Part shown: in pieces, positions 1 through 64,000 of the stretch
Layout: each line of letters opens with the position of its first letter
Numbering within the stretch: position 1 is the first letter of the stretch
DNA from: Haloarcula marismortui ATCC 43049
GTDB taxonomy: Archaea; Halobacteriota; Halobacteria; Halobacteriales; Haloarculaceae
Direction: 5' to 3'
Assembly (NCBI RefSeq): GCF_000011085.1
Contig: NC_006393.1
Coordinates: 1 to 64,000, forward strand
DNA: 64,000 nucleotides
The notes under the pieces: model-generated
Database searches by the model: none
Told to the model about the DNA's origin: nothing
The model's input: the letters and a program-made list of their open reading frames with translations, nothing else
Made by a program: the position numbers and the translations under genes

Positions 1-151
1 TCTGCACCACCGCCGACTTGGACGAGATATCTATCGAACGCCAGAGGAGAACCATACCGCAAGCGCTGCTGTACCGAGTACACCGGCGCTCCGGATTGGT
101 TCTTAGACTACGTATAGTTCGGACGAGATAGCCCACGGAGGCCGATGATGT

Positions 152-169
152 TGCGGCATCGATGCCGCA
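152..169. terminator. 18-bp perfect palindrome after the ABC operon
   Basis: TGCGGCATC is followed directly by its reverse complement GATGCCGCA. It lies 8 bases beyond the stop codon of the leftward permease gene, so the transcript could form a hairpin there. No clear U-run follows, so termination is an inference; a protein-binding site is equally possible. Confidence 0.35.
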
Positions 170-176
170 GGTCTGT

Positions 177-1310
177 TTAACCACGTAGCGCGTCAACTGG
201 TTCCTCGCTCGCTGCTTTCCAAGCTGGGTACAGCCCGCTGACGATGCTCGTTAGCACCCCAAAAGTGAATGCCGCGCCGACGTACCAGACGTTTGGCAGC
301 CTGAAAACGGCCATCGCATCGCCGACAGCGTAATGATTAATTGCGAGTCCGGCACCGACACTCAGAGCCACGCCAACGATACCACCGAGGAATCCGAGCA
401 GTGTCGCTTCCATCAACATCACTTTGAGGATATCTCGTTTCTGGTAGCCGACCGCTCTAAGGACGCCGATCTCTTCCCGACGTTCGACGGTGGACATCAA
501 CATGACGTTAAGAATCGAGATACCGGCCACGAGCAGCGAAATCGATGCGATACCGGCGAGGACGGTGTTGATGATCTGGAACTGCTGTTCAATAGTGTCA
601 ACGAGCGAGCCTAGTTCCTGAACGGAGACCCGCTGCTCACGATCGTTGAGTGAGTCGCGTATCCCCATGGCCGTCTCGTTGGCTCGCGTCCCAGTCGACT
701 CAGTGATGTACACTTCCGAGTAGCTACGCTCACTGAACGAACCCACCGGCATAATGATTCGATTGTCGGGGTTCGCTGAGGAGAACGCGTCGCCTTCTTC
801 CAGCACGGCTCGGATACGGACGCTGGTCCCGTTGACAGTGATCTGACTTCCTGGATGCAAATCGTGCTCTTCCGCGACATCTGACCCGATGAGCGCGCCG
901 GTCCGGAACGGAGACACCCGCCCCTCCTGGGCCTCGTACAACGCTGCTGGATTCTCAACGCCGTATATTGTCTCACTGGCGGCGTCCTCGCGGTTGTACG
1001 AGACCGTCCCAACGCGCGTCTTTACCGGTGAGACAGTCGCTGTCGGGCTTGCTTCTCTACGAATAGTGCGGATGTCGCGCTCGGTGAGTTCAGTAACATT
1101 TTCGCCGGAATTTGGGTACACCGTGAGCTGGTTGCCGACATTGCCGAGGTTCTGGGTGAACGAGTACTGGAGCGCAACGCCGAACATCCCCAGCGAAGCG
1201 ATGGCGACGACGCCGATGACGATGCCCAGCGACGCCAGCAATGACCGCATTTTCGTTCGTGTGAGGTTGCGCCGCGCCATCAACGCGGCCGGGAAGAACC
1301 TACCCGCCAT
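177..1310 (-). CDS. MacB/FtsX-type ABC transporter permease
   Basis: Protein of 377 aa. One N-terminal membrane helix (about residues 22-45) is followed by a large extracytoplasmic MacB-periplasmic-core-like domain and three C-terminal helices that carry the FtsX motif region (VERREEIGVLRAVG). This is the layout of MacB/LolC permeases, which use ATP to drive extracytoplasmic work or export and not classic import. The start ATG at 1310 was chosen because the frame upstream is arginine/serine-rich antisense of the ATPase gene. It overlaps the ATPase gene by 11 bases, so translation is likely coupled. It is the last gene of a three-gene leftward operon. The substrate is unknown. Confidence 0.93.
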   Translation of the reverse strand: MAGRFFPAALMARRNLTRTKMRSLLASLGIVIGVVAIASLGMFGVALQYSFTQNLGNVGNQLTVYPNSGENVTELTERDIRTIRREASPTATVSPVKTRVGTVSYNREDAASETIYGVENPAALYEAQEGRVSPFRTGALIGSDVAEEHDLHPGSQITVNGTSVRIRAVLEEGDAFSSANPDNRIIMPVGSFSERSYSEVYITESTGTRANETAMGIRDSLNDREQRVSVQELGSLVDTIEQQFQIINTVLAGIASISLLVAGISILNVMLMSTVERREEIGVLRAVGYQKRDILKVMLMEATLLGFLGGIVGVALSVGAGLAINHYAVGDAMAVFRLPNVWYVGAAFTFGVLTSIVSGLYPAWKAASEEPVDALRG

Positions 1311-1983
1311 TCTTTCGCTCTCTCCCGATGGTGCCGTCGACCAGATGGACGGTTCGGTCGACGTACTCATTGACCAGATCGTCATGGGTGACTGCGACGA
1401 TTGCCACGTCGTCCTCGTCGGCGATGCGGCGGAACTCGTCGAGTATCTGTCGCCCGGTCTCGCTGTCGAGATTGCCCGTCGGCTCGTCGGCGAGTACGAC
1501 CTTCGGGCTGTTGATGAGCGAGCGCGCGATGGCGACGCGCTGCTTCTGGCCACCGGAGAGTTCGTCGGGCTTGTGATCCAGTCGGTCGTCGAGACCGAGC
1601 CGCTCTAAGAGCGTTCTGGCCCGCTTTGTGACTTCCGGGTCGCTGTCCAACAGCAGAGGGACCTCGACGTTTTCGACGGCAGTCAGCGTCGGCAGGAGAT
1701 AGAAGTGCTGGAACACGAAGCCGACCGTCCGCTTGCGGAGCGCGGTCCGCTTGCTGTCGCCGAGACCGGTCACATCCTGCCCCTCCAGCAGGACGGTCCC
1801 TTCCGTCGGCGTATCCAGCAGCCCAAGGGTATTCAGCAGGGTTGTCTTGCCACTGCCGCTGGGGCCCATAATCGAGACGAACTCGCCGGCCTCGAGGGCG
1901 AAATCAATACCCGCCAGCGCGTAGAGGGTCTGACCGCCGGTACGATAGCGCTTGACCAGTCCCTGTGCGTCGATGACCGTCAT
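1300..1983 (-). CDS. ABC transporter ATP-binding protein, MacB/LolD family
   Basis: Protein of 227 aa, full length for this family. Walker A GPSGSGKT lies at 40-47, the Q-loop in FQHFYLLP near 91-98, the signature LSGGQ at 142-146, Walker B VVLADE at 162-167 and the switch histidine at H200. Sequence type and length are those of LolD/MacB ATPases that pair with FtsX-like permeases. It overlaps the upstream CARDB gene by 4 bases (ATGA) and the downstream permease gene by 11. It is predicted to energise the neighbouring permease from the cytoplasmic face. Confidence 0.96.
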   Translation of the reverse strand: MTVIDAQGLVKRYRTGGQTLYALAGIDFALEAGEFVSIMGPSGSGKTTLLNTLGLLDTPTEGTVLLEGQDVTGLGDSKRTALRKRTVGFVFQHFYLLPTLTAVENVEVPLLLDSDPEVTKRARTLLERLGLDDRLDHKPDELSGGQKQRVAIARSLINSPKVVLADEPTGNLDSETGRQILDEFRRIADEDDVAIVAVTHDDLVNEYVDRTVHLVDGTIGRERKNGG

Positions 1984-3506
1984 ACCTCGATTTCATCGTC
2001 ACCACTTCGGTAGCGGCGCACGAGGACACCAACGACGACCAGTAGCGCCAGTCCGCCAGCGATGAACACCGGCAGCATACTGTTCTGATCACCGCCCCCG
2101 TTGTCGCTGTCCTGCTCGGACTGCTGTGCCGAACCGCCCATCCGGTCGAGGTTGACGTCGAACGTTTGTCGCTTCCGCGTGTCGTCAACGAGATATGTCA
2201 CCTCCAGTGGCACCGACGTGACATTCCCCTCCGTCCGTGCGTACACGTCGAAGGAGACGAAGTCACTGGCCGGAACCGTCCCGACGAAGTAGTCACGGTT
2301 TGGCGTCGCCGGGGTGACGTTCTCGGTATCGGCGACGCTGACGAGGACGCTGTCCGCATCTGTCGAGCCGACGTTGCTCGCACTCCCGGAAATCTGGAGG
2401 CGCCCGCCCTGACGGATCACGTCCAGCCCGGTGAGGTCTATCGTCCCTGGGACGGACCGGAGCGTCGTTTCGGCGGTCGTCCGCTCCGTTTCTGTCCCGA
2501 GTTCGTACTCGGCTGTGACGGTGACGTCCGCCCGAGGTTCGTCCGTCGTGGCGTTCAGTCGCACTTCTTGGGTCGTGCTAGTTGAGATATTCTCGAGCAG
2601 TACGCGCTGGAACGACGCGTTCGCAGACGTTGCATTGACAGTGACATCTGAGAGCGGCGCGTTGGCCCCGTTAGAGACGGCGACTCGCAGCGCGCGGTCG
2701 GTGCCGCTGCCGACTGCAGTCGTATCGAGTTCCACGCTGTTCCGGAGTGGGTCTGAGTCGATGACTTTCGTCTGGGTCGTAGTGCGCGTGATGTCGTCAC
2801 CGACCGTGTAGCTGACCGTCGTGGTCAATTTGTGCTCTCCAGAGGACTCTGGCCGGAACCGGAATGGGGCGGTCATAGAACCATTCTGAGAGATACTTGA
2901 CGCTACTGTTCTGCTCTGTGTCATTTCAATGTCGTCGCCCTCAACGACGATCTCGACATTTGTTATCTGGGAGTCAAGACCGTTTGCGACCGTGACTTCA
3001 CCGGTCGATTCGACGCCGGCAACGGAATCGTTAGCTGTGAGGTCCATCTGCGGGTGACGCTCTTCAACGTTCAGTTGTACCGGATATTGGAATTTGACGC
3101 TCGTGCCTGTCCCGGGGTCGCGACCGTACACGATGACACGGAGATCTTTCGTCCCTGCCGAGTCAAACGTCGCCGTCAATGGCACTTCCAACGTGCTGCC
3201 CGGCGAAATCGAGCCTAGATTCGAGGCACGCTCGATAGCACTCAAGTCAGAGCGCCGGATCACGATGTCGTTAATTTTGAGCGGTGCATCACTACTTTCG
3301 AGATTTCGGACTGTCGCGTGAAATGTGACGGGTTCACCTGGTGCTGGTGATGAAACTGAGATGTCAACGTCTGCGATGGAGGCGTTGATGTTTGCACCCG
3401 CGACAGATACAGGAAATAATCCGACAACAATAAGACAAGCGAGTACGGCTGCAGTACCTCGCGTCACGTAGGTTCCCCCCTCAAAGGGAGTTTTATGTCG
3501 AACCAA
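1980..3506 (-). CDS. Exported CARDB-repeat membrane protein of the ABC operon
   Basis: Protein of 508 aa. The N-terminus has a signal peptide (hydrophobic core AAVLACLIVVGLFPVSVAGA). Several Ig-like CARDB/NEW3-type repeats follow (phrases such as SSPAPGEPVTFHATVRN). Near the C-terminus there is a Ser/Asp/Asn-rich linker, one membrane helix (MLPVFIAGGLALLVVVGVLV) and a short cytoplasmic tail RRYRSGDDEIEV. Most of the protein should lie outside the cell. It is first in the operon and overlaps the ATPase gene by 4 bases. I infer a role as extracellular partner of the permease, comparable to MacA adaptors but unrelated in fold. A GTG at codon 14 (VTRGTAAV) is an alternative start. Confidence 0.88.
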   Translation of the reverse strand: MVRHKTPFEGGTYVTRGTAAVLACLIVVGLFPVSVAGANINASIADVDISVSSPAPGEPVTFHATVRNLESSDAPLKINDIVIRRSDLSAIERASNLGSISPGSTLEVPLTATFDSAGTKDLRVIVYGRDPGTGTSVKFQYPVQLNVEERHPQMDLTANDSVAGVESTGEVTVANGLDSQITNVEIVVEGDDIEMTQSRTVASSISQNGSMTAPFRFRPESSGEHKLTTTVSYTVGDDITRTTTQTKVIDSDPLRNSVELDTTAVGSGTDRALRVAVSNGANAPLSDVTVNATSANASFQRVLLENISTSTTQEVRLNATTDEPRADVTVTAEYELGTETERTTAETTLRSVPGTIDLTGLDVIRQGGRLQISGSASNVGSTDADSVLVSVADTENVTPATPNRDYFVGTVPASDFVSFDVYARTEGNVTSVPLEVTYLVDDTRKRQTFDVNLDRMGGSAQQSEQDSDNGGGDQNSMLPVFIAGGLALLVVVGVLVRRYRSGDDEIEV

Positions 3507-3596
3507 CTGCTCGGCAGGAGGGCCGCATCGGAGACCACTAGCATATAGGTCGCTCCGTTTCGGTCGGTATTAAATATACTGCACATACCTCCGCAG

Positions 3597-3679
3597 GGCA
3601 TTGTCTAGTTGAACGCGCTTGAGAAGCGAGGAGGCCGTAACGAGAAGTGCCTATGCAACTCGCAGACCTCCTCAGAGAT
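3597..3679 (+). repeat. Left-end remnant of the IS6-type element seen intact at 21.6 kb
   Basis: About 83 bases match the left end of the intact element at 21649-22393, including the terminal repeat (GGCATTGTCTAGTT here, GGCACTGTCTAGTT there) and the first transposase codons. Similarity stops abruptly at CTCAGAGA, so the rest of the element is lost. Confidence 0.75.
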
Positions 3680-3712
3680 TACTCAAATTGCGCACGCACC
3701 ATCGGTTCTAGT

Positions 3713-3883
3713 TTAATGGCGGTCAAAGCCGAACTCACCTTGTTCAACCTGCTCACGTAATCGATCTCTGTGTGGATTTGGATTTCGTGACGCCCACAGC
3801 GACAACTCATCCAAATCCGGTAGCTCATAACCCAACTCGATCATAGGGTACAACTGGATCAGATGAGCGTGGCGTTCAACGGC
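3713..3883 (-). pseudogene. C-terminal fragment of an unidentified gene cut by an IS630 element
   Basis: On the minus strand an open frame runs from the IS630 border to a TAA at 3713-3715. It ends with a convincing protein tail (phrases such as LYPMIELGYELPDLDEL and WASRNPNPHRDRLREQ). Composition and codon use look coding. The 5' part was removed by the IS630 insertion and is not found on the other side. The family was not recognised. Confidence 0.45.
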
Positions 3884-3918
3884 TATAGTAATCGTTAGAA
3901 CTTTTTGCCCGTAGTACG

Positions 3919-4341
3919 TTGAACGATTTAAAGGATCATCTTGACGGGATCTCCGTCAAGGAACTTCAAGACGCTCTCGACAATGTGGACGGAAACAAGC
4001 CGACACAACGGTTGTTAGCGGCGATCGCATACAAAAATGGCGTCACTCAGACCGAACTTGCTGCGTGGCACGACACCGGTCGAAGAACGATCTATAGCTG
4101 GCTCAAGCGACTCGACACTGACGAGTCGCTTGAGCAGGCTGTAACTGATGATAAGAGAACTGGTAGAAAAAGAAAGTTATCAGGTTCAGAGCAGCAAAAT
4201 TTCCAAGAGACTGTTCACGAACCGCCCGAAAAAGCTGGGGTCGACGCGCCGGCGCTCGCTCAAGACTATCTCGAAGAAACGCACGGTGTCACCTATTCAA
4301 TCCCGAACTGCCGGCGGTTGCTGAAAGAAGTGCTCTGTTGA
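3919..4341 (+). pseudogene. IS630 transposase, N-terminal half
   Basis: The helix-turn-helix half of an IS630 transposase (QTELAAWHDTGRRTIYSWLKRL, shown here only in name by its W-H-D and R-R-T-I-Y-SWL residues). True coding ends at CRRLLKE, position about 4330, where the first insertion begins. The last codons of the open frame come from the inserted element. The other half resumes at 5529. No ATG is obvious at 3919, so GTG/TTG initiation must be assumed. Confidence 0.75.
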
Positions 4342-4456
4342 ATAGCGGCCTCTGAGCCACACTGAAACTATCTTGGTCTTGAGACCACTAGCGTCAGCTA
4401 CTAACGAGCAACTCAAACTCCGACTACCCCGACCAACACCGCTATTCAACAGAGCA
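4331..4456. mobile_element. 126-bp MITE, first of three tandem insertions
   Basis: Perfect 18-bp terminal inverted repeats (TGCTCTGTTGAATAGCGG) bound 126 bases without a gene. It is flanked by GAAAGAAG at 4323-4330 and 4457-4464. The repeat ends resemble those of the adjacent IS5-type element, so it is probably a non-autonomous relative. A diverged inverted copy lies at 5402-5528. Confidence 0.8.
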
Positions 4457-4464
4457 GAAAGAAG

Positions 4465-5393
4465 TGCCGCGTTGAATAGAGATCTAATCGGCGGTTATCA
4501 CGGGTTAGAAGGACGAAGCCGAGGAAATCAATTCTAGCTATGGAAGTCAATCTCCTCGACTTCGTTGAGCAGTGTCGGCAGCTAGTCAAACAAGCGTTGG
4601 GGAAGCACGCGGGCGAGCCCGCCAGCGACGGGTTCGCCCGCTGGAAGCACGTCGTTCTCCACTGTTTCCGAGTCGAAGACGGCCACAGCTACCGTGAAAC
4701 ACCGAATCGGCTACAGTATATGACCGATATTTGTGATGCACTTGGTCTAGATCCGGACGATCTACCTGACTTTACCACGGTCTACAAGTCATTCGACCGG
4801 CTGGAAATGTGGGTGTGGCGGGCGCTGCTGCGCGTTTCAGCGCAGCAGCACCCGCAGTCTGGCCACGCCGCACTCGATAGCACGTTCTTCGACCGCCGCT
4901 CAGCCTCATCATACTACCGCCAGCGGTCGGGAAGCAACGTTCAAACACTGAAAGTGACGACACTAACCGATAGAGAATCTCTTGCTGTCCTTGACGTGCA
5001 CATATCTGCCCGGTGGAAACACGATACGAAGACCGGGACGCAGGTCGTCCGCCGGAACGCGGACGACCTGCTGTCCGTGGCTGCAGACAAAGCCTTCCAC
5101 AGCTGGATCACGAAATACGAGTTCTACGCGCTTGGCGTCGAACCACTCATTTTACAGCGTGGATCAAGACCGTTGACGCTAGGACACAACGCACTCATCC
5201 GGACAAAAGGCTACTCTCAACGCTGGATGGCCGAAACATCGTATTCGACAACGAAGCGCTCGCTCGGCGACACCGTGCGAGCGCTCGGCTGGTATCGACA
5301 GTTCCGTGAGATTGTCCTGATGTTCGCCATCTCGAACATAGAACCGCTCTGTGAACCACTCTAACCGCGACTCAGCATCTATTCAACACGGCA
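4465..5393 (+). mobile_element. 929-bp IS5-family element with 8-bp target repeats
   Basis: Ends TGCCGCGTTGAATAG and CTATTCAACACGGCA form a 15-bp inverted repeat with one mismatch. The flanks are GAAAGAAG at 4457-4464 and 5394-5401. The single transposase gene is intact, so this copy may be active. Confidence 0.85.
4540..5364 (+). CDS. IS5-family transposase
   Basis: 274 aa, full length for the haloarchaeal IS5 group. DDE-type: the first aspartate is in AALDSTFFDR, the second is probably in LSVAADKAFHSW, and the glutamate lies in the C-terminal block MAETSYSTTKRSLG that precedes a conserved RQFREIVLM tail. The ATG at 4540 fits the start of related copies in this window (compare the damaged copy at 48958-49783). 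Transposes the element that contains it. Confidence 0.9.
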   Translation: MEVNLLDFVEQCRQLVKQALGKHAGEPASDGFARWKHVVLHCFRVEDGHSYRETPNRLQYMTDICDALGLDPDDLPDFTTVYKSFDRLEMWVWRALLRVSAQQHPQSGHAALDSTFFDRRSASSYYRQRSGSNVQTLKVTTLTDRESLAVLDVHISARWKHDTKTGTQVVRRNADDLLSVAADKAFHSWITKYEFYALGVEPLILQRGSRPLTLGHNALIRTKGYSQRWMAETSYSTTKRSLGDTVRALGWYRQFREIVLMFAISNIEPLCEPL

Positions 5394-5401
5394 GAAAGAA
5401 G

Positions 5402-5528
5402 TGCTCTGTTGAACAGCGGTGTTGGTCGGGATGGTCAGAATTTGAGTCGGGTTGTTAGGGGCTGATGCTCATGGTCTCAAAGCTGATGTCAACTTATTTT
5501 GGCTCAGAGGCCGCTATTCAACACGGCA
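5402..5528. mobile_element. 127-bp MITE, inverted relative of the 4331 MITE
   Basis: The reverse complement aligns along its length with the MITE at 4331-4456 (shared GCGGTGTTGGTCGG and GGCTCAGAGGCCGC blocks). Ends TGCTCTGTTGAACAGCGG and CCGCTATTCAACACGGCA. Flanked by GAAAGAAG at 5394-5401 and 5529-5536. Confidence 0.78.
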
Positions 5529-6127
5529 GAAAGAAGCGGGATTGAGTTATCAGAAACCGCGCCGGAAAGCCGCCGAAGCCGACGAAGACGAGCAATAAAA
5601 GTTCTACGGCACTCTCAAAAAAAAAGCGGCGGGATATGGACGCCACCGTAGTCTGTATCGACCAGACCAAGAAATCCGTGCAAGTCGAGCCGCGTGCCGC
5701 GTGGTTTCCGCGCGGCACGCGGCCGAGCGTCGAACTGTCCGGTCAACTCGACTGGACGTGTCTGCTCGGCGCGATCACCGAAGACGGCGACTGCTTTTTC
5801 TCCCGATTTACCGAATACGTCACCGCCGATCACGCGAAACATTTCATTCTCGCGTTATGCGAAGAATTCGAAGAAGACTTGATCGTCGTGCTGGATGGTG
5901 CGCCGTACTTTCAGGCGTCGGACGTCACGGACCTGGCGGCCCGTGACGACCTCGCCTTCGTCACGTTGCCGGCGTATTCGCCGGAACTCAATCCTGTCGA
6001 AGAGTGTTGGCGACAACTCCAAAACGCTCTCAGCAACTGGTTCTTCGACTCGCTTGAGCAACTGACCACCGCGATCGATACCGCTCTCGACCAACTGTCG
6101 CTTCCAAAAGTGAGCAATTATTTCTAA
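5529..6127 (+). pseudogene. IS630 transposase, C-terminal half (stop and frameshift)
   Basis: Continues the 3919 frame directly after the last GAAAGAAG (LKEAGLSYQKPRR). A TAA replaces a codon near 5597 and the frame shifts in an A-run near 5620. From 5636 the DDE part reads well: DATVVCIDQTKK, then VVLDGAPYF, then LPAYSPELNPVEECW with the catalytic glutamate. The gene was therefore dead independently of the insertions, or decayed after them. Confidence 0.8.
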
Positions 6128-6138
6128 TGACTACTATA

Positions 6139-6222
6139 GAACGGATGGCTGAAGACGCACAGAAAATCCATCAAGAACGACCGATTCTCTAGGAGAGGCT
6201 CGCTACTGCAACGCAACAGGGG
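6139..6222 (+). pseudogene. C-terminal scrap of an ISH8-like (IS4) transposase
   Basis: The frame reads ERMAEDAQKIHQERPIL, stop, ERLATATQ, which matches the C-terminus of the complete transposase at 35707-37011 (LIEDAQKIHQQRPILQETLATATQ). It abuts the IS630 right end. Confidence 0.7.
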
Positions 6223-6400
6223 GGATACGTATTAAATAAATACGAATGGTGGGGCCACTAGCACTATCAAACAATGAGAAAACATTCTTAAGGTTCCTAA
6301 CACAGTCTGTATGTAGGTATGTACAAACAAGCCGACTTGGCCCCAACCCAGGAGATGTTTTCAGCGCGAGTGTGTCCGAATGAAGTTACTCAGGTGAACC

Positions 6401-8032
6401 GTGATCTATAATCACGTACGTTCTATTGCGGTTGCAGCTATTCTTTCTGCCGTGCTTCTTGGTTCAACTATCGCTCCAGTAACTGCACAAACAGCGGGGA
6501 ATTCTGGACAAGTAATTGGATCTCCAGATATTGATCTCAATGCCCCCACCCAAGAGTTTGAACCAGGGACTCAGGCAGAACTTAGGCTTGAAATAGTAAA
6601 TAGAGGCTCAATTAGAAAAGGAGGCCCTGCAGAGTATGAAAATCGCATCACAACCGCTCGTGGTGTCACAGCCGATGTTAAATCTGGATCCGCACCAATT
6701 GAAATAAATACTGGCTCAGTCAGCATCGGAAATGTACCAACAGGGACAGCATCAGCTCCACCTGTGAACATCACGATCAAGGATAGTGCGGAACCAGGGA
6801 CATACCGAGTTCCGGTCAAAATCAGCTATGCATCTACTCGGAGTGTCAATTACGATAGCTTTGGACCCGAATACAACGATTTCGACCGGAGTCGAACAGA
6901 ATATGTGACGATTCGTGTGCGCAGTCAGTCGCGATTCGATATTGTCGACTCAACAACTACTTCACAAGTCGGTGACCGCGGAAATCTCACTGTAACGATA
7001 GAGAATGTTGGTGACCGAGCAGCACGGGACGCGAGCGTTGCTGCAGCGTCTTCCAGCGATGAACTTCTCTTTGGGACCGGATCGAAGAGTTCAACGGCAA
7101 ATATCGGGTCGTGGGAGCCAGGCGAACAACGCGTCATCGAATATACCGTTGAAATGGTTGACGACGCTACACTTCGAGCATACTCTGTTGATCTCACGGT
7201 GAACTACCGCGACATCGACGGGATTGACAGGTCCTCTCGACCGCTAACTACCGGAGTGCGACCGACTGCTGAGCAGTCTTTTTCAGTTACAAACGTCTCA
7301 ACAAATCTTCGCGTCGGTGAAGAAGGAACAGTTTCGGGAACAGTTGTTAACAACGGGCCCGATGCGGTTACAAATCCAGTCGTGATGTTCTCTCCATCCA
7401 ACCCAAACATTGTAGTGGACTCCTCAGAATACGCGATTCCTGACATTGCTCCAGGTGAGCGTGCTAACTTTGAGTACACCGTAACGGTAAGTGACGCAGG
7501 AAGTGCCAGCGTTCAGCAATTCAATCTCACAACTCGTTATCGGAACACCCGCGGCGATGTGCAGAGAAGTGATGGATTAGAGACAAGAGCAAGAATTGAA
7601 CCCAAGCGCGACAGATTCATTATTAAAACTGCTACAGATGAAATTGCGGCTGGGAGTGACCAAGCCGTAACGATACAAATTACGAATAACGGTGAGCAAC
7701 CACTACAAAACGTCGAAGCAAAGGCGTTTGTTGAAAGCCCCCTATCCAGTGATAACGATGAGGCGATTGTCACATCGCTGGCGGCAAATGAAACAGCCGA
7801 AGTTACCATCGCACTCTCTGCAGCAAGTGGTGCGTTGCCGAAAACATACCCAGTCTCACTTGACTTCCAGTACGAAATGCCAGATGGCGACTCTGAAGTC
7901 TCGAAAACATATACCACCGCAATTGTCGTAACAGAACCTGAAGACAGCGGCTTCCCACTCCCTCTTATCTTGGGCGTGTTCGTCATTATTGGGGTCGCTG
8001 GAATCGGTGGCTGGCGGCGGTGGTCAAGCTAA
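6401..8032 (+). CDS. Exported CARDB-repeat protein paired with MMPL transporter (module 1)
   Basis: 543 aa. Signal peptide (AVAAILSAVLLGSTIAPVTAQ), then several Ig-like CARDB/NEW3 repeats of about 100 residues, then a C-terminal membrane helix (PLPLILGVFVIIGVAGIGGW) with a short basic tail. The mature N-terminus begins with VIGSPDIDL, a motif shared with the proteins at 55762 and 61912. The start is GTG at 6401 with AGGTGA just upstream. Only 3 bases separate it from the MMPL gene. I infer an extracellular, membrane-anchored partner of that transporter. Base composition is lower in GC than the plasmid backbone. Confidence 0.9.
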   Translation: MIYNHVRSIAVAAILSAVLLGSTIAPVTAQTAGNSGQVIGSPDIDLNAPTQEFEPGTQAELRLEIVNRGSIRKGGPAEYENRITTARGVTADVKSGSAPIEINTGSVSIGNVPTGTASAPPVNITIKDSAEPGTYRVPVKISYASTRSVNYDSFGPEYNDFDRSRTEYVTIRVRSQSRFDIVDSTTTSQVGDRGNLTVTIENVGDRAARDASVAAASSSDELLFGTGSKSSTANIGSWEPGEQRVIEYTVEMVDDATLRAYSVDLTVNYRDIDGIDRSSRPLTTGVRPTAEQSFSVTNVSTNLRVGEEGTVSGTVVNNGPDAVTNPVVMFSPSNPNIVVDSSEYAIPDIAPGERANFEYTVTVSDAGSASVQQFNLTTRYRNTRGDVQRSDGLETRARIEPKRDRFIIKTATDEIAAGSDQAVTIQITNNGEQPLQNVEAKAFVESPLSSDNDEAIVTSLAANETAEVTIALSAASGALPKTYPVSLDFQYEMPDGDSEVSKTYTTAIVVTEPEDSGFPLPLILGVFVIIGVAGIGGWRRWSS

Positions 8033-8035
8033 TCC

Positions 8036-10543
8036 ATGGATTTCGAGCTCAACTACCAGCGGTATATCGACATTGCAGACCACTGGATTGCGGATCGGCC
8101 AAAACAGGTTATCCTCGTTTTTTTGATCCTGTCAGGCGTGTTTGCGACTGGCCTTGGGCAGTCTGGCACAGAGTCTGGGACCAGTCAATTTGTCGACGAT
8201 GTTCCGGCAGCCGATGCGTTGGACGAAGTAAACAACAACTTTGAGCGAATCACATTTGAGGGTGACACAGGGACGACACAGCTAATCCACTCAGGCCAGA
8301 ATGTCTTGTCGAAGCCAGAATTACTGCGGATGCTTCGAGCGCAGCATCGGCTGTCAAAGAACCCTGAGATACAGGTCGAATCCACCACAAGCGTCGCACA
8401 GGCAGTTGCCAGAACCCTTGATCCGTCTGCAGAAACATTCGAAGAGCAGATCCGTGTCGTTGAAACCGCGGCACCGAGTGAGATTGACCAAGCTGTGCAA
8501 ACAGCCGCTGAGCGAAATCCACAATTTCGGGCCAGTCTCAGTAACGACTTCAATGCTCGTTCAGCCAGCGCTTCGGCAACAATCGGGATTGTTACACATC
8601 AACTGCAAACCGAAACCGACAGCGGTCCAGGTAGCAGCGGATCAAGTCCACTCACTAGTATACAGCAACAAGCAGTCTTTATTGTTGATTCCGTCGGCGG
8701 TGACATCACTGTTTTCGGCAGTGGCCTCACATCTGAAGAGCTGTCATCAGTGATAAGCGATTCACTAGCTCTAGTAGTACCCGCTGCAGTCGGACTGATC
8801 CTGTTTTTCCTTATCATCGCTTATCGCGACCCTGTCGACCTTCTATTAGGTCTGGTAGCGTTAGCGATGGCAATTCTCTGGACGTTCGGCTTTATGGGCC
8901 TGGCAGGCATCGCGTTCTCACAGCTGTTAATTGCAGTCCCTCCCCTGCTACTTGCGGTCGGGATTGATTTCGGCATTCATGCGATTAATCGCTACCGTGA
9001 AGAGCGGATCCAGGGATACGGGATTCAAGAGTCAATGCGGACCACTACGGATCAGTTGCTCGTCGCATTTGCTATTGTCACTGGGACTACTGTGGTCGGC
9101 TTTGCTGCAAATATGAGTAGCCCATTGGGATCGATTCAAGACTTTGGCATCGTCGCTGCCATCGGCATTGTATTTACATTCCTCATCTTTGGAGTGTTTC
9201 TTCCTGCAAGCAAGGTCTATGCTGATCAATTATGCCAGCGATATCCGATTCCGACGTTTGGGTCACAACCGATGGGTTCGGAGGACTCACTACTTGGACG
9301 GGTTCTTTTGGCTGGCGTACACATCGGTAGAGCAGCTCCAAAGACCTTCGTCATCGTGCTGGTACTCAGCACAGCGTGGGTTGGTGTCTATGGCTCTGGA
9401 GTTGAGTCGCGGTTCTCGCAGGATGATTTTCTGCCACCCGAAGAAAATCCAGAGTATCTGGAATACTTACCAGCAAGTGTACAGCCAAGTGAGTACACAG
9501 TGACAGAAACAACGAATTTCCTTGAGGATCGGTTCCAAACTGGCGAGGAAGATACAACAACAGTGTACGTTGAAGGGTCATTAACAGATGATGGAGCGCT
9601 TGAATCTATGTACCGCGCAGGAGACTCTCCACCGGATAGCTTCATCGTTGATGACGGTCATGCCCGTGAAACGTCTATTATTACCGTTATACGATCGTAC
9701 GCTGATCGAAGTCCCGAGTTCGCTGCACTTGTCGCCCAAAATGACCGGAATGCAAACGGGATTCCAGATGATAACTTGGTAACAATCTATGATGCCTTAC
9801 TTGATTCACCAGCGCGAGGACAGGCGCTGAATTATATTACCGACGACTATACGTCAGCGCGTATTGAGTACGCTGTTGAAGCCGACGCAACACAGGATGA
9901 AGTGACTTCTGACACTCGCACTGTTTCGGATCGCTTCCGGTTTAAAGCAACCGCAACTGGCGGCGTAATTGTTCTCAAAGCAGTTTCAGACGTGATTGGT
10001 GAGTCAGCGTTGATTAGTCTCGCTCTTGCTCTCGTGGGGTCTGGTATCTTTCTTATTATCGCGTATGCCGCGCTCGAAGGCCGGCCCCTTCTTGGGGTAG
10101 TTAACCTCCTACCTATTGCGATCACTGTTGCTGGCATCGCTGCAACGATGCGTTACCTTGGGATTCCATTTAATGTCCTAACGGGAACCATCCTCTCGAT
10201 CGGGCTTGGGCTTGGAACAGACTATTCTGCGCACCTGATCCACCGGTTCTCAGAAGAATATGAACGAGGTACAGATGTCTTTATCGCACTCACTACTACA
10301 GTCCGCGGTACTGGTGGAGCGCTTACCGGTTCGATGTTAACAACAGTATCAGGAATCGGGGTGCTCGTAATTGCAATCACACCAGTGCTTGGACAGTTCG
10401 GCATATTGACCGGGCTGACAATTCTTTACTCGTATCTTGCATCGATAATTATTGTCCCCTCTGCACTTGTGATCTGGTCCCAATTCGTTGAATCTGATAT
10501 CACTCGGTTCCTGTCTGGAAACAACTTTCGGGTGAATCAATGA
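8036..10543 (+). CDS. MMPL/RND-superfamily transporter (module 1)
   Basis: 835 aa with two similar halves, each a large extracytoplasmic loop followed by a bundle of helices, about 12 membrane segments in all. The helix-4 motif GIDFGIHAINRYREE and the helix-10 motif GLGTDYSAHLIHRF keep the aspartates expected to carry protons in MMPL/HpnN-like transporters. Co-transcribed with the CARDB gene 3 bases upstream. The substrate is unknown; lipids or other hydrophobic compounds are typical of the family. The first residues (MDFELNYQRYIDIADHWIA) are cytoplasmic. Confidence 0.93.
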   Translation: MDFELNYQRYIDIADHWIADRPKQVILVFLILSGVFATGLGQSGTESGTSQFVDDVPAADALDEVNNNFERITFEGDTGTTQLIHSGQNVLSKPELLRMLRAQHRLSKNPEIQVESTTSVAQAVARTLDPSAETFEEQIRVVETAAPSEIDQAVQTAAERNPQFRASLSNDFNARSASASATIGIVTHQLQTETDSGPGSSGSSPLTSIQQQAVFIVDSVGGDITVFGSGLTSEELSSVISDSLALVVPAAVGLILFFLIIAYRDPVDLLLGLVALAMAILWTFGFMGLAGIAFSQLLIAVPPLLLAVGIDFGIHAINRYREERIQGYGIQESMRTTTDQLLVAFAIVTGTTVVGFAANMSSPLGSIQDFGIVAAIGIVFTFLIFGVFLPASKVYADQLCQRYPIPTFGSQPMGSEDSLLGRVLLAGVHIGRAAPKTFVIVLVLSTAWVGVYGSGVESRFSQDDFLPPEENPEYLEYLPASVQPSEYTVTETTNFLEDRFQTGEEDTTTVYVEGSLTDDGALESMYRAGDSPPDSFIVDDGHARETSIITVIRSYADRSPEFAALVAQNDRNANGIPDDNLVTIYDALLDSPARGQALNYITDDYTSARIEYAVEADATQDEVTSDTRTVSDRFRFKATATGGVIVLKAVSDVIGESALISLALALVGSGIFLIIAYAALEGRPLLGVVNLLPIAITVAGIAATMRYLGIPFNVLTGTILSIGLGLGTDYSAHLIHRFSEEYERGTDVFIALTTTVRGTGGALTGSMLTTVSGIGVLVIAITPVLGQFGILTGLTILYSYLASIIIVPSALVIWSQFVESDITRFLSGNNFRVNQ

Positions 10544-10610
10544 GCGAACTCCATTCAAATATGATTGGATACACAATGTTCAAAGATCGGATAATAACAG
10601 TACACACGAT

Positions 10611-11679
10611 GAGGGTGTCATAGAACTCTTCTCACACCGTGATGATCGTGCTTCCCGGATTGTCTCCGCGTTCGTAATTGGTGATTGCGACGACCAGGCG
10701 AAGACACAGTGCGAGGAAGACCTGCGCTCGTGCGTGGGCGCGGCCTCGGGCGTGCGTTCGCCCGAGGCCGCAGTCCTTCACTGATTCGTTGGTTCGTTCC
10801 ACTCCAGTGCGGCGATTGTACGTCTGGTTTAGTATCGATTGTTTCAGCTGTACATCCTCGCTGTGTTTCTCAATGCGGTCCTCGACCCTGTATTCGATAT
10901 CTTTCGGGTCGTCAGCGTTTCTAGCATTGTACGGGGCGACTGGCACGACCCCTGCGGCCAGCAGGTGGTCGTGCCAGTCGAGGGTGTCGTAGGCGCTGTC
11001 ACCGACCATCCAAATCGGCTTGGCGACGGCGAGCGCGTCACAGGTGACGCGCATCGCCGTCTCTTCTGGCGCTTGTTTGCTCTCGGTGAACTCCGCTGCA
11101 ATCGGTATTTTTTGTCCGGTCGAAACAATCGTACAGCCGTAGCCGTAGTAGTACTCTTCATCGGTTGGATCGTAGCATTTCGACGCATCTTGGTCAGCGG
11201 GCATCGCCCTCACGTCGGTTGAATCGATGCAGTAGGTCAAGTCGAGCAGGCCGCGCCGGGCGGCCTGCTCGACGAGGTGGTCAAAGACTTCGTCGACGAC
11301 GTGTTCGAGGTCAGTAAGGAACCGATCGACCGCGTCTCTTGACGGCGGTCGATCGAAGCCACAGCTCAGCCAGACAACCGTGTTCTGAAGCTCCCGCTCA
11401 GCAGGACGAATTCCGTAGATATCACGGTAATAGCAGTGGAGGAACCCACGCAGCATCTCTGGTGGTTTATGCTCTCGTGTTCGCCCCGTCTCCGCCGGGG
11501 CGAACACGTCGAACTCGCCAAGAAACTCGAAGGAGAGATGCTCAAACAACGCTAACGTCTCGGTCTCCGCGACATTGAAGAACGACTCTACCGAAGGCTC
11601 ATTCTGCAGGGTCGCTGAGTCCATACCACCTCAGCATTCACCCTGCTCTTTGGTGTGGTAACTGTTCTATGACACCCTC
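10611..11679 (-). mobile_element. 1,069-bp IS4-type element with 11-bp target repeats
   Basis: Perfect 16-bp inverted ends (GAGGGTGTCATAGAAC). The target sequence GTACACACGAT is duplicated at 10600-10610 and 11680-11690. It carries one intact transposase gene. It sits between the MMPL gene and the TrmB-type regulator, probably separating genes that were neighbours. A disrupted second copy begins at 44970. Confidence 0.9.
10632..11624 (-). CDS. IS4-type DDE transposase
   Basis: 330 aa. The first catalytic aspartate is in YCIDSTDVRAMP, the second in IWMVGDSAYDTLDW, and the third block YNRRTGVERTNESVK fits the Y-(2)-R-(3)-E-(6)-K signature of IS4-type enzymes. Start ATG at 11624 lies 55 bases inside the element end. 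The IS subgroup was not assigned. Confidence 0.88.
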   Translation of the reverse strand: MDSATLQNEPSVESFFNVAETETLALFEHLSFEFLGEFDVFAPAETGRTREHKPPEMLRGFLHCYYRDIYGIRPAERELQNTVVWLSCGFDRPPSRDAVDRFLTDLEHVVDEVFDHLVEQAARRGLLDLTYCIDSTDVRAMPADQDASKCYDPTDEEYYYGYGCTIVSTGQKIPIAAEFTESKQAPEETAMRVTCDALAVAKPIWMVGDSAYDTLDWHDHLLAAGVVPVAPYNARNADDPKDIEYRVEDRIEKHSEDVQLKQSILNQTYNRRTGVERTNESVKDCGLGRTHARGRAHARAQVFLALCLRLVVAITNYERGDNPGSTIITV

Positions 11680-11716
11680 GTACACACGATAGTAAAGCAT
11701 TCGGAGAATCAATAGA

Positions 11717-12496
11717 ATGAGCGATAACGAAGCAACTGAGTCATTGAAAGAGCTAGGGTTATCAACGTATGAGGCACGCGTGTTCATTACACTCGTTGAG
11801 ATTGGGAGCGGGACTGCCCGTGAGATAGCTTCTGTAACCGACGTTCCCCGGCCGCAAGTATACACGACAGCACACGATTTAGAGAGTCGCGGGTTCATTA
11901 GCATCCAGCAGTCGAATCCACAGGTATTCCAACCTGTTTCACTGGATGAAGCAAAAGCACAGCTTGAAAATCGGTTTGAAACTCAGCGTGATAGTGTGTT
12001 TGATTATCTTGAGTCGTTGGAACCTGCTACTGGAAACGAAGCCGAAGAGAACGAAGATGTCTGGTCAATTACTGGAAAAACAGCTATTACCGAGAGGATT
12101 GCTAAACTAGCTTCCGAAGCGAACCAAACAATTCTATATGGTAGCCCAGACCTTGTTGACCCAAGCCCAGATTTGGTAACAGCACTGGAAGCAGCGTGTG
12201 AGCGTGGTATCGGCGTCACACTACTTGCAAAGAGCGGTCAGACAATCGATAGTTCGTGGATCGATAATGACAATATCGACATATTTTATTCTTCCCAGGT
12301 CAATCAAAGTAACGAGTATGCTGAGCGGATTCTGATAGTCGACCTTGACGTGTTTTTACTTAGTATTCGCGGCGGCAAAGCAGATGATGAAACCGCCGTT
12401 TGGAGTGCGCGGACCACTTTCGCACAGATATTCTGCCAATTAACAATTGGGAACTTCGAGGAAATTACCACAGAGACTCAGATAAAGTCACCATAG
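11717..12496 (+). CDS. TrmB-family transcriptional regulator
   Basis: 259 aa. An N-terminal winged helix (LGLSTYEARVFITLVEIG ... VPRPQVYTTAHDLESRG) is followed by a short coiled region and a C-terminal TrmB ligand-type domain (ITERIAKLASEANQTILYG). It lies downstream of CARDB/MMPL module 1, from which an IS now separates it, so it may control that module. The regulators near modules 2 and 3 are TetR-type instead. Confidence 0.9.
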   Translation: MSDNEATESLKELGLSTYEARVFITLVEIGSGTAREIASVTDVPRPQVYTTAHDLESRGFISIQQSNPQVFQPVSLDEAKAQLENRFETQRDSVFDYLESLEPATGNEAEENEDVWSITGKTAITERIAKLASEANQTILYGSPDLVDPSPDLVTALEAACERGIGVTLLAKSGQTIDSSWIDNDNIDIFYSSQVNQSNEYAERILIVDLDVFLLSIRGGKADDETAVWSARTTFAQIFCQLTIGNFEEITTETQIKSP

Positions 12497-12498
12497 AG

Positions 12499-12595
12499 CC
12501 TGTCGAAAAATGTTTTTTGCCGGTATATGGGGCCAATTAATGCTATAGCCGATGCTAAGACCGTAAGATTCGACTCAAAATTGTTTTTCGACAGG
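12499..12595. mobile_element. Possible 97-bp MITE
   Basis: 12-bp perfect inverted ends CCTGTCGAAAAA (12499-12510) and TTTTTCGACAGG (12584-12595) enclose gene-free DNA. CCATA occurs close to both sides (12491 and 12597) but is not directly adjacent, so a target duplication is doubtful. A rho-independent-like hairpin of the TrmB gene is an alternative reading. Confidence 0.35.
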
Positions 12596-12785
12596 TTCCA
12601 TAACTCCTATCGGTTTCGTTACGGAGCTCATCAGCTTCGTCACCCTCGGTCGCCTCAAGTTGGTCTTTCAGCCCTTGCAGGCGTGTCTCTTTCTCTTGAT
12701 GAAGTAATAGAACCACTACGGTGTGAACGGGGTTATTACAGGCTACTTGATAAGAATTTTTCGCGTTGGGATATTGGCGCCGAAT

Positions 12786-13340
12786 ATGCCTTCCGAGCCC
12801 TCCAGCGGTCCAACAGCTGCACCGCGACAATCAGGAATAGCGGCCCCGCCCTCACGTACGGAGCGGATTCAAGCATGGATGTCGGCGAATACCCTGCCAG
12901 TTGAGATACTACTAACAGCACTATCGGTTGCAGTCTGGGTGATCGCACTGCCGGTCGTAATTTTTGGGTCATTTACCGCGTTAGGTGGCGATACGTCAAT
13001 CCTCAGCGCCGGAATAATGATTGTCGCTGCTGGCTCCCTTGGCGTAATTGTACTGGCGGCATGGGTACTAATTCGCACCTTCATCGACATCCGAAATCAT
13101 GGACTTCCACTCCGTGGCGCGGATAGTACCCGGGCTATCGCGTATGACGGAATTCAGAGTCTGAAAGCGGTCACAGCTGGGGTTTTTGTCTTGTCCCTGC
13201 TTGAGTATGGCGTACTCTCTCTGACTGTTCAGTCTGGGCCTACGTTAGTGCTCCAACTGATCGGAGTGTGCGGCATTCTCCTGCCTGATCTCGTTCTTAT
13301 ACATGGTCTCGGGGCATTCATTCGATACCTTTTTATTTGA
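12786..13340 (+). CDS. Membrane protein of unknown function
   Basis: 184 aa from the ATG at 12786 (MPSEPSSGPTAAP). About 40 hydrophilic residues precede four predicted helices: ILLTALSVAVWVIALPVVIF, AGIMIVAAGSLGVIVLAAWV, TAGVFVLSLLEYGVLSL and LVLQLIGVCGILLPDLVLIH. An in-frame start at 12723 would add 21 residues of poor quality. No family recognised. Confidence 0.7.
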   Translation: MPSEPSSGPTAAPRQSGIAAPPSRTERIQAWMSANTLPVEILLTALSVAVWVIALPVVIFGSFTALGGDTSILSAGIMIVAAGSLGVIVLAAWVLIRTFIDIRNHGLPLRGADSTRAIAYDGIQSLKAVTAGVFVLSLLEYGVLSLTVQSGPTLVLQLIGVCGILLPDLVLIHGLGAFIRYLFI

Positions 13341-13734
13341 AATAAGTATCAGTATAAAGTGGAACTAAGCACATTCCTGTCAATCATGGCCAGACGAAGA
13401 GTTAGTGCGTTCGACGAGCAGCCAACTACGGTCGAAGTTCACGGCGATACAACAGTCCGTTTCACTGGAGCCGCTCTCCGAGCGTAAGACAGATGCCTCG
13501 TCCGAGCAGTCTGAGTTAGCCCGGGGCGGCGAGTCCATCGAGCATCTCATCTGATGACCGGTATGTTGTTGGGACCGCTACTTGACATTCTTCAACGAAT
13601 CAATTTGCATCTCAGGTACAGTAGACAAACTGGTATTGGTTGCGCACCGATAACAAGCCAATTAATTACGGGTGGTACATCAATATCTAGCAAATAACCA
13701 GCAGGTATATTAAGTTACAATAAAATACGGATAT
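13341..13734. other. Intergenic stretch with gene debris
   Basis: No convincing gene. A 33-codon frame at 13386-13487 (begins MARRRVSAFDEQPTTVEVHG) looks coding and may continue after a frameshift to a TGA near 13556, which would make it a broken small gene. The rest is AT-rich. Confidence 0.3.
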
Positions 13735-13875
13735 GTGCCTCGAGAAAGCGTCGAAACTGAAACCGATAACCCCGTTGAAAAGCACATCCGGCACGCTCAT
13801 CAGCAGACCGATGATGACAAAGTGCTTTATTACCTTCGTGAAGTACTGCAACTCGTTTACGCCAACGAGGAATAG
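13735..13875 (+). CDS. Small acidic protein, 46 aa
   Basis: GTG start at 13735. The protein ends HQQTDDDKVLYYLREVLQLVYANEE, split here by its DDDKV and REVLQLVY parts. Strongly amphipathic C-terminal helix and haloarchaeal composition. An overlapping frame from ATG 13733 looks like noise. Family unknown. Confidence 0.45.
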   Translation: MPRESVETETDNPVEKHIRHAHQQTDDDKVLYYLREVLQLVYANEE

Positions 13876-13887
13876 ATCTAGGACAGT

Positions 13888-13980
13888 TTACTCAGAGGAA
13901 CTGCCCCGTGTAACAACCTGAGCGAAGGCGACGTTTTCTCTAACATCGGTAATCTCTACAGTAACGCGCTCTCCAACCTC
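13888..13980 (-). pseudogene. 3' fragment of a TRAM-domain protein
   Basis: The minus-strand frame reads VGERVTVEITDVRENVAFAQ followed by a short tail and stop at 13888-13890. This is the end of a TRAM domain, an OB-fold RNA-binding unit common as stand-alone proteins in haloarchaea. The 5' part is cut off by the repeat element starting at 13980. Confidence 0.6.
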
Positions 13981-14257
13981 AGTTGATCACATCAGGTTAG
14001 AGTAAGCGTCTGCTTGGCGAGGATATGCAGTCTGGCGGCGCCCCGCACTAATTGATGACGGTTCTTCCGGTAGCTGTCCATCGGGCCGGACAGCGGTCGT
14101 CAGTGGTGACACTGTCGCGTCGGCGGTAGTGCGCCGCCGACAGCGACGATCCATCCCGAAAATCATGCTCACCAGCGGTTCGAAGATGCTCCACAGCTAG
14201 TTCAGTTTGGTTCACCGTCATCAGACGGGATTACGCGGCTGTCGATGTGATTGACTA
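13980..14257. mobile_element. Non-autonomous repeat element, copy A
   Basis: Ends CAGTTGATCACAT and ATGTGATTGACTA form an imperfect inverted repeat. About 215 bases of its right part match copy D at 47397-47783 at roughly nine in ten positions. It contains a GC-rich hairpin (CGGCGG/CGCCGCCG) and no intact gene. It truncates the TRAM gene fragment. Confidence 0.65.
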
Positions 14258-14289
14258 AGTATGTGGCAGGACAGGGTGTCGCGAAAAGT

Positions 14290-14333
14290 GCTAACCAACA
14301 AGACCCCGAAAAAACGCGCAGTTGTTGGTTAGC
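14290..14333. promoter_or_regulatory. Long-spaced palindrome, copy 1 (GCTAACCAACA-N20-TGTTGGTTAGC)
   Basis: GCTAACCAACAA at 14290-14301 and TTGTTGGTTAGC at 14322-14333, separated by 20 bases. The same arms and spacing recur at 21149-21192 and, less perfectly, 27666-27708, where they lie directly before start codons. Here no gene start adjoins it, probably because the gene was lost. Confidence 0.6.
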
Positions 14334-14531
14334 TACCCGCCCGGATTTCTAACCGTCATTTGTTTCTCTCCTTAATCCCCTCAACGAACCATTCAGCAAG
14401 TGCGTAAGCGGTGGTAACAGGGATAGTGATAGCGAGCACTACGAATATGATTCATCGACAGTCGGGCCAGACTGAGTTAGCGAACTGGAGAACACGAGAG
14501 TGCCAGTAGCAAGGACGCCGCCGACACTACC

Positions 14532-16220
14532 TCAGAGATTATCCAACGTTACTGTTTTTTCACTCCCGTCTTCAAACCCGAGAGTCAACGTCACTTGCGA
14601 GCCAGGATCCTCATTACTACCGAATCCACCAAAGCGATTATCCCTGAACTCAGTAATCGTGTATTCTGTTTGCTCACCATCTGAGACCACCTCATTTGAT
14701 TGGAGTTGCACCGTGGTTCTCAGTGGGACGGGACCATCAGTCGAGTCGTATAGACTTCCGGTACGACTACTCACAATCTCTGGGCCTGCATCATCCCAAG
14801 ACCATCCTCTATTAAAAACAGCTGAACCGTTTCCAACTTGATCTACCTGGAAGTTCTCAGCATCGCGAATTGTAATATTTTGTATACTAACTGGAGAAGA
14901 CCCGGTATTTTCTAGAGTGAACTTTACAGTGTCTTGCACACCACCACCGTCGTTATTACGGGTTTTTCTGGAACTGACTATCTGAGCGCGCTCTGCACTG
15001 GCTAGCGGTGCGATGTTTACGATTGTCGAATTTGTGGGGCCCTGTGTTAGGTTCCCATCCGTTCCACGGATGGATAATTCGTGGTGGCCAGTAGCCCAAC
15101 CAGCGGTATCTATGGATCGGTTAACGTCTTCTTTCGGCTGATCGAATTCTCCGTCTGAAGCGGACATATTAGACCGCCGGTTGGGTGCTCTATTTGTAGA
15201 CTTATTCGATGACCACTGAGCTTGGATAATATCATTCCCTCCTCTTCCTTGATCATTAACTACTGCTGTGAGATTGAACGAATCGCTTTTTTTTACAGAT
15301 ACTTTATCGGTTGAGATACGTGGTACCTCAGGTCCTAGTGTATTTCCACTCCGACCTTGATTACCATTTCCTGCGCTATATTCGGGGCTATTGTCCGGAT
15401 CCTTTCCAACACCGACCGGGGAGCATTTAATATCATAGTCTGCAGTATCAAAAACTATCGTCACTGCTTGTCCACTTGCGGGTGTGACTTCATCAACGTG
15501 AGATGCCCTGTTCTCGCCGCTTCGCAGGATATCTTTCCACTCATTTGCGGACAGTTTCGTTGGGACTGTTAAACTAAAATCGCCATTATATGATTTTTCC
15601 CCAGTCTTGTTGCCTTGGAATATAATGGGCTCTCTACCTCCACTGCTTCGATCATATTCACCCACAAGAGGATATATATGAACTGTTGTACCACTAACGA
15701 GTAACTGATCCGTCTGAACAGATCGTCCTTCAAACTCTCCAGTAGTATATGTTACTGTACTTTCAGTAGTGACAGACCCGACGCTATCCAAGTAATTATA
15801 GTTCGGTTCATATGTCACAGTACTTGTATTAACAGTGCTAAGACCGCAAATTTCGGCTATCGTAGCACTTGGTGGCCCGTCTTGCAAAGAGAATGTATTG
15901 CTAGCTTCTCCAATGTTGCTTACCCGCAACGAGCCTGATGATTGCCGAGGTTGGGCAGCGACTAACCGCGCAGGATATGATGTGCCAAGCTGTACCGAAG
16001 CCGGCACTCTATTACCATTTTCCCCGGCAGAGATTATGCTATTCCGGATCTCTTGCAACTCTCCTTCAGTCTGAGTTGCATGATTAAATTCAATCCTCTC
16101 ATTCTGACTTGGAATCACATATGCTTGGTGAATACTAAAAGCAACTATAAGAATCGCAAAAAGCAGAACCGCGCCGACTTGAACCGATTGTGCACGCTCA
16201 TCTGTCCAGAAGTCCATCAA
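14532..16220 (-). CDS. Large pilin-like exported protein
   Basis: 562 aa. The N-terminus (DERAQSVQVGAVLLFAILIV) has the short charged leader and hydrophobic helix of haloarchaeal type IV pilin-like proteins. The remainder is extracellular, with many N-x-S/T sites and beta-rich repeats, including a CARDB-like stretch near residue 430 (VKFTLENTGSSPVSIQNITI). It is followed by no partner gene. The promoter side faces the recombinase gene across 47 bases. An adhesion or surface role is inference. Confidence 0.75.
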   Translation of the reverse strand: MMDFWTDERAQSVQVGAVLLFAILIVAFSIHQAYVIPSQNERIEFNHATQTEGELQEIRNSIISAGENGNRVPASVQLGTSYPARLVAAQPRQSSGSLRVSNIGEASNTFSLQDGPPSATIAEICGLSTVNTSTVTYEPNYNYLDSVGSVTTESTVTYTTGEFEGRSVQTDQLLVSGTTVHIYPLVGEYDRSSGGREPIIFQGNKTGEKSYNGDFSLTVPTKLSANEWKDILRSGENRASHVDEVTPASGQAVTIVFDTADYDIKCSPVGVGKDPDNSPEYSAGNGNQGRSGNTLGPEVPRISTDKVSVKKSDSFNLTAVVNDQGRGGNDIIQAQWSSNKSTNRAPNRRSNMSASDGEFDQPKEDVNRSIDTAGWATGHHELSIRGTDGNLTQGPTNSTIVNIAPLASAERAQIVSSRKTRNNDGGGVQDTVKFTLENTGSSPVSIQNITIRDAENFQVDQVGNGSAVFNRGWSWDDAGPEIVSSRTGSLYDSTDGPVPLRTTVQLQSNEVVSDGEQTEYTITEFRDNRFGGFGSNEDPGSQVTLTLGFEDGSEKTVTLDNL

Positions 16221-16267
16221 CTCAATTTACCAACCTATAGATATATGTATTTGGTATTTATATCGGC

Positions 16268-17566
16268 TTATTCGCAGCTAAATGCATTGGATAATTTCTC
16301 CCGCATGAACCCCCGCCGGAGTTCACGCTTTCGCTCGTCGGTCAGGTAGTCCTCGAACACCACCTTCGCGCTCGCACTGCCCTGCTCGTCGGCGATATCC
16401 TGGACGTGGGCCAGCAGGTCCTCGGTCGTTCGCGAGTAGGCGTCGTACCAGAACCGCCGACCCATGTGTGGCTTCCGGGCGACGCCGTCGATCTCCTCGG
16501 GCACGCCGGCCCTGTCGGCGAGTTCGTGGAACCACCCCGCGATGGTCGTGCCGTCGACGTGGCCGGTTTTCGAGCGCTCCGAGGGGAACAGATAGCCATC
16601 GACGCGGGAGAGGTGCCAGCGAGCGATGTCTTCGCCGAAGACAATAGCGACGGTCCCCGGCCCGTTCTTTCGCTCGTCGAACTGGATATAGGGGTCGTCA
16701 CCGTTGAGATGGAGCTGGTCCTGGTGCAGCGCCGCGACTTCGCCCGCCCGGAGGCCCCAGCCAGCGAGGGCAACAACGAGCATCCGGTCGCGGCTGGTGA
16801 TGGCGGCGTCGAACATCGTCCGGACGTGCTCGGACTCGAGAGCGACTGGATCTGTGTCCGACGAGCGCGTCCACGAGAACCAGTCCTCCGCGCCGTTGGT
16901 GGGATTGACTGTCGCCACACGGCGCTCAACAAGCCAGCCGTACCACGTTCGGATTGCATCGTGGACGCGCGCGATGGTCGACTCAGCGAACTCTCCGGAC
17001 ATGTAGGCGAGGGTCTCCCGGCAGCGGTCGACGGCTTCGGTCCCGGTGATGTCGCTGTCGGCGTCGACGGGCGAGAGGAGATCATCGGTTCCGTGGCGTT
17101 CTCGGTAGGACCGAGCGTAGCGGGCGAGCCGATACCGGATGGTCTCGCGGGTGCTATCGGTCCAGTCATCTGCGGCCGCTTGCTTGGCGTCGAGATACTC
17201 TTGAAAGGACTCGCGGGTCTCGTCGTGCTCGATATCCCAGTCGTAGCCGCTGGTTTCGGTGTCGTACCCGAGTGTGTCCGACCAGAAGGTGGCGAACGTC
17301 GTGTCGTGGTACTCTTTCAGCGCGTACGTGAGCCCACGGAAGCCGTTGTTCGAGAGCCACTCGTAGGATGGCCTGTCGGTTTCGGGGTCGAAGTCGTCGC
17401 GCCGCAGCGCCGGCACGACCACAGCCTCGTAGGCGTCGGCGAGCTGGCCCTCGGTCAGCAGTGTCCAGGGAACGTCGTCGGCGGAGTGCCAAGGCTTCGT
17501 CCGCTCAATCCCGGGGGAACCCTCGTGCTTTCCCGGTTCTGAATCTGAATCAGCCGATTTCGGCAT
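16268..17566 (-). CDS. Tyrosine recombinase/integrase
   Basis: 432 aa. An N-terminal SAM-like DNA-binding region (about 110-215) precedes the catalytic domain. Catalytic residues are visible: R273 in GLRAGEVAAL, K300 in FDERKNGP, H367 and R370 in KPHMGRRFW, and a likely nucleophile Y407 in VVFEDYLTDERKR. Archaeal XerC/phage-integrase type. GC-rich and well conserved in codon use. No tRNA or att site was seen beside it, so replicon resolution is as likely as integration. Confidence 0.87.
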   Translation of the reverse strand: MPKSADSDSEPGKHEGSPGIERTKPWHSADDVPWTLLTEGQLADAYEAVVVPALRRDDFDPETDRPSYEWLSNNGFRGLTYALKEYHDTTFATFWSDTLGYDTETSGYDWDIEHDETRESFQEYLDAKQAAADDWTDSTRETIRYRLARYARSYRERHGTDDLLSPVDADSDITGTEAVDRCRETLAYMSGEFAESTIARVHDAIRTWYGWLVERRVATVNPTNGAEDWFSWTRSSDTDPVALESEHVRTMFDAAITSRDRMLVVALAGWGLRAGEVAALHQDQLHLNGDDPYIQFDERKNGPGTVAIVFGEDIARWHLSRVDGYLFPSERSKTGHVDGTTIAGWFHELADRAGVPEEIDGVARKPHMGRRFWYDAYSRTTEDLLAHVQDIADEQGSASAKVVFEDYLTDERKRELRRGFMREKLSNAFSCE

Positions 17567-17885
17567 ACACAGCTAAACACACTAAAACCTGATAGTTCTG
17601 TTGCCACAGCAGACCTGTAACGGACTTATGGCTCTACGGTGGCTTAGCAAATATTGCTTTAAAGTGTTTTTCGCTATACGAAATCCGCATGGTGGCGCTG
17701 CGAATGCCGCCGAATCCGTGCACGAGAACCACCTCTCTCGGTGGAAGTCGGGCCAGTGTACCAGCTGACCAAGAAGTTACGACCGCTACTCAGCGGTGGT
17801 GAGTAGCGGTCGGACAGGAGAGACCGGGCAAATCAGTCGACTTTGACAGTGATGCCTCTCACGAAGGGCTACCACGGACCGGGAT
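17567..17885. other. Gene-free spacer with a strong hairpin
   Basis: GACCGCTACTC (17781-17791) and GAGTAGCGGTC (17801-17811) form an 11-bp perfect stem with a 9-base loop. It may be a terminator of the leftward transposase transcript or an element end. Nothing else was recognised. Confidence 0.45.
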
Positions 17886-19670
17886 TTACAGCAATGCGCT
17901 CACCTCCCGGCGAAGGAATGCACGAAACCGCGGGGCCGTCACCCGCGGTTTCGTGCGAAACTCCACGACATCGATCAATGTCTGGACCAGAAAGTCCACC
18001 AGCAACCACAGATCGTACAGCAGGACCGCGAAGCCGAAGTGAAACAGTCGAACCGAGAAGTCCGTCGACGTCGTCCACGGCGCGAATTCCTTGATTTTAC
18101 TGTAAGCCGTTTCCATCCCACCTCGGCGTCTGTACCGAGTGATCTGTTTCTTAGTCCAGCGCCGATCGAGACGAATCTCGTCGTCGAGGACGAGATTCGT
18201 CGCAAACGTCTGGACTTCGTCGTGATCCTCGTCGGGAGGAAGGCCGACGAGCGTCGTCTCAGCCCGTGTATTACTGACGTCGTGTTTGACTGGACCGTGA
18301 ACAGCATGGTCGTCTTTGACCGTCACTTGCTTGTTCCCATCTACGTCCTCGTCCATGCGCGCGATGAACCGCTTGACGCGGTCATCGCGCGGGGCCGGGA
18401 TCACGTACCGGATGTCTCGCCATTCGAGAGAGGTGAAGACGTCGGTGGCGTAGAATTCTGCATCGCCGTAGAGTCGGCGAACATTGATCCGGCACTCCTC
18501 GGTGACGTGATCGACGAGTCGGCGAACGACGTCGCCGACTCGATAGGATTTGTCCTCTCCAGGGTAGGCGTCGGAATCGTGGTAGTCGGCGTTCCCAACC
18601 GGAAGCATCGCGGCCGCGAAGTGAACGTTGTCCCCGACAACGTTCGCGGTCGCGAACTTGTGACACCAGTCGTAGGATTTGTCGTCAGGGGCTCCTTGCA
18701 CCCGGATCAGTTCCTCGCGATCCCCGTAGAAAGCGACGTAGGTCACGTCGATCGACAGCATAACTGGTGTCTCGAATTCCATCCGGGGCTTGGCCCGCGT
18801 CAAGACGCGGGCCGCGCCCTGGTTGACCATCTCGGTGATGTCCGTCGGAGAGAGGTCCTTGATCGCTTCCAGCAGCGTTTCACCGCTCGGGCCGTCCTCG
18901 TAGAATGGATCGTCCAAGTCGGGATCGGGATTGACGTAATCGCCGTAGGTCTCGGCACCGCCGTTGGCGGCGGTGCCTGTGACCCCGAGACAGGCTTCGA
19001 GGGTGAGGAACTCTTCGTCATCGTAGATGGGATCCTCGGGTCGATCGAACTCGAAGGCCGGCAACACGACCGTCTGAAGTTCGTCGAGGAGATCCCTGGT
19101 TTTCCGCCGAAGGAGGCGGTTGACAGTGCGCTTCGAGGAGCCTGTCGGCTCCCCGGAAGCGCGCTCTTCGTAGGGAGTGCCGATCGGACTGCCGCGTTCG
19201 GTAGCCAACTGCTGGATCTGGCGAGCAGTCGTCTCGATCGTCGACGTGAGTTCGGCGAATCGTCCAGTATCTGCTCTGGAGATCGTGCTTCTCGACGGGG
19301 GATCGCCGGACTCGAAACCGAGTTCGGTCGCGAGGTCGGGATCAGCGTCGAGCGTCCGATGGAGCCAGCCATCGGACGTGTCTTCGAGTTCCTGTAAGAG
19401 CAGAGCGGCGAACATCGCCTCGAACGGCTTCGAATCGTGCCAGTCAGGAACTGGATCGCGGCGTTCGTAGCGACTGAAATCGAGTTGCGTGACCAGGTCG
19501 GCCGCGACGGTCGTCTCGTCGACGACCGCCGCGGCCTGTTCTGTCAGCGGCAATGTCTCGATGGAGATCGGATCGATAGCTTGTAGACGCTCGTCAATCG
19601 ATCGCCGGTCGCGACTGTCACCAGCAGCCGCAACCGGATCTGACCGGTTCTTTGTCACATCGGGGGACAT
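17886..19670 (-). CDS. Large IS4-superfamily DDE transposase
   Basis: 594 aa, longer than usual for IS4 enzymes. Catalytic candidates are the aspartate of MLSIDVTYVAFYGD, the aspartate of RRLYGDAEFYATDVF, and the YRRRGGMETAYSKIKEF block that fits a Y-R-E-K signature. N-terminal 250 residues are acidic and family-specific. I found no convincing terminal inverted repeats, so the element borders are open. It separates the recombinase from parA. Confidence 0.8.
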   Translation of the reverse strand: MSPDVTKNRSDPVAAAGDSRDRRSIDERLQAIDPISIETLPLTEQAAAVVDETTVAADLVTQLDFSRYERRDPVPDWHDSKPFEAMFAALLLQELEDTSDGWLHRTLDADPDLATELGFESGDPPSRSTISRADTGRFAELTSTIETTARQIQQLATERGSPIGTPYEERASGEPTGSSKRTVNRLLRRKTRDLLDELQTVVLPAFEFDRPEDPIYDDEEFLTLEACLGVTGTAANGGAETYGDYVNPDPDLDDPFYEDGPSGETLLEAIKDLSPTDITEMVNQGAARVLTRAKPRMEFETPVMLSIDVTYVAFYGDREELIRVQGAPDDKSYDWCHKFATANVVGDNVHFAAAMLPVGNADYHDSDAYPGEDKSYRVGDVVRRLVDHVTEECRINVRRLYGDAEFYATDVFTSLEWRDIRYVIPAPRDDRVKRFIARMDEDVDGNKQVTVKDDHAVHGPVKHDVSNTRAETTLVGLPPDEDHDEVQTFATNLVLDDEIRLDRRWTKKQITRYRRRGGMETAYSKIKEFAPWTTSTDFSVRLFHFGFAVLLYDLWLLVDFLVQTLIDVVEFRTKPRVTAPRFRAFLRREVSALL

Positions 19671-19872
19671 CTCGTCCCCCTTCGGTCAGTCGATCGATGT
19701 CGAGATCCCGTGCACGGATTCTGTCATTCGTAGCTTCAGCGCATAGATTCTTTCTGACAGGAATAGGATCTAGAGATAGTCAGACAGTCGATATCGTCCG
19801 TTCCGTGATTTAGTCTTTCACTCGGTACCAAGGGTGTCAGCGTTGTCTGACGGTAGTACTAAGTCAGCATAA

Positions 19873-19885
19873 CTTGTTAAACAAG
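19873..19885. promoter_or_regulatory. Palindrome CTTGTTAAACAAG before parA
   Basis: Arms CTTGTT and AACAAG are separated by one base, 20 bases before the parA start codon. The related string TTAAACAAGATAAAC occurs inside the next gene near 20810. This is a candidate autoregulatory or partition site; function is inferred from position only. Confidence 0.45.
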
Positions 19886-19905
19886 ATTAGAGGGTTTAGT
19901 TAACT

Positions 19906-20685
19906 ATGTCGAATAAACCATATCGGTTGGCAGTGTCGAACCAGAAGGGCGGCGTCGGAAAGAGCACGGTCGCATTGAACATCGCCGGAGCGCTGGGCGA
20001 GCGCGGCCAGAACGTATTGCTCGTTGATCTGGACCCGCAGGGCTACCTGACCAGCGGCGTCGGTCTCGACGACGAGTACACTACTCCATCGCCGAATCTC
20101 AACGACGCACTGAAAGCGCCCGGCGAACACGCCGTCGACGATCTCGTTGTCGCCCACGAGGAGTTCGACGTCCTCCCGGCGAACATCGACATGTTCTCCC
20201 TGGAGCAGGAGCTCGTCAGTGGGATGCGCGGCCGGGAGCGATTGTCGATGCTGCTGGAGGATGTGACTGGCTACGACTTCCTTGTCGTGGACTGCCCGCC
20301 ATCGCTGGGGCTGTTGACCGACAACGCGCTACTCGCCTGTGAGAACGTCCTGATTCCAGCCGAGGCCGAGGATACGAGCATCCGCGCCGTCGAGTTGCTG
20401 TTCAAGCAAATCGACTCACTCGAAGACAACTTCGGCGCGTCTATTCAGGAAGAGGCGCTGGTCGTCAGCAACGTCGACTACCCACTGGATGGCGAACAAC
20501 AGGGGATGCTGGAGTGGTTCGACGATACATTCAGTGATCGAATACCGGTGTTCGAAATCCGAAGTCGTGCTGTCATCAAGCGGGCGTTCAACGCGGGCCA
20601 CAGTATCTTCGGCCACGACGAGGAATGCGACCAGGCTGACGAACTGCTACGAATTGCGGACTACTTCATCGAGGAGCAATCATGA
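19906..20685 (+). CDS. parA: ParA-family partition ATPase
   Basis: 259 aa. Deviant Walker A KGGVGKST (residues 14-21), VDLDPQG (about 41-47) and the Walker B-like VVDCPPSLG (about 127) are all present, as in plasmid ParA/Soj proteins that lack an extra N-terminal HTH domain. Residues near the C-terminus (SRAVIKRAFNAGHSIF) match the ParA dimer/DNA-binding face. The gene overlaps the next by 4 bases, so the two form a partition-type operon. Expected to segregate this replicon. Confidence 0.95.
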   Translation: MSNKPYRLAVSNQKGGVGKSTVALNIAGALGERGQNVLLVDLDPQGYLTSGVGLDDEYTTPSPNLNDALKAPGEHAVDDLVVAHEEFDVLPANIDMFSLEQELVSGMRGRERLSMLLEDVTGYDFLVVDCPPSLGLLTDNALLACENVLIPAEAEDTSIRAVELLFKQIDSLEDNFGASIQEEALVVSNVDYPLDGEQQGMLEWFDDTFSDRIPVFEIRSRAVIKRAFNAGHSIFGHDEECDQADELLRIADYFIEEQS

Positions 20686-21077
20686 AAGACAGAGACCAGG
20701 CCAAAGACGAGATGTCCGAACGACTCGGCCAGCGATTCGGCGACGAAGAGGCGGATAAATCCGATGAGAGCGATAAGTCCGATAAACCAGATAATGGAGA
20801 TAAGAATGTTAAACAAGATAAACAAACTATGAAGGCTAAATCAGATAAATCTGCTAAAGACTATAAGGACGTTTGGGGAAGTAAACTGATTCATCTGCCA
20901 GACGGGCTCATGGAGCCGGTCGACAACGAGTTCGACCGGATGAAATACGAATGCGACTGGGACGTGAAGAAAGAGCGCCACTACTACCCGGTGGTCGTGG
21001 CACGCGGGGTCGAGGCAGTGCAAGAGATGTCCAGTTCGGAGTTCACCGACGCTGTGGAATCGCTCGGATTACGATAG
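20682..21077 (+). CDS. Probable ParA partner protein
   Basis: 131 aa. The first 65 residues are an Asp/Lys/Ser-rich low-complexity region with SDKSDKPDNGDK-like repeats. The C-terminal half is ordered (WGSKLIHLPDGLMEPVDNEF ... HYYPVVVARG). It overlaps parA by ATGA. Position after parA suggests a centromere-binding or adaptor role, but no ParB or ribbon-helix-helix motif could be identified, so this is inference. Confidence 0.75.
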   Translation: MKDRDQAKDEMSERLGQRFGDEEADKSDESDKSDKPDNGDKNVKQDKQTMKAKSDKSAKDYKDVWGSKLIHLPDGLMEPVDNEFDRMKYECDWDVKKERHYYPVVVARGVEAVQEMSSSEFTDAVESLGLR

Positions 21078-21148
21078 CTGAGACGTTCTTTTTGCGTGTT
21101 ACACATGAAACAGTGGGGGTATGAACATTCGAAACACGGTGTGGACAA

Positions 21149-21192
21149 GCTAACCAACACAAACGCTATTCTGCCCGGTCGTGTTGGTTAGC
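21149..21192. promoter_or_regulatory. Long-spaced palindrome, copy 2, operator of the 21195 gene
   Basis: GCTAACCAACAC (21149-21160) and GTGTTGGTTAGC (21181-21192), a perfect 12-bp inverted repeat with a 20-base spacer. The right arm ends 2 bases before the ATG at 21195. If the message is leaderless, as is common in haloarchaea, the arms would flank the TATA region. Confidence 0.65.
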
Positions 21193-21194
21193 GT

Positions 21195-21560
21195 ATGAGC
21201 GACGAGGAGTACGCCCACCAAGCGCTGTCGGCGCTGGAACGCATTGACGTCGAGGGGCTCAGCCAGGACGGTCACGATGCGCACGAGGACGCGATCGCCA
21301 CCGTCGACGAGCTGGCCGGGCTGCTAGAGAGCGATGACGGGGTCGAGGACCAGAACAGCGTGGACACACCCGAGGAATGGGCCAACGACGAGGACGACTG
21401 GGACGAGAAAGTAGCCGACGCCTACGAGCAGGCCGAAATACCACGCTCGAAGGGCACGGTGACAGTGAAGAGTATCGACGATCGCGAGTACTACTACTTG
21501 CAATGGCGCGAGGGTAACAAGGTCAGGAGTCAGTATGTCGCGCCGGTCAGGCCGGCGTAG
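21195..21560 (+). CDS. Acidic protein with a C-terminal DUF6788-like domain
   Basis: 121 aa. N-terminal helical region (YAHQALSALERIDVEGLSQD), an acidic middle, and a C-terminal segment SKGTVTVKSIDDREYYYLQW followed by REGNKVRSQYV, which resembles the small DUF6788 fold often found on archaeal plasmids. The start sits directly behind the perfect long-spaced palindrome. Function unknown; autoregulation through that palindrome is possible. Confidence 0.75.
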   Translation: MSDEEYAHQALSALERIDVEGLSQDGHDAHEDAIATVDELAGLLESDDGVEDQNSVDTPEEWANDEDDWDEKVADAYEQAEIPRSKGTVTVKSIDDREYYYLQWREGNKVRSQYVAPVRPA

Positions 21561-21648
21561 GGCGTTTTGCTCCGGAAACAGTGGTGTGGAAGAGTCAAAC
21601 AATCGTTGTGGGTCTAACTTGTTGTTGGGTGCGAGAGTTATCCCCGAG

Positions 21649-22393
21649 GGCACTGTCTAGTTGAGCGAGTTTGAGAAGCGAGGAGGTCGTAGCGAGAAGT
21701 GCCTATGCAACTCGCAGACCTCCTCAGAGAAACGTTAGATGAGGACAGCCAAGACGTTTGGGAGAATGAGCGCACTCCGACACCCGTCCGGCGATTTGGG
21801 GTGCGTCTCCATACTGCGGGGCTGTCGATCAGGGAGACGGTTGCGATCTTAGACTTGCTGGGTGTCGATCGTTCTCACGGCGCGGTCTGGAATTGGGTGC
21901 ATACACTGTCTGAAGCACAGAGCGACCCGCCGACGGCGTCGCCGTCGCGGGTCGCGGTCGATGAGAAACAAATCGAGATTGACGGCGAAAAGAAGTGGTT
22001 GTACGCCGCTGTCGATACCGAATCAAAGCTGCTGTTTGAAGTTGACGTGTTCAGCCGCCGCGGGACTGACCCCGCGGCGGCGTTCCTGCATCGGCTCACT
22101 CAGAAACACGATGTCGCCGATTCAGTGTTTCTCGTTGATGCTGGCGGCTATCTGACTGCCCTCTCACGTCACGATTTGAGCGGTCGGCTCGACTACCGAA
22201 TCCGGAACCACATTGAAAAGTGGTTCCAGACTGTGACCATGCGCATCGACCGCTTTCACTCCTTCTGGAGGGGCAGTCAATCAAGCGCGAAACAGTGGTT
22301 ACGACGATTCAGACACCACTACAACCACGAACGGCCGAACCAAGCTCTTGACGGAAAAACGCCAGCTGAAGAGATTCAGAACTAGACAGTGCC
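21649..22393 (+). mobile_element. Intact 745-bp IS6-family element with 8-bp target repeats
   Basis: Perfect 14-bp ends GGCACTGTCTAGTT / AACTAGACAGTGCC. The target TCCCCGAG is duplicated at 21641-21648 and 22394-22401. One intact transposase gene. All signs point to a recent insertion. A remnant of the same element lies at 3597-3679. Confidence 0.93.
21705..22385 (+). CDS. IS6-family transposase
   Basis: 226 aa from ATG 21705 (a GTG two codons earlier is possible). HTH region GLSIRETVAILDLLGVDRS, then DDE residues: D in RVAVDEKQIEI, D in VFLVDAGGYL and E in RNHIEKWFQTVT. C-terminus HHYNHERPNQALDGKTPAEE is typical. IS6 elements move by replicative transposition and readily form cointegrates, which is relevant to replicon fusion. 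Confidence 0.93.
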   Translation: MQLADLLRETLDEDSQDVWENERTPTPVRRFGVRLHTAGLSIRETVAILDLLGVDRSHGAVWNWVHTLSEAQSDPPTASPSRVAVDEKQIEIDGEKKWLYAAVDTESKLLFEVDVFSRRGTDPAAAFLHRLTQKHDVADSVFLVDAGGYLTALSRHDLSGRLDYRIRNHIEKWFQTVTMRIDRFHSFWRGSQSSAKQWLRRFRHHYNHERPNQALDGKTPAEEIQN

Positions 22394-22517
22394 TCCCCGA
22401 GAGAGGGTTCAACAAGGCGATAAATCCGACATCGGCACGTACATTCTACACTACTGCGTACCCCTAGCATAAGTGCAAACAGGAACGAAGACAGAGCCTG
22501 CCTCACCGACAACCCGA

Positions 22518-23048
22518 TTACGTAATCTTGTTGATCAACTCGAATCCGTCTCTGAACTGGATTCGACCTTCGAAGCCGTTGGCTGCAAGTGCGGCGACAG
22601 TTCCTTCACCAGCATCAGTATCCGTGGTCACAACACAGACGTATCGAGCGTCGCCGCTCTCAAGAAGGGTCGCTGCAACAGCGCCAAGGGCCGTATCTGC
22701 CTTCTCAATCTGGTCCTCCGCTCGATTCGATGAGCGAGCAATGTATGACCGGATGTCATCCATCACCCGAGAGACTGTGCTGTTCGCGTAGTCGGGTTCG
22801 GCAGCAATTCGAACCCAGCCAGCATCGAGTGCACTGTTAATCGGCGTCTGTCCCGGTGTGCTGCGGTCTGGTGCTCCGCCGAGTTCCGCATAGACGCGCT
22901 GGGGAATCACGAACGTGAGGTCGTTCTGAGCGGCGAAGCGCTCGAGAGCAGCGTATTTATTATTCTGCTGCCGACCACAGGCGATGAAGAATCCCGTATC
23001 TGCGACCCACGCCACGGACTCCTGAAATGGGTCAAATGGCGTACTCAT
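22518..23048 (-). CDS. PIN-domain ribonuclease, toxin candidate
   Basis: 176 aa. PIN-type acidic residues are visible: D17 in WVADTGFF, E in RVYAELGG, D in EKADTALGAVA and the pair in VTTDTDAGEG. Larger than classic VapC (about 130 aa). It begins 9 bases after the winged-helix gene upstream, so the two form a pair. By family, such proteins cleave RNA with Mg2+, often as toxins; target unknown. Confidence 0.82.
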   Translation of the reverse strand: MSTPFDPFQESVAWVADTGFFIACGRQQNNKYAALERFAAQNDLTFVIPQRVYAELGGAPDRSTPGQTPINSALDAGWVRIAAEPDYANSTVSRVMDDIRSYIARSSNRAEDQIEKADTALGAVAATLLESGDARYVCVVTTDTDAGEGTVAALAANGFEGRIQFRDGFELINKIT

Positions 23049-23057
23049 AGGTGTCCG

Positions 23058-23651
23058 TCAGTCCTCCGCTGACGGTGGGTGGTCGCGAGCGTTCCGGATA
23101 TCCTCGAAGTGTGGATCAACGGTTTCCATGTCCTGAACCACATCTCGGAGCGCATGCAGGACCGCAATCGCGAAGGCCTGCTGCAGATCGAGCTCCCGAG
23201 CTGCGACTCGTTCAGACATCTCACCGTTAGCATAGGGGATGGCATACGTGAGCGCAGCCGCGAGTTTGCCGAGCCCGTATCGTTCCATGAGGAGGTCGAG
23301 GTCCTGATCGTGTGGTGAGCGACCGACCGCCTCGATGAGAGTGGGCGTGACGGTATACTCGTCACCGTCCAAGTCTGCAGTCAGCGTGATCGGGACAGCG
23401 GAATACGTGTGCGTCTTCTGCTCTTCATCTCGGGTCAGGACACCGAGGTCGACGAGTGTCCCCATATCCGAGTACGCTGTCGTTCGAGGAATCTCTACCG
23501 CAGCGACGATATCGTCGATGGTTACGTCGCCCTCGCGGAGGACAAACGTGTAGAGCCGGGCCAGGCGTGGCTCTTCCAGCAGTTGTGCAATCGATAGGAG
23601 CCCATTGATAGCTCGTTCTGGGTCCCCGGCAGCTTTCGACATACAATTCAT
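23058..23651 (-). CDS. Winged-helix protein, antitoxin/regulator partner of PIN
   Basis: 197 aa. MarR/TrmB-like winged helix in the first 90 residues (LARLYTFVLREGDVTIDDIV ... RTTAYSDMGTLVDLGVLTRD). A helical C-terminal domain follows. Start at 23651 (MNCMSKA) or at the second Met, 23642. Directly upstream of the PIN gene and in the same orientation; such DUF7437-type/PIN pairs are frequent on haloarchaeal plasmids. Antitoxin role is inferred. Confidence 0.78.
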   Translation of the reverse strand: MNCMSKAAGDPERAINGLLSIAQLLEEPRLARLYTFVLREGDVTIDDIVAAVEIPRTTAYSDMGTLVDLGVLTRDEEQKTHTYSAVPITLTADLDGDEYTVTPTLIEAVGRSPHDQDLDLLMERYGLGKLAAALTYAIPYANGEMSERVAARELDLQQAFAIAVLHALRDVVQDMETVDPHFEDIRNARDHPPSAED

Positions 23652-23840
23652 AATTCATGTATTGGGTAATAGCTGTTGGGACGGCGTCTTCAGCGCTGGC
23701 GGTATGTGTTCCAACCAATGTTTAACGCACTTCACCACCCAAGTACAGCACCCTAGTCCAAGGCGCGATATCCGAGTGTGAGATACGTGGATAGCGACTG
23801 CCACTCAGCCGCCCTATCAGAGCTTCACGCCGCACTGACG

Positions 23841-23941
23841 CTAGTCGTCAAGGTACGCATCAAAGTCCCGAGCAGGTGAGTGAAATCCAGCCTCGTCGAT
23901 CCAGCGTTTAAGATGCGTGTCTGCGGTCAGTGCTGTAATGC
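23841..23941 (-). pseudogene. C-terminal scrap of an unidentified protein
   Basis: The minus-strand frame reads ITALTADTHLKRWIDEAGFH and then SPARDFDAYLDD before a stop at 23841. A stop lies just upstream in frame, so only about 33 codons survive. TADTHL recalls the fourth motif of PIN domains, but this is a guess. Confidence 0.35.
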
Positions 23942-24207
23942 GACCCTATTTTATTGTTCTAGCTCGATTTACACAACTACGATGGCCTCGTTGTTAGCCG
24001 CTGAGGGTACAGAGTACTGCCATCTCTAAGAAGTACACACAGTCAACCTGCCCCGGCGTCAAAACAGGTGACAGTTCGTGCGGTTTCACCATGTTCTATA
24101 GAGTAGACCTGACACTCTCGGCGTATCAGTTCGTGATGAGTGGCCTTTACCCCACGAAACTTTGTTTGTATACGGTGGTTTTATTACCGCAGTACTCACA
24201 AATTGTG

Positions 24208-24592
24208 ATGGTTAAGCTGGGCTCCAGATTTTCTGGTAGCCTACTTCAGTTTTCCAAGAGATATTGGTATCATCAAATATCACCGCCGGCAACCCCTGTC
24301 CACTTCATCTGGATGCTCTGTCTATGTCCGGTGGTTTTGGGATCTTGGTTCTACTTTCACCTCGGTCTGGACAGTATTAAGCAGAATCGACAGCATCTAT
24401 TCCGTTGTATGCGGCTATCGTTTCACGCGTCACCAGCACAGTTCGTCAAGCACCGTAGCCAGGAGTCCAGAGATTGCTACGGCACCGCCGAATCGCAGAC
24501 AAGAAGGATTAAACGCTATCGATGGATACGTATTCGGTGACGAAACGGCAGAAAAATAACCTTACACCGGCCATGGAGCCCAGCTTAACCAT
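24208..24592. repeat. 385-bp segment bounded by 19-bp perfect inverted repeats
   Basis: ATGGTTAAGCTGGGCTCCA at 24208-24226 is exactly repeated in inverse at 24574-24592. The interior encodes no convincing protein. Flanking bases show no clear target duplication. Could be a MITE or the ends of a decayed IS. Confidence 0.5.
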
Positions 24593-24984
24593 TGGATTCT
24601 CCACTGGACCGGTTGACCAGAGGATTCAATGATAAAAAAGCGATCCAGACAGAGAGGACGGGAAGTTGATGCAGGTGACAAAGAAGATAGTGCGCAAACC
24701 AAGAGCCGACGTACGTGGGGTGGGCAGAATGAGTAATGTGCAGCTCGCTATGTTCATTCTCGGCCTGCTTAGCATAGCTGCCACCACGTTCTTTGGAGGG
24801 ATAGCGATCGGGAGAATCTTGGATTAGCGTCGTCGCGGAATAGAGTGGATGAGAACTGGGGCTTCGTCGGACGGTAGTCAAGCCCCAGTATGACTCTTTT
24901 AACAACAGGCTATGTTCGATTCGCCAATAAGACGATCACCAAGCAGCCTTCATTTTGCGTCGGCCTCCAAGCAACGCAACGTAT

Positions 24985-25397
24985 CCTGACGAGCTATCTG
25001 ACGGTGTTGTCAGAAGCCGACGGAAGAGGATGTCAGATAGAATCGTTCGTACCCAGATATCTGCTTCTACACCTCATGGAAGGAAAAAAAGAGAAGTTGT
25101 TTCACGTTACTCTAACGAAACGAGAACAAGCGGAAGTTACGAACCACGTTCGTGTGGATTTTATCGCAGGGAAAGTGGGGAATCGGTAACCGCTCTTATG
25201 GATCGCCTCTATCTGACACGCTACTCGCGAGCGCGCTGACAACACTGGCAGAATCCATTTCAGCCATCAGGGGCCACTACCGTTGCTGAGTCAGCTGATC
25301 GAACTCCGTAGTGCTTGACCAGTTGTCTTCTGCTCATTCTCGCTCTTACTGTTGTTTCTGACACTAGTGTCAACAGTGTCAGCGTTGTGGACGCTGG
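24985..25397. repeat. Origin-flanking direct duplication, left copy
   Basis: About 410 bases match 27744-28167 in the same orientation. Both copies contain CTGACAGTGTTGTCAG-type palindromes near each end (here CTGACGGTGTTGTCAG and CTGACAACACTGGCAG) and include the 3' end of the gene at 28022, here decayed. The two copies flank orc1 and its origin boxes. Confidence 0.75.
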
Positions 25398-25489
25398 CCC
25401 CCAATGCACGTCGAACGGCATAGCTGGAGCTAACAGGCAGGCCGGTGGCATGCCCGCGGTCGTACTGGCAAGCGGTTCAGTGTGGGTAG

Positions 25490-25825
25490 TCAGTCCGCGA
25501 CAGTCCCTCCATCAGTCAGTGCCGACGGCTGCTGGCCGCCACCGTAGGAGCCCAGCGTCGTCTCACCGCTGTCAGCAAGCTTCGAGTCGCCATCGGCGTT
25601 CGCGAAGTGTCGAATCGTTTGACCCATATCGGGGTGGTCGATTTCGAGTTCGGTCAGATTCAGGCGCAGCACCTGCTGTCTGTCTGGTTTGCCAGTCCCG
25701 ATCCCGAAGTGCTCAGCGGCTTCTTGCATTATCTGATGCATCACTGGTCTCGATATCTCGTCGTCGAACACTGCCTCCCGAAGTTCTCGCTCGGGGAGCG
25801 TCACGTCCTTTGAGGACGTCGACAT
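25490..25825 (-). CDS. Small hypothetical protein beside the origin
   Basis: 111 aa from the ATG at 25825 (MSTSSKDVTLPERELREAVF). Helical N-terminal half, then a Gly/Ser/Asp-rich tail. A longer frame to 25900 would begin inside origin repeats and looks non-coding upstream. It lies downstream of orc1 in the same direction, separated by the iteron array. No family recognised; replicon maintenance is possible from context. Confidence 0.6.
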   Translation of the reverse strand: MSTSSKDVTLPERELREAVFDDEISRPVMHQIMQEAAEHFGIGTGKPDRQQVLRLNLTELEIDHPDMGQTIRHFANADGDSKLADSGETTLGSYGGGQQPSALTDGGTVAD

Positions 25826-25884
25826 TGCGCGGCGGTGAAGACGACGAGTTCCTTGATTGTGCCAAGAGCCAATTCTGGAGCGGA

Positions 25885-26050
25885 CACACCACCATGACAT
25901 GTGAAACGCCTACCGCCGGACACACCACTCTTTCAAGTGAAGGGCTCACTGGTAACCACACCACTCTTTCAAGTGAAGGGCTCACTGGTAACCACACCAC
26001 GCTTGCAAGTGAAGCAGCGTCCGTCAGACATACCACTCTTTCAAGTGAAG
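25885..26050. other. Origin: five ORB-like iterons at exact 36-bp spacing
   Basis: Units start at 25885, 25921, 25957, 25993 and 26029. The consensus contains ACCACTCTTTCAAGTGAAG; the first (CATGACATGTGAAA core) and fourth (CGCTTGC) vary. A sixth, degenerate TTCACATGAA core lies near 26076. Matching boxes occur on the other side of orc1. This is the expected layout of a haloarchaeal replication origin bound by its own Orc1/Cdc6. Confidence 0.85.
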
Positions 26051-26101
26051 CGGGTTGCCCCGCCCGCTACAAACCTTCACATGAAAAGGTGGAGTCCCCC
26101 G

Positions 26102-27328
26102 TCATCCAACGTTGTTCATAGCGGCAATGTCACGGATGGTATCGATCTCCGTTGTGAGATGAAGGACATCAGACATCGCCTCAATGGCGCTCGTAAACGG
26201 AACATCAAGCTCGTAGTTGTAGTAGTTCCCCCGAGAACCGCTCCGATTTTCGTGGGCCGAGAGGATGCCTAACATCCGAAGGTCTGAGAGGTGGTTATGG
26301 AGCGACCGCTGACCGAGCGCATCAGTTTCAGAGGACTCACAGAGTGACCGATACTCCTCGTAGAGGTCACGGGTCCGACACGGCGTTTCCTCTTTAGCTG
26401 CTTTCGAAATCACTGCCAATAGTGCAAGGCGGCCATGCGTCGTCAACTCGCGCATTCCTTCTTCGACCCGCTCTTGTTCGAGTTGTGAGCGAGCATCCTC
26501 GATGTGCCCTTCTTTGATCATCTCAGCTTCCCGGTTTTCCGCGATTTCACCACCCAACCGAAGGAGATCAAGCGCCTGCCGGGCACTGCCACTGTCTCTG
26601 GCGGCGAGAGCAGCACACAACTGCAACACACCGGTATCGGTTGACCCATCCGTGACAGCCACTTCGACACGTGATTCGAGAATGTTTTTCAGTTCTGTGG
26701 CATCGTATGGCGGGAACTGGAGTTCCCGCTCACAGAGTGTGTCCTGGACACGAGGGTCGAGCTGGTCACGAAATTTGAAATCGTTGCTGATGCCAATAAC
26801 GCCGACCTTTGCCGAGTCGAGATTCCCATTGGCTCTGGCTCGAGGAAGCTCATAGAGCAGCTCATCTCGGTCGCCGATTGAATCAACTTCATCAAGCACG
26901 ATGAGAATGGTCCCACCGATGGCCTCAAGCTCCTGATAGAGCTTTTTAAATACGGTTTGCTGTGGATACCCGGTCGTACTGATTTCGCCGCCGGATGGGC
27001 GGAGTTCATTGACGAGCTCCACAGCGACCTGATACGAGGAGTTGAGCGTCTTGCAATTGAGCGAAATAATGGAGAGATCGATGTCATCGTACGCAGCGAC
27101 GTCGTCCTGAAGCCGGTCAAGAAGGTAGTCGGTGACGGCTGTTTTCCCGACACCCGTATTTCCGTAGAGAAAGATGTTGTTTGGTTCCCACCCATCGATC
27201 ACCGGCTGGAGAGCGTTCATATACTCCTCAATTTCTTCATCCCGCTCCTCAATCCGTTCCGGTTGGTAGGACTCCCCCAGGGCGTCTTTGTTCCGGAAGA
27301 TGTTTTGCTTCCGCTCGAACCGACGCAT
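26102..27328 (-). CDS. orc1/cdc6: Orc1/Cdc6 replication initiator
   Basis: 408 aa. AAA+ ATPase with Walker A GNTGVGKT (56-63), Walker B LIVLDEVD (142-149), sensor 1 at N182 in GISNDF and sensor 2 at R250 in DSGSARQALDLL. A C-terminal winged helix follows (about 315-400). ORB-like boxes flank the gene on both sides, so it should bind its own origin. Typical plasmid/second-replicon Orc by its divergence and surroundings. Confidence 0.96.
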   Translation of the reverse strand: MRRFERKQNIFRNKDALGESYQPERIEERDEEIEEYMNALQPVIDGWEPNNIFLYGNTGVGKTAVTDYLLDRLQDDVAAYDDIDLSIISLNCKTLNSSYQVAVELVNELRPSGGEISTTGYPQQTVFKKLYQELEAIGGTILIVLDEVDSIGDRDELLYELPRARANGNLDSAKVGVIGISNDFKFRDQLDPRVQDTLCERELQFPPYDATELKNILESRVEVAVTDGSTDTGVLQLCAALAARDSGSARQALDLLRLGGEIAENREAEMIKEGHIEDARSQLEQERVEEGMRELTTHGRLALLAVISKAAKEETPCRTRDLYEEYRSLCESSETDALGQRSLHNHLSDLRMLGILSAHENRSGSRGNYYNYELDVPFTSAIEAMSDVLHLTTEIDTIRDIAAMNNVG

Positions 27329-27364
27329 AGGGAATCTTTCACAAGAGGGATATATAAAACCACC

Positions 27365-27616
27365 TCTGCATCTGTTTCAAGTGAAGCCACTCACACACAC
27401 CACTGTTTCGAGTGAAGAACTAGACTAGAGTAGTTACTAGAACAACAGTCCACTGTTTCATCTAAAGCGCTGACACTAGTCTAATTGGCCAGAATCCCGA
27501 TTCTGGTAGTAGCGGTATTGAAACTCTTGTTTTTAGCTGCTTTGTGGTCAGTGACTAATTGCTGGGGTTCCACAGGGCCTCCACCCTTTCCCGGCTTCAC
27601 ATGAAAGAGTGGTGTG
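27365..27616. other. Origin: upstream ORB-like boxes, one inverted
   Basis: In the region before orc1: TTTCAAGTGAAG ending at 27386, ACCACTGTTTCGAGTGAAG ending at 27417, a weak CACTGTTTCATCTAAAG ending at 27467, and an opposite-orientation copy CTTCACATGAAAGAGTGGT from 27595. Between 27467 and 27595 lies an unwinding-type AT-richer segment. Together with the iterons at 25885-26050 these define the origin. Confidence 0.8.
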
Positions 27617-27665
27617 TCTCTCCCCCCGGGGTTTCGCTGTCCCATCTCGAAGTTGATGCTCTCAA

Positions 27666-27708
27666 GCTAACCAACCTCTAGCGTCAGTTGGGGAAAGTGT
27701 TGGTTAGT
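27666..27708. promoter_or_regulatory. Long-spaced palindrome, copy 3
   Basis: GCTAACCAAC (27666-27675) and GTTGGTTAG (27699-27707) with about 20 bases between 12-bp arms, the right arm less perfect. An ATG follows at 27710, as in copy 2, but its frame (MAATVEFQAPLS) stops after 12 codons where the duplicated segment begins, so the gene it served is truncated. Confidence 0.55.
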
Positions 27709-27743
27709 TATGGCCGCGACTGTGGAATTTCAGGCGCCACTGT

Positions 27744-28167
27744 CTTGACGGACTATCTGACAGTGTTGTCAGAAGGAACAGAGGGAGGATGTCAGATAGA
27801 ATCGTTCGCTCTCAGACTTCTTTTCCTACACCTCATAGAGGGAAGGAAAAGGGAAGTCGTTTCACGTCACTCTAACGAAACGAGAACAAGCGTAGTTTAC
27901 GCACCACATTCGTGTGGATTTTATCGCAGGGGTCTAGTGGGGAATTCGTTACCGCTCTTGTCGACCACCTCCATCTGACACGCTACTCGCGAGTGTGCTG
28001 ACAACACTGTCAGAACGCGTCTCAGTCATCCGCGTTCACCGCTGTTGCCTGGTTCAGCTGATCGAAGTCCGTCGTGTTTGACGGCTCTTCGGCTGTATTC
28101 TGTTTGTTCTCGTGTTCACTGCCGGTTCTGACATCGGCGTCAGCAGTGTCTGCGTTGTGGACGCTAG
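27744..28167. repeat. Origin-flanking direct duplication, right copy
   Basis: Counterpart of 24985-25397. It begins near GACTATCTGACAGTGTTG, contains the inverse palindrome CTGACAACACTGTCAG near 28001-28016, and runs into the last 49 codons of the gene at 28022, which is intact here. This copy therefore looks like the parent and the left one the duplicate. Confidence 0.75.
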
Positions 28168-28987
28168 CTTTCATCTTCCGCTTTGGAACGGTCAGAGTAT
28201 GTGGTTTCCCGGAGCGGAAGTTGATCAGTCCATGGTCGGAGCACGTATCGATGTCAACGCAGTCCCTGTGGGCGTCACCATCGACGATCGTGAACCGCTG
28301 GACATCGCGCATGACACGCCCGGCTGTCTTGGAATAGGACTGTGGCTTGACGCCATCCAGCAGGCCTTCGTCTTCAAGCACCTCCACAGCCTGTTCAGTG
28401 TTCATCGTGAACTTCTGGCCGTCTGGCGTGACGTTCTGGTTCGTCTCGCCGCTGGCCTTATTCACGAACCGCTCGTACAGCGCCGCGGCACGTTTCTGTG
28501 ACTTGCTGAGCGATGCGTCGACGCCGGAGTTCAGATCAACCATCATCCGGTGCAGCGGGAGCATATTCTCCCGGCTCTTCTCCGAGGTGCCCTGATTCTC
28601 AGCAGCCGGCTGGGTGTTCGTGACCGACTCTTTCACCGTCCCGTGCTCCTCGACGAACGGCTCAATGTCGCTTTTTTCCACGTCGGGCTCTGGATTCCCG
28701 AACACCAAGCGGTTGAGAGTCTTCCGGCCTGTCTTGTTCGAGGCGATGCTGTTGCCGACCGGCACGCCGCCGACAATCAGGTTCTCTATCTCCTTTGCAT
28801 CACCGCGATACTCGATGGACTCTTGCTCGGCAACCTCCGTTTCGAGTTCGTCAACGCGCTCGCGAAGCTGTTCGTTCTCCGTTCGTAGGTGTGAGACCTC
28901 TTCGATGAGGTCGGCAACAACATCCCGGAGGCCGTTCGGATTCTCGGGCAGTTCGTCGGCAGTTGGTGGAGAGTTGTCGATGCTCAT
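28022..28987 (-). CDS. Coiled-coil plasmid protein of unknown function
   Basis: 321 aa. A coiled coil covers about residues 20-58 (VVADLIEEVSHLRTENEQLR). The central part (KSQKRAAALYERFVNKASGE; VEVLEDEGLLDGVKPQSYSK) has features of a helical DNA-binding domain. C-terminus is Asp/Asn/Thr-rich. Last gene of a leftward run of tiny overlapping genes and next to the origin. Role in replication or maintenance is inference; family not recognised. Confidence 0.75.
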   Translation of the reverse strand: MSIDNSPPTADELPENPNGLRDVVADLIEEVSHLRTENEQLRERVDELETEVAEQESIEYRGDAKEIENLIVGGVPVGNSIASNKTGRKTLNRLVFGNPEPDVEKSDIEPFVEEHGTVKESVTNTQPAAENQGTSEKSRENMLPLHRMMVDLNSGVDASLSKSQKRAAALYERFVNKASGETNQNVTPDGQKFTMNTEQAVEVLEDEGLLDGVKPQSYSKTAGRVMRDVQRFTIVDGDAHRDCVDIDTCSDHGLINFRSGKPHTLTVPKRKMKASVHNADTADADVRTGSEHENKQNTAEEPSNTTDFDQLNQATAVNADD

Positions 28988-29202
28988 TGGGCACCTCCCG
29001 TTCGTGGACCGCTGACTGTACCGTGGGCGATGCCCTCGGACGTTTCACTCAGCACGGCGCGATTGGTAGCAATCGCATTGTAGGTAGTCGGCTCGAGCTG
29101 GGAACGGTGGCCCCTTCTCAGGTGCGTTGTGGTCTCGTAGTGTCTTCTCTGTCCTGCGACTTGCACGTGCGATGAGTTAGAACCGCCAGCAGCGTCAGAC
29201 AT
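28984..29202 (-). CDS. Small protein, 72 aa, of the micro-operon
   Basis: Starts at ATG 29202 (MSDAAGGSNSSHVQVAGQRR) and overlaps the next gene by 4 bases (ATGA at 28984-28987). Basic and His-rich N-terminal half, Thr/Asn-rich centre. A longer frame to 29376 is antisense-like. Function unknown. Confidence 0.6.
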   Translation of the reverse strand: MSDAAGGSNSSHVQVAGQRRHYETTTHLRRGHRSQLEPTTYNAIATNRAVLSETSEGIAHGTVSGPRTGGAQ

Positions 29203-29473
29203 TGGTATCCTCCTCGACAAGACTGCGAACGACATCGGCGTTTGACCCGCGAGCGATACTGACACGGTCAGTAGCGACGTTGACCATCTTCTCGGACGAC
29301 TCGACAAGCACCCGCGGCGGGGCGTCGTACTCCTCGTAGGTGTAGCGCTCGCGAACGATCCCAAGCAACGAGCCACTCTCCAGCCGGTCGACCTTCACGG
29401 GCGTGCCGACGTCGGCGGTGTCGTCAGCGCGCGCCTGACGTTTGGCCGGCGCGCCCTGGCTGGCTTTACTCAT
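29195..29473 (-). CDS. Small protein, 92 aa, of the micro-operon
   Basis: ATG at 29473 (MSKASQGAPAKRQARADDTA). After a basic N-terminus comes a beta-rich stretch VGTPVKVDRLESGSLLGIVR and a VLVESSEKMVNVATDRV segment. Its end overlaps the 29202 start by 8 bases. Function unknown. Confidence 0.65.
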   Translation of the reverse strand: MSKASQGAPAKRQARADDTADVGTPVKVDRLESGSLLGIVRERYTYEEYDAPPRVLVESSEKMVNVATDRVSIARGSNADVVRSLVEEDTNV

Positions 29474-29477
29474 CGGC

Positions 29478-29606
29478 CTACCCCCGCTTGCGAACTTTCC
29501 CGAGCGCATCGAGCAGCACCGCCTCGGCGTCGGCGTCTTCTTCGTCGGCGACGAGATCGGCGACCTCGACGACGCGGTCGACAGCGGTATCGGACTCACT
29601 CTGCAT
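29478..29606 (-). CDS. Small acidic protein, 42 aa
   Basis: ATG at 29606, beginning MQSESDTAVDRVVEVADLVA and ending in a basic KVRKRG. One amphipathic helix predicted. It overlaps the upstream 68-aa gene by 11 bases and lies 4 bases before the 92-aa gene. Existence rests on operon tiling and composition. Confidence 0.5.
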   Translation of the reverse strand: MQSESDTAVDRVVEVADLVADEEDADAEAVLLDALGKVRKRG

Positions 29607-29802
29607 CGTCGCCCTCCTGGTCATCGAAGACGATGCGTTCGAGGCGAGCCAGGCGCTGGTCGATATCGTCTTCGGTGATGCACCCGCCATCGGTCAGGGG
29701 TTCGCGGACCGGGCCGCCAACAGCCGCGACTGCGTCGGCGTTGGGCCAGCGCTCGTCGAGCGACCGGCCGTCGACGTCGTAGTAGTTGCCGTGGCCAGTC
29801 AT
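29596..29802 (-). CDS. Small acidic protein, 68 aa
   Basis: Starts MTGHGNYYDVDGRSLDERWP. The C-terminal half is an acidic helix (EDDIDQRLARLERIVFDDQ). Overlaps the gene before it by 4 bases (ATGA). Function unknown. Confidence 0.65.
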   Translation of the reverse strand: MTGHGNYYDVDGRSLDERWPNADAVAAVGGPVREPLTDGGCITEDDIDQRLARLERIVFDDQEGDDAE

Positions 29803-30110
29803 GCAGACCCTCCCGTGGAGTCTTCGGAGTTCGTAAAGCCGTGTTCTTGAAGCACATCGGCCGGTGACCGACCGGACTGGCCGTGGTTTCCTCGCGGGTC
29901 AGGTTCGTCGTTCATCTTCGCCGCACAGACACGACAGAGCCCGTAGCGTTCGCGGTCGCTTTCGTCGGCGACCCGGAACGCTTCGGAACCACTCGTGGTA
30001 TGGTTGCACAGCGGCTCCGGGTCATCACGGGTGGATTCCGGTGCTGGGTGATGGACTTTGGCGTCGTTCCACTGGGATTTCGGCATGATGTAAAACTCGT
30101 CTTGGTCCAT
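29799..30110 (-). CDS. Small protein with Cys/His zinc-type motif, 103 aa
   Basis: A likely metal site is formed by CNH near residue 35 and CRVC near residues 59-62 (LCNHTTSG ... YGLCRVCAAKM). The tail contains SPADVLQEHGF, a possible helix. It shares one base of start/stop with the gene upstream. Function unknown; nucleic-acid or protein binding is plausible. Confidence 0.68.
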   Translation of the reverse strand: MDQDEFYIMPKSQWNDAKVHHPAPESTRDDPEPLCNHTTSGSEAFRVADESDRERYGLCRVCAAKMNDEPDPRGNHGQSGRSPADVLQEHGFTNSEDSTGGSA

Positions 30111-30493
30111 CAGCAGTCACCTCCCGTCGTCCGGTCGGCGAGGTCGTTCAGGGCGCCAACGGCCGGCCCCGTCTCGGCGGTCGCACAGACCGTGCCGTTG
30201 GTTTGGGACCAGCGGACCAGTCCGGTGTTGTCCAGTTTCGCAATGTGCGTCTGATACAGAGACACGTACACACGCTTGCGCTGTTGGGACTGGAGCTGGT
30301 CGCGGTCAGTGCCGACTTCCGCAGCGGCGACGATCTCCGCCAGATCGGTGAGTTCCAGTCGGCCGTGTTCGTTCACCGTCCGGAGGCACTGGCGTCGGCG
30401 TTCAGACTGGGCGATATCCAGCAGGGCGTCGAACGGGACGCTCACTGCCGGTGGCTCCGGCTCGTCGTCGTTAGAGAGTAGGCGTTTCAGCAT
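30110..30493 (-). CDS. DUF7344-like winged-helix protein
   Basis: 127 aa from ATG 30493 (MLKRLLSNDDEPEPPAVSVP). The core (SERRRQCLRTVNEHGRLELT ... YVSLYQTHIAKLDNTGLVRW) matches haloarchaeal DUF7344 winged-helix domains. Likely the regulator of this run of genes. An upstream extension to 30607 is arginine-rich and unlikely. Confidence 0.75.
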   Translation of the reverse strand: MLKRLLSNDDEPEPPAVSVPFDALLDIAQSERRRQCLRTVNEHGRLELTDLAEIVAAAEVGTDRDQLQSQQRKRVYVSLYQTHIAKLDNTGLVRWSQTNGTVCATAETGPAVGALNDLADRTTGGDC

Positions 30494-30588
30494 CCGGCCA
30501 CCCCCGCAGCGACGGTGCTGCTTTCTGGGTCGATACAGTTTTCCGGGGCCTCGGCAAATACCGAGGCGCGGTCGTTGGGTTGCTTCAT
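30487..30588 (-). CDS. Possible first gene of the micro-operon, 33 aa
   Basis: ATG at 30588: MKQPNDRASVFAEAPENCID, then PESSTVAAGVAGC and stop. It overlaps the winged-helix gene by 7 bases, in line with the tiling of the genes downstream. Short, so supported only by position. Confidence 0.35.
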   Translation of the reverse strand: MKQPNDRASVFAEAPENCIDPESSTVAAGVAGC

Positions 30589-30801
30589 GGCGCTGGAACG
30601 ACCGCATTGGGTCGGTGTGCCTGCACCGGCCCGCTTTCGTAGACGGACCTTACTGACCCTTGAGCAGTCGTTATGACTATCATTATAGCCGCTGGTATTA
30701 GTACTTATGCTACTACTAATTAACTTCTGAATACTAATCTCTATATGCGTAGAAACATCGAACAAATGATATATACGAGCATAGGCAGATTCGTACGTAA
30801 G

Positions 30802-31047
30802 ATGGCTGGCCGAAAGCCGACTGTATCTGACTCCGAAATCCTTCAATTCTTTATCAACTCTGACGACCCATTCCTCACTACAGCAGAGGTGGCCGATTTG
30901 GCAGGATTTTCTACCAATTCGGGAGCGAATAAGCGGCTTACCGAGCTTGAAAAACAGGGATACGTACACTCCAAAACTGTTGGTCGGGGCCTCGCTTGGT
31001 GGATCACCGATGCCGGTCGCGAGTACTTGGAGACGGACGACAGCTAA
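30802..31047 (+). CDS. Winged-helix DNA-binding protein
   Basis: 81 aa from ATG 30802 (MAGRKPTVSDSEILQFF); an ATG at 30745 would add 19 residues. Winged helix: FLTTAEVADLAGFSTNSGAN, then RLTELEKQGYVHSKTV, then the wing and ITDAGREYLE. Divergent from the micro-operon. Two relatives follow at 32561 (fragment) and 32651. Converges with the RelE gene, overlapping by 4 bases. Confidence 0.75.
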   Translation: MAGRKPTVSDSEILQFFINSDDPFLTTAEVADLAGFSTNSGANKRLTELEKQGYVHSKTVGRGLAWWITDAGREYLETDDS

Positions 31048-31298
31048 GAATCGTAGAAGCCGTCGCGGTGGCCGATCCGGAGAACACGAAGGACGGGTTC
31101 GTTTTTGTCCCAGTCGATTTCGGCCCGGTATTCGCGGCCGATTTTCAATTTGAAGGTTTCTCGCCCTTGTAGCCGTTCGAGGTAGTGATCTGGGTTCTCG
31201 CCGGCCTGCTTCAGTTTGTCCCGGATACGTTGTTCGATATCTGGTTGGAACGACGCTAACTCGTCGGTGGCCGATTCGGCCAACAACACATCTGCCAT
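31044..31298 (-). CDS. RelE/ParE-family toxin
   Basis: 84 aa. Fold signature of RelE proteins: helical start (ATDELASFQPDIEQRIRDKL) and a strand block RETFKLKIGREYRAEIDW then LRVLRIGHRDGFYD. It follows the HTH gene by 6 bases in the same direction. By family it would inhibit translation or gyrase; archaeal RelE relatives usually cut mRNA at the ribosome. Confidence 0.8.
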   Translation of the reverse strand: MADVLLAESATDELASFQPDIEQRIRDKLKQAGENPDHYLERLQGRETFKLKIGREYRAEIDWDKNEPVLRVLRIGHRDGFYDS

Positions 31299-31304
31299 CT
31301 GACC

Positions 31305-31649
31305 TCAGGCCTCGTCGAGACTGACGAATTCCTCTTCTTCGAGCCGGCGGTCGGCCTCGGCAGCCACGTCGTCGGCGAGCCGCGGCCCGACGAGTGCGGT
31401 CCAACCCACAGCAGACGCACCGAATTTCTTGCTTGCGACCTTGCCGTCCGACTCCATTTCGCCGAGCCAACGGCGAACTGTCTCGCTGCTGACCTCGATA
31501 TCGAAGTGCTCGGCGAGTGCGTCGGTAATCTCTTTCGTGGTCAACATTGGCTCTTCCGGGCCGGTTTTGTAGTCGAACGCTTTCAGCACATCCTGCTCGG
31601 TCAATTTCGAGCCAAACGTTCCGTCGTCGTTGTGAACTCGTTCGCTCAT
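31305..31649 (-). CDS. HTH antitoxin partner of the RelE protein
   Basis: 114 aa. A winged-helix segment (MLTTKEITDALAEHFDIEVS, then ETVRRWLGEMESDGKVASKK) is followed by an acidic C-terminal tail likely to wrap the toxin. First gene of the pair, with the divergent region to its right holding a long inverted repeat that may be its operator. Confidence 0.72.
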   Translation of the reverse strand: MSERVHNDDGTFGSKLTEQDVLKAFDYKTGPEEPMLTTKEITDALAEHFDIEVSSETVRRWLGEMESDGKVASKKFGASAVGWTALVGPRLADDVAAEADRRLEEEEFVSLDEA

Positions 31650-31688
31650 ACTCTATTATATCTGACCGTCCCGAGTAAGTGTTTTGCA

Positions 31689-31747
31689 CGTACCATATGC
31701 TGCAAAGCAATAGGTTTATGACCTTGTTGTCCGTGACATATGGTACG
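31689..31747. promoter_or_regulatory. 11-bp inverted repeat between divergent genes
   Basis: CGTACCATATG (31689-31699) and CATATGGTACG (31737-31747), perfect, 37 bases apart. It lies 40 bases upstream of the antitoxin start and may be an autoregulatory operator. Confidence 0.5.
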
Positions 31748-31820
31748 GAAGACCGGTCACTCGGGGCACTTGGAGTGTAGAAGTGCCCGCGTGAGTCCAC
31801 CACGCGGGCCGGGCTTCCGT
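31745..31820 (+). ncRNA. Possible cloverleaf-like structured RNA or leader
   Basis: An outer stem ACGGAAG (31745-31751) / CTTCCGT (31814-31820) encloses CCG-loop-CGG, a hairpin GGCACTT / AAGTGCC (31765-31771, 31781-31787) and a hairpin CCGCGTG / CACGCGG (31787-31793, 31801-31807). It lacks a T-arm, so it is not a normal tRNA. It ends 13 bases before the gene at 31834, so it could be a leader element. Shown by base pairing only. Confidence 0.4.
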
Positions 31821-31833
31821 GGTGCGAAAACCC

Positions 31834-32163
31834 ATGAGCAAATCTGCGACACCGACTAGTAAATCTGTCGGCACGACTGACGCACATCCACAGGAACGTA
31901 TTGCCCGCGAACTGCTCACACAGGGCCGCCCACTCTTCCTGGGCGTCGATGGCGAAGGCGCAGCCCACTACTGGGACTCGTATGAATTCGCTGTGGCCGT
32001 CGTCGCTCGCGACAACCGCGCCGAGAAAGTCCCACTCGCAGACACACCGTATGAAACACTCGCAGGATGGTGCGAGTACACGCAGGACGAACGCGGCTGG
32101 GCTGTCGGCCCACACGTCGGCGGCAACATCGTCGACGATCTCGCTCGGGGGCTGAACGCATGA
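31834..32163 (+). CDS. Plasmid-type hypothetical protein, 109 aa
   Basis: ATG 31834 (MSKSATPTSKSVGTTDAHPQ). Ordered part from about residue 25: RIARELLTQGRPLFLGVDGE, then AAHYWDSYEFAVAVVARD. Overlaps the next gene by ATGA. Such pairs are common on haloarchaeal plasmids without known function. The structured segment described at 31745 would be its leader. Confidence 0.7.
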   Translation: MSKSATPTSKSVGTTDAHPQERIARELLTQGRPLFLGVDGEGAAHYWDSYEFAVAVVARDNRAEKVPLADTPYETLAGWCEYTQDERGWAVGPHVGGNIVDDLARGLNA

Positions 32164-32423
32164 GTAAGACCGTTCGCTGTACGGTCGAGAACCGCCAGCG
32201 CGTTCGGCGTGCCGCCCGTGCGCTACAAGAGACTGCCCCGACCGCCGTAGTCGAGACAATGCCGCCGGTCCGCTCGGAACACGACGCCTGGACGCTCGAT
32301 GCCGTGCTTCGCGAGACCGATGGCGTTCCGCCGGAAGTGCTTCGGGAACTCGCGCTGACTGGGCTGACGCTCCAGCCGACGCCCACGCAGGCTGAGCATC
32401 AGTATCTCGTGGCGACGGCCTGA
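32160..32423 (+). CDS. Plasmid-type hypothetical protein, 87 aa
   Basis: ATG 32160 (MSKTVRCTVENRQRVRRAAR). Helical, Arg-rich N-terminus then an acidic stretch (AVLRETDGVPPEVLRELALT). Translationally coupled to the gene before it by a 4-base overlap. Function unknown. Confidence 0.68.
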   Translation: MSKTVRCTVENRQRVRRAARALQETAPTAVVETMPPVRSEHDAWTLDAVLRETDGVPPEVLRELALTGLTLQPTPTQAEHQYLVATA

Positions 32424-32560
32424 GCGAACTGAATAACCTGTTTTTATTATCAGGGCATCCGGACTGCCGTGCGGGCGATCGGTCGTTATGATCACTCCCC
32501 AACACCACGGCGACCGATTCCCGTTGTCTTACCCCCAATTCCGTCTGTGGTGGCCGGCCG

Positions 32561-32620
32561 TATCTCAGACATTACACTCTCACCGACGCCGGCCGCGAGC
32601 ACTTGGAGTCGGCGGATTAA
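32561..32620 (+). pseudogene. C-terminal scrap of a winged-helix gene
   Basis: The frame YLRHYTLTDAGREHLESAD then stop matches the ends of the winged-helix genes at 30802 (ITDAGREYLETDDS) and 32651 (ITDAGRDYLNSES). The front part is missing. Confidence 0.6.
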
Positions 32621-32650
32621 CGAACTGCGGGATATTCAGAGTCTGATAGA

Positions 32651-32872
32651 ATGAAATATGTAGAAAAAGCGATCTTGCGATTCGCGAATGAAAATAAAAT
32701 CTGGTTGACTCCAAGCAATATCGCAAAGAGCACTGGCTACGGCACAAATTACATTCACCAAGAATGTCGCAACCTATTGAATAAAGGATATCTTGAATCT
32801 GGAGACCAACCAGGCAGTCCATCCTACCGGATTACCGACGCCGGTCGCGATTATTTGAACTCGGAGAGTTGA
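32651..32872 (+). CDS. Winged-helix DNA-binding protein, 73 aa
   Basis: Start MKYVEKAILRFANENKIW; helix-turn-helix WLTPSNIAKSTGYGTNYIHQ, wing, and final YRITDAGRDYLNSES. Single-domain winged helix related to the protein at 30802. Lower GC than the surrounding backbone, which suggests separate origin. Confidence 0.72.
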   Translation: MKYVEKAILRFANENKIWLTPSNIAKSTGYGTNYIHQECRNLLNKGYLESGDQPGSPSYRITDAGRDYLNSES

Positions 32873-32910
32873 AGCCCGAAGCGTTTTCTTGTCCGGAGGA
32901 CTATAACAAT

Positions 32911-34161
32911 CTATTCTTGTTCATTGGATTGATCAATGATTTCTCTTTCAGTTGTTCCAGGGACACGCTGTACACTTCGATTGATGTCTTTCCAGTCTGA
33001 GCGAGCGTAGCCGAGGCTATCGTCTGGCGAGAGATAATTCATAACACTGGGATACTCGCTATAGCCGCGCTCACGGCTATCGACACCCGGATCATAGATA
33101 TCTAAAAGATGCCCAAGTTCATGCATAAATATGTGCCCCGTTGCTTCATCTGAAGCTAACTCAACAAACGCGACTGAGTCGACTGCAAGACCACCGTTTG
33201 ACATAGCGTTACCAGGTCTCTTGACAGTACTTACAATCTGGATATAATAATATCCAGCATTATCTGGGGAGGTGACCGTCTTCCCGCCACTCTTACAGCC
33301 ATATCGAATTTGGTCTCTAATATAGCCTGAGGCATCTTCACAACGGAGATTATCGTCATGGTCGATGTGTAGGTCAATGCCGGATGAGCCATCTGGATTC
33401 TCAATTGGTGCTTGCTCGAACTCGTCGGTCATATCCCGGATAACACTGCGCGATAGTCTAGATTTATAATCTACTTCAACGAAAATATCCTTCTGCAGTG
33501 GATCAGCGCCAGGGAACCGATCGGTCATATCGACTTCCGCACCGTCTGGGAGCCCATCGTCGTCAGTATCACTATCTGATGCATCAGTCCTAAGATCAAG
33601 CTCTCGGTCATCATTCAATCCATCACTATCTGTGTCGTTTGCCCGCGGATTGGTACCGTGTTTATTGAGTTCTGCATCATCAGCGAGGCCGTCCCCATCC
33701 GTGTCAACTAGTGTTGGATCCGTTCCATGCGTGTTTAGTTCCGCCCCATCGGAAAGACCGTCTCCGTCAGTGTCGGCTATTGTAGGGTCCGTTCCATGCG
33801 TGTTTAGTTCCACCCCATCAGAAAGACCGTCTCCGTCAGTGTCGGCTATTGTAGGGTCCGTTCCATGCGTGTTTAGTTCCGCCCCATCAGAAAGACCGTC
33901 CTCATCGGTATCTGAGTTGTTTGGGTCTGTAGACAGTTTTTGTTCGCGTGCATTAGACAACCCATCATTGTCGCTATCGATATCAGCTGGGTCCGGTGTC
34001 GCCGTTGCCTGTGTTGCTGTCTGTTCAGTTTGAGTTGGTGGCACCTCGGTTCCACTCTCTTCGATACCGTCTGCCGGCGCCGTTGAATCCTCTTGCAGAA
34101 TGCCACTGCAGCCTGCGAGAGCTACAGTCAGTAAAAGCAGAGCGATTCTGGTTTTTTGCAC
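32911..34161 (-). CDS. Lipoprotein with TSP3 calcium repeats and a metzincin-like protease domain
   Basis: 416 aa. Signal peptide with lipobox LAGC (C18), a Thr/Gln/Glu-rich linker, then seven or so thrombospondin type-3 Ca-binding repeats (DTDGDGLSDGAELNTHGTDP) over about residues 60-205. The C-terminal domain has HELGHLLDIYD (H347, E348, H351, D357 as possible third ligand) and a Met-turn-like SVMNY (near 373). Predicted zinc protease tethered to the outer membrane face. Adjacent repeat units are nearly identical in DNA, so repeat number may vary between strains. Confidence 0.88.
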   Translation of the reverse strand: MQKTRIALLLLTVALAGCSGILQEDSTAPADGIEESGTEVPPTQTEQTATQATATPDPADIDSDNDGLSNAREQKLSTDPNNSDTDEDGLSDGAELNTHGTDPTIADTDGDGLSDGVELNTHGTDPTIADTDGDGLSDGAELNTHGTDPTLVDTDGDGLADDAELNKHGTNPRANDTDSDGLNDDRELDLRTDASDSDTDDDGLPDGAEVDMTDRFPGADPLQKDIFVEVDYKSRLSRSVIRDMTDEFEQAPIENPDGSSGIDLHIDHDDNLRCEDASGYIRDQIRYGCKSGGKTVTSPDNAGYYYIQIVSTVKRPGNAMSNGGLAVDSVAFVELASDEATGHIFMHELGHLLDIYDPGVDSRERGYSEYPSVMNYLSPDDSLGYARSDWKDINRSVQRVPGTTEREIIDQSNEQE

Positions 34162-34189
34162 ACTCGGTGAATATGTGTATAAAATATAA

Positions 34190-34432
34190 TGGCTAACTTA
34201 CTGACAACAATTGCCGGAGCTGACTCAGGTCGCGACGGCCTGAGCGCGACAGCGATACCTCTACCTTTTTGTTGAACTGCGTGCGTGTTTTGCATGGGTT
34301 GCGATGGTTTCCGAACTCACCCGCTGACGGACCGCGACCTCGCGCCGGGACCTGGTGAGGCAGGTCCCACGACGGCGCGGGTACGTACCTGTAGCTGATG
34401 GGTGACTGGTATGTAAACCCTGCTTGGACTTC
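34190..34432. other. Spacer with a bulged GC-rich hairpin
   Basis: CGCGCCG...CGGCGCG (34341-34347, 34373-34379) encloses GGACCTG/CAGGTCC (34348-34354, 34361-34367). No gene seen. Confidence 0.35.
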
Positions 34433-34736
34433 CGGGAGAGAGTTGATAGAATCCCAGCGCGAAAACACAGTAGTTGATGACATCCACGACCTCTTCGAAA
34501 ATAAGTGGGACTGGTACGACGAGTAGACTACTGATTATCAAGCTCGTTATGAATTGCGACACGGAGAAATCGACGGGGAAGCCCCGCTCCCGATGAACTG
34601 TGACAACCCCGATATGCAGCGACACTGCATCGGTAAATCGTTCTGTGCATACAACATTTATCAGAGCTTGCCCTTCCCCGAGTCGATGTACGACCAGCTC
34701 GATGACAGTGATGGCACAGGTCAGTATCAAGCATAG
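34433..34736 (+). pseudogene. C-terminal part of a decayed Cys-rich plasmid gene
   Basis: Reading from about 34433 gives RELIESQRENTVVDDIHDLF and ENKWDWYDE, a TAG at 34524-34526, then TTDYQARYELRHGEIDGEAP, LPMNCDNPDMQRHCIGKSFC, AYNIYQSLPFPESMYDQL and stop. Three cysteines suggest a metal site. It vaguely recalls the Cys-rich part of primase-like plasmid proteins, but I cannot assign it. The internal stop and missing 5' part mark it as dead. Confidence 0.5.
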
Positions 34737-34959
34737 ATCCGCATAGATAGAGCTCGGGTTTTCTCAATCAGTTGGTCACAGTCTCACAGTCACCACTCTA
34801 TCGTGCCTGAGTAGGACGCTATCTCAGTGGAGCTGCTGGCCAAGACCTGTTAGAGTTTAGTTTATTTCTTACTGTGAAACTAATTCAGAGATCTCAGCGT
34901 GAAAACTGGCGAGTGCCATCGGCATACCCGAAATACCAGCGGTTACGGGGTGAGTCGTA

Positions 34960-35648
34960 GTGTTCAGATAAGGATTGAAGAGTGAGGCACGGCGATTTTG
35001 AAGTGTCTATGCCCAAAAACGCCGGCCTCGGCGGTAGTATCGACCAAATCGACTTAGATTTTGTGGAGCGAGAAGCGACACCGCGACTGCTGATGAAGCT
35101 GAGTATTCAGCTGCATTTGGCTGGACTATCACTTTCGAATACTGTCTCGGTTCTTGAAATATTCGGTGTCCAACGCGCTCGATCAACTGTCTATAATTGG
35201 GTTCACAAAGCAGATTTACAGCCCAAAGATGGACAGTCACCGGATCACGTTGCGGTTGACGAAACTGTGATCCAACTCAACGGTGAGAGATATTGGCTGT
35301 ACGCCGCTGTCGATCCACAAACGAACAAATTGCTTCATACGAAGCTTAGACCAACTACAACAAAGGTTCTCGCCCATGCATTTCTCACCGAACTCTCTGA
35401 GAAACACGACGTCGACGACGCCGTGTTTCTCGTCGATGGCTCCAGATCGTTACAAGCTGTGTGTCAACGACATGGCTTCGATTTCAGATACGAAAAACAT
35501 GGAAATCGGAATGCTGTTGAACGTGTCTTCAGAGAAATAAAACGACGAACTGTCTGTTTCTCAAACTGTTTCAGCAACGCCGAAGCGGAAACAGCCGATG
35601 ATTGGATCAGATCGTTCAGCTTCGCATGGAATCAGCTTATCTGAACAC
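34960..35648 (+). mobile_element. 689-bp IS6-family element, no target repeat
   Basis: 13-bp perfect ends GTGTTCAGATAAG (34960-34972) / CTTATCTGAACAC (35636-35648). Flanks (GAGTCGTA and GATGGGGG) differ, so one side was probably rearranged after insertion. Distinct from the IS6 element at 21649. Confidence 0.85.
35009..35644 (+). CDS. IS6-family transposase
   Basis: 211 aa from ATG 35009 (MPKNAGLGGSIDQIDLDFVE). HTH region GLSLSNTVSVLEIFGVQRAR; DDE residues D in HVAVDETVIQL, D in VFLVDGSRSLQ, E in NAVERVFREIKRRT. C-terminus ends in the terminal repeat. Appears intact. Confidence 0.9.
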   Translation: MPKNAGLGGSIDQIDLDFVEREATPRLLMKLSIQLHLAGLSLSNTVSVLEIFGVQRARSTVYNWVHKADLQPKDGQSPDHVAVDETVIQLNGERYWLYAAVDPQTNKLLHTKLRPTTTKVLAHAFLTELSEKHDVDDAVFLVDGSRSLQAVCQRHGFDFRYEKHGNRNAVERVFREIKRRTVCFSNCFSNAEAETADDWIRSFSFAWNQLI

Positions 35649-35693
35649 GATGGGGGTAATCGTCCAAAGAGAAAGGGGGGTAAAAGGGTAAAG

Positions 35694-37096
35694 CATTCGT
35701 CTTTAGCTAAGACTCACACCTCGGTTGTGTAGCGGTAGCGAGCGTCTCTTGTAAGATCGGTCGTTGTTGGTGGATCTTCTGAGCATCCTCGATCAGCCGC
35801 TCCAGCAACGGCGGTGGCGAGTAGCCGAGGTACTCACCGAGTTCGTGGAGGATGAGCTGGGCGTGCGACCGGAAGGTCGCCGCCCAGCGTTCCGGCGGAA
35901 ACACGATCTCATCGTCGGCCTGCTCGGTGACCAGATCCAACAACTCTCGGCTCACCAGCAGTGACAGCAACGCAGCGTATAGTAGAATTTTCACGACATC
36001 AGGGTTGTTCGTGTCGAATTCGTCCAGTTCGTACTGCGTTTTCAACTCACGGAACAACGTTTCTACCTCCCATCGACACCGATACAGCGTCGCTAGATCC
36101 GCCGGGAGAAACTCCTCTCTCGGCAGATTCGTGATGTACAGGTGGTAGTCGTCGGCGTCCTCGTTGCGGACGCCGACGACGCGAAACCGCTTCGTGTCCA
36201 GCGACCGAGTTCCCTCGTACTGGCCGCGCTTGAATTCTGCTTCCACCTCTACGTCGATGTACTTCCGCGAGAGATCATTGACCACGTCGTGGATCTGCTT
36301 GCCCTCCAAGGGAATGGCGCGGCCGCGCCATTCCCGTAATTCCGCCGTTATCACCGGATTTGCGTTCTGCTTCAGCCGACTCACAAAGTAGCCGTCGTTC
36401 TCGTCGATCAACGCAAAGCGGCGGTATTTGAAGTACGCCCGATCAAACAGAACCAGTCGTCCTTGCAGCCACGATCCCGTCTTGAACAGCGCGCTGTCGT
36501 GCGTTTTCTCATCAGTCACATCGATCCGTTCAATCGTCTGGTCGGTGGCGTTGTGGAGCAGGTGGAGCTTCGCTCCAGCCTGCTCCTCGTGGCGGGCTTG
36601 AAACTCATCAGAGAGGAACTCGTGCAACCGCAACACGGTTCCATCAGCGATCATCACGTCCCTGAATCGGTCGATATCAGCGTCAACAGCATCAGGGACA
36701 GCGACCTCGTCGAGCGCGGCCTCGACGAGGTCGCGGAGATACTCTGCAAGAGTAGGCGTCAACCGGTGATAGAAACCGCCAGAAGAGATCGGTTCGTCAG
36801 CTGTAGCGTTGTAGCAGCGTCTAAACCCAGCGAGTGTTCGGCTCTCGCCTGCGGCGAAGCCGAACACGAGCGCCCACATGAGGACAGGAATCTGAAGCTT
36901 GCCCTCTCGCTCGACCACGCCGAGTTCCTCGGCGTGCTCTTCGAGGAACTCGGAGGGAAACAGTGTAGTGAGCCGACGCATGATTCTCGACGAGGAGGTG
37001 TCAGTGTGCACAGCGGACTCCTCCTCATTCCTCTCGAAAAGTAGCCTCGATAAGCCGCTGCTGTCACGTGGTTCGTCTCTTAGCTAAAGACAGATG
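35694..37096 (-). mobile_element. 1,403-bp ISH8-like (IS4 family) element with 10-bp target repeats
   Basis: Ends CATTCGTCTTTAGCTAAGA and, in reverse, CATCTGTCTTTAGCTAAGA. Target AAGGGTAAAG is duplicated at 35684-35693 and 37097-37106. Length and ends agree with ISH8. It is the only complete copy here; broken copies lie at 6139, 46737 and 58694. Confidence 0.92.
35707..37011 (-). CDS. ISH8-like IS4-family transposase
   Basis: 434 aa from GTG 37011, or 424 from the ATG at 36981 (MRRLTTLFPSEFLEEHAEEL), which other copies support. D in VMIADGTVLRLHE, D in VLFDRAYFKYRRF, and YRCRWEVETLFRELKTQY with the Y-R-E-K signature. Intact and probably functional. Confidence 0.93.
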   Translation of the reverse strand: MHTDTSSSRIMRRLTTLFPSEFLEEHAEELGVVEREGKLQIPVLMWALVFGFAAGESRTLAGFRRCYNATADEPISSGGFYHRLTPTLAEYLRDLVEAALDEVAVPDAVDADIDRFRDVMIADGTVLRLHEFLSDEFQARHEEQAGAKLHLLHNATDQTIERIDVTDEKTHDSALFKTGSWLQGRLVLFDRAYFKYRRFALIDENDGYFVSRLKQNANPVITAELREWRGRAIPLEGKQIHDVVNDLSRKYIDVEVEAEFKRGQYEGTRSLDTKRFRVVGVRNEDADDYHLYITNLPREEFLPADLATLYRCRWEVETLFRELKTQYELDEFDTNNPDVVKILLYAALLSLLVSRELLDLVTEQADDEIVFPPERWAATFRSHAQLILHELGEYLGYSPPPLLERLIEDAQKIHQQRPILQETLATATQPRCES

Positions 37097-37106
37097 AAGG
37101 GTAAAG

Positions 37107-37618
37107 TGAGGTGAAGCCAGAGCCGACCGAAAGAGGGCTTCAGGTGAGCGCCAAGGGGGCGACCCCCAAGAGGGGCGAACTATCAGGATGACTAGACAGG
37201 TGCGACAGTGGGACCGACAGGCTGGTGACACAGCAGTGGGCCGCCGGCAGTGCAGACTGAGGTCGGACAGTGGACGTCGGCGGCGGTGGGACAGTGGGCC
37301 AGGCCAGAGCCAGAGTGGAAGGGAGATCGCGACGACTGGGTGGGCGGCCATCATGGCGACAATGGCGGAGGACTGACTCGAGGATCAGTGGGGAGAGTCA
37401 TCTTGCACACGGGGTAGTGGGCCCTGAGCGAAGAGGAAGACACAGTGGGCGAGACAGTAGACACTCGATGGGGACGACCGCAATCCTATCAGGTTCACAA
37501 CACAGGAAATTTCGCGCGTTGTCGGACTGGGTCATCGCCGCCGCGACGGCCCACAACAACACTCGAAACAGGGGGGTTCTTTCAGCGGAAACGGTGGGGT
37601 GTTTTCCATCGGTGGCCG
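37107..37618. other. Purine-rich segment with ACAGTGG repeats and an ORB-like motif
   Basis: No convincing gene on either strand. The top strand repeats (A)CAGTGG, for example near 37195, 37234, 37263, 37293 and 37440. Near 37580 CAGCGGAAACGGTGGGGT closely resembles the G-rich ORB of haloarchaeal chromosomal origins, with a G6 tract just upstream. It may be a decayed second origin; see findings. Confidence 0.4.
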
Positions 37619-38544
37619 TGGTGAATCGCCAGACATAGCTTGATTCCACGGCTACAGAGTCTCCTTGATGTTGTGAACGACACACATCAGAACGAGTTCA
37701 CGAAACTCACCGTACCAAGTTCGCGCACGCACGGCGTCGCCGAGCGTGCGCTTGATTGTGGAGAAGACGGTCTCACACATCGCTCGTTGGCGGTATCGAG
37801 GCCCATCGATCCGCGCGTTGTGCGCGTGATCGATGGGCCGGAACTCACGGTGTTTGATCAGGGGTCTTACGCCCTCTTCGCGGAGTTTTTCGCGTAAATC
37901 CATCCAATCGTAGCCTTTGTCGGCAGCGAGGCTGGCGAGGTCGCCGCGTTGCGCGGGCGACCTGCCAGCCGAGTTGCGTGTCGTGGCGTTTCTCAGTCGT
38001 ACAGTGCACGTCTAGAATGGCTTGGCTTTCTGTGTCGACGAGAGCTGTCGCTTTGAGCGTCTGAACCCGGTAATTCGTCCGGCGGCAGTAGTGTTTGCTA
38101 GCGTTTTCGCGGTCGAAAAATGTCGCATCGATAGCGGCGTGACCAGATGGCTCGTGCTCCTGCGCCGACAGGCGCAGCAGCACTCGCCAGAGTGCAGTCT
38201 TGATTCTGTCAAACCACTTGACTAGCGTGGAGTGGTCGGGGAGATCGGCCGCGTCGAGGCCGATCTCCCCGAGTATCTGTGGCATCTCACTCAGCAAATC
38301 AAGTGCTACTCGGTAGGATTTTTCCAGGTAAACCCGCAGACAGTGCAGCGACACCACCGCATACTCGGCGAAGCCGCCACCCCCTTCGGGGGCGGCGACT
38401 TCGCCTCGCTCACCAACAGCATTTTTAGCTAACTGGACTGCTTTCTTCGTGAAGCGGGAGATCTTCGACATAGAGCATCGGCGGTTTCCCGCTTCATACC
38501 ACTAGTTCTAACGGTCGAAACCGACGCAGTCCCGCGATTCACCA
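37619..38544 (-). mobile_element. 926-bp IS5-family element
   Basis: 11-bp perfect ends TGGTGAATCGC (37619-37629) / GCGATTCACCA (38534-38544). Length agrees with the 929-bp IS5 element at 4465. No adjacent target repeat is evident. The transposase has a frameshift. Confidence 0.65.
37652..38471 (-). pseudogene. IS5-family transposase with one frameshift
   Basis: From ATG 38471 the frame gives the N-terminal 180 residues (D in GHAAIDATFFDRENASKHYC). Near 37955 the frame shifts; the other frame continues with LASLAADKGYDWMDLREKLR and the C-terminal ETVFSTIKRTLGDAVRAR. A single-base change would restore it. A damaged relative lies at 47784-48100. Confidence 0.82.
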
Positions 38545-38696
38545 GAGCCCATCGGTAGGACTACCGGCAACACGACCGCGACGACCGTGACCGAGATGGA
38601 CCAGTCCTCGAAAGCCCGCGGGTGCTCGACCGACCGTTCCGGGGCCCGCTGATATATCAACTCGAAAATAATCAGATATCGGTACGGAGGAGACAT
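38545..38696 (-). pseudogene. Truncated small membrane protein gene
   Basis: ATG 38696: MSPPYRYLIIFELIYQRAPE, then a helix WSISVTVVAVVLPVVLPMGS that runs into the IS5 end at 38544. Further codons belong to the element. Original length and function unknown. Confidence 0.5.
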
Positions 38697-38736
38697 CTAC
38701 CCACCGCAAAAACGGGTACTTCAGATTCAAGCAGGT

Positions 38737-39153
38737 CTAGAGGACAGTGATACCGAGACTATATGCCCAAGACTGTGGCCCGATCGCAACGATAACGAGT
38801 GCACCGCCGGCTAGTGCAATATTCTTCAGGAACTGCGTCATCTCGGTCTGCTGTTCTTCCTCGGAGACTGCCCAGAAGTCGTGGAATATGAGCGCAGAAA
38901 CGATAAGGAACCCAGCAATCACCACTGCGCTCACCGCAGGTAGCACACCGGCAATAATCCCGAGCCCGCCTAGAATGAGGAGGACCCCAGAGAGTAGCAC
39001 ACCAGCCTTGGGTGCCGGGAGGCCCTTGTACTCTGCATAGCCAGTCATTTCTTCTGTTTCGAAAAAATGGTTCAGACCAGTAAACGCGAGCACACCCCCA
39101 AACAGAATGCGGCCGATGAGAAGTGCTACTCCCTCGGCACCTGTAATAGCCAT
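38737..39153 (-). CDS. DoxX-family membrane protein
   Basis: 138 aa, four helices: ALLIGRILFGGVLAFTGLNH, GVLLSGVLLILGGLGIIAGV, AVVIAGFLIVSALIFHDFW and the last IALAGGALVIVAIGPQSWAY. DoxX motifs RxxxG near the start and HDFW after helix 3. DoxX proteins are linked to redox balance and sulfur/quinone metabolism, but the precise role in haloarchaea is unknown. Possibly operonic with the truncated membrane gene at 38696. Confidence 0.9.
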   Translation of the reverse strand: MAITGAEGVALLIGRILFGGVLAFTGLNHFFETEEMTGYAEYKGLPAPKAGVLLSGVLLILGGLGIIAGVLPAVSAVVIAGFLIVSALIFHDFWAVSEEEQQTEMTQFLKNIALAGGALVIVAIGPQSWAYSLGITVL

Positions 39154-39341
39154 TATCGACGCACCTCCTGAGATACCTTCGCTCTATTCTTCCTTATTGT
39201 TTCAACTATTATGGCCAAGTATACCATATCTAATGCTAAACGGGACGCATTTGTAGGTGTTTGGCGACATCCATACCACTATGTAACACCGGTGTTACTG
39301 GCCCAGTTAAACTTCTCAACCCCCTACCCAGAAGTGTAGCT

Positions 39342-39548
39342 ATGTCACACGATGATGACGACGAACGGTACGACGCTTCCCAGCAAGAGTTCGACGACGT
39401 GTCTGAACTTCTTCTGCCGGAATCAAGTAGTGTCGACAGTCAGCTCCGACTCCATGATGCGGAGGCAAACACGCTTCTCTACGTTACGGAGAGTAGTGAG
39501 GGCATCTCAGTGAACGTCCGCGACGACTCGGCGTTTACTGACGGATGA
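39342..39548 (+). CDS. Small acidic protein, paralogue of the next gene
   Basis: 68 aa from ATG 39342 (MSHDDDDERYDASQQEFDDV). It shares the order RY-x-QEF-DDV-L/F-P ... LRLHD-A-TLLYVT with the protein encoded next, but has no signal sequence. Overlaps it by ATGA. Function unknown. Confidence 0.7.
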   Translation: MSHDDDDERYDASQQEFDDVSELLLPESSSVDSQLRLHDAEANTLLYVTESSEGISVNVRDDSAFTDG

Positions 39549-39826
39549 ATCGACGAACATACCTCTCGGCTGTAGCGGCAGCGCTTGGTGTGACCGCCAC
39601 CTCAGGTGCTGTCACTGCAGACGATGACAATGACCGGTATGAGTCAGTAACTCAAGAGTTTGCGGATGTGACGCAGTTTGCAGCGCCAGACGCTACTGGA
39701 ACTGCTGACAACTACGTCCGTCTCTACGACGATACAACCGAGACGCTGATCTACGGGACTATACAGGGAACTGACCATGTGGCGATAGCGACTCGCGACG
39801 CATCAGAGATCGACTTCACGCCGTAG
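39545..39826 (+). CDS. Small exported protein with Tat-type signal
   Basis: 93 aa. Starts MNRRTYLSAVAAALGVTATS with a twin-arginine motif and Ala-rich core, likely cleaved after VTA. The mature part (DDNDRYESVTQEFADVTQF ... VRLYDDTTETLIYGTI) is homologous to the whole upstream protein. Cytosolic and exported versions of the same small fold would thus be made from one message. Confidence 0.75.
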   Translation: MNRRTYLSAVAAALGVTATSGAVTADDDNDRYESVTQEFADVTQFAAPDATGTADNYVRLYDDTTETLIYGTIQGTDHVAIATRDASEIDFTP

Positions 39827-40145
39827 CTGGTGTGGGGAGCCGATCGTCGGTATCCATGCCAGTGAAGCAAAGTTTACACATCAAGACAAGCAGTACAGTG
39901 ATTGAAGGCTAGTCGTCTGGTTCTTTCAGTTTTTGCCGGGACTACTACGATCACTCCAAGAATTAGCAGACCTGTTGCCGGAAACCCGGTCAACTAAAAG
40001 ACTCGGTTAGCACTCAAAGAGTACCTCAGCGAATGTATTAGAGCACACATGGAACTCACGGGCCACCTGCGGGATATCTCGTCAACCACCCTGAAGCCGC
40101 TGAGTGACCCAAACATATATTTTCAGAGTGTTCATAATATCAGAT
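39827..40145. other. Spacer without a gene
   Basis: Nothing recognised apart from an AT-rich CATATATTTT near 40122, which could be the TATA element of the small gene at 40146. Confidence 0.4.
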
Positions 40146-40283
40146 ATGAACTCTTCAATGGAGGGGCTTGTTTTCGGTCTGGTACTTGTCTTCCTCACAT
40201 TTGCGTACTATCTCTATACGGTCTATCAGGACGGGTATGATCCACTGGCACTGATTAAGACTGGTGAATTAATCGAGCGCTAA
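40146..40283 (+). CDS. 45-aa single-pass membrane protein
   Basis: ATG 40146: MNSSMEGLVFGLVLVFLTFA, then YYLYTVYQDGYDPLALIKTG and ELIER. One membrane helix and a short charged tail, in haloarchaeal style. A different, longer frame overlaps it but looks non-coding. Confidence 0.5.
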   Translation: MNSSMEGLVFGLVLVFLTFAYYLYTVYQDGYDPLALIKTGELIER

Positions 40284-40375
40284 TCGTTGCCCAGCTCTTG
40301 CAGTTTCTTTGCCGGGATCGCTCTTCTGTAGTGGTGAGTACTTTTTCATAACTGGAGCTCGTGGTTCTATCCAAT

Positions 40376-40665
40376 ATGGTCAGCAGAGAGAGTGTTAACG
40401 AGGTCTTTCTGCCGGACAAAGAGGACTGCTTAGAGTATCTGCGTGAACAGCGATGGCCGGACGAGGTGACGTGCCCGCACTGCCGCAGTGCGGACACGAT
40501 CAAGAAAGGAACAACGCGAAAGGACGCTCAACGCTATCGTTGTCAGGACTGTGAGAGCATTTTTAATGATCTCACAGGGACGGTGTTTGCCGAACATCAG
40601 CTCACCATTCCAGAGATGTTCCACATCATTCGAGGGATGGAAGAACATACGACGAACGGAATATC
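40376..40665 (+). pseudogene. IS1595-family transposase, N-terminal zinc-ribbon part
   Basis: ATG 40376. Contains the Zn ribbon CPHC ... CQDC and the LTGTVFAEHQLTIPEMFHII segment typical of IS1595 transposases. Similarity ends around EEHTTNG, about 95 codons in; the ISXO2-like catalytic domain is missing. Confidence 0.8.
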
Positions 40666-40698
40666 TTATTTGTGTAGTTGTATTATACTGTACCGAGA

Positions 40699-41415
40699 AT
40701 GCAATACTCTGATGATGAGCTCTTAGATGAGATACGCAAGCTAGCAAGTGAACTCGGACATCCCCCGTCGCTTGCAGAGTTTCGCGAGCAGGGTAGACAC
40801 TCCGCTTCAACATACTATTCTCGATTTGGATCTTGGAATGAGGCTATTGAACAAGCAGGATACGACCCAAATGAGTCGGACTCTAAAGTTTCTGAAGCGG
40901 ATCTATTGGAAGAGTTGCAACGACTGGCTGACGATCTTAATAAAAAACCAACTGCTTTAGATATGAATAAACATGGTAGATATTGGCGTTCTACCTATAA
41001 AAACGAGTTTGGATCATGGAATAACGCCTTAGAAGCAGCTGGCTTTGAGTCCGAAAATGTTGGAGCTACTATTACTGATGACGAGCTTATTGAGGAAATA
41101 AATAGACTTGCGACGGAAATAGGTGGAACACCGAGATTCAAGCACATGGAAGATTTGGGGAACTATGATCCAACCACGTATAGCCAGCACTTTGGATCAT
41201 GGAATGAAGCTCTAGATGAAGCTGGATTTGAGCCCGAAAATCGAGGCAGCAAAATCACCGAAAAGGAACTACTTGATGAAATAACTAGGCTCAAAAATAA
41301 ACTGGGGGACCCACCATCTGCTCGTCAGATGGATGAGATTGGTAAATATGCATCAGCTACATACCAACGGCATTTCGAGTCATGGTCAAACGCCATAGAA
41401 ATTGCTTTTGATTGA
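40699..41415 (+). CDS. Protein made of four HNH-associated repeats
   Basis: 238 aa from ATG 40699. Four ~58-residue repeats, each with DDELLDEIRKLASELGHPPS-like helix, a Y-x-FGSWNEALEAAGF helix, and separated by short charged linkers. These repeats usually precede an HNH/homing-type nuclease domain, which is absent here. Each resembles a small HTH, so it probably binds DNA. Low GC and IS debris on both sides point to transfer. Confidence 0.8.
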   Translation: MQYSDDELLDEIRKLASELGHPPSLAEFREQGRHSASTYYSRFGSWNEAIEQAGYDPNESDSKVSEADLLEELQRLADDLNKKPTALDMNKHGRYWRSTYKNEFGSWNNALEAAGFESENVGATITDDELIEEINRLATEIGGTPRFKHMEDLGNYDPTTYSQHFGSWNEALDEAGFEPENRGSKITEKELLDEITRLKNKLGDPPSARQMDEIGKYASATYQRHFESWSNAIEIAFD

Positions 41416-41558
41416 TGGGTTCTCTGCTCTGAGTTCGTGGTATGAGGGACTTCAGAATATTCCTGAATACTCTCTAGAGCCGCTCTAAGTGGATAAAGCT
41501 AGCATTTCAGGACTGAAGACGCACTAGTTCTACTTCAGTTTCTGAAAGAGACATAACC

Positions 41559-41608
41559 AGTCGATCACATTGGGTTAGAGTAAGCGTCTGCTTGGAGAGG
41601 ATGTGGAG
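41559..41608. repeat. Left-end scrap of the repeat element family, copy B
   Basis: AGTCGATCACATTGGGTTAG followed by AGTAAGCGTCTGCTTGG matches the left end of copies A (13980) and D (47397). It stops at about 41608 and joins an ISH3-like fragment. Confidence 0.65.
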
Positions 41609-41929
41609 CACCCCCAAGCAGACAACGAGTTAGAGGGAGAGCATCTTGTTAATTTTGTCGCTAACAGTCTTGAAAAGGAGCTTTCGGTAGATCTCGGAGA
41701 AGACATTGAGGTCTCTACGGAGACATTGTACGGGGTCCTCGCCAGCGCTAGCGCTGGCGGGACCTCGATCAATCACGTCTGCAAAACGACTGACGACTCA
41801 CCGCACGCCAATACCGTCCGTGGACACCTCCTCGATCAGTTTGAGGTTGATTCGGTTGAGGCGGTTGGAGACACACTGTTGCAACGTGATGCGCTTGAGA
41901 CACCCCCAGATCAACCGGTGGAGGTCTGA
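41603..41929 (+). pseudogene. ISH3-family transposase, N-terminal fragment
   Basis: 108 codons: ELEGEHLVNFVANSLEKELS, then LYGVLASASAGGTSINHVCK and LLQRDALETPPDQPVEV resemble the N-terminal domain of haloarchaeal ISH3 transposases. The catalytic part is missing. 41930-42172 holds nothing recognisable. Confidence 0.65.
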
Positions 41930-42172
41930 AGTTGGAGAGCGACTTGACCCTTACTGGCGACGTGGCCCCAGCAGGGATGTGACCCCTGCAACAACGGACT
42001 CAGACCGCTTTCATGGAACAACGAGAGATTTCACGAATTCGGGCTGTGCCAGCGGTTGAATCCTCAACGTAAACACGCACGTTGCAGATGATAGACGCAT
42101 TGTCAAATACCCAGTGCACACAAACCGACAATCACAGACAGCAACACGGTCTAAGCTGTCACCGCGTGAAAA

Positions 42173-42589
42173 TCAGCGAGTGATTGTCACCGGAGCAGGT
42201 GCTTTCCGCATAACTTGCTCTGCAACGCTACCGACAAGCAACCGCTGAATACCATCGCGACCGTGGCTTCCCATTATCACTTGATCTATATCTTCATTTT
42301 TGACTGTTGCAATAATTGTCTCAACTGGGTCACCGACCACGACGCTAGTTCGAATTTTCTCGGGACTCATGAATTCGGCCTGCGCATCTTTTAAGAGTGA
42401 CTCTGCTTCTGCCTTAGCTTGTTTTTCCCAGCTTCCATCGTCATCACCACTGTAACCAGCGAATCCATCAGCAGGGTCGATAACAGTCAGAAGCGTAATG
42501 TTTGCATCAGGGAACACAGTTTGAGTGTATTTGACAGCTTCTTGTGCTGGTGCTGATCCGTCAACCGGAACGAGGATTGTTTCAATCAT
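42173..42589 (-). CDS. Universal stress protein (UspA family)
   Basis: 138 aa, full length. N-terminal MIETILVPVDGSAPAQEAVK with the conserved VPVDGS; C-terminal ATP-binding signature GSHGRDGIQRLLVGSVAEQV (G-2x-G-9x-G-S type). Overlaps the upstream truncated MMPL gene by 8 bases. The same overlap exists at 59615-59622, so MMPL and UspA were originally one operon. Confidence 0.93.
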   Translation of the reverse strand: MIETILVPVDGSAPAQEAVKYTQTVFPDANITLLTVIDPADGFAGYSGDDDGSWEKQAKAEAESLLKDAQAEFMSPEKIRTSVVVGDPVETIIATVKNEDIDQVIMGSHGRDGIQRLLVGSVAEQVMRKAPAPVTITR

Positions 42590-42881
42590 CGGCTTCTCTC
42601 ATATTCCTTTTCATTGGGAGATATTTATTTTCACGGGCTCTCTCGAGTGCGTCTGACAGGCGGCCAAGAATAATTAGTGTCGGTGGAAGAGTCGCAAGGG
42701 CAGCAACAAGAGTGAGGAAAATGACACCGGCAGTTAATGACCCAAAGTCAGCTAAAATTGGGAGCGGTGACAGAGTAAGTGCAGAGAATCCGAACACTGT
42801 CGTCAGTCCGGAGACAGTAATTGCCTTCCCAACACGTGATCCAGCAGTTTCGACTGCATTAAGTCTCAGTACTTCACGAAG
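42582..42881 (-). pseudogene. C-terminal fragment of an MMPL/RND transporter
   Basis: About 95 codons: LNAVETAGSRVGKAITVSGL, TTVFGFSALTLSPLPILADF and FLTLVAALATLPPTLIILGR match the end of the complete transporter at 59615 almost residue for residue. The 5' portion is replaced by repeat element copy C at about 42882. Confidence 0.82.
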
Positions 42882-43205
42882 CCGGTTAGTTGAGAGGTCT
42901 GCTTGCTGAAGGTGTGCCTAATACCTGGCGACGACCCGCCGCGGCGGGCGTCGCCTCTGGAAGTGGTCGTTTGAGGAGTTCATCAACATGCTGTGTCGGG
43001 CAGCGTGGACGGCCCTCGCGGTGCGTCGGGACGTCCCCGCAAACCGGCCACCGGACGACCGTTTCCACCGGTAATCACCGACCGAGGACACTGCCTTGTG
43101 AGTGGCAACGCTGCCGCGTCGGCGGCTCATCGCCGCCGACAGCGGCAGCTCCCCCTTCGATTAGCGTTCTTTGACCACTATCGGCGACTCAGTTCAACAG
43201 AACAG
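42882..43205. mobile_element. Repeat element family, copy C
   Basis: Aligns with copy D over the left GGTTAG...GTCTGCTTG region, a coding-like tract ending VPANRPPDDRFHR, and the GC-rich hairpin GCGTCGGCGG/CCGCCGAC. Right border uncertain. It interrupts the MMPL gene. Confidence 0.55.
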
Positions 43206-43385
43206 GTGACTCAGGTCAGGTTAACTGGCGATACTTTGTGAGGTACTGATTCTTCGCTCTCCTTGAGAAAGGACAACTATAGACCCCACAAGAGATCGAC
43301 GACCTTCTGTGGGAGAGCTACGGCGTCAACACAGCAGAAAATTCCGGCCCACAAAACATATACCAATCTCAAAAAAAGAGTACCT

Positions 43386-44960
43386 ATGAACTGGATAAGC
43401 CAGATTCCATCAATCCTATTTACTTTCTTGATCGTCACTTCGCTAGCAGTTGGCGGTGCTACCGGACACGTCCAGTCTGGGGCACAGGGTACGGTGGCTG
43501 ACTCTGAAATATTTGAAGAAGTAGGCGATATTGTAAAGATACCAGTTCGTGTCTCACCGCATGACACGGCAACAGTCAACATTTCTCGGAAGCAGTACTC
43601 AGCAGAGGTTACTGCAACTGATCAGGATGGTGACGGCCAGATCCAGATCCGAATCAATACATTTGAAACACAGACTTCAGGCAATCCGTCTGGGTATAGT
43701 GTCTCGTCTCCAGATCACTTGCGCGAAGTTTCTCAGCGGGGCGATAATGGGCTCACCGAGGGAGAGTATGATATAGCTGTCGACGGAAACGCACCCGACT
43801 CAACATTATCACTCAGTTCAGGTGTGTTCCAACCTGGCCAACTGCATACATTGCCTGCTAGTGAGAAAATAACCAAAACCAATGTTATCAGGAACGGGTC
43901 ACCTACTCCAAGCCAGATTGCTCGTGGTGACATATTAATCGCAGAGTTCGAAGCGGAAGGAATCATGGGCGTCGGTCGATTTGACGATCCGCCAGGAAAC
44001 AACGGAATCGTCGCAGTAGACAGTACTGTGGGGACGAAGACAGCTCATACAGTTCAGGTGCAAGGAGAGGGGGCTAATACATCATTTCGGGAGATGCGCA
44101 TTAGCTACGATAACGCGGCAAACGAGTTACCATCAGATCTTGTCAAATTAAATATAACCCACGCTGGTGTAGATTCAGATCAAGATGGGCAAATTGATCG
44201 ATCATTCATTTCATCAATCGTAAATGTAAATACGAACTCTGAGGGAATAATAAAAATCACAACTACCGACCAACAAACTGTGTCAGGGTCAGAAACTGTA
44301 CTCCTACGATATGAAAACGTTACAAATCCATCCAGACCTGGTGCTTACCCTGCAACTATCTCGCTCGGACCAAACCGAATCGACACAACAGTAGAGTATG
44401 GTCCAGCCGCAACAGGTAATCTTGGAAACGGATTAAATGTTAAAGCTAGCACAACTAGTTCAAATAGATTTGTCGCACCGCTGCCGTTCAAGTATTTCAC
44501 CTCACCAGATGATGACCGGTTGTATGTCGCAATGGATACCAGTGGGCTGAACAATGTAACTAGAGAGTCAATATCACTGAGGCTTTCCCAATCTCGAAAA
44601 GAAGGGCCCATAGCGGCAAAAAAGTCAGCAACGAATGCCACCCTTGTTGAACCGACTGCTAATATGGCGATAGCAAATGACCAGTGGCAGGCTGGATCAG
44701 AGCCACTGGAAATTACAGGTACCACGACCTTGGCTCCTAATACCGACATTTGGATCCGGGTTCGCTCAGGTACTGATGTTCCATCGCCTTGGATATATCA
44801 TTATCCCACATCTATTCAATCAAACAGAACTTTTGAGGCAGACATCACAGAAGACAGGATTGAGGCCAATGAGCCCGTTTACGTTAGTACGGTAACAAGA
44901 ACTGGCCCAGTCGGTCCGGAGGAGATAGTTAACGTGACAAACAGGACTGAGCAAAATTAG
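43386..44960 (+). CDS. Exported surface protein (BGTF/DUF7827-like)
   Basis: 524 aa from ATG 43386 (MNWISQIPSILFTFLIVTSL); an in-frame start at 43263 lies in non-coding-like sequence. Signal peptide, then repeated beta-rich domains with the phrase GDIVKIPVRVSPHDTATVNI and many N-x-S/T glycosylation sites. This resembles haloarchaeal surface proteins with DUF7827/BGTF domains. No C-terminal anchor is visible, so it may be secreted or truncated. AT-richer than the backbone. Confidence 0.75.
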   Translation: MNWISQIPSILFTFLIVTSLAVGGATGHVQSGAQGTVADSEIFEEVGDIVKIPVRVSPHDTATVNISRKQYSAEVTATDQDGDGQIQIRINTFETQTSGNPSGYSVSSPDHLREVSQRGDNGLTEGEYDIAVDGNAPDSTLSLSSGVFQPGQLHTLPASEKITKTNVIRNGSPTPSQIARGDILIAEFEAEGIMGVGRFDDPPGNNGIVAVDSTVGTKTAHTVQVQGEGANTSFREMRISYDNAANELPSDLVKLNITHAGVDSDQDGQIDRSFISSIVNVNTNSEGIIKITTTDQQTVSGSETVLLRYENVTNPSRPGAYPATISLGPNRIDTTVEYGPAATGNLGNGLNVKASTTSSNRFVAPLPFKYFTSPDDDRLYVAMDTSGLNNVTRESISLRLSQSRKEGPIAAKKSATNATLVEPTANMAIANDQWQAGSEPLEITGTTTLAPNTDIWIRVRSGTDVPSPWIYHYPTSIQSNRTFEADITEDRIEANEPVYVSTVTRTGPVGPEEIVNVTNRTEQN

Positions 44961-45022
44961 ACATAGTAGCGGGTGTCATAGAGCGGTTACCACACCAAAG
45001 AGTAGGGTGATGCTGAGGTGGT

Positions 45023-45390
45023 ATGGACTCAGCGACCCTGCAGAATGAGCCTCCGGTAGAGTCGTTCTTCAATGTCGCAGAGACCGAGACGTTAGCGTTG
45101 TTTGAGTATCTCTCCTTCGAGTTTCCTGGCGAGTTCGACGTGTTCGCCCCGGCGAAGACGGGGCGAACACGAGAGCATAAACCACCAGAGATGCTGCGTG
45201 GGTTCCTGCACTGCTATTACCGTGATATCTGCGGAATTCGTCCTGCTGAGCGGGAGCTTCAGAACACGGTTGTCTGGCTAAGCTGTGTCTTCGATCGACC
45301 GCCGTCAAGAGACGCGGTCGATTGATTCCTTACTGACCTCGAACACGTCGTCGACGAAGTCTTTGACCACCTCGTCGAGCAGGCCGCCCG
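45023..45390 (+). pseudogene. IS4-type transposase, 5' part
   Basis: Nearly identical to the first 125 codons of the transposase at 10632-11624 (MDSATLQNEPPVESFFNVAE). A TGA replaces CGA at about 45325, after SRDAVD, so it was inactivated even apart from the IS630 insertion at 45391. Confidence 0.85.
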
Positions 45391-45435
45391 TAGTACCCAA
45401 GTGAAGTTATGGGGATAGCCTGAGAAGGTGTTGCA

Positions 45436-45735
45436 ATGAGCGGGGACCGACGCAAAGAGATCGTCCGCCATCTGAGTGAAGATGATCTCAATCGGTTGCT
45501 ATCGGAGGCGGACGATCCGAAGGTCGTCCGCCGTCTCACGTTCGTGAAAAATCTCTACAAGGGCGACAGCCTTGAGGAGGCAGCTGACCGCGTTGGCAAA
45601 TCTGAATCGACGGGTAGTCGGTGGGCACGTCGCTGGAACGAAGGTGGTCTTGGTCAATTAACGCCGAACTTCGGACGGACGTCCCCCGAAGCTCGGCGAA
45701 GACGAGCAGGAACAACTCTTGGAGATGCTCCGTGA
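45436..45735 (+). CDS. IS630 transposase, frame 1 (HTH part)
   Basis: 99 aa, N-terminal DNA-binding part (SLEEAADRVGKSESTGSRWA). Useful coding ends around FGRT near 45680; the catalytic part continues in the next frame as GRPPKLGEDEQEQLLEMLRD. A CCCCC run lies at the switch, so this is either a simple frameshift mutation or programmed frameshifting, which some IS630 relatives use. Confidence 0.75.
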   Translation: MSGDRRKEIVRHLSEDDLNRLLSEADDPKVVRRLTFVKNLYKGDSLEEAADRVGKSESTGSRWARRWNEGGLGQLTPNFGRTSPEARRRRAGTTLGDAP

Positions 45736-46537
45736 CGGCCAACCGTGGCAACCACAGGAAATCCAGCATCTCATCAACGACGAGTTCGGCGTTGAGTACC
45801 ATCCAGTCTACCTGGGTGAGTTTCTCAAGGATCTCGGATTGTCATACGCAATTCCACGGACAAAACGTCCGTCACGGCCAGATAATGCCGAAGAAATTCT
45901 CGACGAGCGCGTCAGCGACGCGCTCGCCGAGGATATTGAGGAACCACACAATAAACGCGAAGACGACGACGAGGAAGGCTGGGTCGTCGATGAGGATGTC
46001 TGCACAGATGGAGGCACTGTTGTCGGCTTTTTCGATGCATCGCATCCACAGCCGTACGATAACTCGCGCCGGTTGTGGTATGTCGATGATCCGCATCATG
46101 AACGACCGCTGGTGAAGATTTTCGAACCAGCGGTCGGCTTCTACGCACTCAACGGTGAGAGTGTGGTCAGTTTCCCAGAAGACCAGACGAAAGAACGGAT
46201 TTGTGAGTGTTTAGAGAGGATCCGCGAGCAGAATCCCGCAACGCGGATTCTGCTCGTTTTGGATAATCACTTCGCGCACACGTGCGAATTCACACGCAAG
46301 CGTGCCCATCAACTCGGAATTGATCTCGTTTTCTTACCGGTTGGATCCCCAGACCTCAACCCAATCGAGCAGGTCTGGAAGAGTCTGAAATGGGAAGCCT
46401 CTCCACTGATTGTCGAGAGCGCGAACAAGTTCCGCTCTCTCGTCTCAGAACTGTTCGAACAACTCACGTCTCGGCTGAGCTTCGCCAAATCATGGATCGA
46501 CGAATTCCTCAGCTCTCGCTTGCGGTTCTTCTCCTAA
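45719..46537 (+). CDS. IS630 transposase, frame 2 (DDE part)
   Basis: 272 aa. D in VVGFFDASHPQP, D in ILLVLDNHFAH, and E in LPVGSPDLNPIEQVWKSLKW form the DDE triad of IS630/Tc1-like enzymes. Can only make a full transposase when fused with the 45436 frame. Continues to the right terminal repeat. Confidence 0.82.
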   Translation: MEMLRDGQPWQPQEIQHLINDEFGVEYHPVYLGEFLKDLGLSYAIPRTKRPSRPDNAEEILDERVSDALAEDIEEPHNKREDDDEEGWVVDEDVCTDGGTVVGFFDASHPQPYDNSRRLWYVDDPHHERPLVKIFEPAVGFYALNGESVVSFPEDQTKERICECLERIREQNPATRILLVLDNHFAHTCEFTRKRAHQLGIDLVFLPVGSPDLNPIEQVWKSLKWEASPLIVESANKFRSLVSELFEQLTSRLSFAKSWIDEFLSSRLRFFS

Positions 46538-46543
46538 GTACTA

Positions 46544-46737
46544 CGGCGCGGCCTGCTCGACTTGACCTACTGCATCGATTCAACCAACGTGAGGCCGATG
46601 CCCGCTGACCAAGGTGCGTCGAAATGCTACGATCCAACCGATAAAGAGTACTACTACGGCTACGGCTGTACGATTGTTTCGACCGGACAAAAAATACCGA
46701 TTGCAGCGGAGTTCATCGAGGGCAAACAAGCGCCCAT
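46544..46737 (+). pseudogene. IS4-type transposase, middle part
   Basis: Resumes after IS630 with LLDLTYCIDSTNVRPMPADQ and ends at EFIEGKQAP, where it is replaced by the ISH8-like left end (CATCCGTCTTTAGCTAAGAG). The last third of the gene is missing. Confidence 0.82.
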
Positions 46738-47396
46738 CCGTCTTTAGCTAAGAGAGGAACCGCTGTATAGCAGTAGCTTATTGAGGCTTCTTTTTGAGAG
46801 GGATGAGGTGGCGATAGCTGTGTCCGACAGAGGCTCCTCATCGAGAATCATGCGTCGGCTCACTACACTGTTTCCTTCTGAGTTCCTCGAAGAGCACGCC
46901 GAGGAACTCGGCGTGGTCGAGCGTGACCGTAACCTCCAGATACCTGTCCTCGTATGGGCGCTCGTGTTCGGCTTCGCCGCCGGCGAGAGCCGAACACTCG
47001 CTGGGTTCAGACGCAGCTACAACTCTACAGCCGACGAGACGATCTCTCTCGGTGGATTCTATCAGCGGTTGACGCCGATGCTGGCGAAGTACCTCCGCGA
47101 CCTCGTCGAGCACGGCCTCGACGAGGTCGCTGTTCCCGATACTGTTGACGCTGATATCGGCCGATTCAGGGACGTTATGATCGCTGATGGAACGGTGTTT
47201 CGGTTGCACGAATTCCTCTCTGATGAGTTCCAAGCCCGGCACGAGGAGCAGACTGGAGCGAAGCTCCACCTGCTCCACAACGCCACCGACCAGACAATTG
47301 AACGGATCGATGTGACTGATGAGAAAACGCACGACAGCACGCTGTTCAAGACAGGATCGTGGCTGCAAGGACGGCTCGTTCTGTTCGATCGAGCGT
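46737..47396 (+). pseudogene. ISH8-like transposase, N-terminal half
   Basis: Left terminal repeat at 46737, then coding from ATG 46850 (MRRLTTLFPSEFLEEHAEEL) to LQGRLVLFDRA, about 180 codons, close to the copy at 35707. It is cut at 47397 by repeat element D. The C-terminal half is absent. Confidence 0.85.
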
Positions 47397-47783
47397 CAGT
47401 CGATCACATCGGGTTAGAGGAGGCGTCTGCTTGGATGCGGTGTAAAGCCTAGCGGCGCCCTGCCGTGGGGGGGCGCCGCCTCTTGCGGTGGTCGTTCACG
47501 GAGTTTTGCGAAATGACGCTTCGCGCAGTTTGGACAGCACTTGGTGTCCGCAGGTCTGTTCCAGCGAATCAACCACTTGACGACCGGTTCTTCCGGTAAC
47601 TGTCCATCGGGCCGGACAGCGGTCGTCAGTGGTGACACTGTCGCGTCGGCGGCAGTCCGCCGCCGACAGCGACGGTCCATCCCGAAAATCATGCTCACCA
47701 ACGGTTCGAAGATGCTTCACAGCTAGTTCGGTTTGGTTCACCGCCATCAAACGGGGTTACGCGGCTGTCAATGTGATCGACTG
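47397..47783. mobile_element. Repeat element family, copy D (387 bp)
   Basis: Perfect 13-bp ends CAGTCGATCACAT / ATGTGATCGACTG. Best-preserved member: contains a coding-like tract WSFTEFCEMTLRAVWTALGV ... VPANQPLDDRFFR, then a GC-rich hairpin CGGCGGCAGTCCGCCG. No intact gene, so it depends on enzymes supplied elsewhere. Copies A, B and C are at 13980, 41559 and 42882. Confidence 0.7.
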
Positions 47784-48100
47784 AGCTTGGAGTGCTGTGG
47801 GAGATCGGCCTTTTCGAGGCCAGCCTCTTCGAGAATATGTGGCATCTCGCTCAGCAGATCTAACGCCCCTCGGTATGGCTTCTCCAAGTAAACCCGGAGA
47901 GAATGGAGCGATACAACGGCGTAGTCGGCGAAGCCACCACCCCGTTGGGGGTGGCGACTTCGCTTCGGCCACCGACAGCATTTTTAGCTAACTGAACCGC
48001 CTTGCTCATGAAGCAGCAAATATTCGACATAGACTATCGGCTGTTTCTTTCTCCTTCCCACTAGCTCTGGCGGTCGAAGCCGGCGCTGTCTTTCAGTTAG
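47784..48100 (-). pseudogene. IS5-family transposase, N-terminal scrap
   Basis: Minus-strand similarity to the N-terminus and upstream end of the IS5 copy at 37619-38544 (KAVQLAKNAVGGRSEVATP; GGCGGTCGAAGCCGG upstream). Frameshifted and missing the catalytic domain. Confidence 0.65.
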
Positions 48101-48173
48101 GCGGTGCCATCATCTGAATCGTTCTATTGTAGTTATCATATAACAATACCAGTTGAGAATCTCTGAGAGGCTG

Positions 48174-48926
48174 ATGAGGAAAAAAATCATGATTGGTGTT
48201 GTCATAGTTGCTGTAGTAGGTGCTGGTACTGCAACCAGCACTGGAATCCCAGCATTGCAAGTGCCGAATCCGACTTCAGAGCCAACCCCAACACCAACAA
48301 CAAACTTAGAAACAACTCCGGACCCAACCCCAGAATCAACTCCGACAGCAACCCCAACCCCAGAATCAACTCCGACAGCAACCCCAACCCCAGAATCAAC
48401 TCCGACAGCAACCCCAACCCCAGAATCAACTCCGACAGCAACCCCAACCCCAGAATCAACTCCGACAGCAACCCCAACCCCAGAATCAACTCCGACACCA
48501 GCAGCAAACACAGTGGTTGTCGAAATTGGGGACTGGGGTGAGGCAGTACATAATGGTTCAGAGGTCCGGTTTCGAGTAACTAAGTATAGGATCACCGAAC
48601 TTATTGAAGAGAGTGATGGAGACGTAGAAACGCCATCGGAAGGTGATAAATTTGTAGTTGCCACTATTCAGATGGCGACGGATCCCGGAAATAACGTTAC
48701 TGTCGGACAAGAGCAATGGTCATTTACTGGACTTGCCGATAAGGAGCATAGCTCACATGAGGTGACTTTCGGCATCCGGAATGGGTTCCCTAATAAAACA
48801 GAGTTGCATGGAGATAATGTCCAAGGTACTATAGTTTGGGAAGTAAAATACCCAAACGATGCAGAGTTCAACATGGTACCTTATAACAACCAAACTGGGC
48901 AGGCAGGCCGTGTCGTCACGGACTAA
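48174..48926 (+). CDS. Thr/Pro-rich repeat protein with C-terminal DUF4352-like domain
   Basis: 250 aa from ATG 48174 (MRKKIMIGVVIVAVVGAGTA). N-terminal signal or anchor, then a stalk of 10-residue PTPESTPTAT repeats, then a globular domain of about 130 residues (VVVEIGDWGEAVHNGSEVRF ... VVATIQMATDPGNNVTVGQE) like DUF4352 immunoglobulin-type domains. Likely displayed on the cell surface and O-glycosylated on the stalk; role unknown. Confidence 0.78.
   Translation: MRKKIMIGVVIVAVVGAGTATSTGIPALQVPNPTSEPTPTPTTNLETTPDPTPESTPTATPTPESTPTATPTPESTPTATPTPESTPTATPTPESTPTATPTPESTPTPAANTVVVEIGDWGEAVHNGSEVRFRVTKYRITELIEESDGDVETPSEGDKFVVATIQMATDPGNNVTVGQEQWSFTGLADKEHSSHEVTFGIRNGFPNKTELHGDNVQGTIVWEVKYPNDAEFNMVPYNNQTGQAGRVVTD
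48331..48497 (+). repeat. Tandem 30-bp repeats, 5.5 copies
   Basis: Identical 30-base units begin at 48331, 48361, 48391, 48421, 48451 and 48481 (partial), encoding the PTPESTPTAT stalk. Perfect identity means recent slippage, so copy number is probably variable. Confidence 0.93.
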
Positions 48927-48939
48927 AATATTCGCCGAG

Positions 48940-49855
48940 CCTGTCATAAAATCCGACTCATAGCTTCTCACAGCCCGGACCGTTTCCTCGCTCGTAGCTG
49001 GTGATTGCTCGTGCATTTCGTGGCGTGTGGATAAAGGGTGAGAGTGTCCTGTCGTTTCCACCGAAGCCGAGCGAGCGCTTGATTGTCGAATACGAGGTTT
49101 CGGCCATCCGATGCTGAAAGTACCATTTTGACCGGATGGGGGCGTTATTCGCGGTGGCGTTCAGTGACGAGCCACGGTAATTCACGGGGTAGTCGATATC
49201 TAGTGCGGCAACCTCGCACTCAGTGTTCCAGTCTTGGAAACCGTTGTCAGCAGCGACGGAAAGCAGGTCGTCCGCGTTCTGGCGGACGACCTGCGGCCCG
49301 GTCTTGGTATCGTGTTGCCAGCGTGCCGAAATATGTACGTCAAGCACAGCAATCGATTCCACATCGGTCAATATCGTCACTTTCAGCGTCTGAACGCTGT
49401 TTCCGGAGCGTTGGCGGTAGTACGATGAAGAGATATGGCGGTCGAAGAACGTGCTATCAAGTGCTGCGTGACCGGACTGCGGGTGTTGCTGCAGCGCAGC
49501 AACGCCCGCCAGACCCACATTTCCACCCGGCCAAAGGACTTGTAGATAGTTGTGTAGTCCGGGAGTTTATTCTGATCAAGGTCAAGAAGCTCACGGAGTT
49601 CAGCCATGTATTCCAGCCGATTCGGCGTTTCACGGTAGCTGTGCTCTTCTTCGACCCGGAAACAGTGCAAGACGACGTGGACCCAGGGGCGAACCCGCCA
49701 CTGGCGGGCTCGCCCGCGTGCTTCCCTAACGCTTGTTTGGCTAGACGCCGACACTACTTAACGAAGTCGAGGATATCGATTTCCATGACAAAGTCGATTT
49801 TTTCGCCTTCGTCCTTCTACTCCGCTATATGGGCCGATTAGACTGCTATTCACCT
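48940..49855 (-). pseudogene. Chimeric IS remnant: IS5 transposase joined to an IS4-type end
   Basis: Minus-strand IS5 transposase from about 49783 (MEIDILDF, then an early stop) through GHAAL DSTFFDRHISSSYYRQ to KRSLG at about 49075, with a frameshift near 49480 (RALL/QQHPQ). From there the sequence matches the end of the 10611-type IS4 element (ITSYERGNGPG; GCCTGTCATAAAATCCG at 48940). The fusion created a new C-terminus. Right end GCTATTCAC near 49846 corresponds to the IS5 end at 4465. Confidence 0.72.
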
Positions 49856-49902
49856 ATGGAAACGCTGCTATCTGCACAAACCACCGTTTTCGACAAAATG
49901 TT

Positions 49903-51350
49903 GGTCGTGTCGCAAAGCCCTCTAGAGTTCAGTAGCAGCTGGCTCCCGTGAGGAACGGGTCGCCTCTGGTGTCCAACCTGAGAGGTGACCCATGCACGCC
50001 ACAATCGACGTGCGGTTGACCGTTAGCATCGACGACGACAAAACGATACCGCTGGCCACGCTGGCTGAGTTCATCACTGACCAGAACGTCGAGTCAGTTC
50101 TTCTCGAAGGACTGGTCGAGAGCCTCGACGCGAGCCGCGTCGAGGCGCTCTGTGGCGAAAAACATGCCAACGGCAACGGTCAACAACGATTCCAACGAGC
50201 TGGAACCGATACCCGCACAGCTGTCACAGCCGCCGGTGAGCACGAGTTCTCTCTCCACTACGTCGAGGATACTGACGCTGACCACGACGAAACCAGCTAC
50301 TTCCGGCCCGTCGAAGATGTTCTCAGCTTCGACGGGCAAAACCGCTACCAGCAGGACATAGCGGCCAAGAGTGTCGATCTCGCCACCTCGCTCAGCTATC
50401 GTGACACTGCTGACCACGGCGACGGCATCCTCTCGGAGATGCCGTCGCCGACCACCATCAACCGCCGCGCCAGAGAATACGGCAGCAAGCTCAAGCAGTT
50501 CCTTCCAGACTGTGTCGCTGATACAGAGGCTGACGCTGTTACTCCTGACGGCACGAAGTGCCACAGCCAAGACGACGACCGCTCGTACCACTCCGTCCAG
50601 GCCACGCTCGGCGAAGATACTGCCGAGGAGTCACGCTCCCTGCTGGATCTCTCGGCGAACGCTGAGTGGGACAAGACAGCAGCCGACCTCGATGACATCG
50701 GCGCAGTTACTGACGACGCGACGGTCGTCAGTGACGCTGATGACGGCATCGTTGCGGCTTTTACCGACGAACACAGCGATCACCAACTCGATCTCGTCCA
50801 CGTCGGCCGAACGCTCGACTACAACCTCTGGGACGACGGCGTGTTCTCCTTGGATCAGCGGAACGAGATCGTTTCGGAGGTGATCGACGAGGTGCTCCAT
50901 CTGAAGAACTCGGTCGCCAAACACCGTCCAGACGAGGAGTTCGCGGCGATCCGCGAGCGGATCGCGCGAACGACTGAGCGTATCGAGAAGACAGCGTGGC
51001 AGTTGGATCAGTACGGGTCAGAGAAGGCTGCGGGGTATCTTCGGCGGTGGCTGCCATCGATCGTGACGTTTGCCGAGCAGGCCGTCGAGGGGTTCGAGGT
51101 GCCGTGGACCTCGAACCCCGTCGAACGGTTGATGGGGGAGGTCAGCAAACGGTGCAAGAACCAGTGGATGCGCTGGACAACGGAGAGATTAGAGGCGATA
51201 CTCCAGCTTCGGCTGGTGAAGTACGCTGATCCAGAGTACTACCAATCGTTCCTCGACGAACTGCTCCAGCGATCGACCAAAACAGCAATGAGCTGTGACC
51301 TCTCAGTTGAGAGCACCAGAGGCAAACTCTAGACCGCTTTGCGACGCGAT
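49903..51350 (+). mobile_element. Intact ISH6 element, 1,448 bp
   Basis: Ends share GTCGCAAAGC and TCTAGAGTT in inverted order. The target CAAAATGTT is repeated at 49894-49902 and 51351-51359. Length and transposase sequence agree with ISH6. Intact and probably recent. Confidence 0.92.
49992..51332 (+). CDS. ISH6 transposase
   Basis: 446 aa starting MHATIDVRLTVSIDDDKTIP. Recognised by its typical blocks GEKHANGNGQQRFQRAGTDT, SFDGQNRYQQDIAAKSVDLA and KRCKNQWMRWTTERLEAILQ. Mutator-like DDE arrangement with VTPDGTKCHSQ and LDLVHVGRTLDYNLW. Specific to haloarchaea. Confidence 0.93.
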   Translation: MHATIDVRLTVSIDDDKTIPLATLAEFITDQNVESVLLEGLVESLDASRVEALCGEKHANGNGQQRFQRAGTDTRTAVTAAGEHEFSLHYVEDTDADHDETSYFRPVEDVLSFDGQNRYQQDIAAKSVDLATSLSYRDTADHGDGILSEMPSPTTINRRAREYGSKLKQFLPDCVADTEADAVTPDGTKCHSQDDDRSYHSVQATLGEDTAEESRSLLDLSANAEWDKTAADLDDIGAVTDDATVVSDADDGIVAAFTDEHSDHQLDLVHVGRTLDYNLWDDGVFSLDQRNEIVSEVIDEVLHLKNSVAKHRPDEEFAAIRERIARTTERIEKTAWQLDQYGSEKAAGYLRRWLPSIVTFAEQAVEGFEVPWTSNPVERLMGEVSKRCKNQWMRWTTERLEAILQLRLVKYADPEYYQSFLDELLQRSTKTAMSCDLSVESTRGKL

Positions 51351-51482
51351 CAAAATGTTTACGCTGTCCTGTGGTCTGGGGTTCTCATAGCCGACAGGCG
51401 GTCGATATCTTCAGGCGGTGTGGTCGCGGTAGGGCGATAGCTGTCACTCACGCTGGCCTCGACCGGCCACTGAGGGCCGTCT

Positions 51483-51787
51483 AGTACCTAGCGTAACTTC
51501 TGGAGATACCCGCCGAGATACTCCTCAATCCACGAGGCCGCGAAGCTCAACTGAGTCGTCAGTTGCTCAAAGAGTTGAGTGAGGAGAGCGCGGTATTCTG
51601 CCGCGCTCTCCACGATCAACGGTGATGCTTCCCATTTGAGGCTCTTCCAGACCTGCTTGATTGGGTTGAGATCTGGAGAGCCGACCGGGAGAAAGACGAG
51701 ATCGATACCGAGTTGGTGGGCTCGTCTACGCGTGTACTCGCACACGTGCGAGGAGAAGTTGTCCAAGATGAGCAGAATCCGCTGGGT
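51483..51787 (-). pseudogene. C-terminal part of an IS630 element
   Basis: Starts at CTAGTACCTAG, the IS630 end. The frame 51488-51766 reads DNFSSHVCEYTRRRAHQLGI, LPVGSPDLNPIKQVWKSLKW and so on, close to the 45719 protein but with PIE changed to PIK at the catalytic glutamate. Truncated at 51787, directly beside the AI-2E-type gene stop. Confidence 0.82.
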
Positions 51788-51790
51788 ATG

Positions 51791-52957
51791 TTAATATTCA
51801 TATAATTTCGATTGGTCTGGTGGTTCGCCGGTTGCCACATAGGGTGCAACAGTTCTAAAGAACTGTGCCACAAGGACAAGCAAAATTGGTCCAAGAAAGA
51901 TCCCATAAGCGCCAAACACAATCGGTCCGAGGATGTACGCAAACATAAGTAACCCCACGTGTGTTCTGTTACCGCTTACATATGGCCGAATAAGGAAATC
52001 AGGAATTGTGTCGACAACAACAAATGCTAATATGAGGAATAGGAGTACGTACCCAATTGCAGTTGCTTGTCCACTAGCGACGGCCCCAACAGTAAGAATG
52101 GCTCCGACAGGGAAGTAGACAATCTTCATCCCGACTACCGGGATCAAACTCCCTGCACCGGTAAGTGCGCCAACCAACGGTGCAAATGGAACTTGGACAG
52201 CTGCCGGAGATATCGAATTGTATGCCGAAAACACAACTATCCCAATGATTCCAGTCACGAGTGCATTCAAAATATTACCAAACAGAATTGAAGATAATTC
52301 ATCGTCAACAGCTATCGCATACGACTCGACAACTCCAGATTCATCGAAATGATCGAATAGCCATCGCGAAAGACGTGGCCCATCAGTGAGTAAATAGTAT
52401 GTTCCACTTAAAAGAAGAAATGCCTGAATCCCCACATCAGCGAAAACCCCAATTGAGCTGATAAGTGTCCCTAATGTTTGCTCTATCCACGTCCGAACAC
52501 TGGGGGCGTTGAGTATTGTGACAATCTCTTCCGGGCTCATATCCAATAGGTCACTTATTTGCAATCCCGCAATAGGCTCTGGGAGTCCGCCACTGTCTGC
52601 AGATTGTATCGCAGAGAGGTACCCTGATGCAAGATCGTTTTGACCGATAAATTGCTGCACAGCAGGAACCACTAGTGCAAGCGTGTACGTGAACAAGAGA
52701 AGGAACGGAAGCAAAAATACCGATATTGTGGTGACAGCGAGTATCTGACGTCGGTACGGCAAGCTGTATTCACTGAAATAAGATGGAGTAGAGACACTTT
52801 CGAGTTTGCGGTAAATCGGGCGACTTGCATAATACAGGAATACGGTAAATATGAGCGTTGCTCGGAACTGTACCAATACAAAAGCTACCCCTATGAGCAA
52901 ACCTAGTCCCCCTATGGCAAAGAGAGAACGTTGCTGGAATCTTGTACTGCGTTTCAT
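51791..52957 (-). CDS. AI-2E-family (PF01594) membrane transporter
   Basis: 388 aa. About eight helices; the family signature region is LFGNILNALVTGIIGIVVFS ... AGSLIPVVGMKIVYFPVGAI and the final FGAYGIFLGPILLVLVAQFF. Members include autoinducer and Na/H antiporter-like exporters; substrate here unknown. The C-terminus (PPDQSKLYEY) ends only a few bases from an IS630 remnant, so it could have been shortened slightly. Confidence 0.9.
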   Translation of the reverse strand: MKRSTRFQQRSLFAIGGLGLLIGVAFVLVQFRATLIFTVFLYYASRPIYRKLESVSTPSYFSEYSLPYRRQILAVTTISVFLLPFLLLFTYTLALVVPAVQQFIGQNDLASGYLSAIQSADSGGLPEPIAGLQISDLLDMSPEEIVTILNAPSVRTWIEQTLGTLISSIGVFADVGIQAFLLLSGTYYLLTDGPRLSRWLFDHFDESGVVESYAIAVDDELSSILFGNILNALVTGIIGIVVFSAYNSISPAAVQVPFAPLVGALTGAGSLIPVVGMKIVYFPVGAILTVGAVASGQATAIGYVLLFLILAFVVVDTIPDFLIRPYVSGNRTHVGLLMFAYILGPIVFGAYGIFLGPILLVLVAQFFRTVAPYVATGEPPDQSKLYEY

Positions 52958-53230
52958 CCACTAAATAGCAGTTTTCAATATAAAAAATAGTATTGATGCG
53001 AAATGAGTATACATAATTTGGTTTTAAATTATAGCTAGATATGATAAAACGTTATGAGTAAGTGTTAATATTATATATTATTATGCGGCCAAAATTGGTT
53101 TGCCGGACGCCGCAGGGAGTCGTCTCGGGGTTCAGTCCTCAACCGTCGCTCACTACGCGGTGTATGTGGGATATCGTATTTGCGGAGACTTGCTTCGAGT
53201 TTTTTCATTCGTTCGATCTTCTCAACATTG
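52958..53230. other. AT-rich spacer
   Basis: Upstream of the AI-2E-type gene; very AT-rich from 52970 to 53090 (promoter region likely), then GC-richer DNA that may belong to the IS200/IS605 remnant that ends at 53290. No gene. Confidence 0.4.
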
Positions 53231-53290
53231 TCCTCTAAGCTATTTCCCACGGGCGGGAAGCCGCGCCGTGAACGGCGCGGAGGATGTCAC
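53231..53290 (+). ncRNA. IS200/IS605-type right end with omega-RNA-like hairpin
   Basis: CCCACGGGCGGGAAGC is followed by a hairpin CCGCGCCGT/ACGGCGCGG (53261-53280) and GAGGATGTCAC. This is the usual 3' end of haloarchaeal tnpB elements, where the guide (omega) RNA scaffold and the sotRNA transcripts lie. No tnpB or tnpA remains. It abuts the MMPL gene and supplies its stop codon. Confidence 0.5.
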
Positions 53291-55758
53291 ATTGGGGTAG
53301 GCAGGGTAACTTCGGACCACACACTCTGGTAGCGCTCCCATAACAGGACTGCGGGAGGCAGCGCGATGATAGTGAACGCAAATGAGTAGATAACACTTAT
53401 TGCCATCAATAGACCGAAGTCACCTAAAACAGGTGTGATAGCGAGTGCAAGCGCACCCGTCCCGAGTGACGTTGTGAGCATACTTCCGAGCAGAGCTCCA
53501 CCTGTTCCTGAGAACGTGATAATTATCGACTCATAAGCGTCTGCGCCAGCATTATACTCATCGACAAACCGGTGAGTGGCGTGGACTGAGTATGCTATCC
53601 CAAGCCCAATTGAGATCGAGAGTATTGTTCCTGTTAATGCGTTCAATGAGATGCCGAGATATCGCATCGTCCCAAGTAGGAACGCGATTGCAAGCAGGAT
53701 CGGGAAGAGGTTTACAATCCCCAGTAGCGGCTTGTCTTCTAGTACGGCGTACGCAATAATAAGGAACAACCCGGTTAGTCCCATCGCGATAATCAGTCCC
53801 TGAATTGAAGAGTTGAAAATAATACCCGTCACCGCATCGAAGACGACTATCTGGCCAGTTGCGGTCGTCTCGTATCGGAATTCCTCTGCAAATGCTCTGG
53901 CGTCGGTGGCAGCTTCGGACTGTGAGGCCTCCGAGTCAATCGCGTATTCGACCTGTGCGCTCCGCCGATCTGGGGTGAGGTACTGTTCAGCACGGTCACC
54001 AGCCGGCGAAGCAAGCAGCACATCGTAGATACGATCAAGATTACGGTCGGGGATCCCATTTCCGTTCACGTCGTTACGAGCAACCAATCTGGCGAATTCT
54101 TGATCCTGCTCGGCATATGACTGAATCACTGTCACGATGCTTGTCGGCCGAGCAGATCCGCCGTCGCCGACTGCGAGCGAGCCTGTCGCGTCATCGTTCG
54201 GCGCTGCGAGTGCCTCAAGTGCATGGCTCTCCTCGAAGTTCCCCTCAACGTACAATCTCACTGACTGGTCCTGATTGGTTGAGAAGCGGTCCTCAAGCAG
54301 ATTGAGTGTCTCTGAGACGGTATACTCGCTTGGGGCGAACGGCTCTGGAAGCCCAGTCACGTACGCAGGCTGTTCTTCCGGTGGAAGGAAGTCCTCGGTT
54401 TCGAAGGAAGTGTCGACGCCACTCCCGTACATCGCTGCCATCCCACCGGTTATGAGCAACACGACAACGAATGCGATCGGCGCATACCGGCTAGCTTGGG
54501 CCGGGAACGTCAGGAATTTTCCGAGCGTCGAGTCCTCGGAAGAGATCGGTGCTGAGTTGAACTCAGGGACGTTGTAAGCTTCTCGCAGCCTGTCGACTTC
54601 TAACTTCGCTGCCGGGAGAAACAGCCCGAATATCAGGAATGTGAAAATAATCCCAATCCCTGAGGCGATCCCCATATTCCGGATTGGTGTGAGATCAGAT
54701 ACTACGTTTGCACCAAACCCGAACACGGTTGTAACCGTTACAATGACGAAGGCGATTAGCAGTTGGTTATTCGCTTCCCGCATCGCCTCTGTAGCATTGT
54801 ATCCTGCGACGGCCTCCTCACGGTAGCGGTTGATGATATGGATCCCGAAGTCAACTCCAACCGCGAGTAGCAGTACAGGGACGGTGATCATTTGCTGACT
54901 AAATGGAATCCCGGAGAAGCCAAGGAATCCGAACGTCCAAATGATGGTCAGCAGAAGCGACAGCAAACCCAAGGAGAGGTCAATTGGATCACGGTAAGCG
55001 ATAACCAAGAACAACAGCAATAACAGCACGACAACGGGCATCACGATGGTAAGTGAATCCCCGATGACGGTGGCTGTTTCAGCGTTTGTTACGCCGCTAC
55101 CGAAGGCGGTTATTTCGCCAGGCTGGTCAGATGCGATAGATCGAATCGTTATCTGTACTTCTTGAAGATTGCTGTCAGAGAATCCGGAGGGCACATCGTG
55201 TGATATAAGCGTGATTGACGCTGAGGCACTTGCGCTCGTCGGGTTAAAGTCAGTTGCAAGCGTCCTGGTAAATCGTGAGTTGTCGGACAATTCACGAACG
55301 ATTTTTTCGATGCGACTTGCACTCGTCGACTCGATAGCGCGTCGTTGTTCGGCTGCCGTGTCCGCTGAGGGGTCAATCTGCTGAGCAATGACCGTTGCCG
55401 GGCCATTCGCTGAGGCGGCACGGAGATTGTCCCGCGACTCAACTTCCTCTAAAACCCGGAGATCCCTGAGAAGTGCTTCCCTCGTCAGGACGTTACTTCC
55501 CGAGTGGATGAGTTGAGTAGATTCACTCTCCGGTTTGAACGGATCTTCAAATTCTTCATTGACTGCATCAAGCGCCTCTTGTTCCTCAAGACCGTCGGTG
55601 AACGAGTCAGTCGCTTCAGTATCTGTGCTGACTAATCCTACCCCGCCAGCGAATACAAGCGTGAGCACGAGAAAGCCGACAATGACTTTACGTGGACTGT
55701 CGACGATGGTGTTATTAAGCCGCCGCGTCAACACCTCTATCTGCTTGTCAAGCGACAT
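53287..55758 (-). CDS. MMPL/RND-superfamily transporter (module 2)
   Basis: 823 aa, same two-half layout as the protein at 8036. Helix-4 motif GVDFGIHIINRYREE is kept, but helix 10 reads GLGIAYSVHATHRF, with Ala where the module 1 protein has Asp. Starts 3 bases after its CARDB partner. Its TGA overlaps the IS200/IS605-type end at 53290, so the last residues may have been replaced. Confidence 0.93.
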   Translation of the reverse strand: MSLDKQIEVLTRRLNNTIVDSPRKVIVGFLVLTLVFAGGVGLVSTDTEATDSFTDGLEEQEALDAVNEEFEDPFKPESESTQLIHSGSNVLTREALLRDLRVLEEVESRDNLRAASANGPATVIAQQIDPSADTAAEQRRAIESTSASRIEKIVRELSDNSRFTRTLATDFNPTSASASASITLISHDVPSGFSDSNLQEVQITIRSIASDQPGEITAFGSGVTNAETATVIGDSLTIVMPVVVLLLLLFLVIAYRDPIDLSLGLLSLLLTIIWTFGFLGFSGIPFSQQMITVPVLLLAVGVDFGIHIINRYREEAVAGYNATEAMREANNQLLIAFVIVTVTTVFGFGANVVSDLTPIRNMGIASGIGIIFTFLIFGLFLPAAKLEVDRLREAYNVPEFNSAPISSEDSTLGKFLTFPAQASRYAPIAFVVVLLITGGMAAMYGSGVDTSFETEDFLPPEEQPAYVTGLPEPFAPSEYTVSETLNLLEDRFSTNQDQSVRLYVEGNFEESHALEALAAPNDDATGSLAVGDGGSARPTSIVTVIQSYAEQDQEFARLVARNDVNGNGIPDRNLDRIYDVLLASPAGDRAEQYLTPDRRSAQVEYAIDSEASQSEAATDARAFAEEFRYETTATGQIVVFDAVTGIIFNSSIQGLIIAMGLTGLFLIIAYAVLEDKPLLGIVNLFPILLAIAFLLGTMRYLGISLNALTGTILSISIGLGIAYSVHATHRFVDEYNAGADAYESIIITFSGTGGALLGSMLTTSLGTGALALAITPVLGDFGLLMAISVIYSFAFTIIALPPAVLLWERYQSVWSEVTLPTPM

Positions 55759-55761
55759 CAG

Positions 55762-57411
55762 CTATTGCTGCCTCCGATAGATGACGAGCGCCGCCGTTCC
55801 AATAACGAGGAGCGCAACGGCGATAACTGGCAACGGTAGCCCACCCTCTTGGCTTTCGATTACATCAATTGGAAGTCGGTAAGTCTTGGTGAGATGGCTG
55901 TCGCCTTCGGTGTCGTCATATCGGAAGTCCAAAGAGATAGGGTAGGTACTCCCCACTGTTGCAGACCCGGTGGTAGTCAACTCGAACGTCACCGTTTTTG
56001 TCTCACCCGGGTCAAGTGACTGAACGTACCCCGTGTCGGTATCTCCCGTGTCTAACGGATCGTCGGCGAACAGTCGGACCTCGACATCGCTTGCGACTTC
56101 GTTGAGGTTGTTCGTTACTGCAACATCGACAGCACGGGAACCACCTGCTTGGATAGTACGGTTTTCAATCGTGGCATCAAAGCGATCGCGCTCAGAAGCA
56201 ACCTCGGCGTCTACAGCCAATTCATCGAAAGTCCTTGTCTCACCTTCGTCGTTGCGGTATTTGATGGCCATGTCAAGTGAACGGAGCCCAGACTCGGCGC
56301 TACCGCTGATTGCAATCGGCAACGAGAAAGACTCAGATTGACCGGGATCAAGCGTTCCTACGGCAGTTGAATCTTCCGTTGGAATCACACTCTGGTCCTC
56401 CCCAGTGTACTGTACCACGACGTTGCGTGCCGGCAGGGGCCCGTCGTTGTGTACGGTACCAATCAAGTCACCGTCCTCACCGACACGAAGTTGTGACTCC
56501 ACGTTACTAAGTATGAAATCCTGCTCGCGGATCGATTGGACCGTGGTCGTAATCGGGTCTGATGTTCGGTCAATTCCATCGATATCATCGTAGTTTATTT
56601 TCAAGTTAACTGAATACCCTCGTACAGGAGCGTCGGACTCAAGTGCAGCGTTATAACTGACAGTCCGGATCTCCCCTGGTTCCCAGTCGCCGACAGATGC
56701 TGTCGAAGACGTATCTCCGGATTCGAACGTTAGCGAACTACTCTGTGACTCTGCATTGATATTTGCACCTCTCGCGATTTCTGAGCCGGTGTTCTTGAGT
56801 GTGAACGAGACATCATTGTTATCGCCAACCTGCGTTGTCGCATTTGCTTCAACAATCTCAAACCGAGCATCTTCCCGAACCTGAACTGTTATTGAGCCAG
56901 TTTTCGTTTTTGTGGAGTCGCTTCCCTCAGTAGGTCCACTGGGCCCATAGCGAATATGGCGGGTATATGAATACTCGTAATTGACTGGGAGTTTATATGT
57001 TCCCGGTTCAGCATTGTCTGGGACTATAACAGAGACAGTCTTTTCTATACTTCCAGTTGGAAAGTTACCAACAGATACCTGTCCAGTTTGGACATCAATT
57101 GGAGTATCCCCGTCATCTATCTCAAAGGATAGTCCTCTAGCAGTCATAACACTATCTTCGTACTGCGATGGACCATGCTGGATAATCTGACCGTAATTAA
57201 CAATCGAAACTGTGAGCTCATCGGCGGTGTCGGCTGATAACGGCTCAGATGAAGTTGTAAAAGTGACATCTGGGTTTCCAACAACGTCCCCAGATTCTGA
57301 TGCCTGAGCAGTTGCAATACTGGGGACCGCACTAACAACGAATCCCACGAGTAAAACGGCAGTCAGGACGGTGGTTAACGACGGCGGGTTAGGAAGTGTG
57401 TTCTGTGTCAT
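55762..57411 (-). CDS. Exported CARDB-repeat protein paired with MMPL (module 2)
   Basis: 549 aa. Signal peptide (TVLTAVLLVGFVVSAVPSIA), mature N-terminus VVGNPDVTF, Ig-like repeats such as VSFTLKNTGSEIARGANINA, then helix PLPVIAVALLVIGTAALVIY and tail RRQQ. Same plan as at 6401 and 61912. The TetR gene at 58087 is divergent from it. Predicted to act outside the cell with the transporter encoded next. Confidence 0.9.
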   Translation of the reverse strand: MTQNTLPNPPSLTTVLTAVLLVGFVVSAVPSIATAQASESGDVVGNPDVTFTTSSEPLSADTADELTVSIVNYGQIIQHGPSQYEDSVMTARGLSFEIDDGDTPIDVQTGQVSVGNFPTGSIEKTVSVIVPDNAEPGTYKLPVNYEYSYTRHIRYGPSGPTEGSDSTKTKTGSITVQVREDARFEIVEANATTQVGDNNDVSFTLKNTGSEIARGANINAESQSSSLTFESGDTSSTASVGDWEPGEIRTVSYNAALESDAPVRGYSVNLKINYDDIDGIDRTSDPITTTVQSIREQDFILSNVESQLRVGEDGDLIGTVHNDGPLPARNVVVQYTGEDQSVIPTEDSTAVGTLDPGQSESFSLPIAISGSAESGLRSLDMAIKYRNDEGETRTFDELAVDAEVASERDRFDATIENRTIQAGGSRAVDVAVTNNLNEVASDVEVRLFADDPLDTGDTDTGYVQSLDPGETKTVTFELTTTGSATVGSTYPISLDFRYDDTEGDSHLTKTYRLPIDVIESQEGGLPLPVIAVALLVIGTAALVIYRRQQ

Positions 57412-58086
57412 TTTGCGTTTACTAAGTAATCAATCAAAAGGTGCGGGTGCATATTACCCTGTTGGTTTCGGTCACCGGACTGACCGACACATAAAACCGG
57501 ATCAAGAGAGGCTCTATAAAAATCCACTGAACCCCCGGAGCCTGAAGTACGTCATGGAGTCGTGAAAGTCAGCCTACGACAGACACCTCCGAGTACGGGA
57601 GCGTCACAGGGTCAGATGAGAAGGAACAGTAAAATGCGAATCGCAACCCAACTGACCAACAACGGTGCCTCTCGCCGCACCGAATTACCTCAAAGGACAG
57701 GCTGTGGCCGTATCTCAGGGGCTCTAACTCCACAGGCGGACTCTTACAAATCTAGTCAAGACGCGTTCAAGAAAATCGTTCGAGCTGTGCCTTGATTCAC
57801 CAATAAGGTCTAGACGTAAGCGCCCCTATAATCTGGACAGGCGCAATGTCACGGCCACATAGAAGAGGATCCGACAGTCTCGTGCACTCCGATAGAACAG
57901 TGGTCAACAATATGCTTAAGTTAGCCGAATGAATAATCAATTATACAGCCATCTGCGGCTTGTACTCGCTATTCAGCACAATGATAAAAAACATAACTCA
58001 GTTTGACCCTGTGTCATACGCAGTGGGTAATAGAGCCGTGAGCAGTTTGAACCGTCCCAGACAACCAAAAAATAGTCGGGGTAAAG
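57412..58086. other. 675-bp divergent region with decayed DNA
   Basis: Should contain the promoters of the CARDB and TetR genes. The centre (57480-57800) has short coding-like pieces, for example GRISGALTPQADSYKSSQDA, but no intact gene. From 57900 on it is AT-rich. Confidence 0.4.
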
Positions 58087-58686
58087 ATGACTAACGAGAT
58101 ATCCTTCTTCCAGAATCCAGAGGGAACCCAAGAAGAGATTCTTGAAGCTACATTCTATGCATTACGTCAGCACGGGTACGCGGACCTAACTATTTCAAAA
58201 ATAGGCGATGAATTCGAAAAAAGCCAGTCACTCATATATCACCACTACGATAATAAGGACGAATTGCTAGTAGATCTTCTGGACTATATGTTGGAGCAGG
58301 TCGAAAGCCAGGTCCCACTTCCCAACCAGTCGCCTGAAGAGTATATCGAAATAATCGTTGACGAGATGTTTGGCACCAACGGCAACAACAATCTCGAGTT
58401 TACCCAGGCTATAATTGAACTGCGAGCGCAAGCAGCACACGACGACAATTACGGCCGCCTCTTTCGTAGGAGTGATGATTTCATTCGGAAACAAATTGCA
58501 CGTGCTATCCGGGCGGGCGTCGATGCAGGCGCATTCGATGTCGAGAATCCATCCCAAACAGCCGCGCTGTTCCACACCGTTTTAATCGGTATTCAGACAG
58601 AGCAGATTACAAGCGACGAGGAGCCCATCGACTACACCAGAGCCGAGTTCCAGCGCTACATCGAGAACTGTTTATTCCCTGAATGA
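58087..58686 (+). CDS. TetR-family transcriptional regulator (module 2)
   Basis: 199 aa. N-terminal HTH EEILEATFYALRQHGYADLT, ISKIGDEFEKSQSLIYHHYD; ligand-type helical C-terminal domain. Divergent from the CARDB/MMPL module 2, hence probably its repressor, with an unknown hydrophobic ligand. Homologous to the partial gene at 63698. Confidence 0.92.
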   Translation: MTNEISFFQNPEGTQEEILEATFYALRQHGYADLTISKIGDEFEKSQSLIYHHYDNKDELLVDLLDYMLEQVESQVPLPNQSPEEYIEIIVDEMFGTNGNNNLEFTQAIIELRAQAAHDDNYGRLFRRSDDFIRKQIARAIRAGVDAGAFDVENPSQTAALFHTVLIGIQTEQITSDEEPIDYTRAEFQRYIENCLFPE

Positions 58687-58693
58687 CCTCCTC

Positions 58694-59577
58694 CCCGCCG
58701 CGGGCTCCACCTGCTCCATAATGTCACTGGCCAGACGATTGATCGGTTCAGCATCACTGACGAGAAAGCGCACGACGGCACCGAGTTTTCTACGGGATCA
58801 TGGCTAAAAGATCGGTTGGTACTGTTCGATCAAGCGTACTTCAAGTACCGCCGTTTTGCGCTGATTGACGAGAATAACGGATACTTCGTGAGTCGGCTGA
58901 AACCGAACGCAAACCCGAAAATAACAGCGGAATTACGGGAATGGCGTGGCGACGCCATTCCATTGGAAGGGGAGAAGATCCAGGATGTCGTGGACAACCT
59001 CTACCGAGAGCACATTGATGTAGAAGTGGAAGCGACGTTTCAGCGACGAGAGTACGCGGGCACACAATCATACGACAGCAAGACGTTTCGTGTCGTCGGC
59101 GTCCTCATCGCAGACGCCGACAACTACCATCTGTACATTACGAATCTCCCGAGAGAGGAGTTTCTGCCAGCAGATCTAGCAACGATCTATCGATGTCGGT
59201 GGGAGGTAGAACTGCTGTTTCGTGAGCTGAAGACGCAGTACAACTTGGATGAGTTCGATACGAGTAAGACGTATATCATGGAGATCCTGATATATGCGGC
59301 GTTGCTGTCGCTGTTAGTGAGCCGTGATCTGCTGGGTCTGGTCACCGAACAAGCCGACGACGAAATCGTGTTTCCGCCGGAACGCTGGGCGGCGACCTTT
59401 CGATCGCACGCCCAGCTCATCCTCTTTGAACTCGGTGAGTACCTCGGCTACTCGCCGCCATCGTTGTTAGAGCGGCTGATCGAGGATGCTCAGAAAATTC
59501 ACCAGCAACGACCGATACTGCAAGAGACGCTCGCCACCGCTGCATAACCGAGGTGTGAGGCCTAACTAAAGACGAAT
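58694..59577 (+). pseudogene. ISH8-like element lacking its 5' part
   Basis: Coding similarity begins at about 58704 (LHLLHNVTGQTIDRFSITDE) and runs to the stop at 59547; the frame has DRLVLFDQAYFKYRRF and YRCRWEVELLFRELKTQYNL. The right end CTAACTAAAGACGAAT is present, the left end is missing. It cuts the UspA gene at 59578. Confidence 0.88.
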
Positions 59578-59622
59578 AGCTTGCGGTGATCCGTCAACTG
59601 GGACAAGGATGGTTTCAATCAT
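59578..59622 (-). pseudogene. 5' stub of a UspA gene
   Basis: From ATG 59622: MIETILVPVDGSPQ, then the ISH8-like end. It matches the first 13 codons of the UspA gene at 42589 and overlaps the MMPL stop by the same 8 bases. Confidence 0.75.
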
Positions 59623-61897
59623 CGGTTTCTGATGGCACTATGTTTCGTGAAGCTGCTTTATCTGCGCGGACTGACTCAATCTTATCCGAGAGACGCCCAA
59701 GGGCTATAAGCGTCGGTGGTAGGGTTGCCAGAGAGGCAATGAGGGTGAGGAAGATGACACCCACAGTTAGCCACCCGAAGTCAGCTAGAATAGGGAATGG
59801 TGATAGCGTGAGTGCTGAGAACCCGAAAACAGTGGTCATCCCAGACACGGTAATCGCTTTGCCGACACGCGATCCGGCGGTTTCGACTGCATCAAGCCGG
59901 GAAATACCAGTCTGTTCGACCTCTTCGAAGTAACGTTCCATTACGATGATCGTGTATTCTGCGCCGATGCCGACACTCATTGCGCCAAGAGACGCACCAA
60001 GTGGCGACACCGATATTGACAGAGCTAACATATAGAGATTTTGCCAGCCGATGACAAATAGCATCGGGACAAGCGGGGCAACAGCCCGAAGCAGGTTTCG
60101 ATAGTAGAGGAGTAATGCCCCAAAAACAAGGGCAAATCCAAGCCCAGTCGTTGCATTCCGATTTTCGATCTGCTCAACGATCGATGGTGTCGATACGGGT
60201 GATTGCCCTGTAAGCTTGGCATCGACTCCGGATGGAGGCTGACTTAATGCGATTGATGTCTCAATAGTGTCGAACAAGCCAAGTTCCTCGTCGGTGTTCA
60301 TGTCTTGTTCAGCAGTTATCCGGATCTGTGCATGGCCGTTGCTGTAATACTGGGCTTTTTGATCGTCTGGGATGGCTGCTAAAGTCTGTCTAACCTCACG
60401 TTCTGTCTCTGGTAGTGTTCCGCCATTATGCTGTTTAATCAGCGTTGCTGGTGTCGAGACACTGGTAATTTGTTGCTTATCACTGGCGATGACGCGGAAC
60501 CTCTCCATCCAGCGTAACACGTCTGGGTCGCGCAATTGTTCCCCACTAACAAGAATGCTGTACTGAACGGCATCACCACCCCCAGCGACAGATCGAAACT
60601 CCTGGAGATCGGTATAGGCCGGCAGGTCCTGTGGAATGAATTCCTCAGTATCCGCAGTCGTTTCTAGATCAGAACTGACCGCAAACCCACCAGCTGCGAC
60701 AACAATCGCAATAGAGAGAACAATGAAAGGATTAGCTGCAAGAGTGCGTGATGTCCGCCCGAGTGCCTGTCCAAGACGGCCAATGTTACTGCTTCCGGTC
60801 TGTTCCTGTGGTGGGAACTCCGACTCATGGGAGGGACTGGCCTCCTCTTCAGATGTGCTACGGAAGCGGACCCAGAGTGTGAGGACTGGCAAGAGCACAA
60901 ACAATCCAGTGATAAATGTTAGCACCACACCGAAAATAGACGTTTGTGCAAACCAGACAAACGCTGGTGATCCGATTGTGGAAACCCACGTTGCTCCGAA
61001 TCCAAGTGCCGCTGAGAACATCGCAACTAGAACGGGTGGGCCAACACCACCCAATGCTAGTGGCAACGCTTCGCGTGGGCGGTGATTTTCAAGCTCTTCT
61101 TCGTACCGTTCATGAAACTGTATAGAATAGTCAATTCCCAATCCGATCAAAATTGGGAACACAGAACTGGTCAACGTTGAGTTTGGGATACCTGCGTACC
61201 CAATCGCTCCAAACGTCCAAATTACACCGACAAAGACCGCAACTATCGGGAGCAAGCGGAGTCGAACACCCCGGAACAAGAAGAATAGGGCGATAACCAT
61301 TAGCCCTACAGCTAACCCGAGCAACTGCTGCGTGCTCTGCTGAATGAGTCCCGAAAGTTGCGACGAGAACGCTGCTGAACCAGTAATTGTAACGCTCACG
61401 CCGCTCGGAAATTCCCCCCATTCTTTGGCATTAATAGCATCTGTATAAATAGGCCGGGATTGTTGCTGTGTAAGCCCGGGTTCAAGAACGATGGTAACTA
61501 CCGTTGAGTCTGGATTCCCAACAACCCGCTGTATTTTTTCTTGTGATCCAGGAATACGGCCATACTCTGCTCGCACTTGATCAGCAGGGCTGATTACTTG
61601 TTCAACGTCATCAACTTCGGACATTCGTCGATCATATCGATCGATAGCCCGCATTGTCGCGGGTTCTGTAACCTCTCCCCGCACAAGGGTAGCAATCGTC
61701 CCGCGGTCGAAATTATCATCATACGTATTTAATGTGGGATTTTCACCGACAAATGCGCGGTCCCCGGTGACACTTTCAATCTGTGCGGCACCGGAAAATG
61801 CTATCCCAGTGACAACAACTACGGCTGTGAGCATGATCAGTGGCCGACTCTGAATGAGTCGTCCAAGCCGTGCAAATATCGTTCGCAAGCTCATCAT
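59615..61897 (-). CDS. MMPL/RND-superfamily transporter (module 3)
   Basis: 760 aa, shorter than modules 1 and 2. Two halves of six helices; helix 4 GLGIDYSIQFHERYEEE and helix 10 GIGAEYTIIVMERYFEE, with Glu replacing Asp in the second. Follows the CARDB gene by 14 bases and overlaps the former UspA gene by 8. The truncated gene at 42582 is its closest relative here. Confidence 0.93.
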   Translation of the reverse strand: MMSLRTIFARLGRLIQSRPLIMLTAVVVVTGIAFSGAAQIESVTGDRAFVGENPTLNTYDDNFDRGTIATLVRGEVTEPATMRAIDRYDRRMSEVDDVEQVISPADQVRAEYGRIPGSQEKIQRVVGNPDSTVVTIVLEPGLTQQQSRPIYTDAINAKEWGEFPSGVSVTITGSAAFSSQLSGLIQQSTQQLLGLAVGLMVIALFFLFRGVRLRLLPIVAVFVGVIWTFGAIGYAGIPNSTLTSSVFPILIGLGIDYSIQFHERYEEELENHRPREALPLALGGVGPPVLVAMFSAALGFGATWVSTIGSPAFVWFAQTSIFGVVLTFITGLFVLLPVLTLWVRFRSTSEEEASPSHESEFPPQEQTGSSNIGRLGQALGRTSRTLAANPFIVLSIAIVVAAGGFAVSSDLETTADTEEFIPQDLPAYTDLQEFRSVAGGGDAVQYSILVSGEQLRDPDVLRWMERFRVIASDKQQITSVSTPATLIKQHNGGTLPETEREVRQTLAAIPDDQKAQYYSNGHAQIRITAEQDMNTDEELGLFDTIETSIALSQPPSGVDAKLTGQSPVSTPSIVEQIENRNATTGLGFALVFGALLLYYRNLLRAVAPLVPMLFVIGWQNLYMLALSISVSPLGASLGAMSVGIGAEYTIIVMERYFEEVEQTGISRLDAVETAGSRVGKAITVSGMTTVFGFSALTLSPFPILADFGWLTVGVIFLTLIASLATLPPTLIALGRLSDKIESVRADKAASRNIVPSETDD

Positions 61898-61911
61898 CGT
61901 ATTATCTGAGA

Positions 61912-63561
61912 TTAATTTTGCCGTCGGTATACAACGATAGTGCCACCGACAAGTGCAGCCATCCCAACCGCAGCCGCCGGAATTAGTGGGAACCCACCGG
62001 AATCGGCTGCACGAACTGGGACGCCAATGGTAAGTGAGCCAGTAAAGCGTGTATCTCCGTCGGACTCATCGTACCGAATCTCAACTGATGAACTATACTC
62101 TTTTGTTAGGGCAGTATCGGAAGCACTCACTCGAAACGTTGCAGTTACAGTCTCACCGGGCTCAACAGTGCCGAGATAAGCACCATCGTCTGAAGACGAT
62201 AGCGGGTCATTAGTGAATAATTTGATATTCGCGTTCGTTACTGTTTCATTTCCGGTGTACCTGATCGTAGTTGTCATCTCGCCGCTGCCACCCGGCGTTA
62301 CTGTCGTATTTGTTCCGATAACTTGGAATCGGTCACGCTCCTCACCGATGACGACACGCTGCCGAAGTGGTGTCGACGGTCGAAGAACATCGCCAGCATC
62401 GTTTTCATATTCAAGATCTAATGGAACAGAAATTGAGCCCGGCTCTGCTTCCTCGGGGATATTAACTGTGAACGACACCTCAGCGGATTCACCAACAGCC
62501 AGATCACCGACTGCCGCTTCACCGCTAGTTACTGTGAGTGGAAGCTGCTCCTGTTGGCCGATGCGAACGACCATATTCTGTGCAGGTGCTGGCCCCTCGT
62601 TCGTAATGGTAGCTTGGAGTGTTGCTTCAGGTTCATCTACTCTGAAATCGGTTGCCTGAACCTCACTGATTTCAAATGATCGGTCTGCTTGGACAGTAAA
62701 ATTCGCTCGCGCAGTATCAGCTGTCTCTGTTATGCCGTTTCCGTTTTCGAACTCAATTGTTGCTGTGACTGGATATGTGCCCAAGTCTACATTTTCATTG
62801 GCACCCATTCGAACACTCACCGTTGTGTCTTCCCCAGGTGCCAGTGAGCCAATCGAACGAGCGGTATTCTGTGAAGGGCTTGCTGCCTTTCCGAAGAACG
62901 TTCCTTCAGTGGTCGTAGTGAAAGTGACCTCAGCGTTCGTTGCGGCGCGTGTCCCGGTATTCTCAACGGTATAGCGAACCATACCGTTGTCACCTGCGAT
63001 GATACTGTCTTTACCTACCCTTGTGACATTAAATCGGGGTTCATTTTCAACTTCAAGAGTTATGTCTCGGACAACCTCTCCTGAGCGCGTTTGCCGTTCC
63101 GTGTCGTCAAGTGGTCCGAAACTTACCGCTCGCGTGTGCGAATATTCGATTACGACTGGGACCTCATATATACCTGGTTTGGCGTTGCCGACCTCAATCC
63201 TGAAATCAAGCGGCACCTGCTGGCCGTCAGCAATGGTCCCAATTGTCTGTTTACCTGATTTTACTTCAATTGGTGCGTCGAGCTTATCATCCTGTATTTC
63301 AACCTGAACATTTTTTGCACGCTGTACTTCCTCTTCAAACGCTGCTTCGTTGCCCTTTCTGAGTTCACCATCATTGACAAGGACAACTTGCAATGATTGG
63401 GCTGATTCAGCGCTGACGACTGGTTCCGGTGTCGAAGCACTGATTCCCGGCTCGCCAATGACTACCGAATCCGCTGCTACCGGCGTCGCCATGCTGAGAA
63501 GTAAGCAAGCGCAAATAGCGATGCTTACCCATTTAGTCGAGTAGAACTGCGATAGACTCAT
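61912..63561 (-). CDS. Exported CARDB-repeat protein paired with MMPL (module 3)
   Basis: 549 aa. Signal peptide (WVSIAICACLLLSMATPVAA), mature start VVIGEPGIS, CARDB/NEW3 repeats (VRYTVENTGTRAATNAEVTF), C-terminal helix FPLIPAAAVGMAALVGGTIV and YRRQN tail. Divergent from the TetR gene at 63698. Same inferred role as the other two. Confidence 0.9.
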   Translation of the reverse strand: MSLSQFYSTKWVSIAICACLLLSMATPVAADSVVIGEPGISASTPEPVVSAESAQSLQVVLVNDGELRKGNEAAFEEEVQRAKNVQVEIQDDKLDAPIEVKSGKQTIGTIADGQQVPLDFRIEVGNAKPGIYEVPVVIEYSHTRAVSFGPLDDTERQTRSGEVVRDITLEVENEPRFNVTRVGKDSIIAGDNGMVRYTVENTGTRAATNAEVTFTTTTEGTFFGKAASPSQNTARSIGSLAPGEDTTVSVRMGANENVDLGTYPVTATIEFENGNGITETADTARANFTVQADRSFEISEVQATDFRVDEPEATLQATITNEGPAPAQNMVVRIGQQEQLPLTVTSGEAAVGDLAVGESAEVSFTVNIPEEAEPGSISVPLDLEYENDAGDVLRPSTPLRQRVVIGEERDRFQVIGTNTTVTPGGSGEMTTTIRYTGNETVTNANIKLFTNDPLSSSDDGAYLGTVEPGETVTATFRVSASDTALTKEYSSSVEIRYDESDGDTRFTGSLTIGVPVRAADSGGFPLIPAAAVGMAALVGGTIVVYRRQN

Positions 63562-63697
63562 GTATTATGCCCACTGCCTGCCAGATATAATCTTGGTGAA
63601 ACTACATACCACGCAATAACTGTTTATGAGCTAGTTGCTATTCAACTCGTCAAAGAAGTCACATCTATTATACAGATGAACTTGAAATCAGTACCTA
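63562..63697. promoter_or_regulatory. Divergent promoter region of module 3
   Basis: 136 bases between the CARDB and TetR starts. AT-rich with TCTATTATACAG about 25 bases before the TetR ATG. A small inverted repeat AGTTG-CTATT-CAACT (63633-63647) lies near the middle and could be a regulator site. Inferred only. Confidence 0.4.
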
Positions 63698-64000
63698 ATG
63701 GACGATTTAGCAAGCCAGAGTTTTCCAGAACCTGAAAGGGCGATAATGAAGGCAACCTATCAGGTACTATGCGAGTATGGGTATGCAGATCTTACGATAC
63801 AACAGATTGCAGACGAATATGGAAAGACTACGACTGCAGTACATTACCACTGCGATACAAAAAATAAACTCCTCACAGCGTTCCTTGATTACCTTCTGGA
63901 GGAACTTGCCGACTCAGTTCACAATATCAGGACAACTAATCCCGAAAACCGCCTCAAGTTTCTGCTTGATGAACTTCTTGTCAAATCAAAAAATGAGCCA
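63698..64000 (+). CDS. TetR-family regulator (module 3), cut by the window end
   Basis: ATG 63698; the 101 codons seen give MDDLASQSFPEPERAIMKAT, then HTH CEYGYADLTIQQIADEYGKT, TTAVHYHCDTKNKLLTAFLD. The pattern and spacing match the TetR protein at 58087. Divergent from the CARDB/MMPL module 3. Confidence 0.9.
   Translation, partial: MDDLASQSFPEPERAIMKATYQVLCEYGYADLTIQQIADEYGKTTTAVHYHCDTKNKLLTAFLDYLLEELADSVHNIRTTNPENRLKFLLDELLVKSKNEP

Follow-up and report, generated by a model that had tools for sequence, protein, structure and literature searches.

A 64,000-nucleotide stretch of a Haloarcula marismortui plasmid, here called the window, carries three copies of a gene pair that joins a CARDB/NEW3 protein, the partner, to an MMPL (RND) transporter. 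The original prediction took partner and transporter for a repeated functional module, a reading that is strongly supported at the level of sequence by genome-wide association, co-inheritance and conserved spacing. We lean, by a little, towards each pair being an RND (MMPL) exporter with a dedicated accessory subunit, which would be MmpS-like in its working and itself neither MmpS nor HlyD. In the literature searched, which was short on subscription papers, we found no prior report of the linkage of these anchored proteins to several kinds of exporter, of a partnerless clade of long-loop MMPLs, or of pairing beyond Halobacteria; related anchored proteins at several exporter superfamilies and the partnerless long-loop clade appear to be unreported there.

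Three gene pairs in the window

The pairs are arranged as follows.

6401..8032, + strand: copy 1 partner, 543 aa, with signal peptide, four Ig-like (CARDB/NEW3) domains, C-terminal TM helix and basic tail
8036..10543, + strand: copy 1 MMPL/RND transporter, 835 aa
53287..55758, - strand: copy 2 MMPL/RND transporter, 823 aa, very probable HVO_A0467 counterpart
55762..57411, - strand: copy 2 partner, 549 aa, very probable HVO_A0466 counterpart
59615..61897, - strand: copy 3 MMPL transporter, 760 aa, HAE3 family (TIGR00921)
61912..63561, - strand: copy 3 partner, 549 aa

In every copy the partner gene stands upstream of the transporter gene on the same strand. Open reading frames and Pfam bore out all three predicted pairs and their predicted separation of 3-14 bases: the genes lie 3 nt apart in copies 1 and 2 and 14 nt apart in copy 3, and in both pairs with the 3-nt gap partner and transporter share a reading frame. 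Each partner matched CARDB/NEW3 repeats and each transporter matched MMPL, always above the Pfam cut-off. The G-x-P motif predicted at the N-terminus of the mature partner is present in each of the three, and across 46 partner homologues its proline is invariant and its glycine at least 90% conserved. A basic tail had been claimed for two of the partners only; all three in fact carry one with arginine after the C-terminal helix (RRWSS, RRQQ and RRQN).

The transporters are of mixed type. Copy 3, about 20-25% identical to copies 1 and 2, is a true HAE3 member, scoring 430.5 bits against the TIGR00921 cut-off of 351.9, whereas copies 1 and 2 fall below it at 196 and 189 bits; the definition of HAE3 takes in the transporter only.

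Association across genomes

In this genome the family counts five intact MMPL genes, each paired with one of five partner genes. Across 26 Halobacteria the partner lies directly upstream of an MMPL gene in 39 of 46 cases, and 39 of the 68 full MMPL genes have a partner in that position. Random gene order would be expected to yield about 0.04 such adjacencies against the 39 observed, which rules out chance adjacency and, with it, the random association that the original prediction had weighed. Spacing is conserved too, the gap being exactly 3 nt in 44 of 78 pairs. The distance matrices of partner and transporter are correlated (Mantel r 0.76, 0 of 5000 permutations as high; 0.88 in the main clade), and as shared species history adds to this correlation, it supports co-inheritance and is no proof of contact. 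Six generic CARDB proteins encoded in the same genome had no exporter neighbour detected (0/6) and were unmatched by the partner profile, ruling out the idea that any CARDB protein will serve as a partner.

A known pair in Haloferax volcanii

The original prediction knew of no described system of this kind. This was wrong, since the pair, its spread and a likely interaction had been published in 2024 for Hfx. volcanii (PMC11349517). That study describes HVO_A0466, an 'RND-T-associated protein' that is glycosylated, probably secreted and modelled with an Ig-fold and a C-terminal TM, together with the RND permease HVO_A0467, which is 44-fold up in iron starvation (PMC11349517). The two genes overlap by one base, two more paralogous pairs occur in the same species, partner-RND adjacency extends across 21 haloarchaeal genomes with matching trees of both proteins, and functional interaction of HVO_A0466 with HVO_A0467 is called likely; deletion of HVO_A0467 gave little phenotype (PMC11349517). 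We did not find ABC- or MFS-linked relatives, a partnerless class of coiled-coil MMPLs, or non-haloarchaeal pairs in the main text of that paper.

In H. marismortui, copy 2 very probably corresponds to HVO_A0466/HVO_A0467, because of its identity to a Haloferax alexandrinus locus (L072), the HVO_A0467 peptides present in L072, and a divergent TetR gene upstream of the pair in both loci. The L072 transporter contains both published peptides at their published positions, IYDELFASSASGR at 578-590 and ATSTGDVVVR at 632-641, and the L072 genes likewise overlap by one base. Identity to the L072 partner is 58% for copy 2 (over 550 aa), 37% for copy 1 and 28% for copy 3; for the transporter the values are 64% (nearly full length), 48% and 26% (aligned part) respectively. 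The regulator in the window is:

58087..58686, + strand: TetR-family regulator, divergent from copy 2

The pairs in the window resemble HVO_A0466/HVO_A0467 in gene order, tight spacing, an Ig-fold rod with C-terminal TM, an MMPL transporter and haloarchaeal spread, and differ from it in that copies 1 and 3 lie on branches other than its own and the copy 3 transporter is of the HAE3 type. By homology to the iron-starvation-induced HVO_A0467, the substrate of copy 2 is perhaps a siderophore. A search for a DtxR-type iron operator upstream of copy 2 gave one site with two mismatches, at 57916, no more than expected by chance.

Transporters without a partner, and pairs beyond Halobacteria

In a tree of 69 MMPLs the paired or solo label needs three changes, compared with a mean of 22 for shuffled labels (0 of 500 as low). 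Of the solo MMPLs, 26 group in a single clade; the other two, L098 and L105, are isolated losses that belong to the paired clade and have no adjacent partner gene. The first extracellular loop measures 141-194 aa in 41 of 41 paired transporters and 195-381 aa in the 25 solo-clade transporters that could be measured (the remaining one, L156, is broken and was left out), loop length and partner state both being confounded with clade and hence not independent evidence. The second extracellular loop is longer in the solo clade too, and many of its members have long heptad-like inserts (coiled-coil). Outside Halobacteria, at least 29 of 36 short MMPLs adjoin a partner gene, on either side, as against none of the five MMPLs of about 1200 aa.

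Relatives beside other exporter classes

Neighbour classes were assigned with phmmer against representatives and confirmed with Pfam. Seven Halobacteria relatives of the partner are not beside an MMPL: six of them have an ABC-2 ATPase and permease as neighbours, five of these downstream on the same strand and one (L164) divergent, and L158 stands alone. In other Halobacteriota, 29 of 60 loci lie next to an MMPL, four of them with the transporter in two halves, a class that is over-represented because the profile was built from MMPL partners. A further 14 adjoin a MacB-type ABC exporter, four an MFS transporter (a fifth is weak) and one another ABC system; four adjoin a cupin-type glucose-6-phosphate isomerase gene, which is not an exporter, and seven are without a clear partner or at a contig end. 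The C-terminal TM and basic tail are kept across the partner classes. In a partner tree made by a quick method, ABC-2-linked proteins branch from within the MMPL-linked group at two or three points and MFS-linked proteins form one clade, while the MacB-linked rows are long branches of unsure placement.

As related anchored proteins also adjoin two ABC classes and drug-type MFS transporters, they resemble a general helper of exporters in cells lacking an outer membrane. Haloarchaea are not known to have an outer membrane, and the original prediction reasoned from this that adaptors would be unexpected and that the CARDB protein might be a functional substitute for an RND adaptor. The premise is weakened because MmpS/MmpL needs an anchored Ig-like protein for RND assembly. 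The substitute idea itself is plausible on sequence grounds, and gains support because other exporter classes carry such a protein.

With confidence somewhat short of even, we tentatively propose that anchored COG1361/CARDB Ig-repeat proteins may be an archaeal, outer-membrane-independent counterpart of HlyD/AcrA. One family would have been recruited repeatedly, by RND (MMPL), ABC-2, MacB-type ABC and MFS exporters; in a single MMPL clade, longer extracellular loops, frequently containing a coiled-coil, would have taken its place. If this general reading is true, an exporter accessory family of their own would exist in single-membrane archaea, the role of exporter partners would go beyond bridging to an outer membrane, and a function would be found for a sizeable group of 'S-layer family'/CARDB proteins; a direct test is possible in the genetically tractable Hfx. 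volcanii.

Structure and comparison with known systems

The AF2 model of the copy 1 partner (pLDDT 89.7) has four beta-sandwich (Ig) domains and a C-terminal helix at 521-541, with a pTM of 0.63 in line with a flexible rod. A C-terminal TM is present in 76 of 78 halobacterial partners, and residues between the domains, besides the N-terminal G-x-P, are conserved among partner homologues. The fold matches of the copy 1 partner in the PDB are generic Ig-chain proteins with no adaptor among the matches listed, and a PDB sequence search at E 1 returned no solved homologue.

The copy 1 transporter was modelled with pLDDT 88.2 and pTM 0.85, and its best PDB match in Foldseek is 8zkp, MmpL5/MmpS5, followed by MmpL4 and NPC1-type proteins. 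Residues D311 and Y730 do not vary across 49 homologues; we take them to be the conserved TM4/TM10 Asp/Tyr relay of RND transporters by analogy with MmpL3, and their invariance is in keeping with proton-driven transport. Membership of the RND superfamily, with its fold of two porter loops and its Asp/Tyr relay, is supported by the MMPL Pfam matches, the MmpL/NPC1 fold match and the invariant Asp/Tyr.

MmpS5 is an Ig-like, single-TM protein predicted to span MmpL5 protomers; it is required for MmpL5 trimerisation and activity, and its paralogues are no substitute (PMC12501195). The archaeal pairs are like MmpS4/5-MmpL4/5 in that an MMPL RND transporter shares an operon with an Ig-like protein that has a single TM, and in a siderophore link, which on the archaeal side would come through copy 2. 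They differ in the TM anchor, which is N-terminal in MmpS and C-terminal in the archaeal partner, and in the Ig domains, of which MmpS has one and the archaeal partner at least four. Likewise, MmpL5 carries a coiled-coil, whereas in archaeal MMPLs a coiled-coil insert and a partner were not seen together. Neither Pfam nor a PDB sequence search at E 1 matched the archaeal partner to the MmpS sequence family.

The likeness to HlyD/AcrA is one accessory family serving RND, MacB-type ABC and MFS transporters from a gene adjoining the transporter; the differences are that the archaeal partner is C-terminally anchored and has no outer membrane to reach. HlyD, lipoyl and alpha-hairpin domains were found neither by Pfam/NCBIfam scans of the partner, nor in its AF2 model, nor among the fold matches listed, and identity as an HlyD-type adaptor is ruled out by the sequence scans and fold matches.

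Proposed mechanism and alternatives

An MmpS-like working is proposed because the archaeal partner is built from elements like those of MmpS, differently ordered. Starting from what is observed, namely gene linkage, co-inheritance, architecture, homology to HVO_A0466/HVO_A0467 and family links to other exporters, we infer contact, stoichiometry, direction and substrate. The accessory subunit would be secreted and held by one C-terminal helix with its C-terminus inside, its Ig-like domains forming a rod that stands in the pseudoperiplasm below the S-layer. Its helix would pack on the transporter and its Ig domains touch the porter domains; in this position it could stabilise the assembly, possibly a trimer, and may lead the substrate, once released, away from the membrane.

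It should also be considered that the Ig-repeat protein is a structural tether, which positions or protects the exporter below the S-layer through a link to the lattice and has no transport role. The long Ig rod with its C-terminal anchor in the AF2 model, the annotation of some homologues as 'COG1361 S-layer family' and the variable number of Ig domains, four or more, as for a spacer, would all fit such a tether. However, close co-inheritance with specific transporters and the conservation of G-x-P and inter-domain residues suggest specific contacts, and a generic tether needs no separate gene per exporter; we regard this explanation as unlikely. It is quite unlikely, in our estimate, that the partner is an extracellular receiver, carrier or sensor of an exported lipid, siderophore or drug beside an exporter complete without it. 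Ig-like domains are often ligand-binding, and several non-haloarchaeal loci have two or three partner genes per MMPL (L189, L190, L192, L197 and L198), but Pfam/NCBIfam scans gave no obvious ligand domain or catalytic residue, and the partner fold matches only generic Ig-chain proteins among the matches listed. Operon co-regulation only, with both genes induced by envelope or iron stress and no functional contact between their products, is very improbable: TetR/TrmB regulators do adjoin part of the pairs, but co-inheritance, the conservation of order and strand across deep divergence, and one family recurring at several exporter superfamilies are more than it needs.

Several observations count against the accessory-subunit reading as well, these being the four cupin-adjoining relatives, the seven without a clear exporter neighbour, L098 and L105, the HVO_A0467 deletion, and the differences from MmpS in anchor and domains.

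Other genes and remnants in the window

The window holds further genes of related kinds.

177-1553: permease of a MacB-like ABC exporter
1300-1983: ATPase of the same exporter
1980..3506, - strand: fourth anchored CARDB-type protein, upstream of the MacB-like ABC exporter
10632-11624: IS5-type transposase gene, between copy 1 and the TrmB-like regulator
11717..12496, + strand: TrmB-like regulator, downstream of copy 1
42585..42866, - strand: MMPL remnant of copy-3 type, last 96 residues, 75% identical, partner gene gone

The CARDB-type protein at 1980..3506 is only distantly related to the MMPL partners (17 bits). Many solo-clade MMPLs are directly followed by a TrmB-type regulator gene, and the TrmB-like family of 11717..12496 is also found directly behind partnerless MMPLs in other loci.

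Additional features in the window

177-3506, minus strand: gene for an anchored CARDB-type protein, followed directly by those for a MacB-like ABC ATPase and an FtsX-type permease
10632-12496: IS5-type transposase gene, then a TrmB-like regulator
42585-42866, minus strand: remnant of a fourth MMPL gene
48153-48926, plus strand: ORF with repeated TPTPESTPTA units

The transposase lies between the regulator and copy 1, the CARDB-MMPL pair at 6401-10543, where the ancestral order may have been CARDB-MMPL-TrmB. Elsewhere, regulators of the same family stand directly behind MMPL genes lacking an adjacent partner. The MMPL remnant retains the final 96 residues, with 75% identity to the copy 3 transporter, and adjoins a universal-stress-protein-like gene; no partner remnant was found with it.

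Variant arrangements in comparison genomes

At four loci (L211, L218, L223, L230) the transporter is encoded by two adjacent half-size genes of about 370-425 aa each, adjoining a partner gene, and at eight others (L189, L190, L192, L197, L198, L216, L224, L225) each MMPL gene is accompanied, on one or both sides, by two or three genes of the partner type. Partnerless haloarchaeal MMPLs L081, L083 and L085 carry very long repetitive coiled-coil inserts that separate TM1 from TM2. Partner-type anchored proteins also occur without an exporter: at four loci (L182, L188, L200, L236) the gene immediately precedes one for a cupin-type glucose-6-phosphate isomerase. Within the window, the TPTPESTPTA repeat stretch is a low-complexity linker of a probable exported protein.
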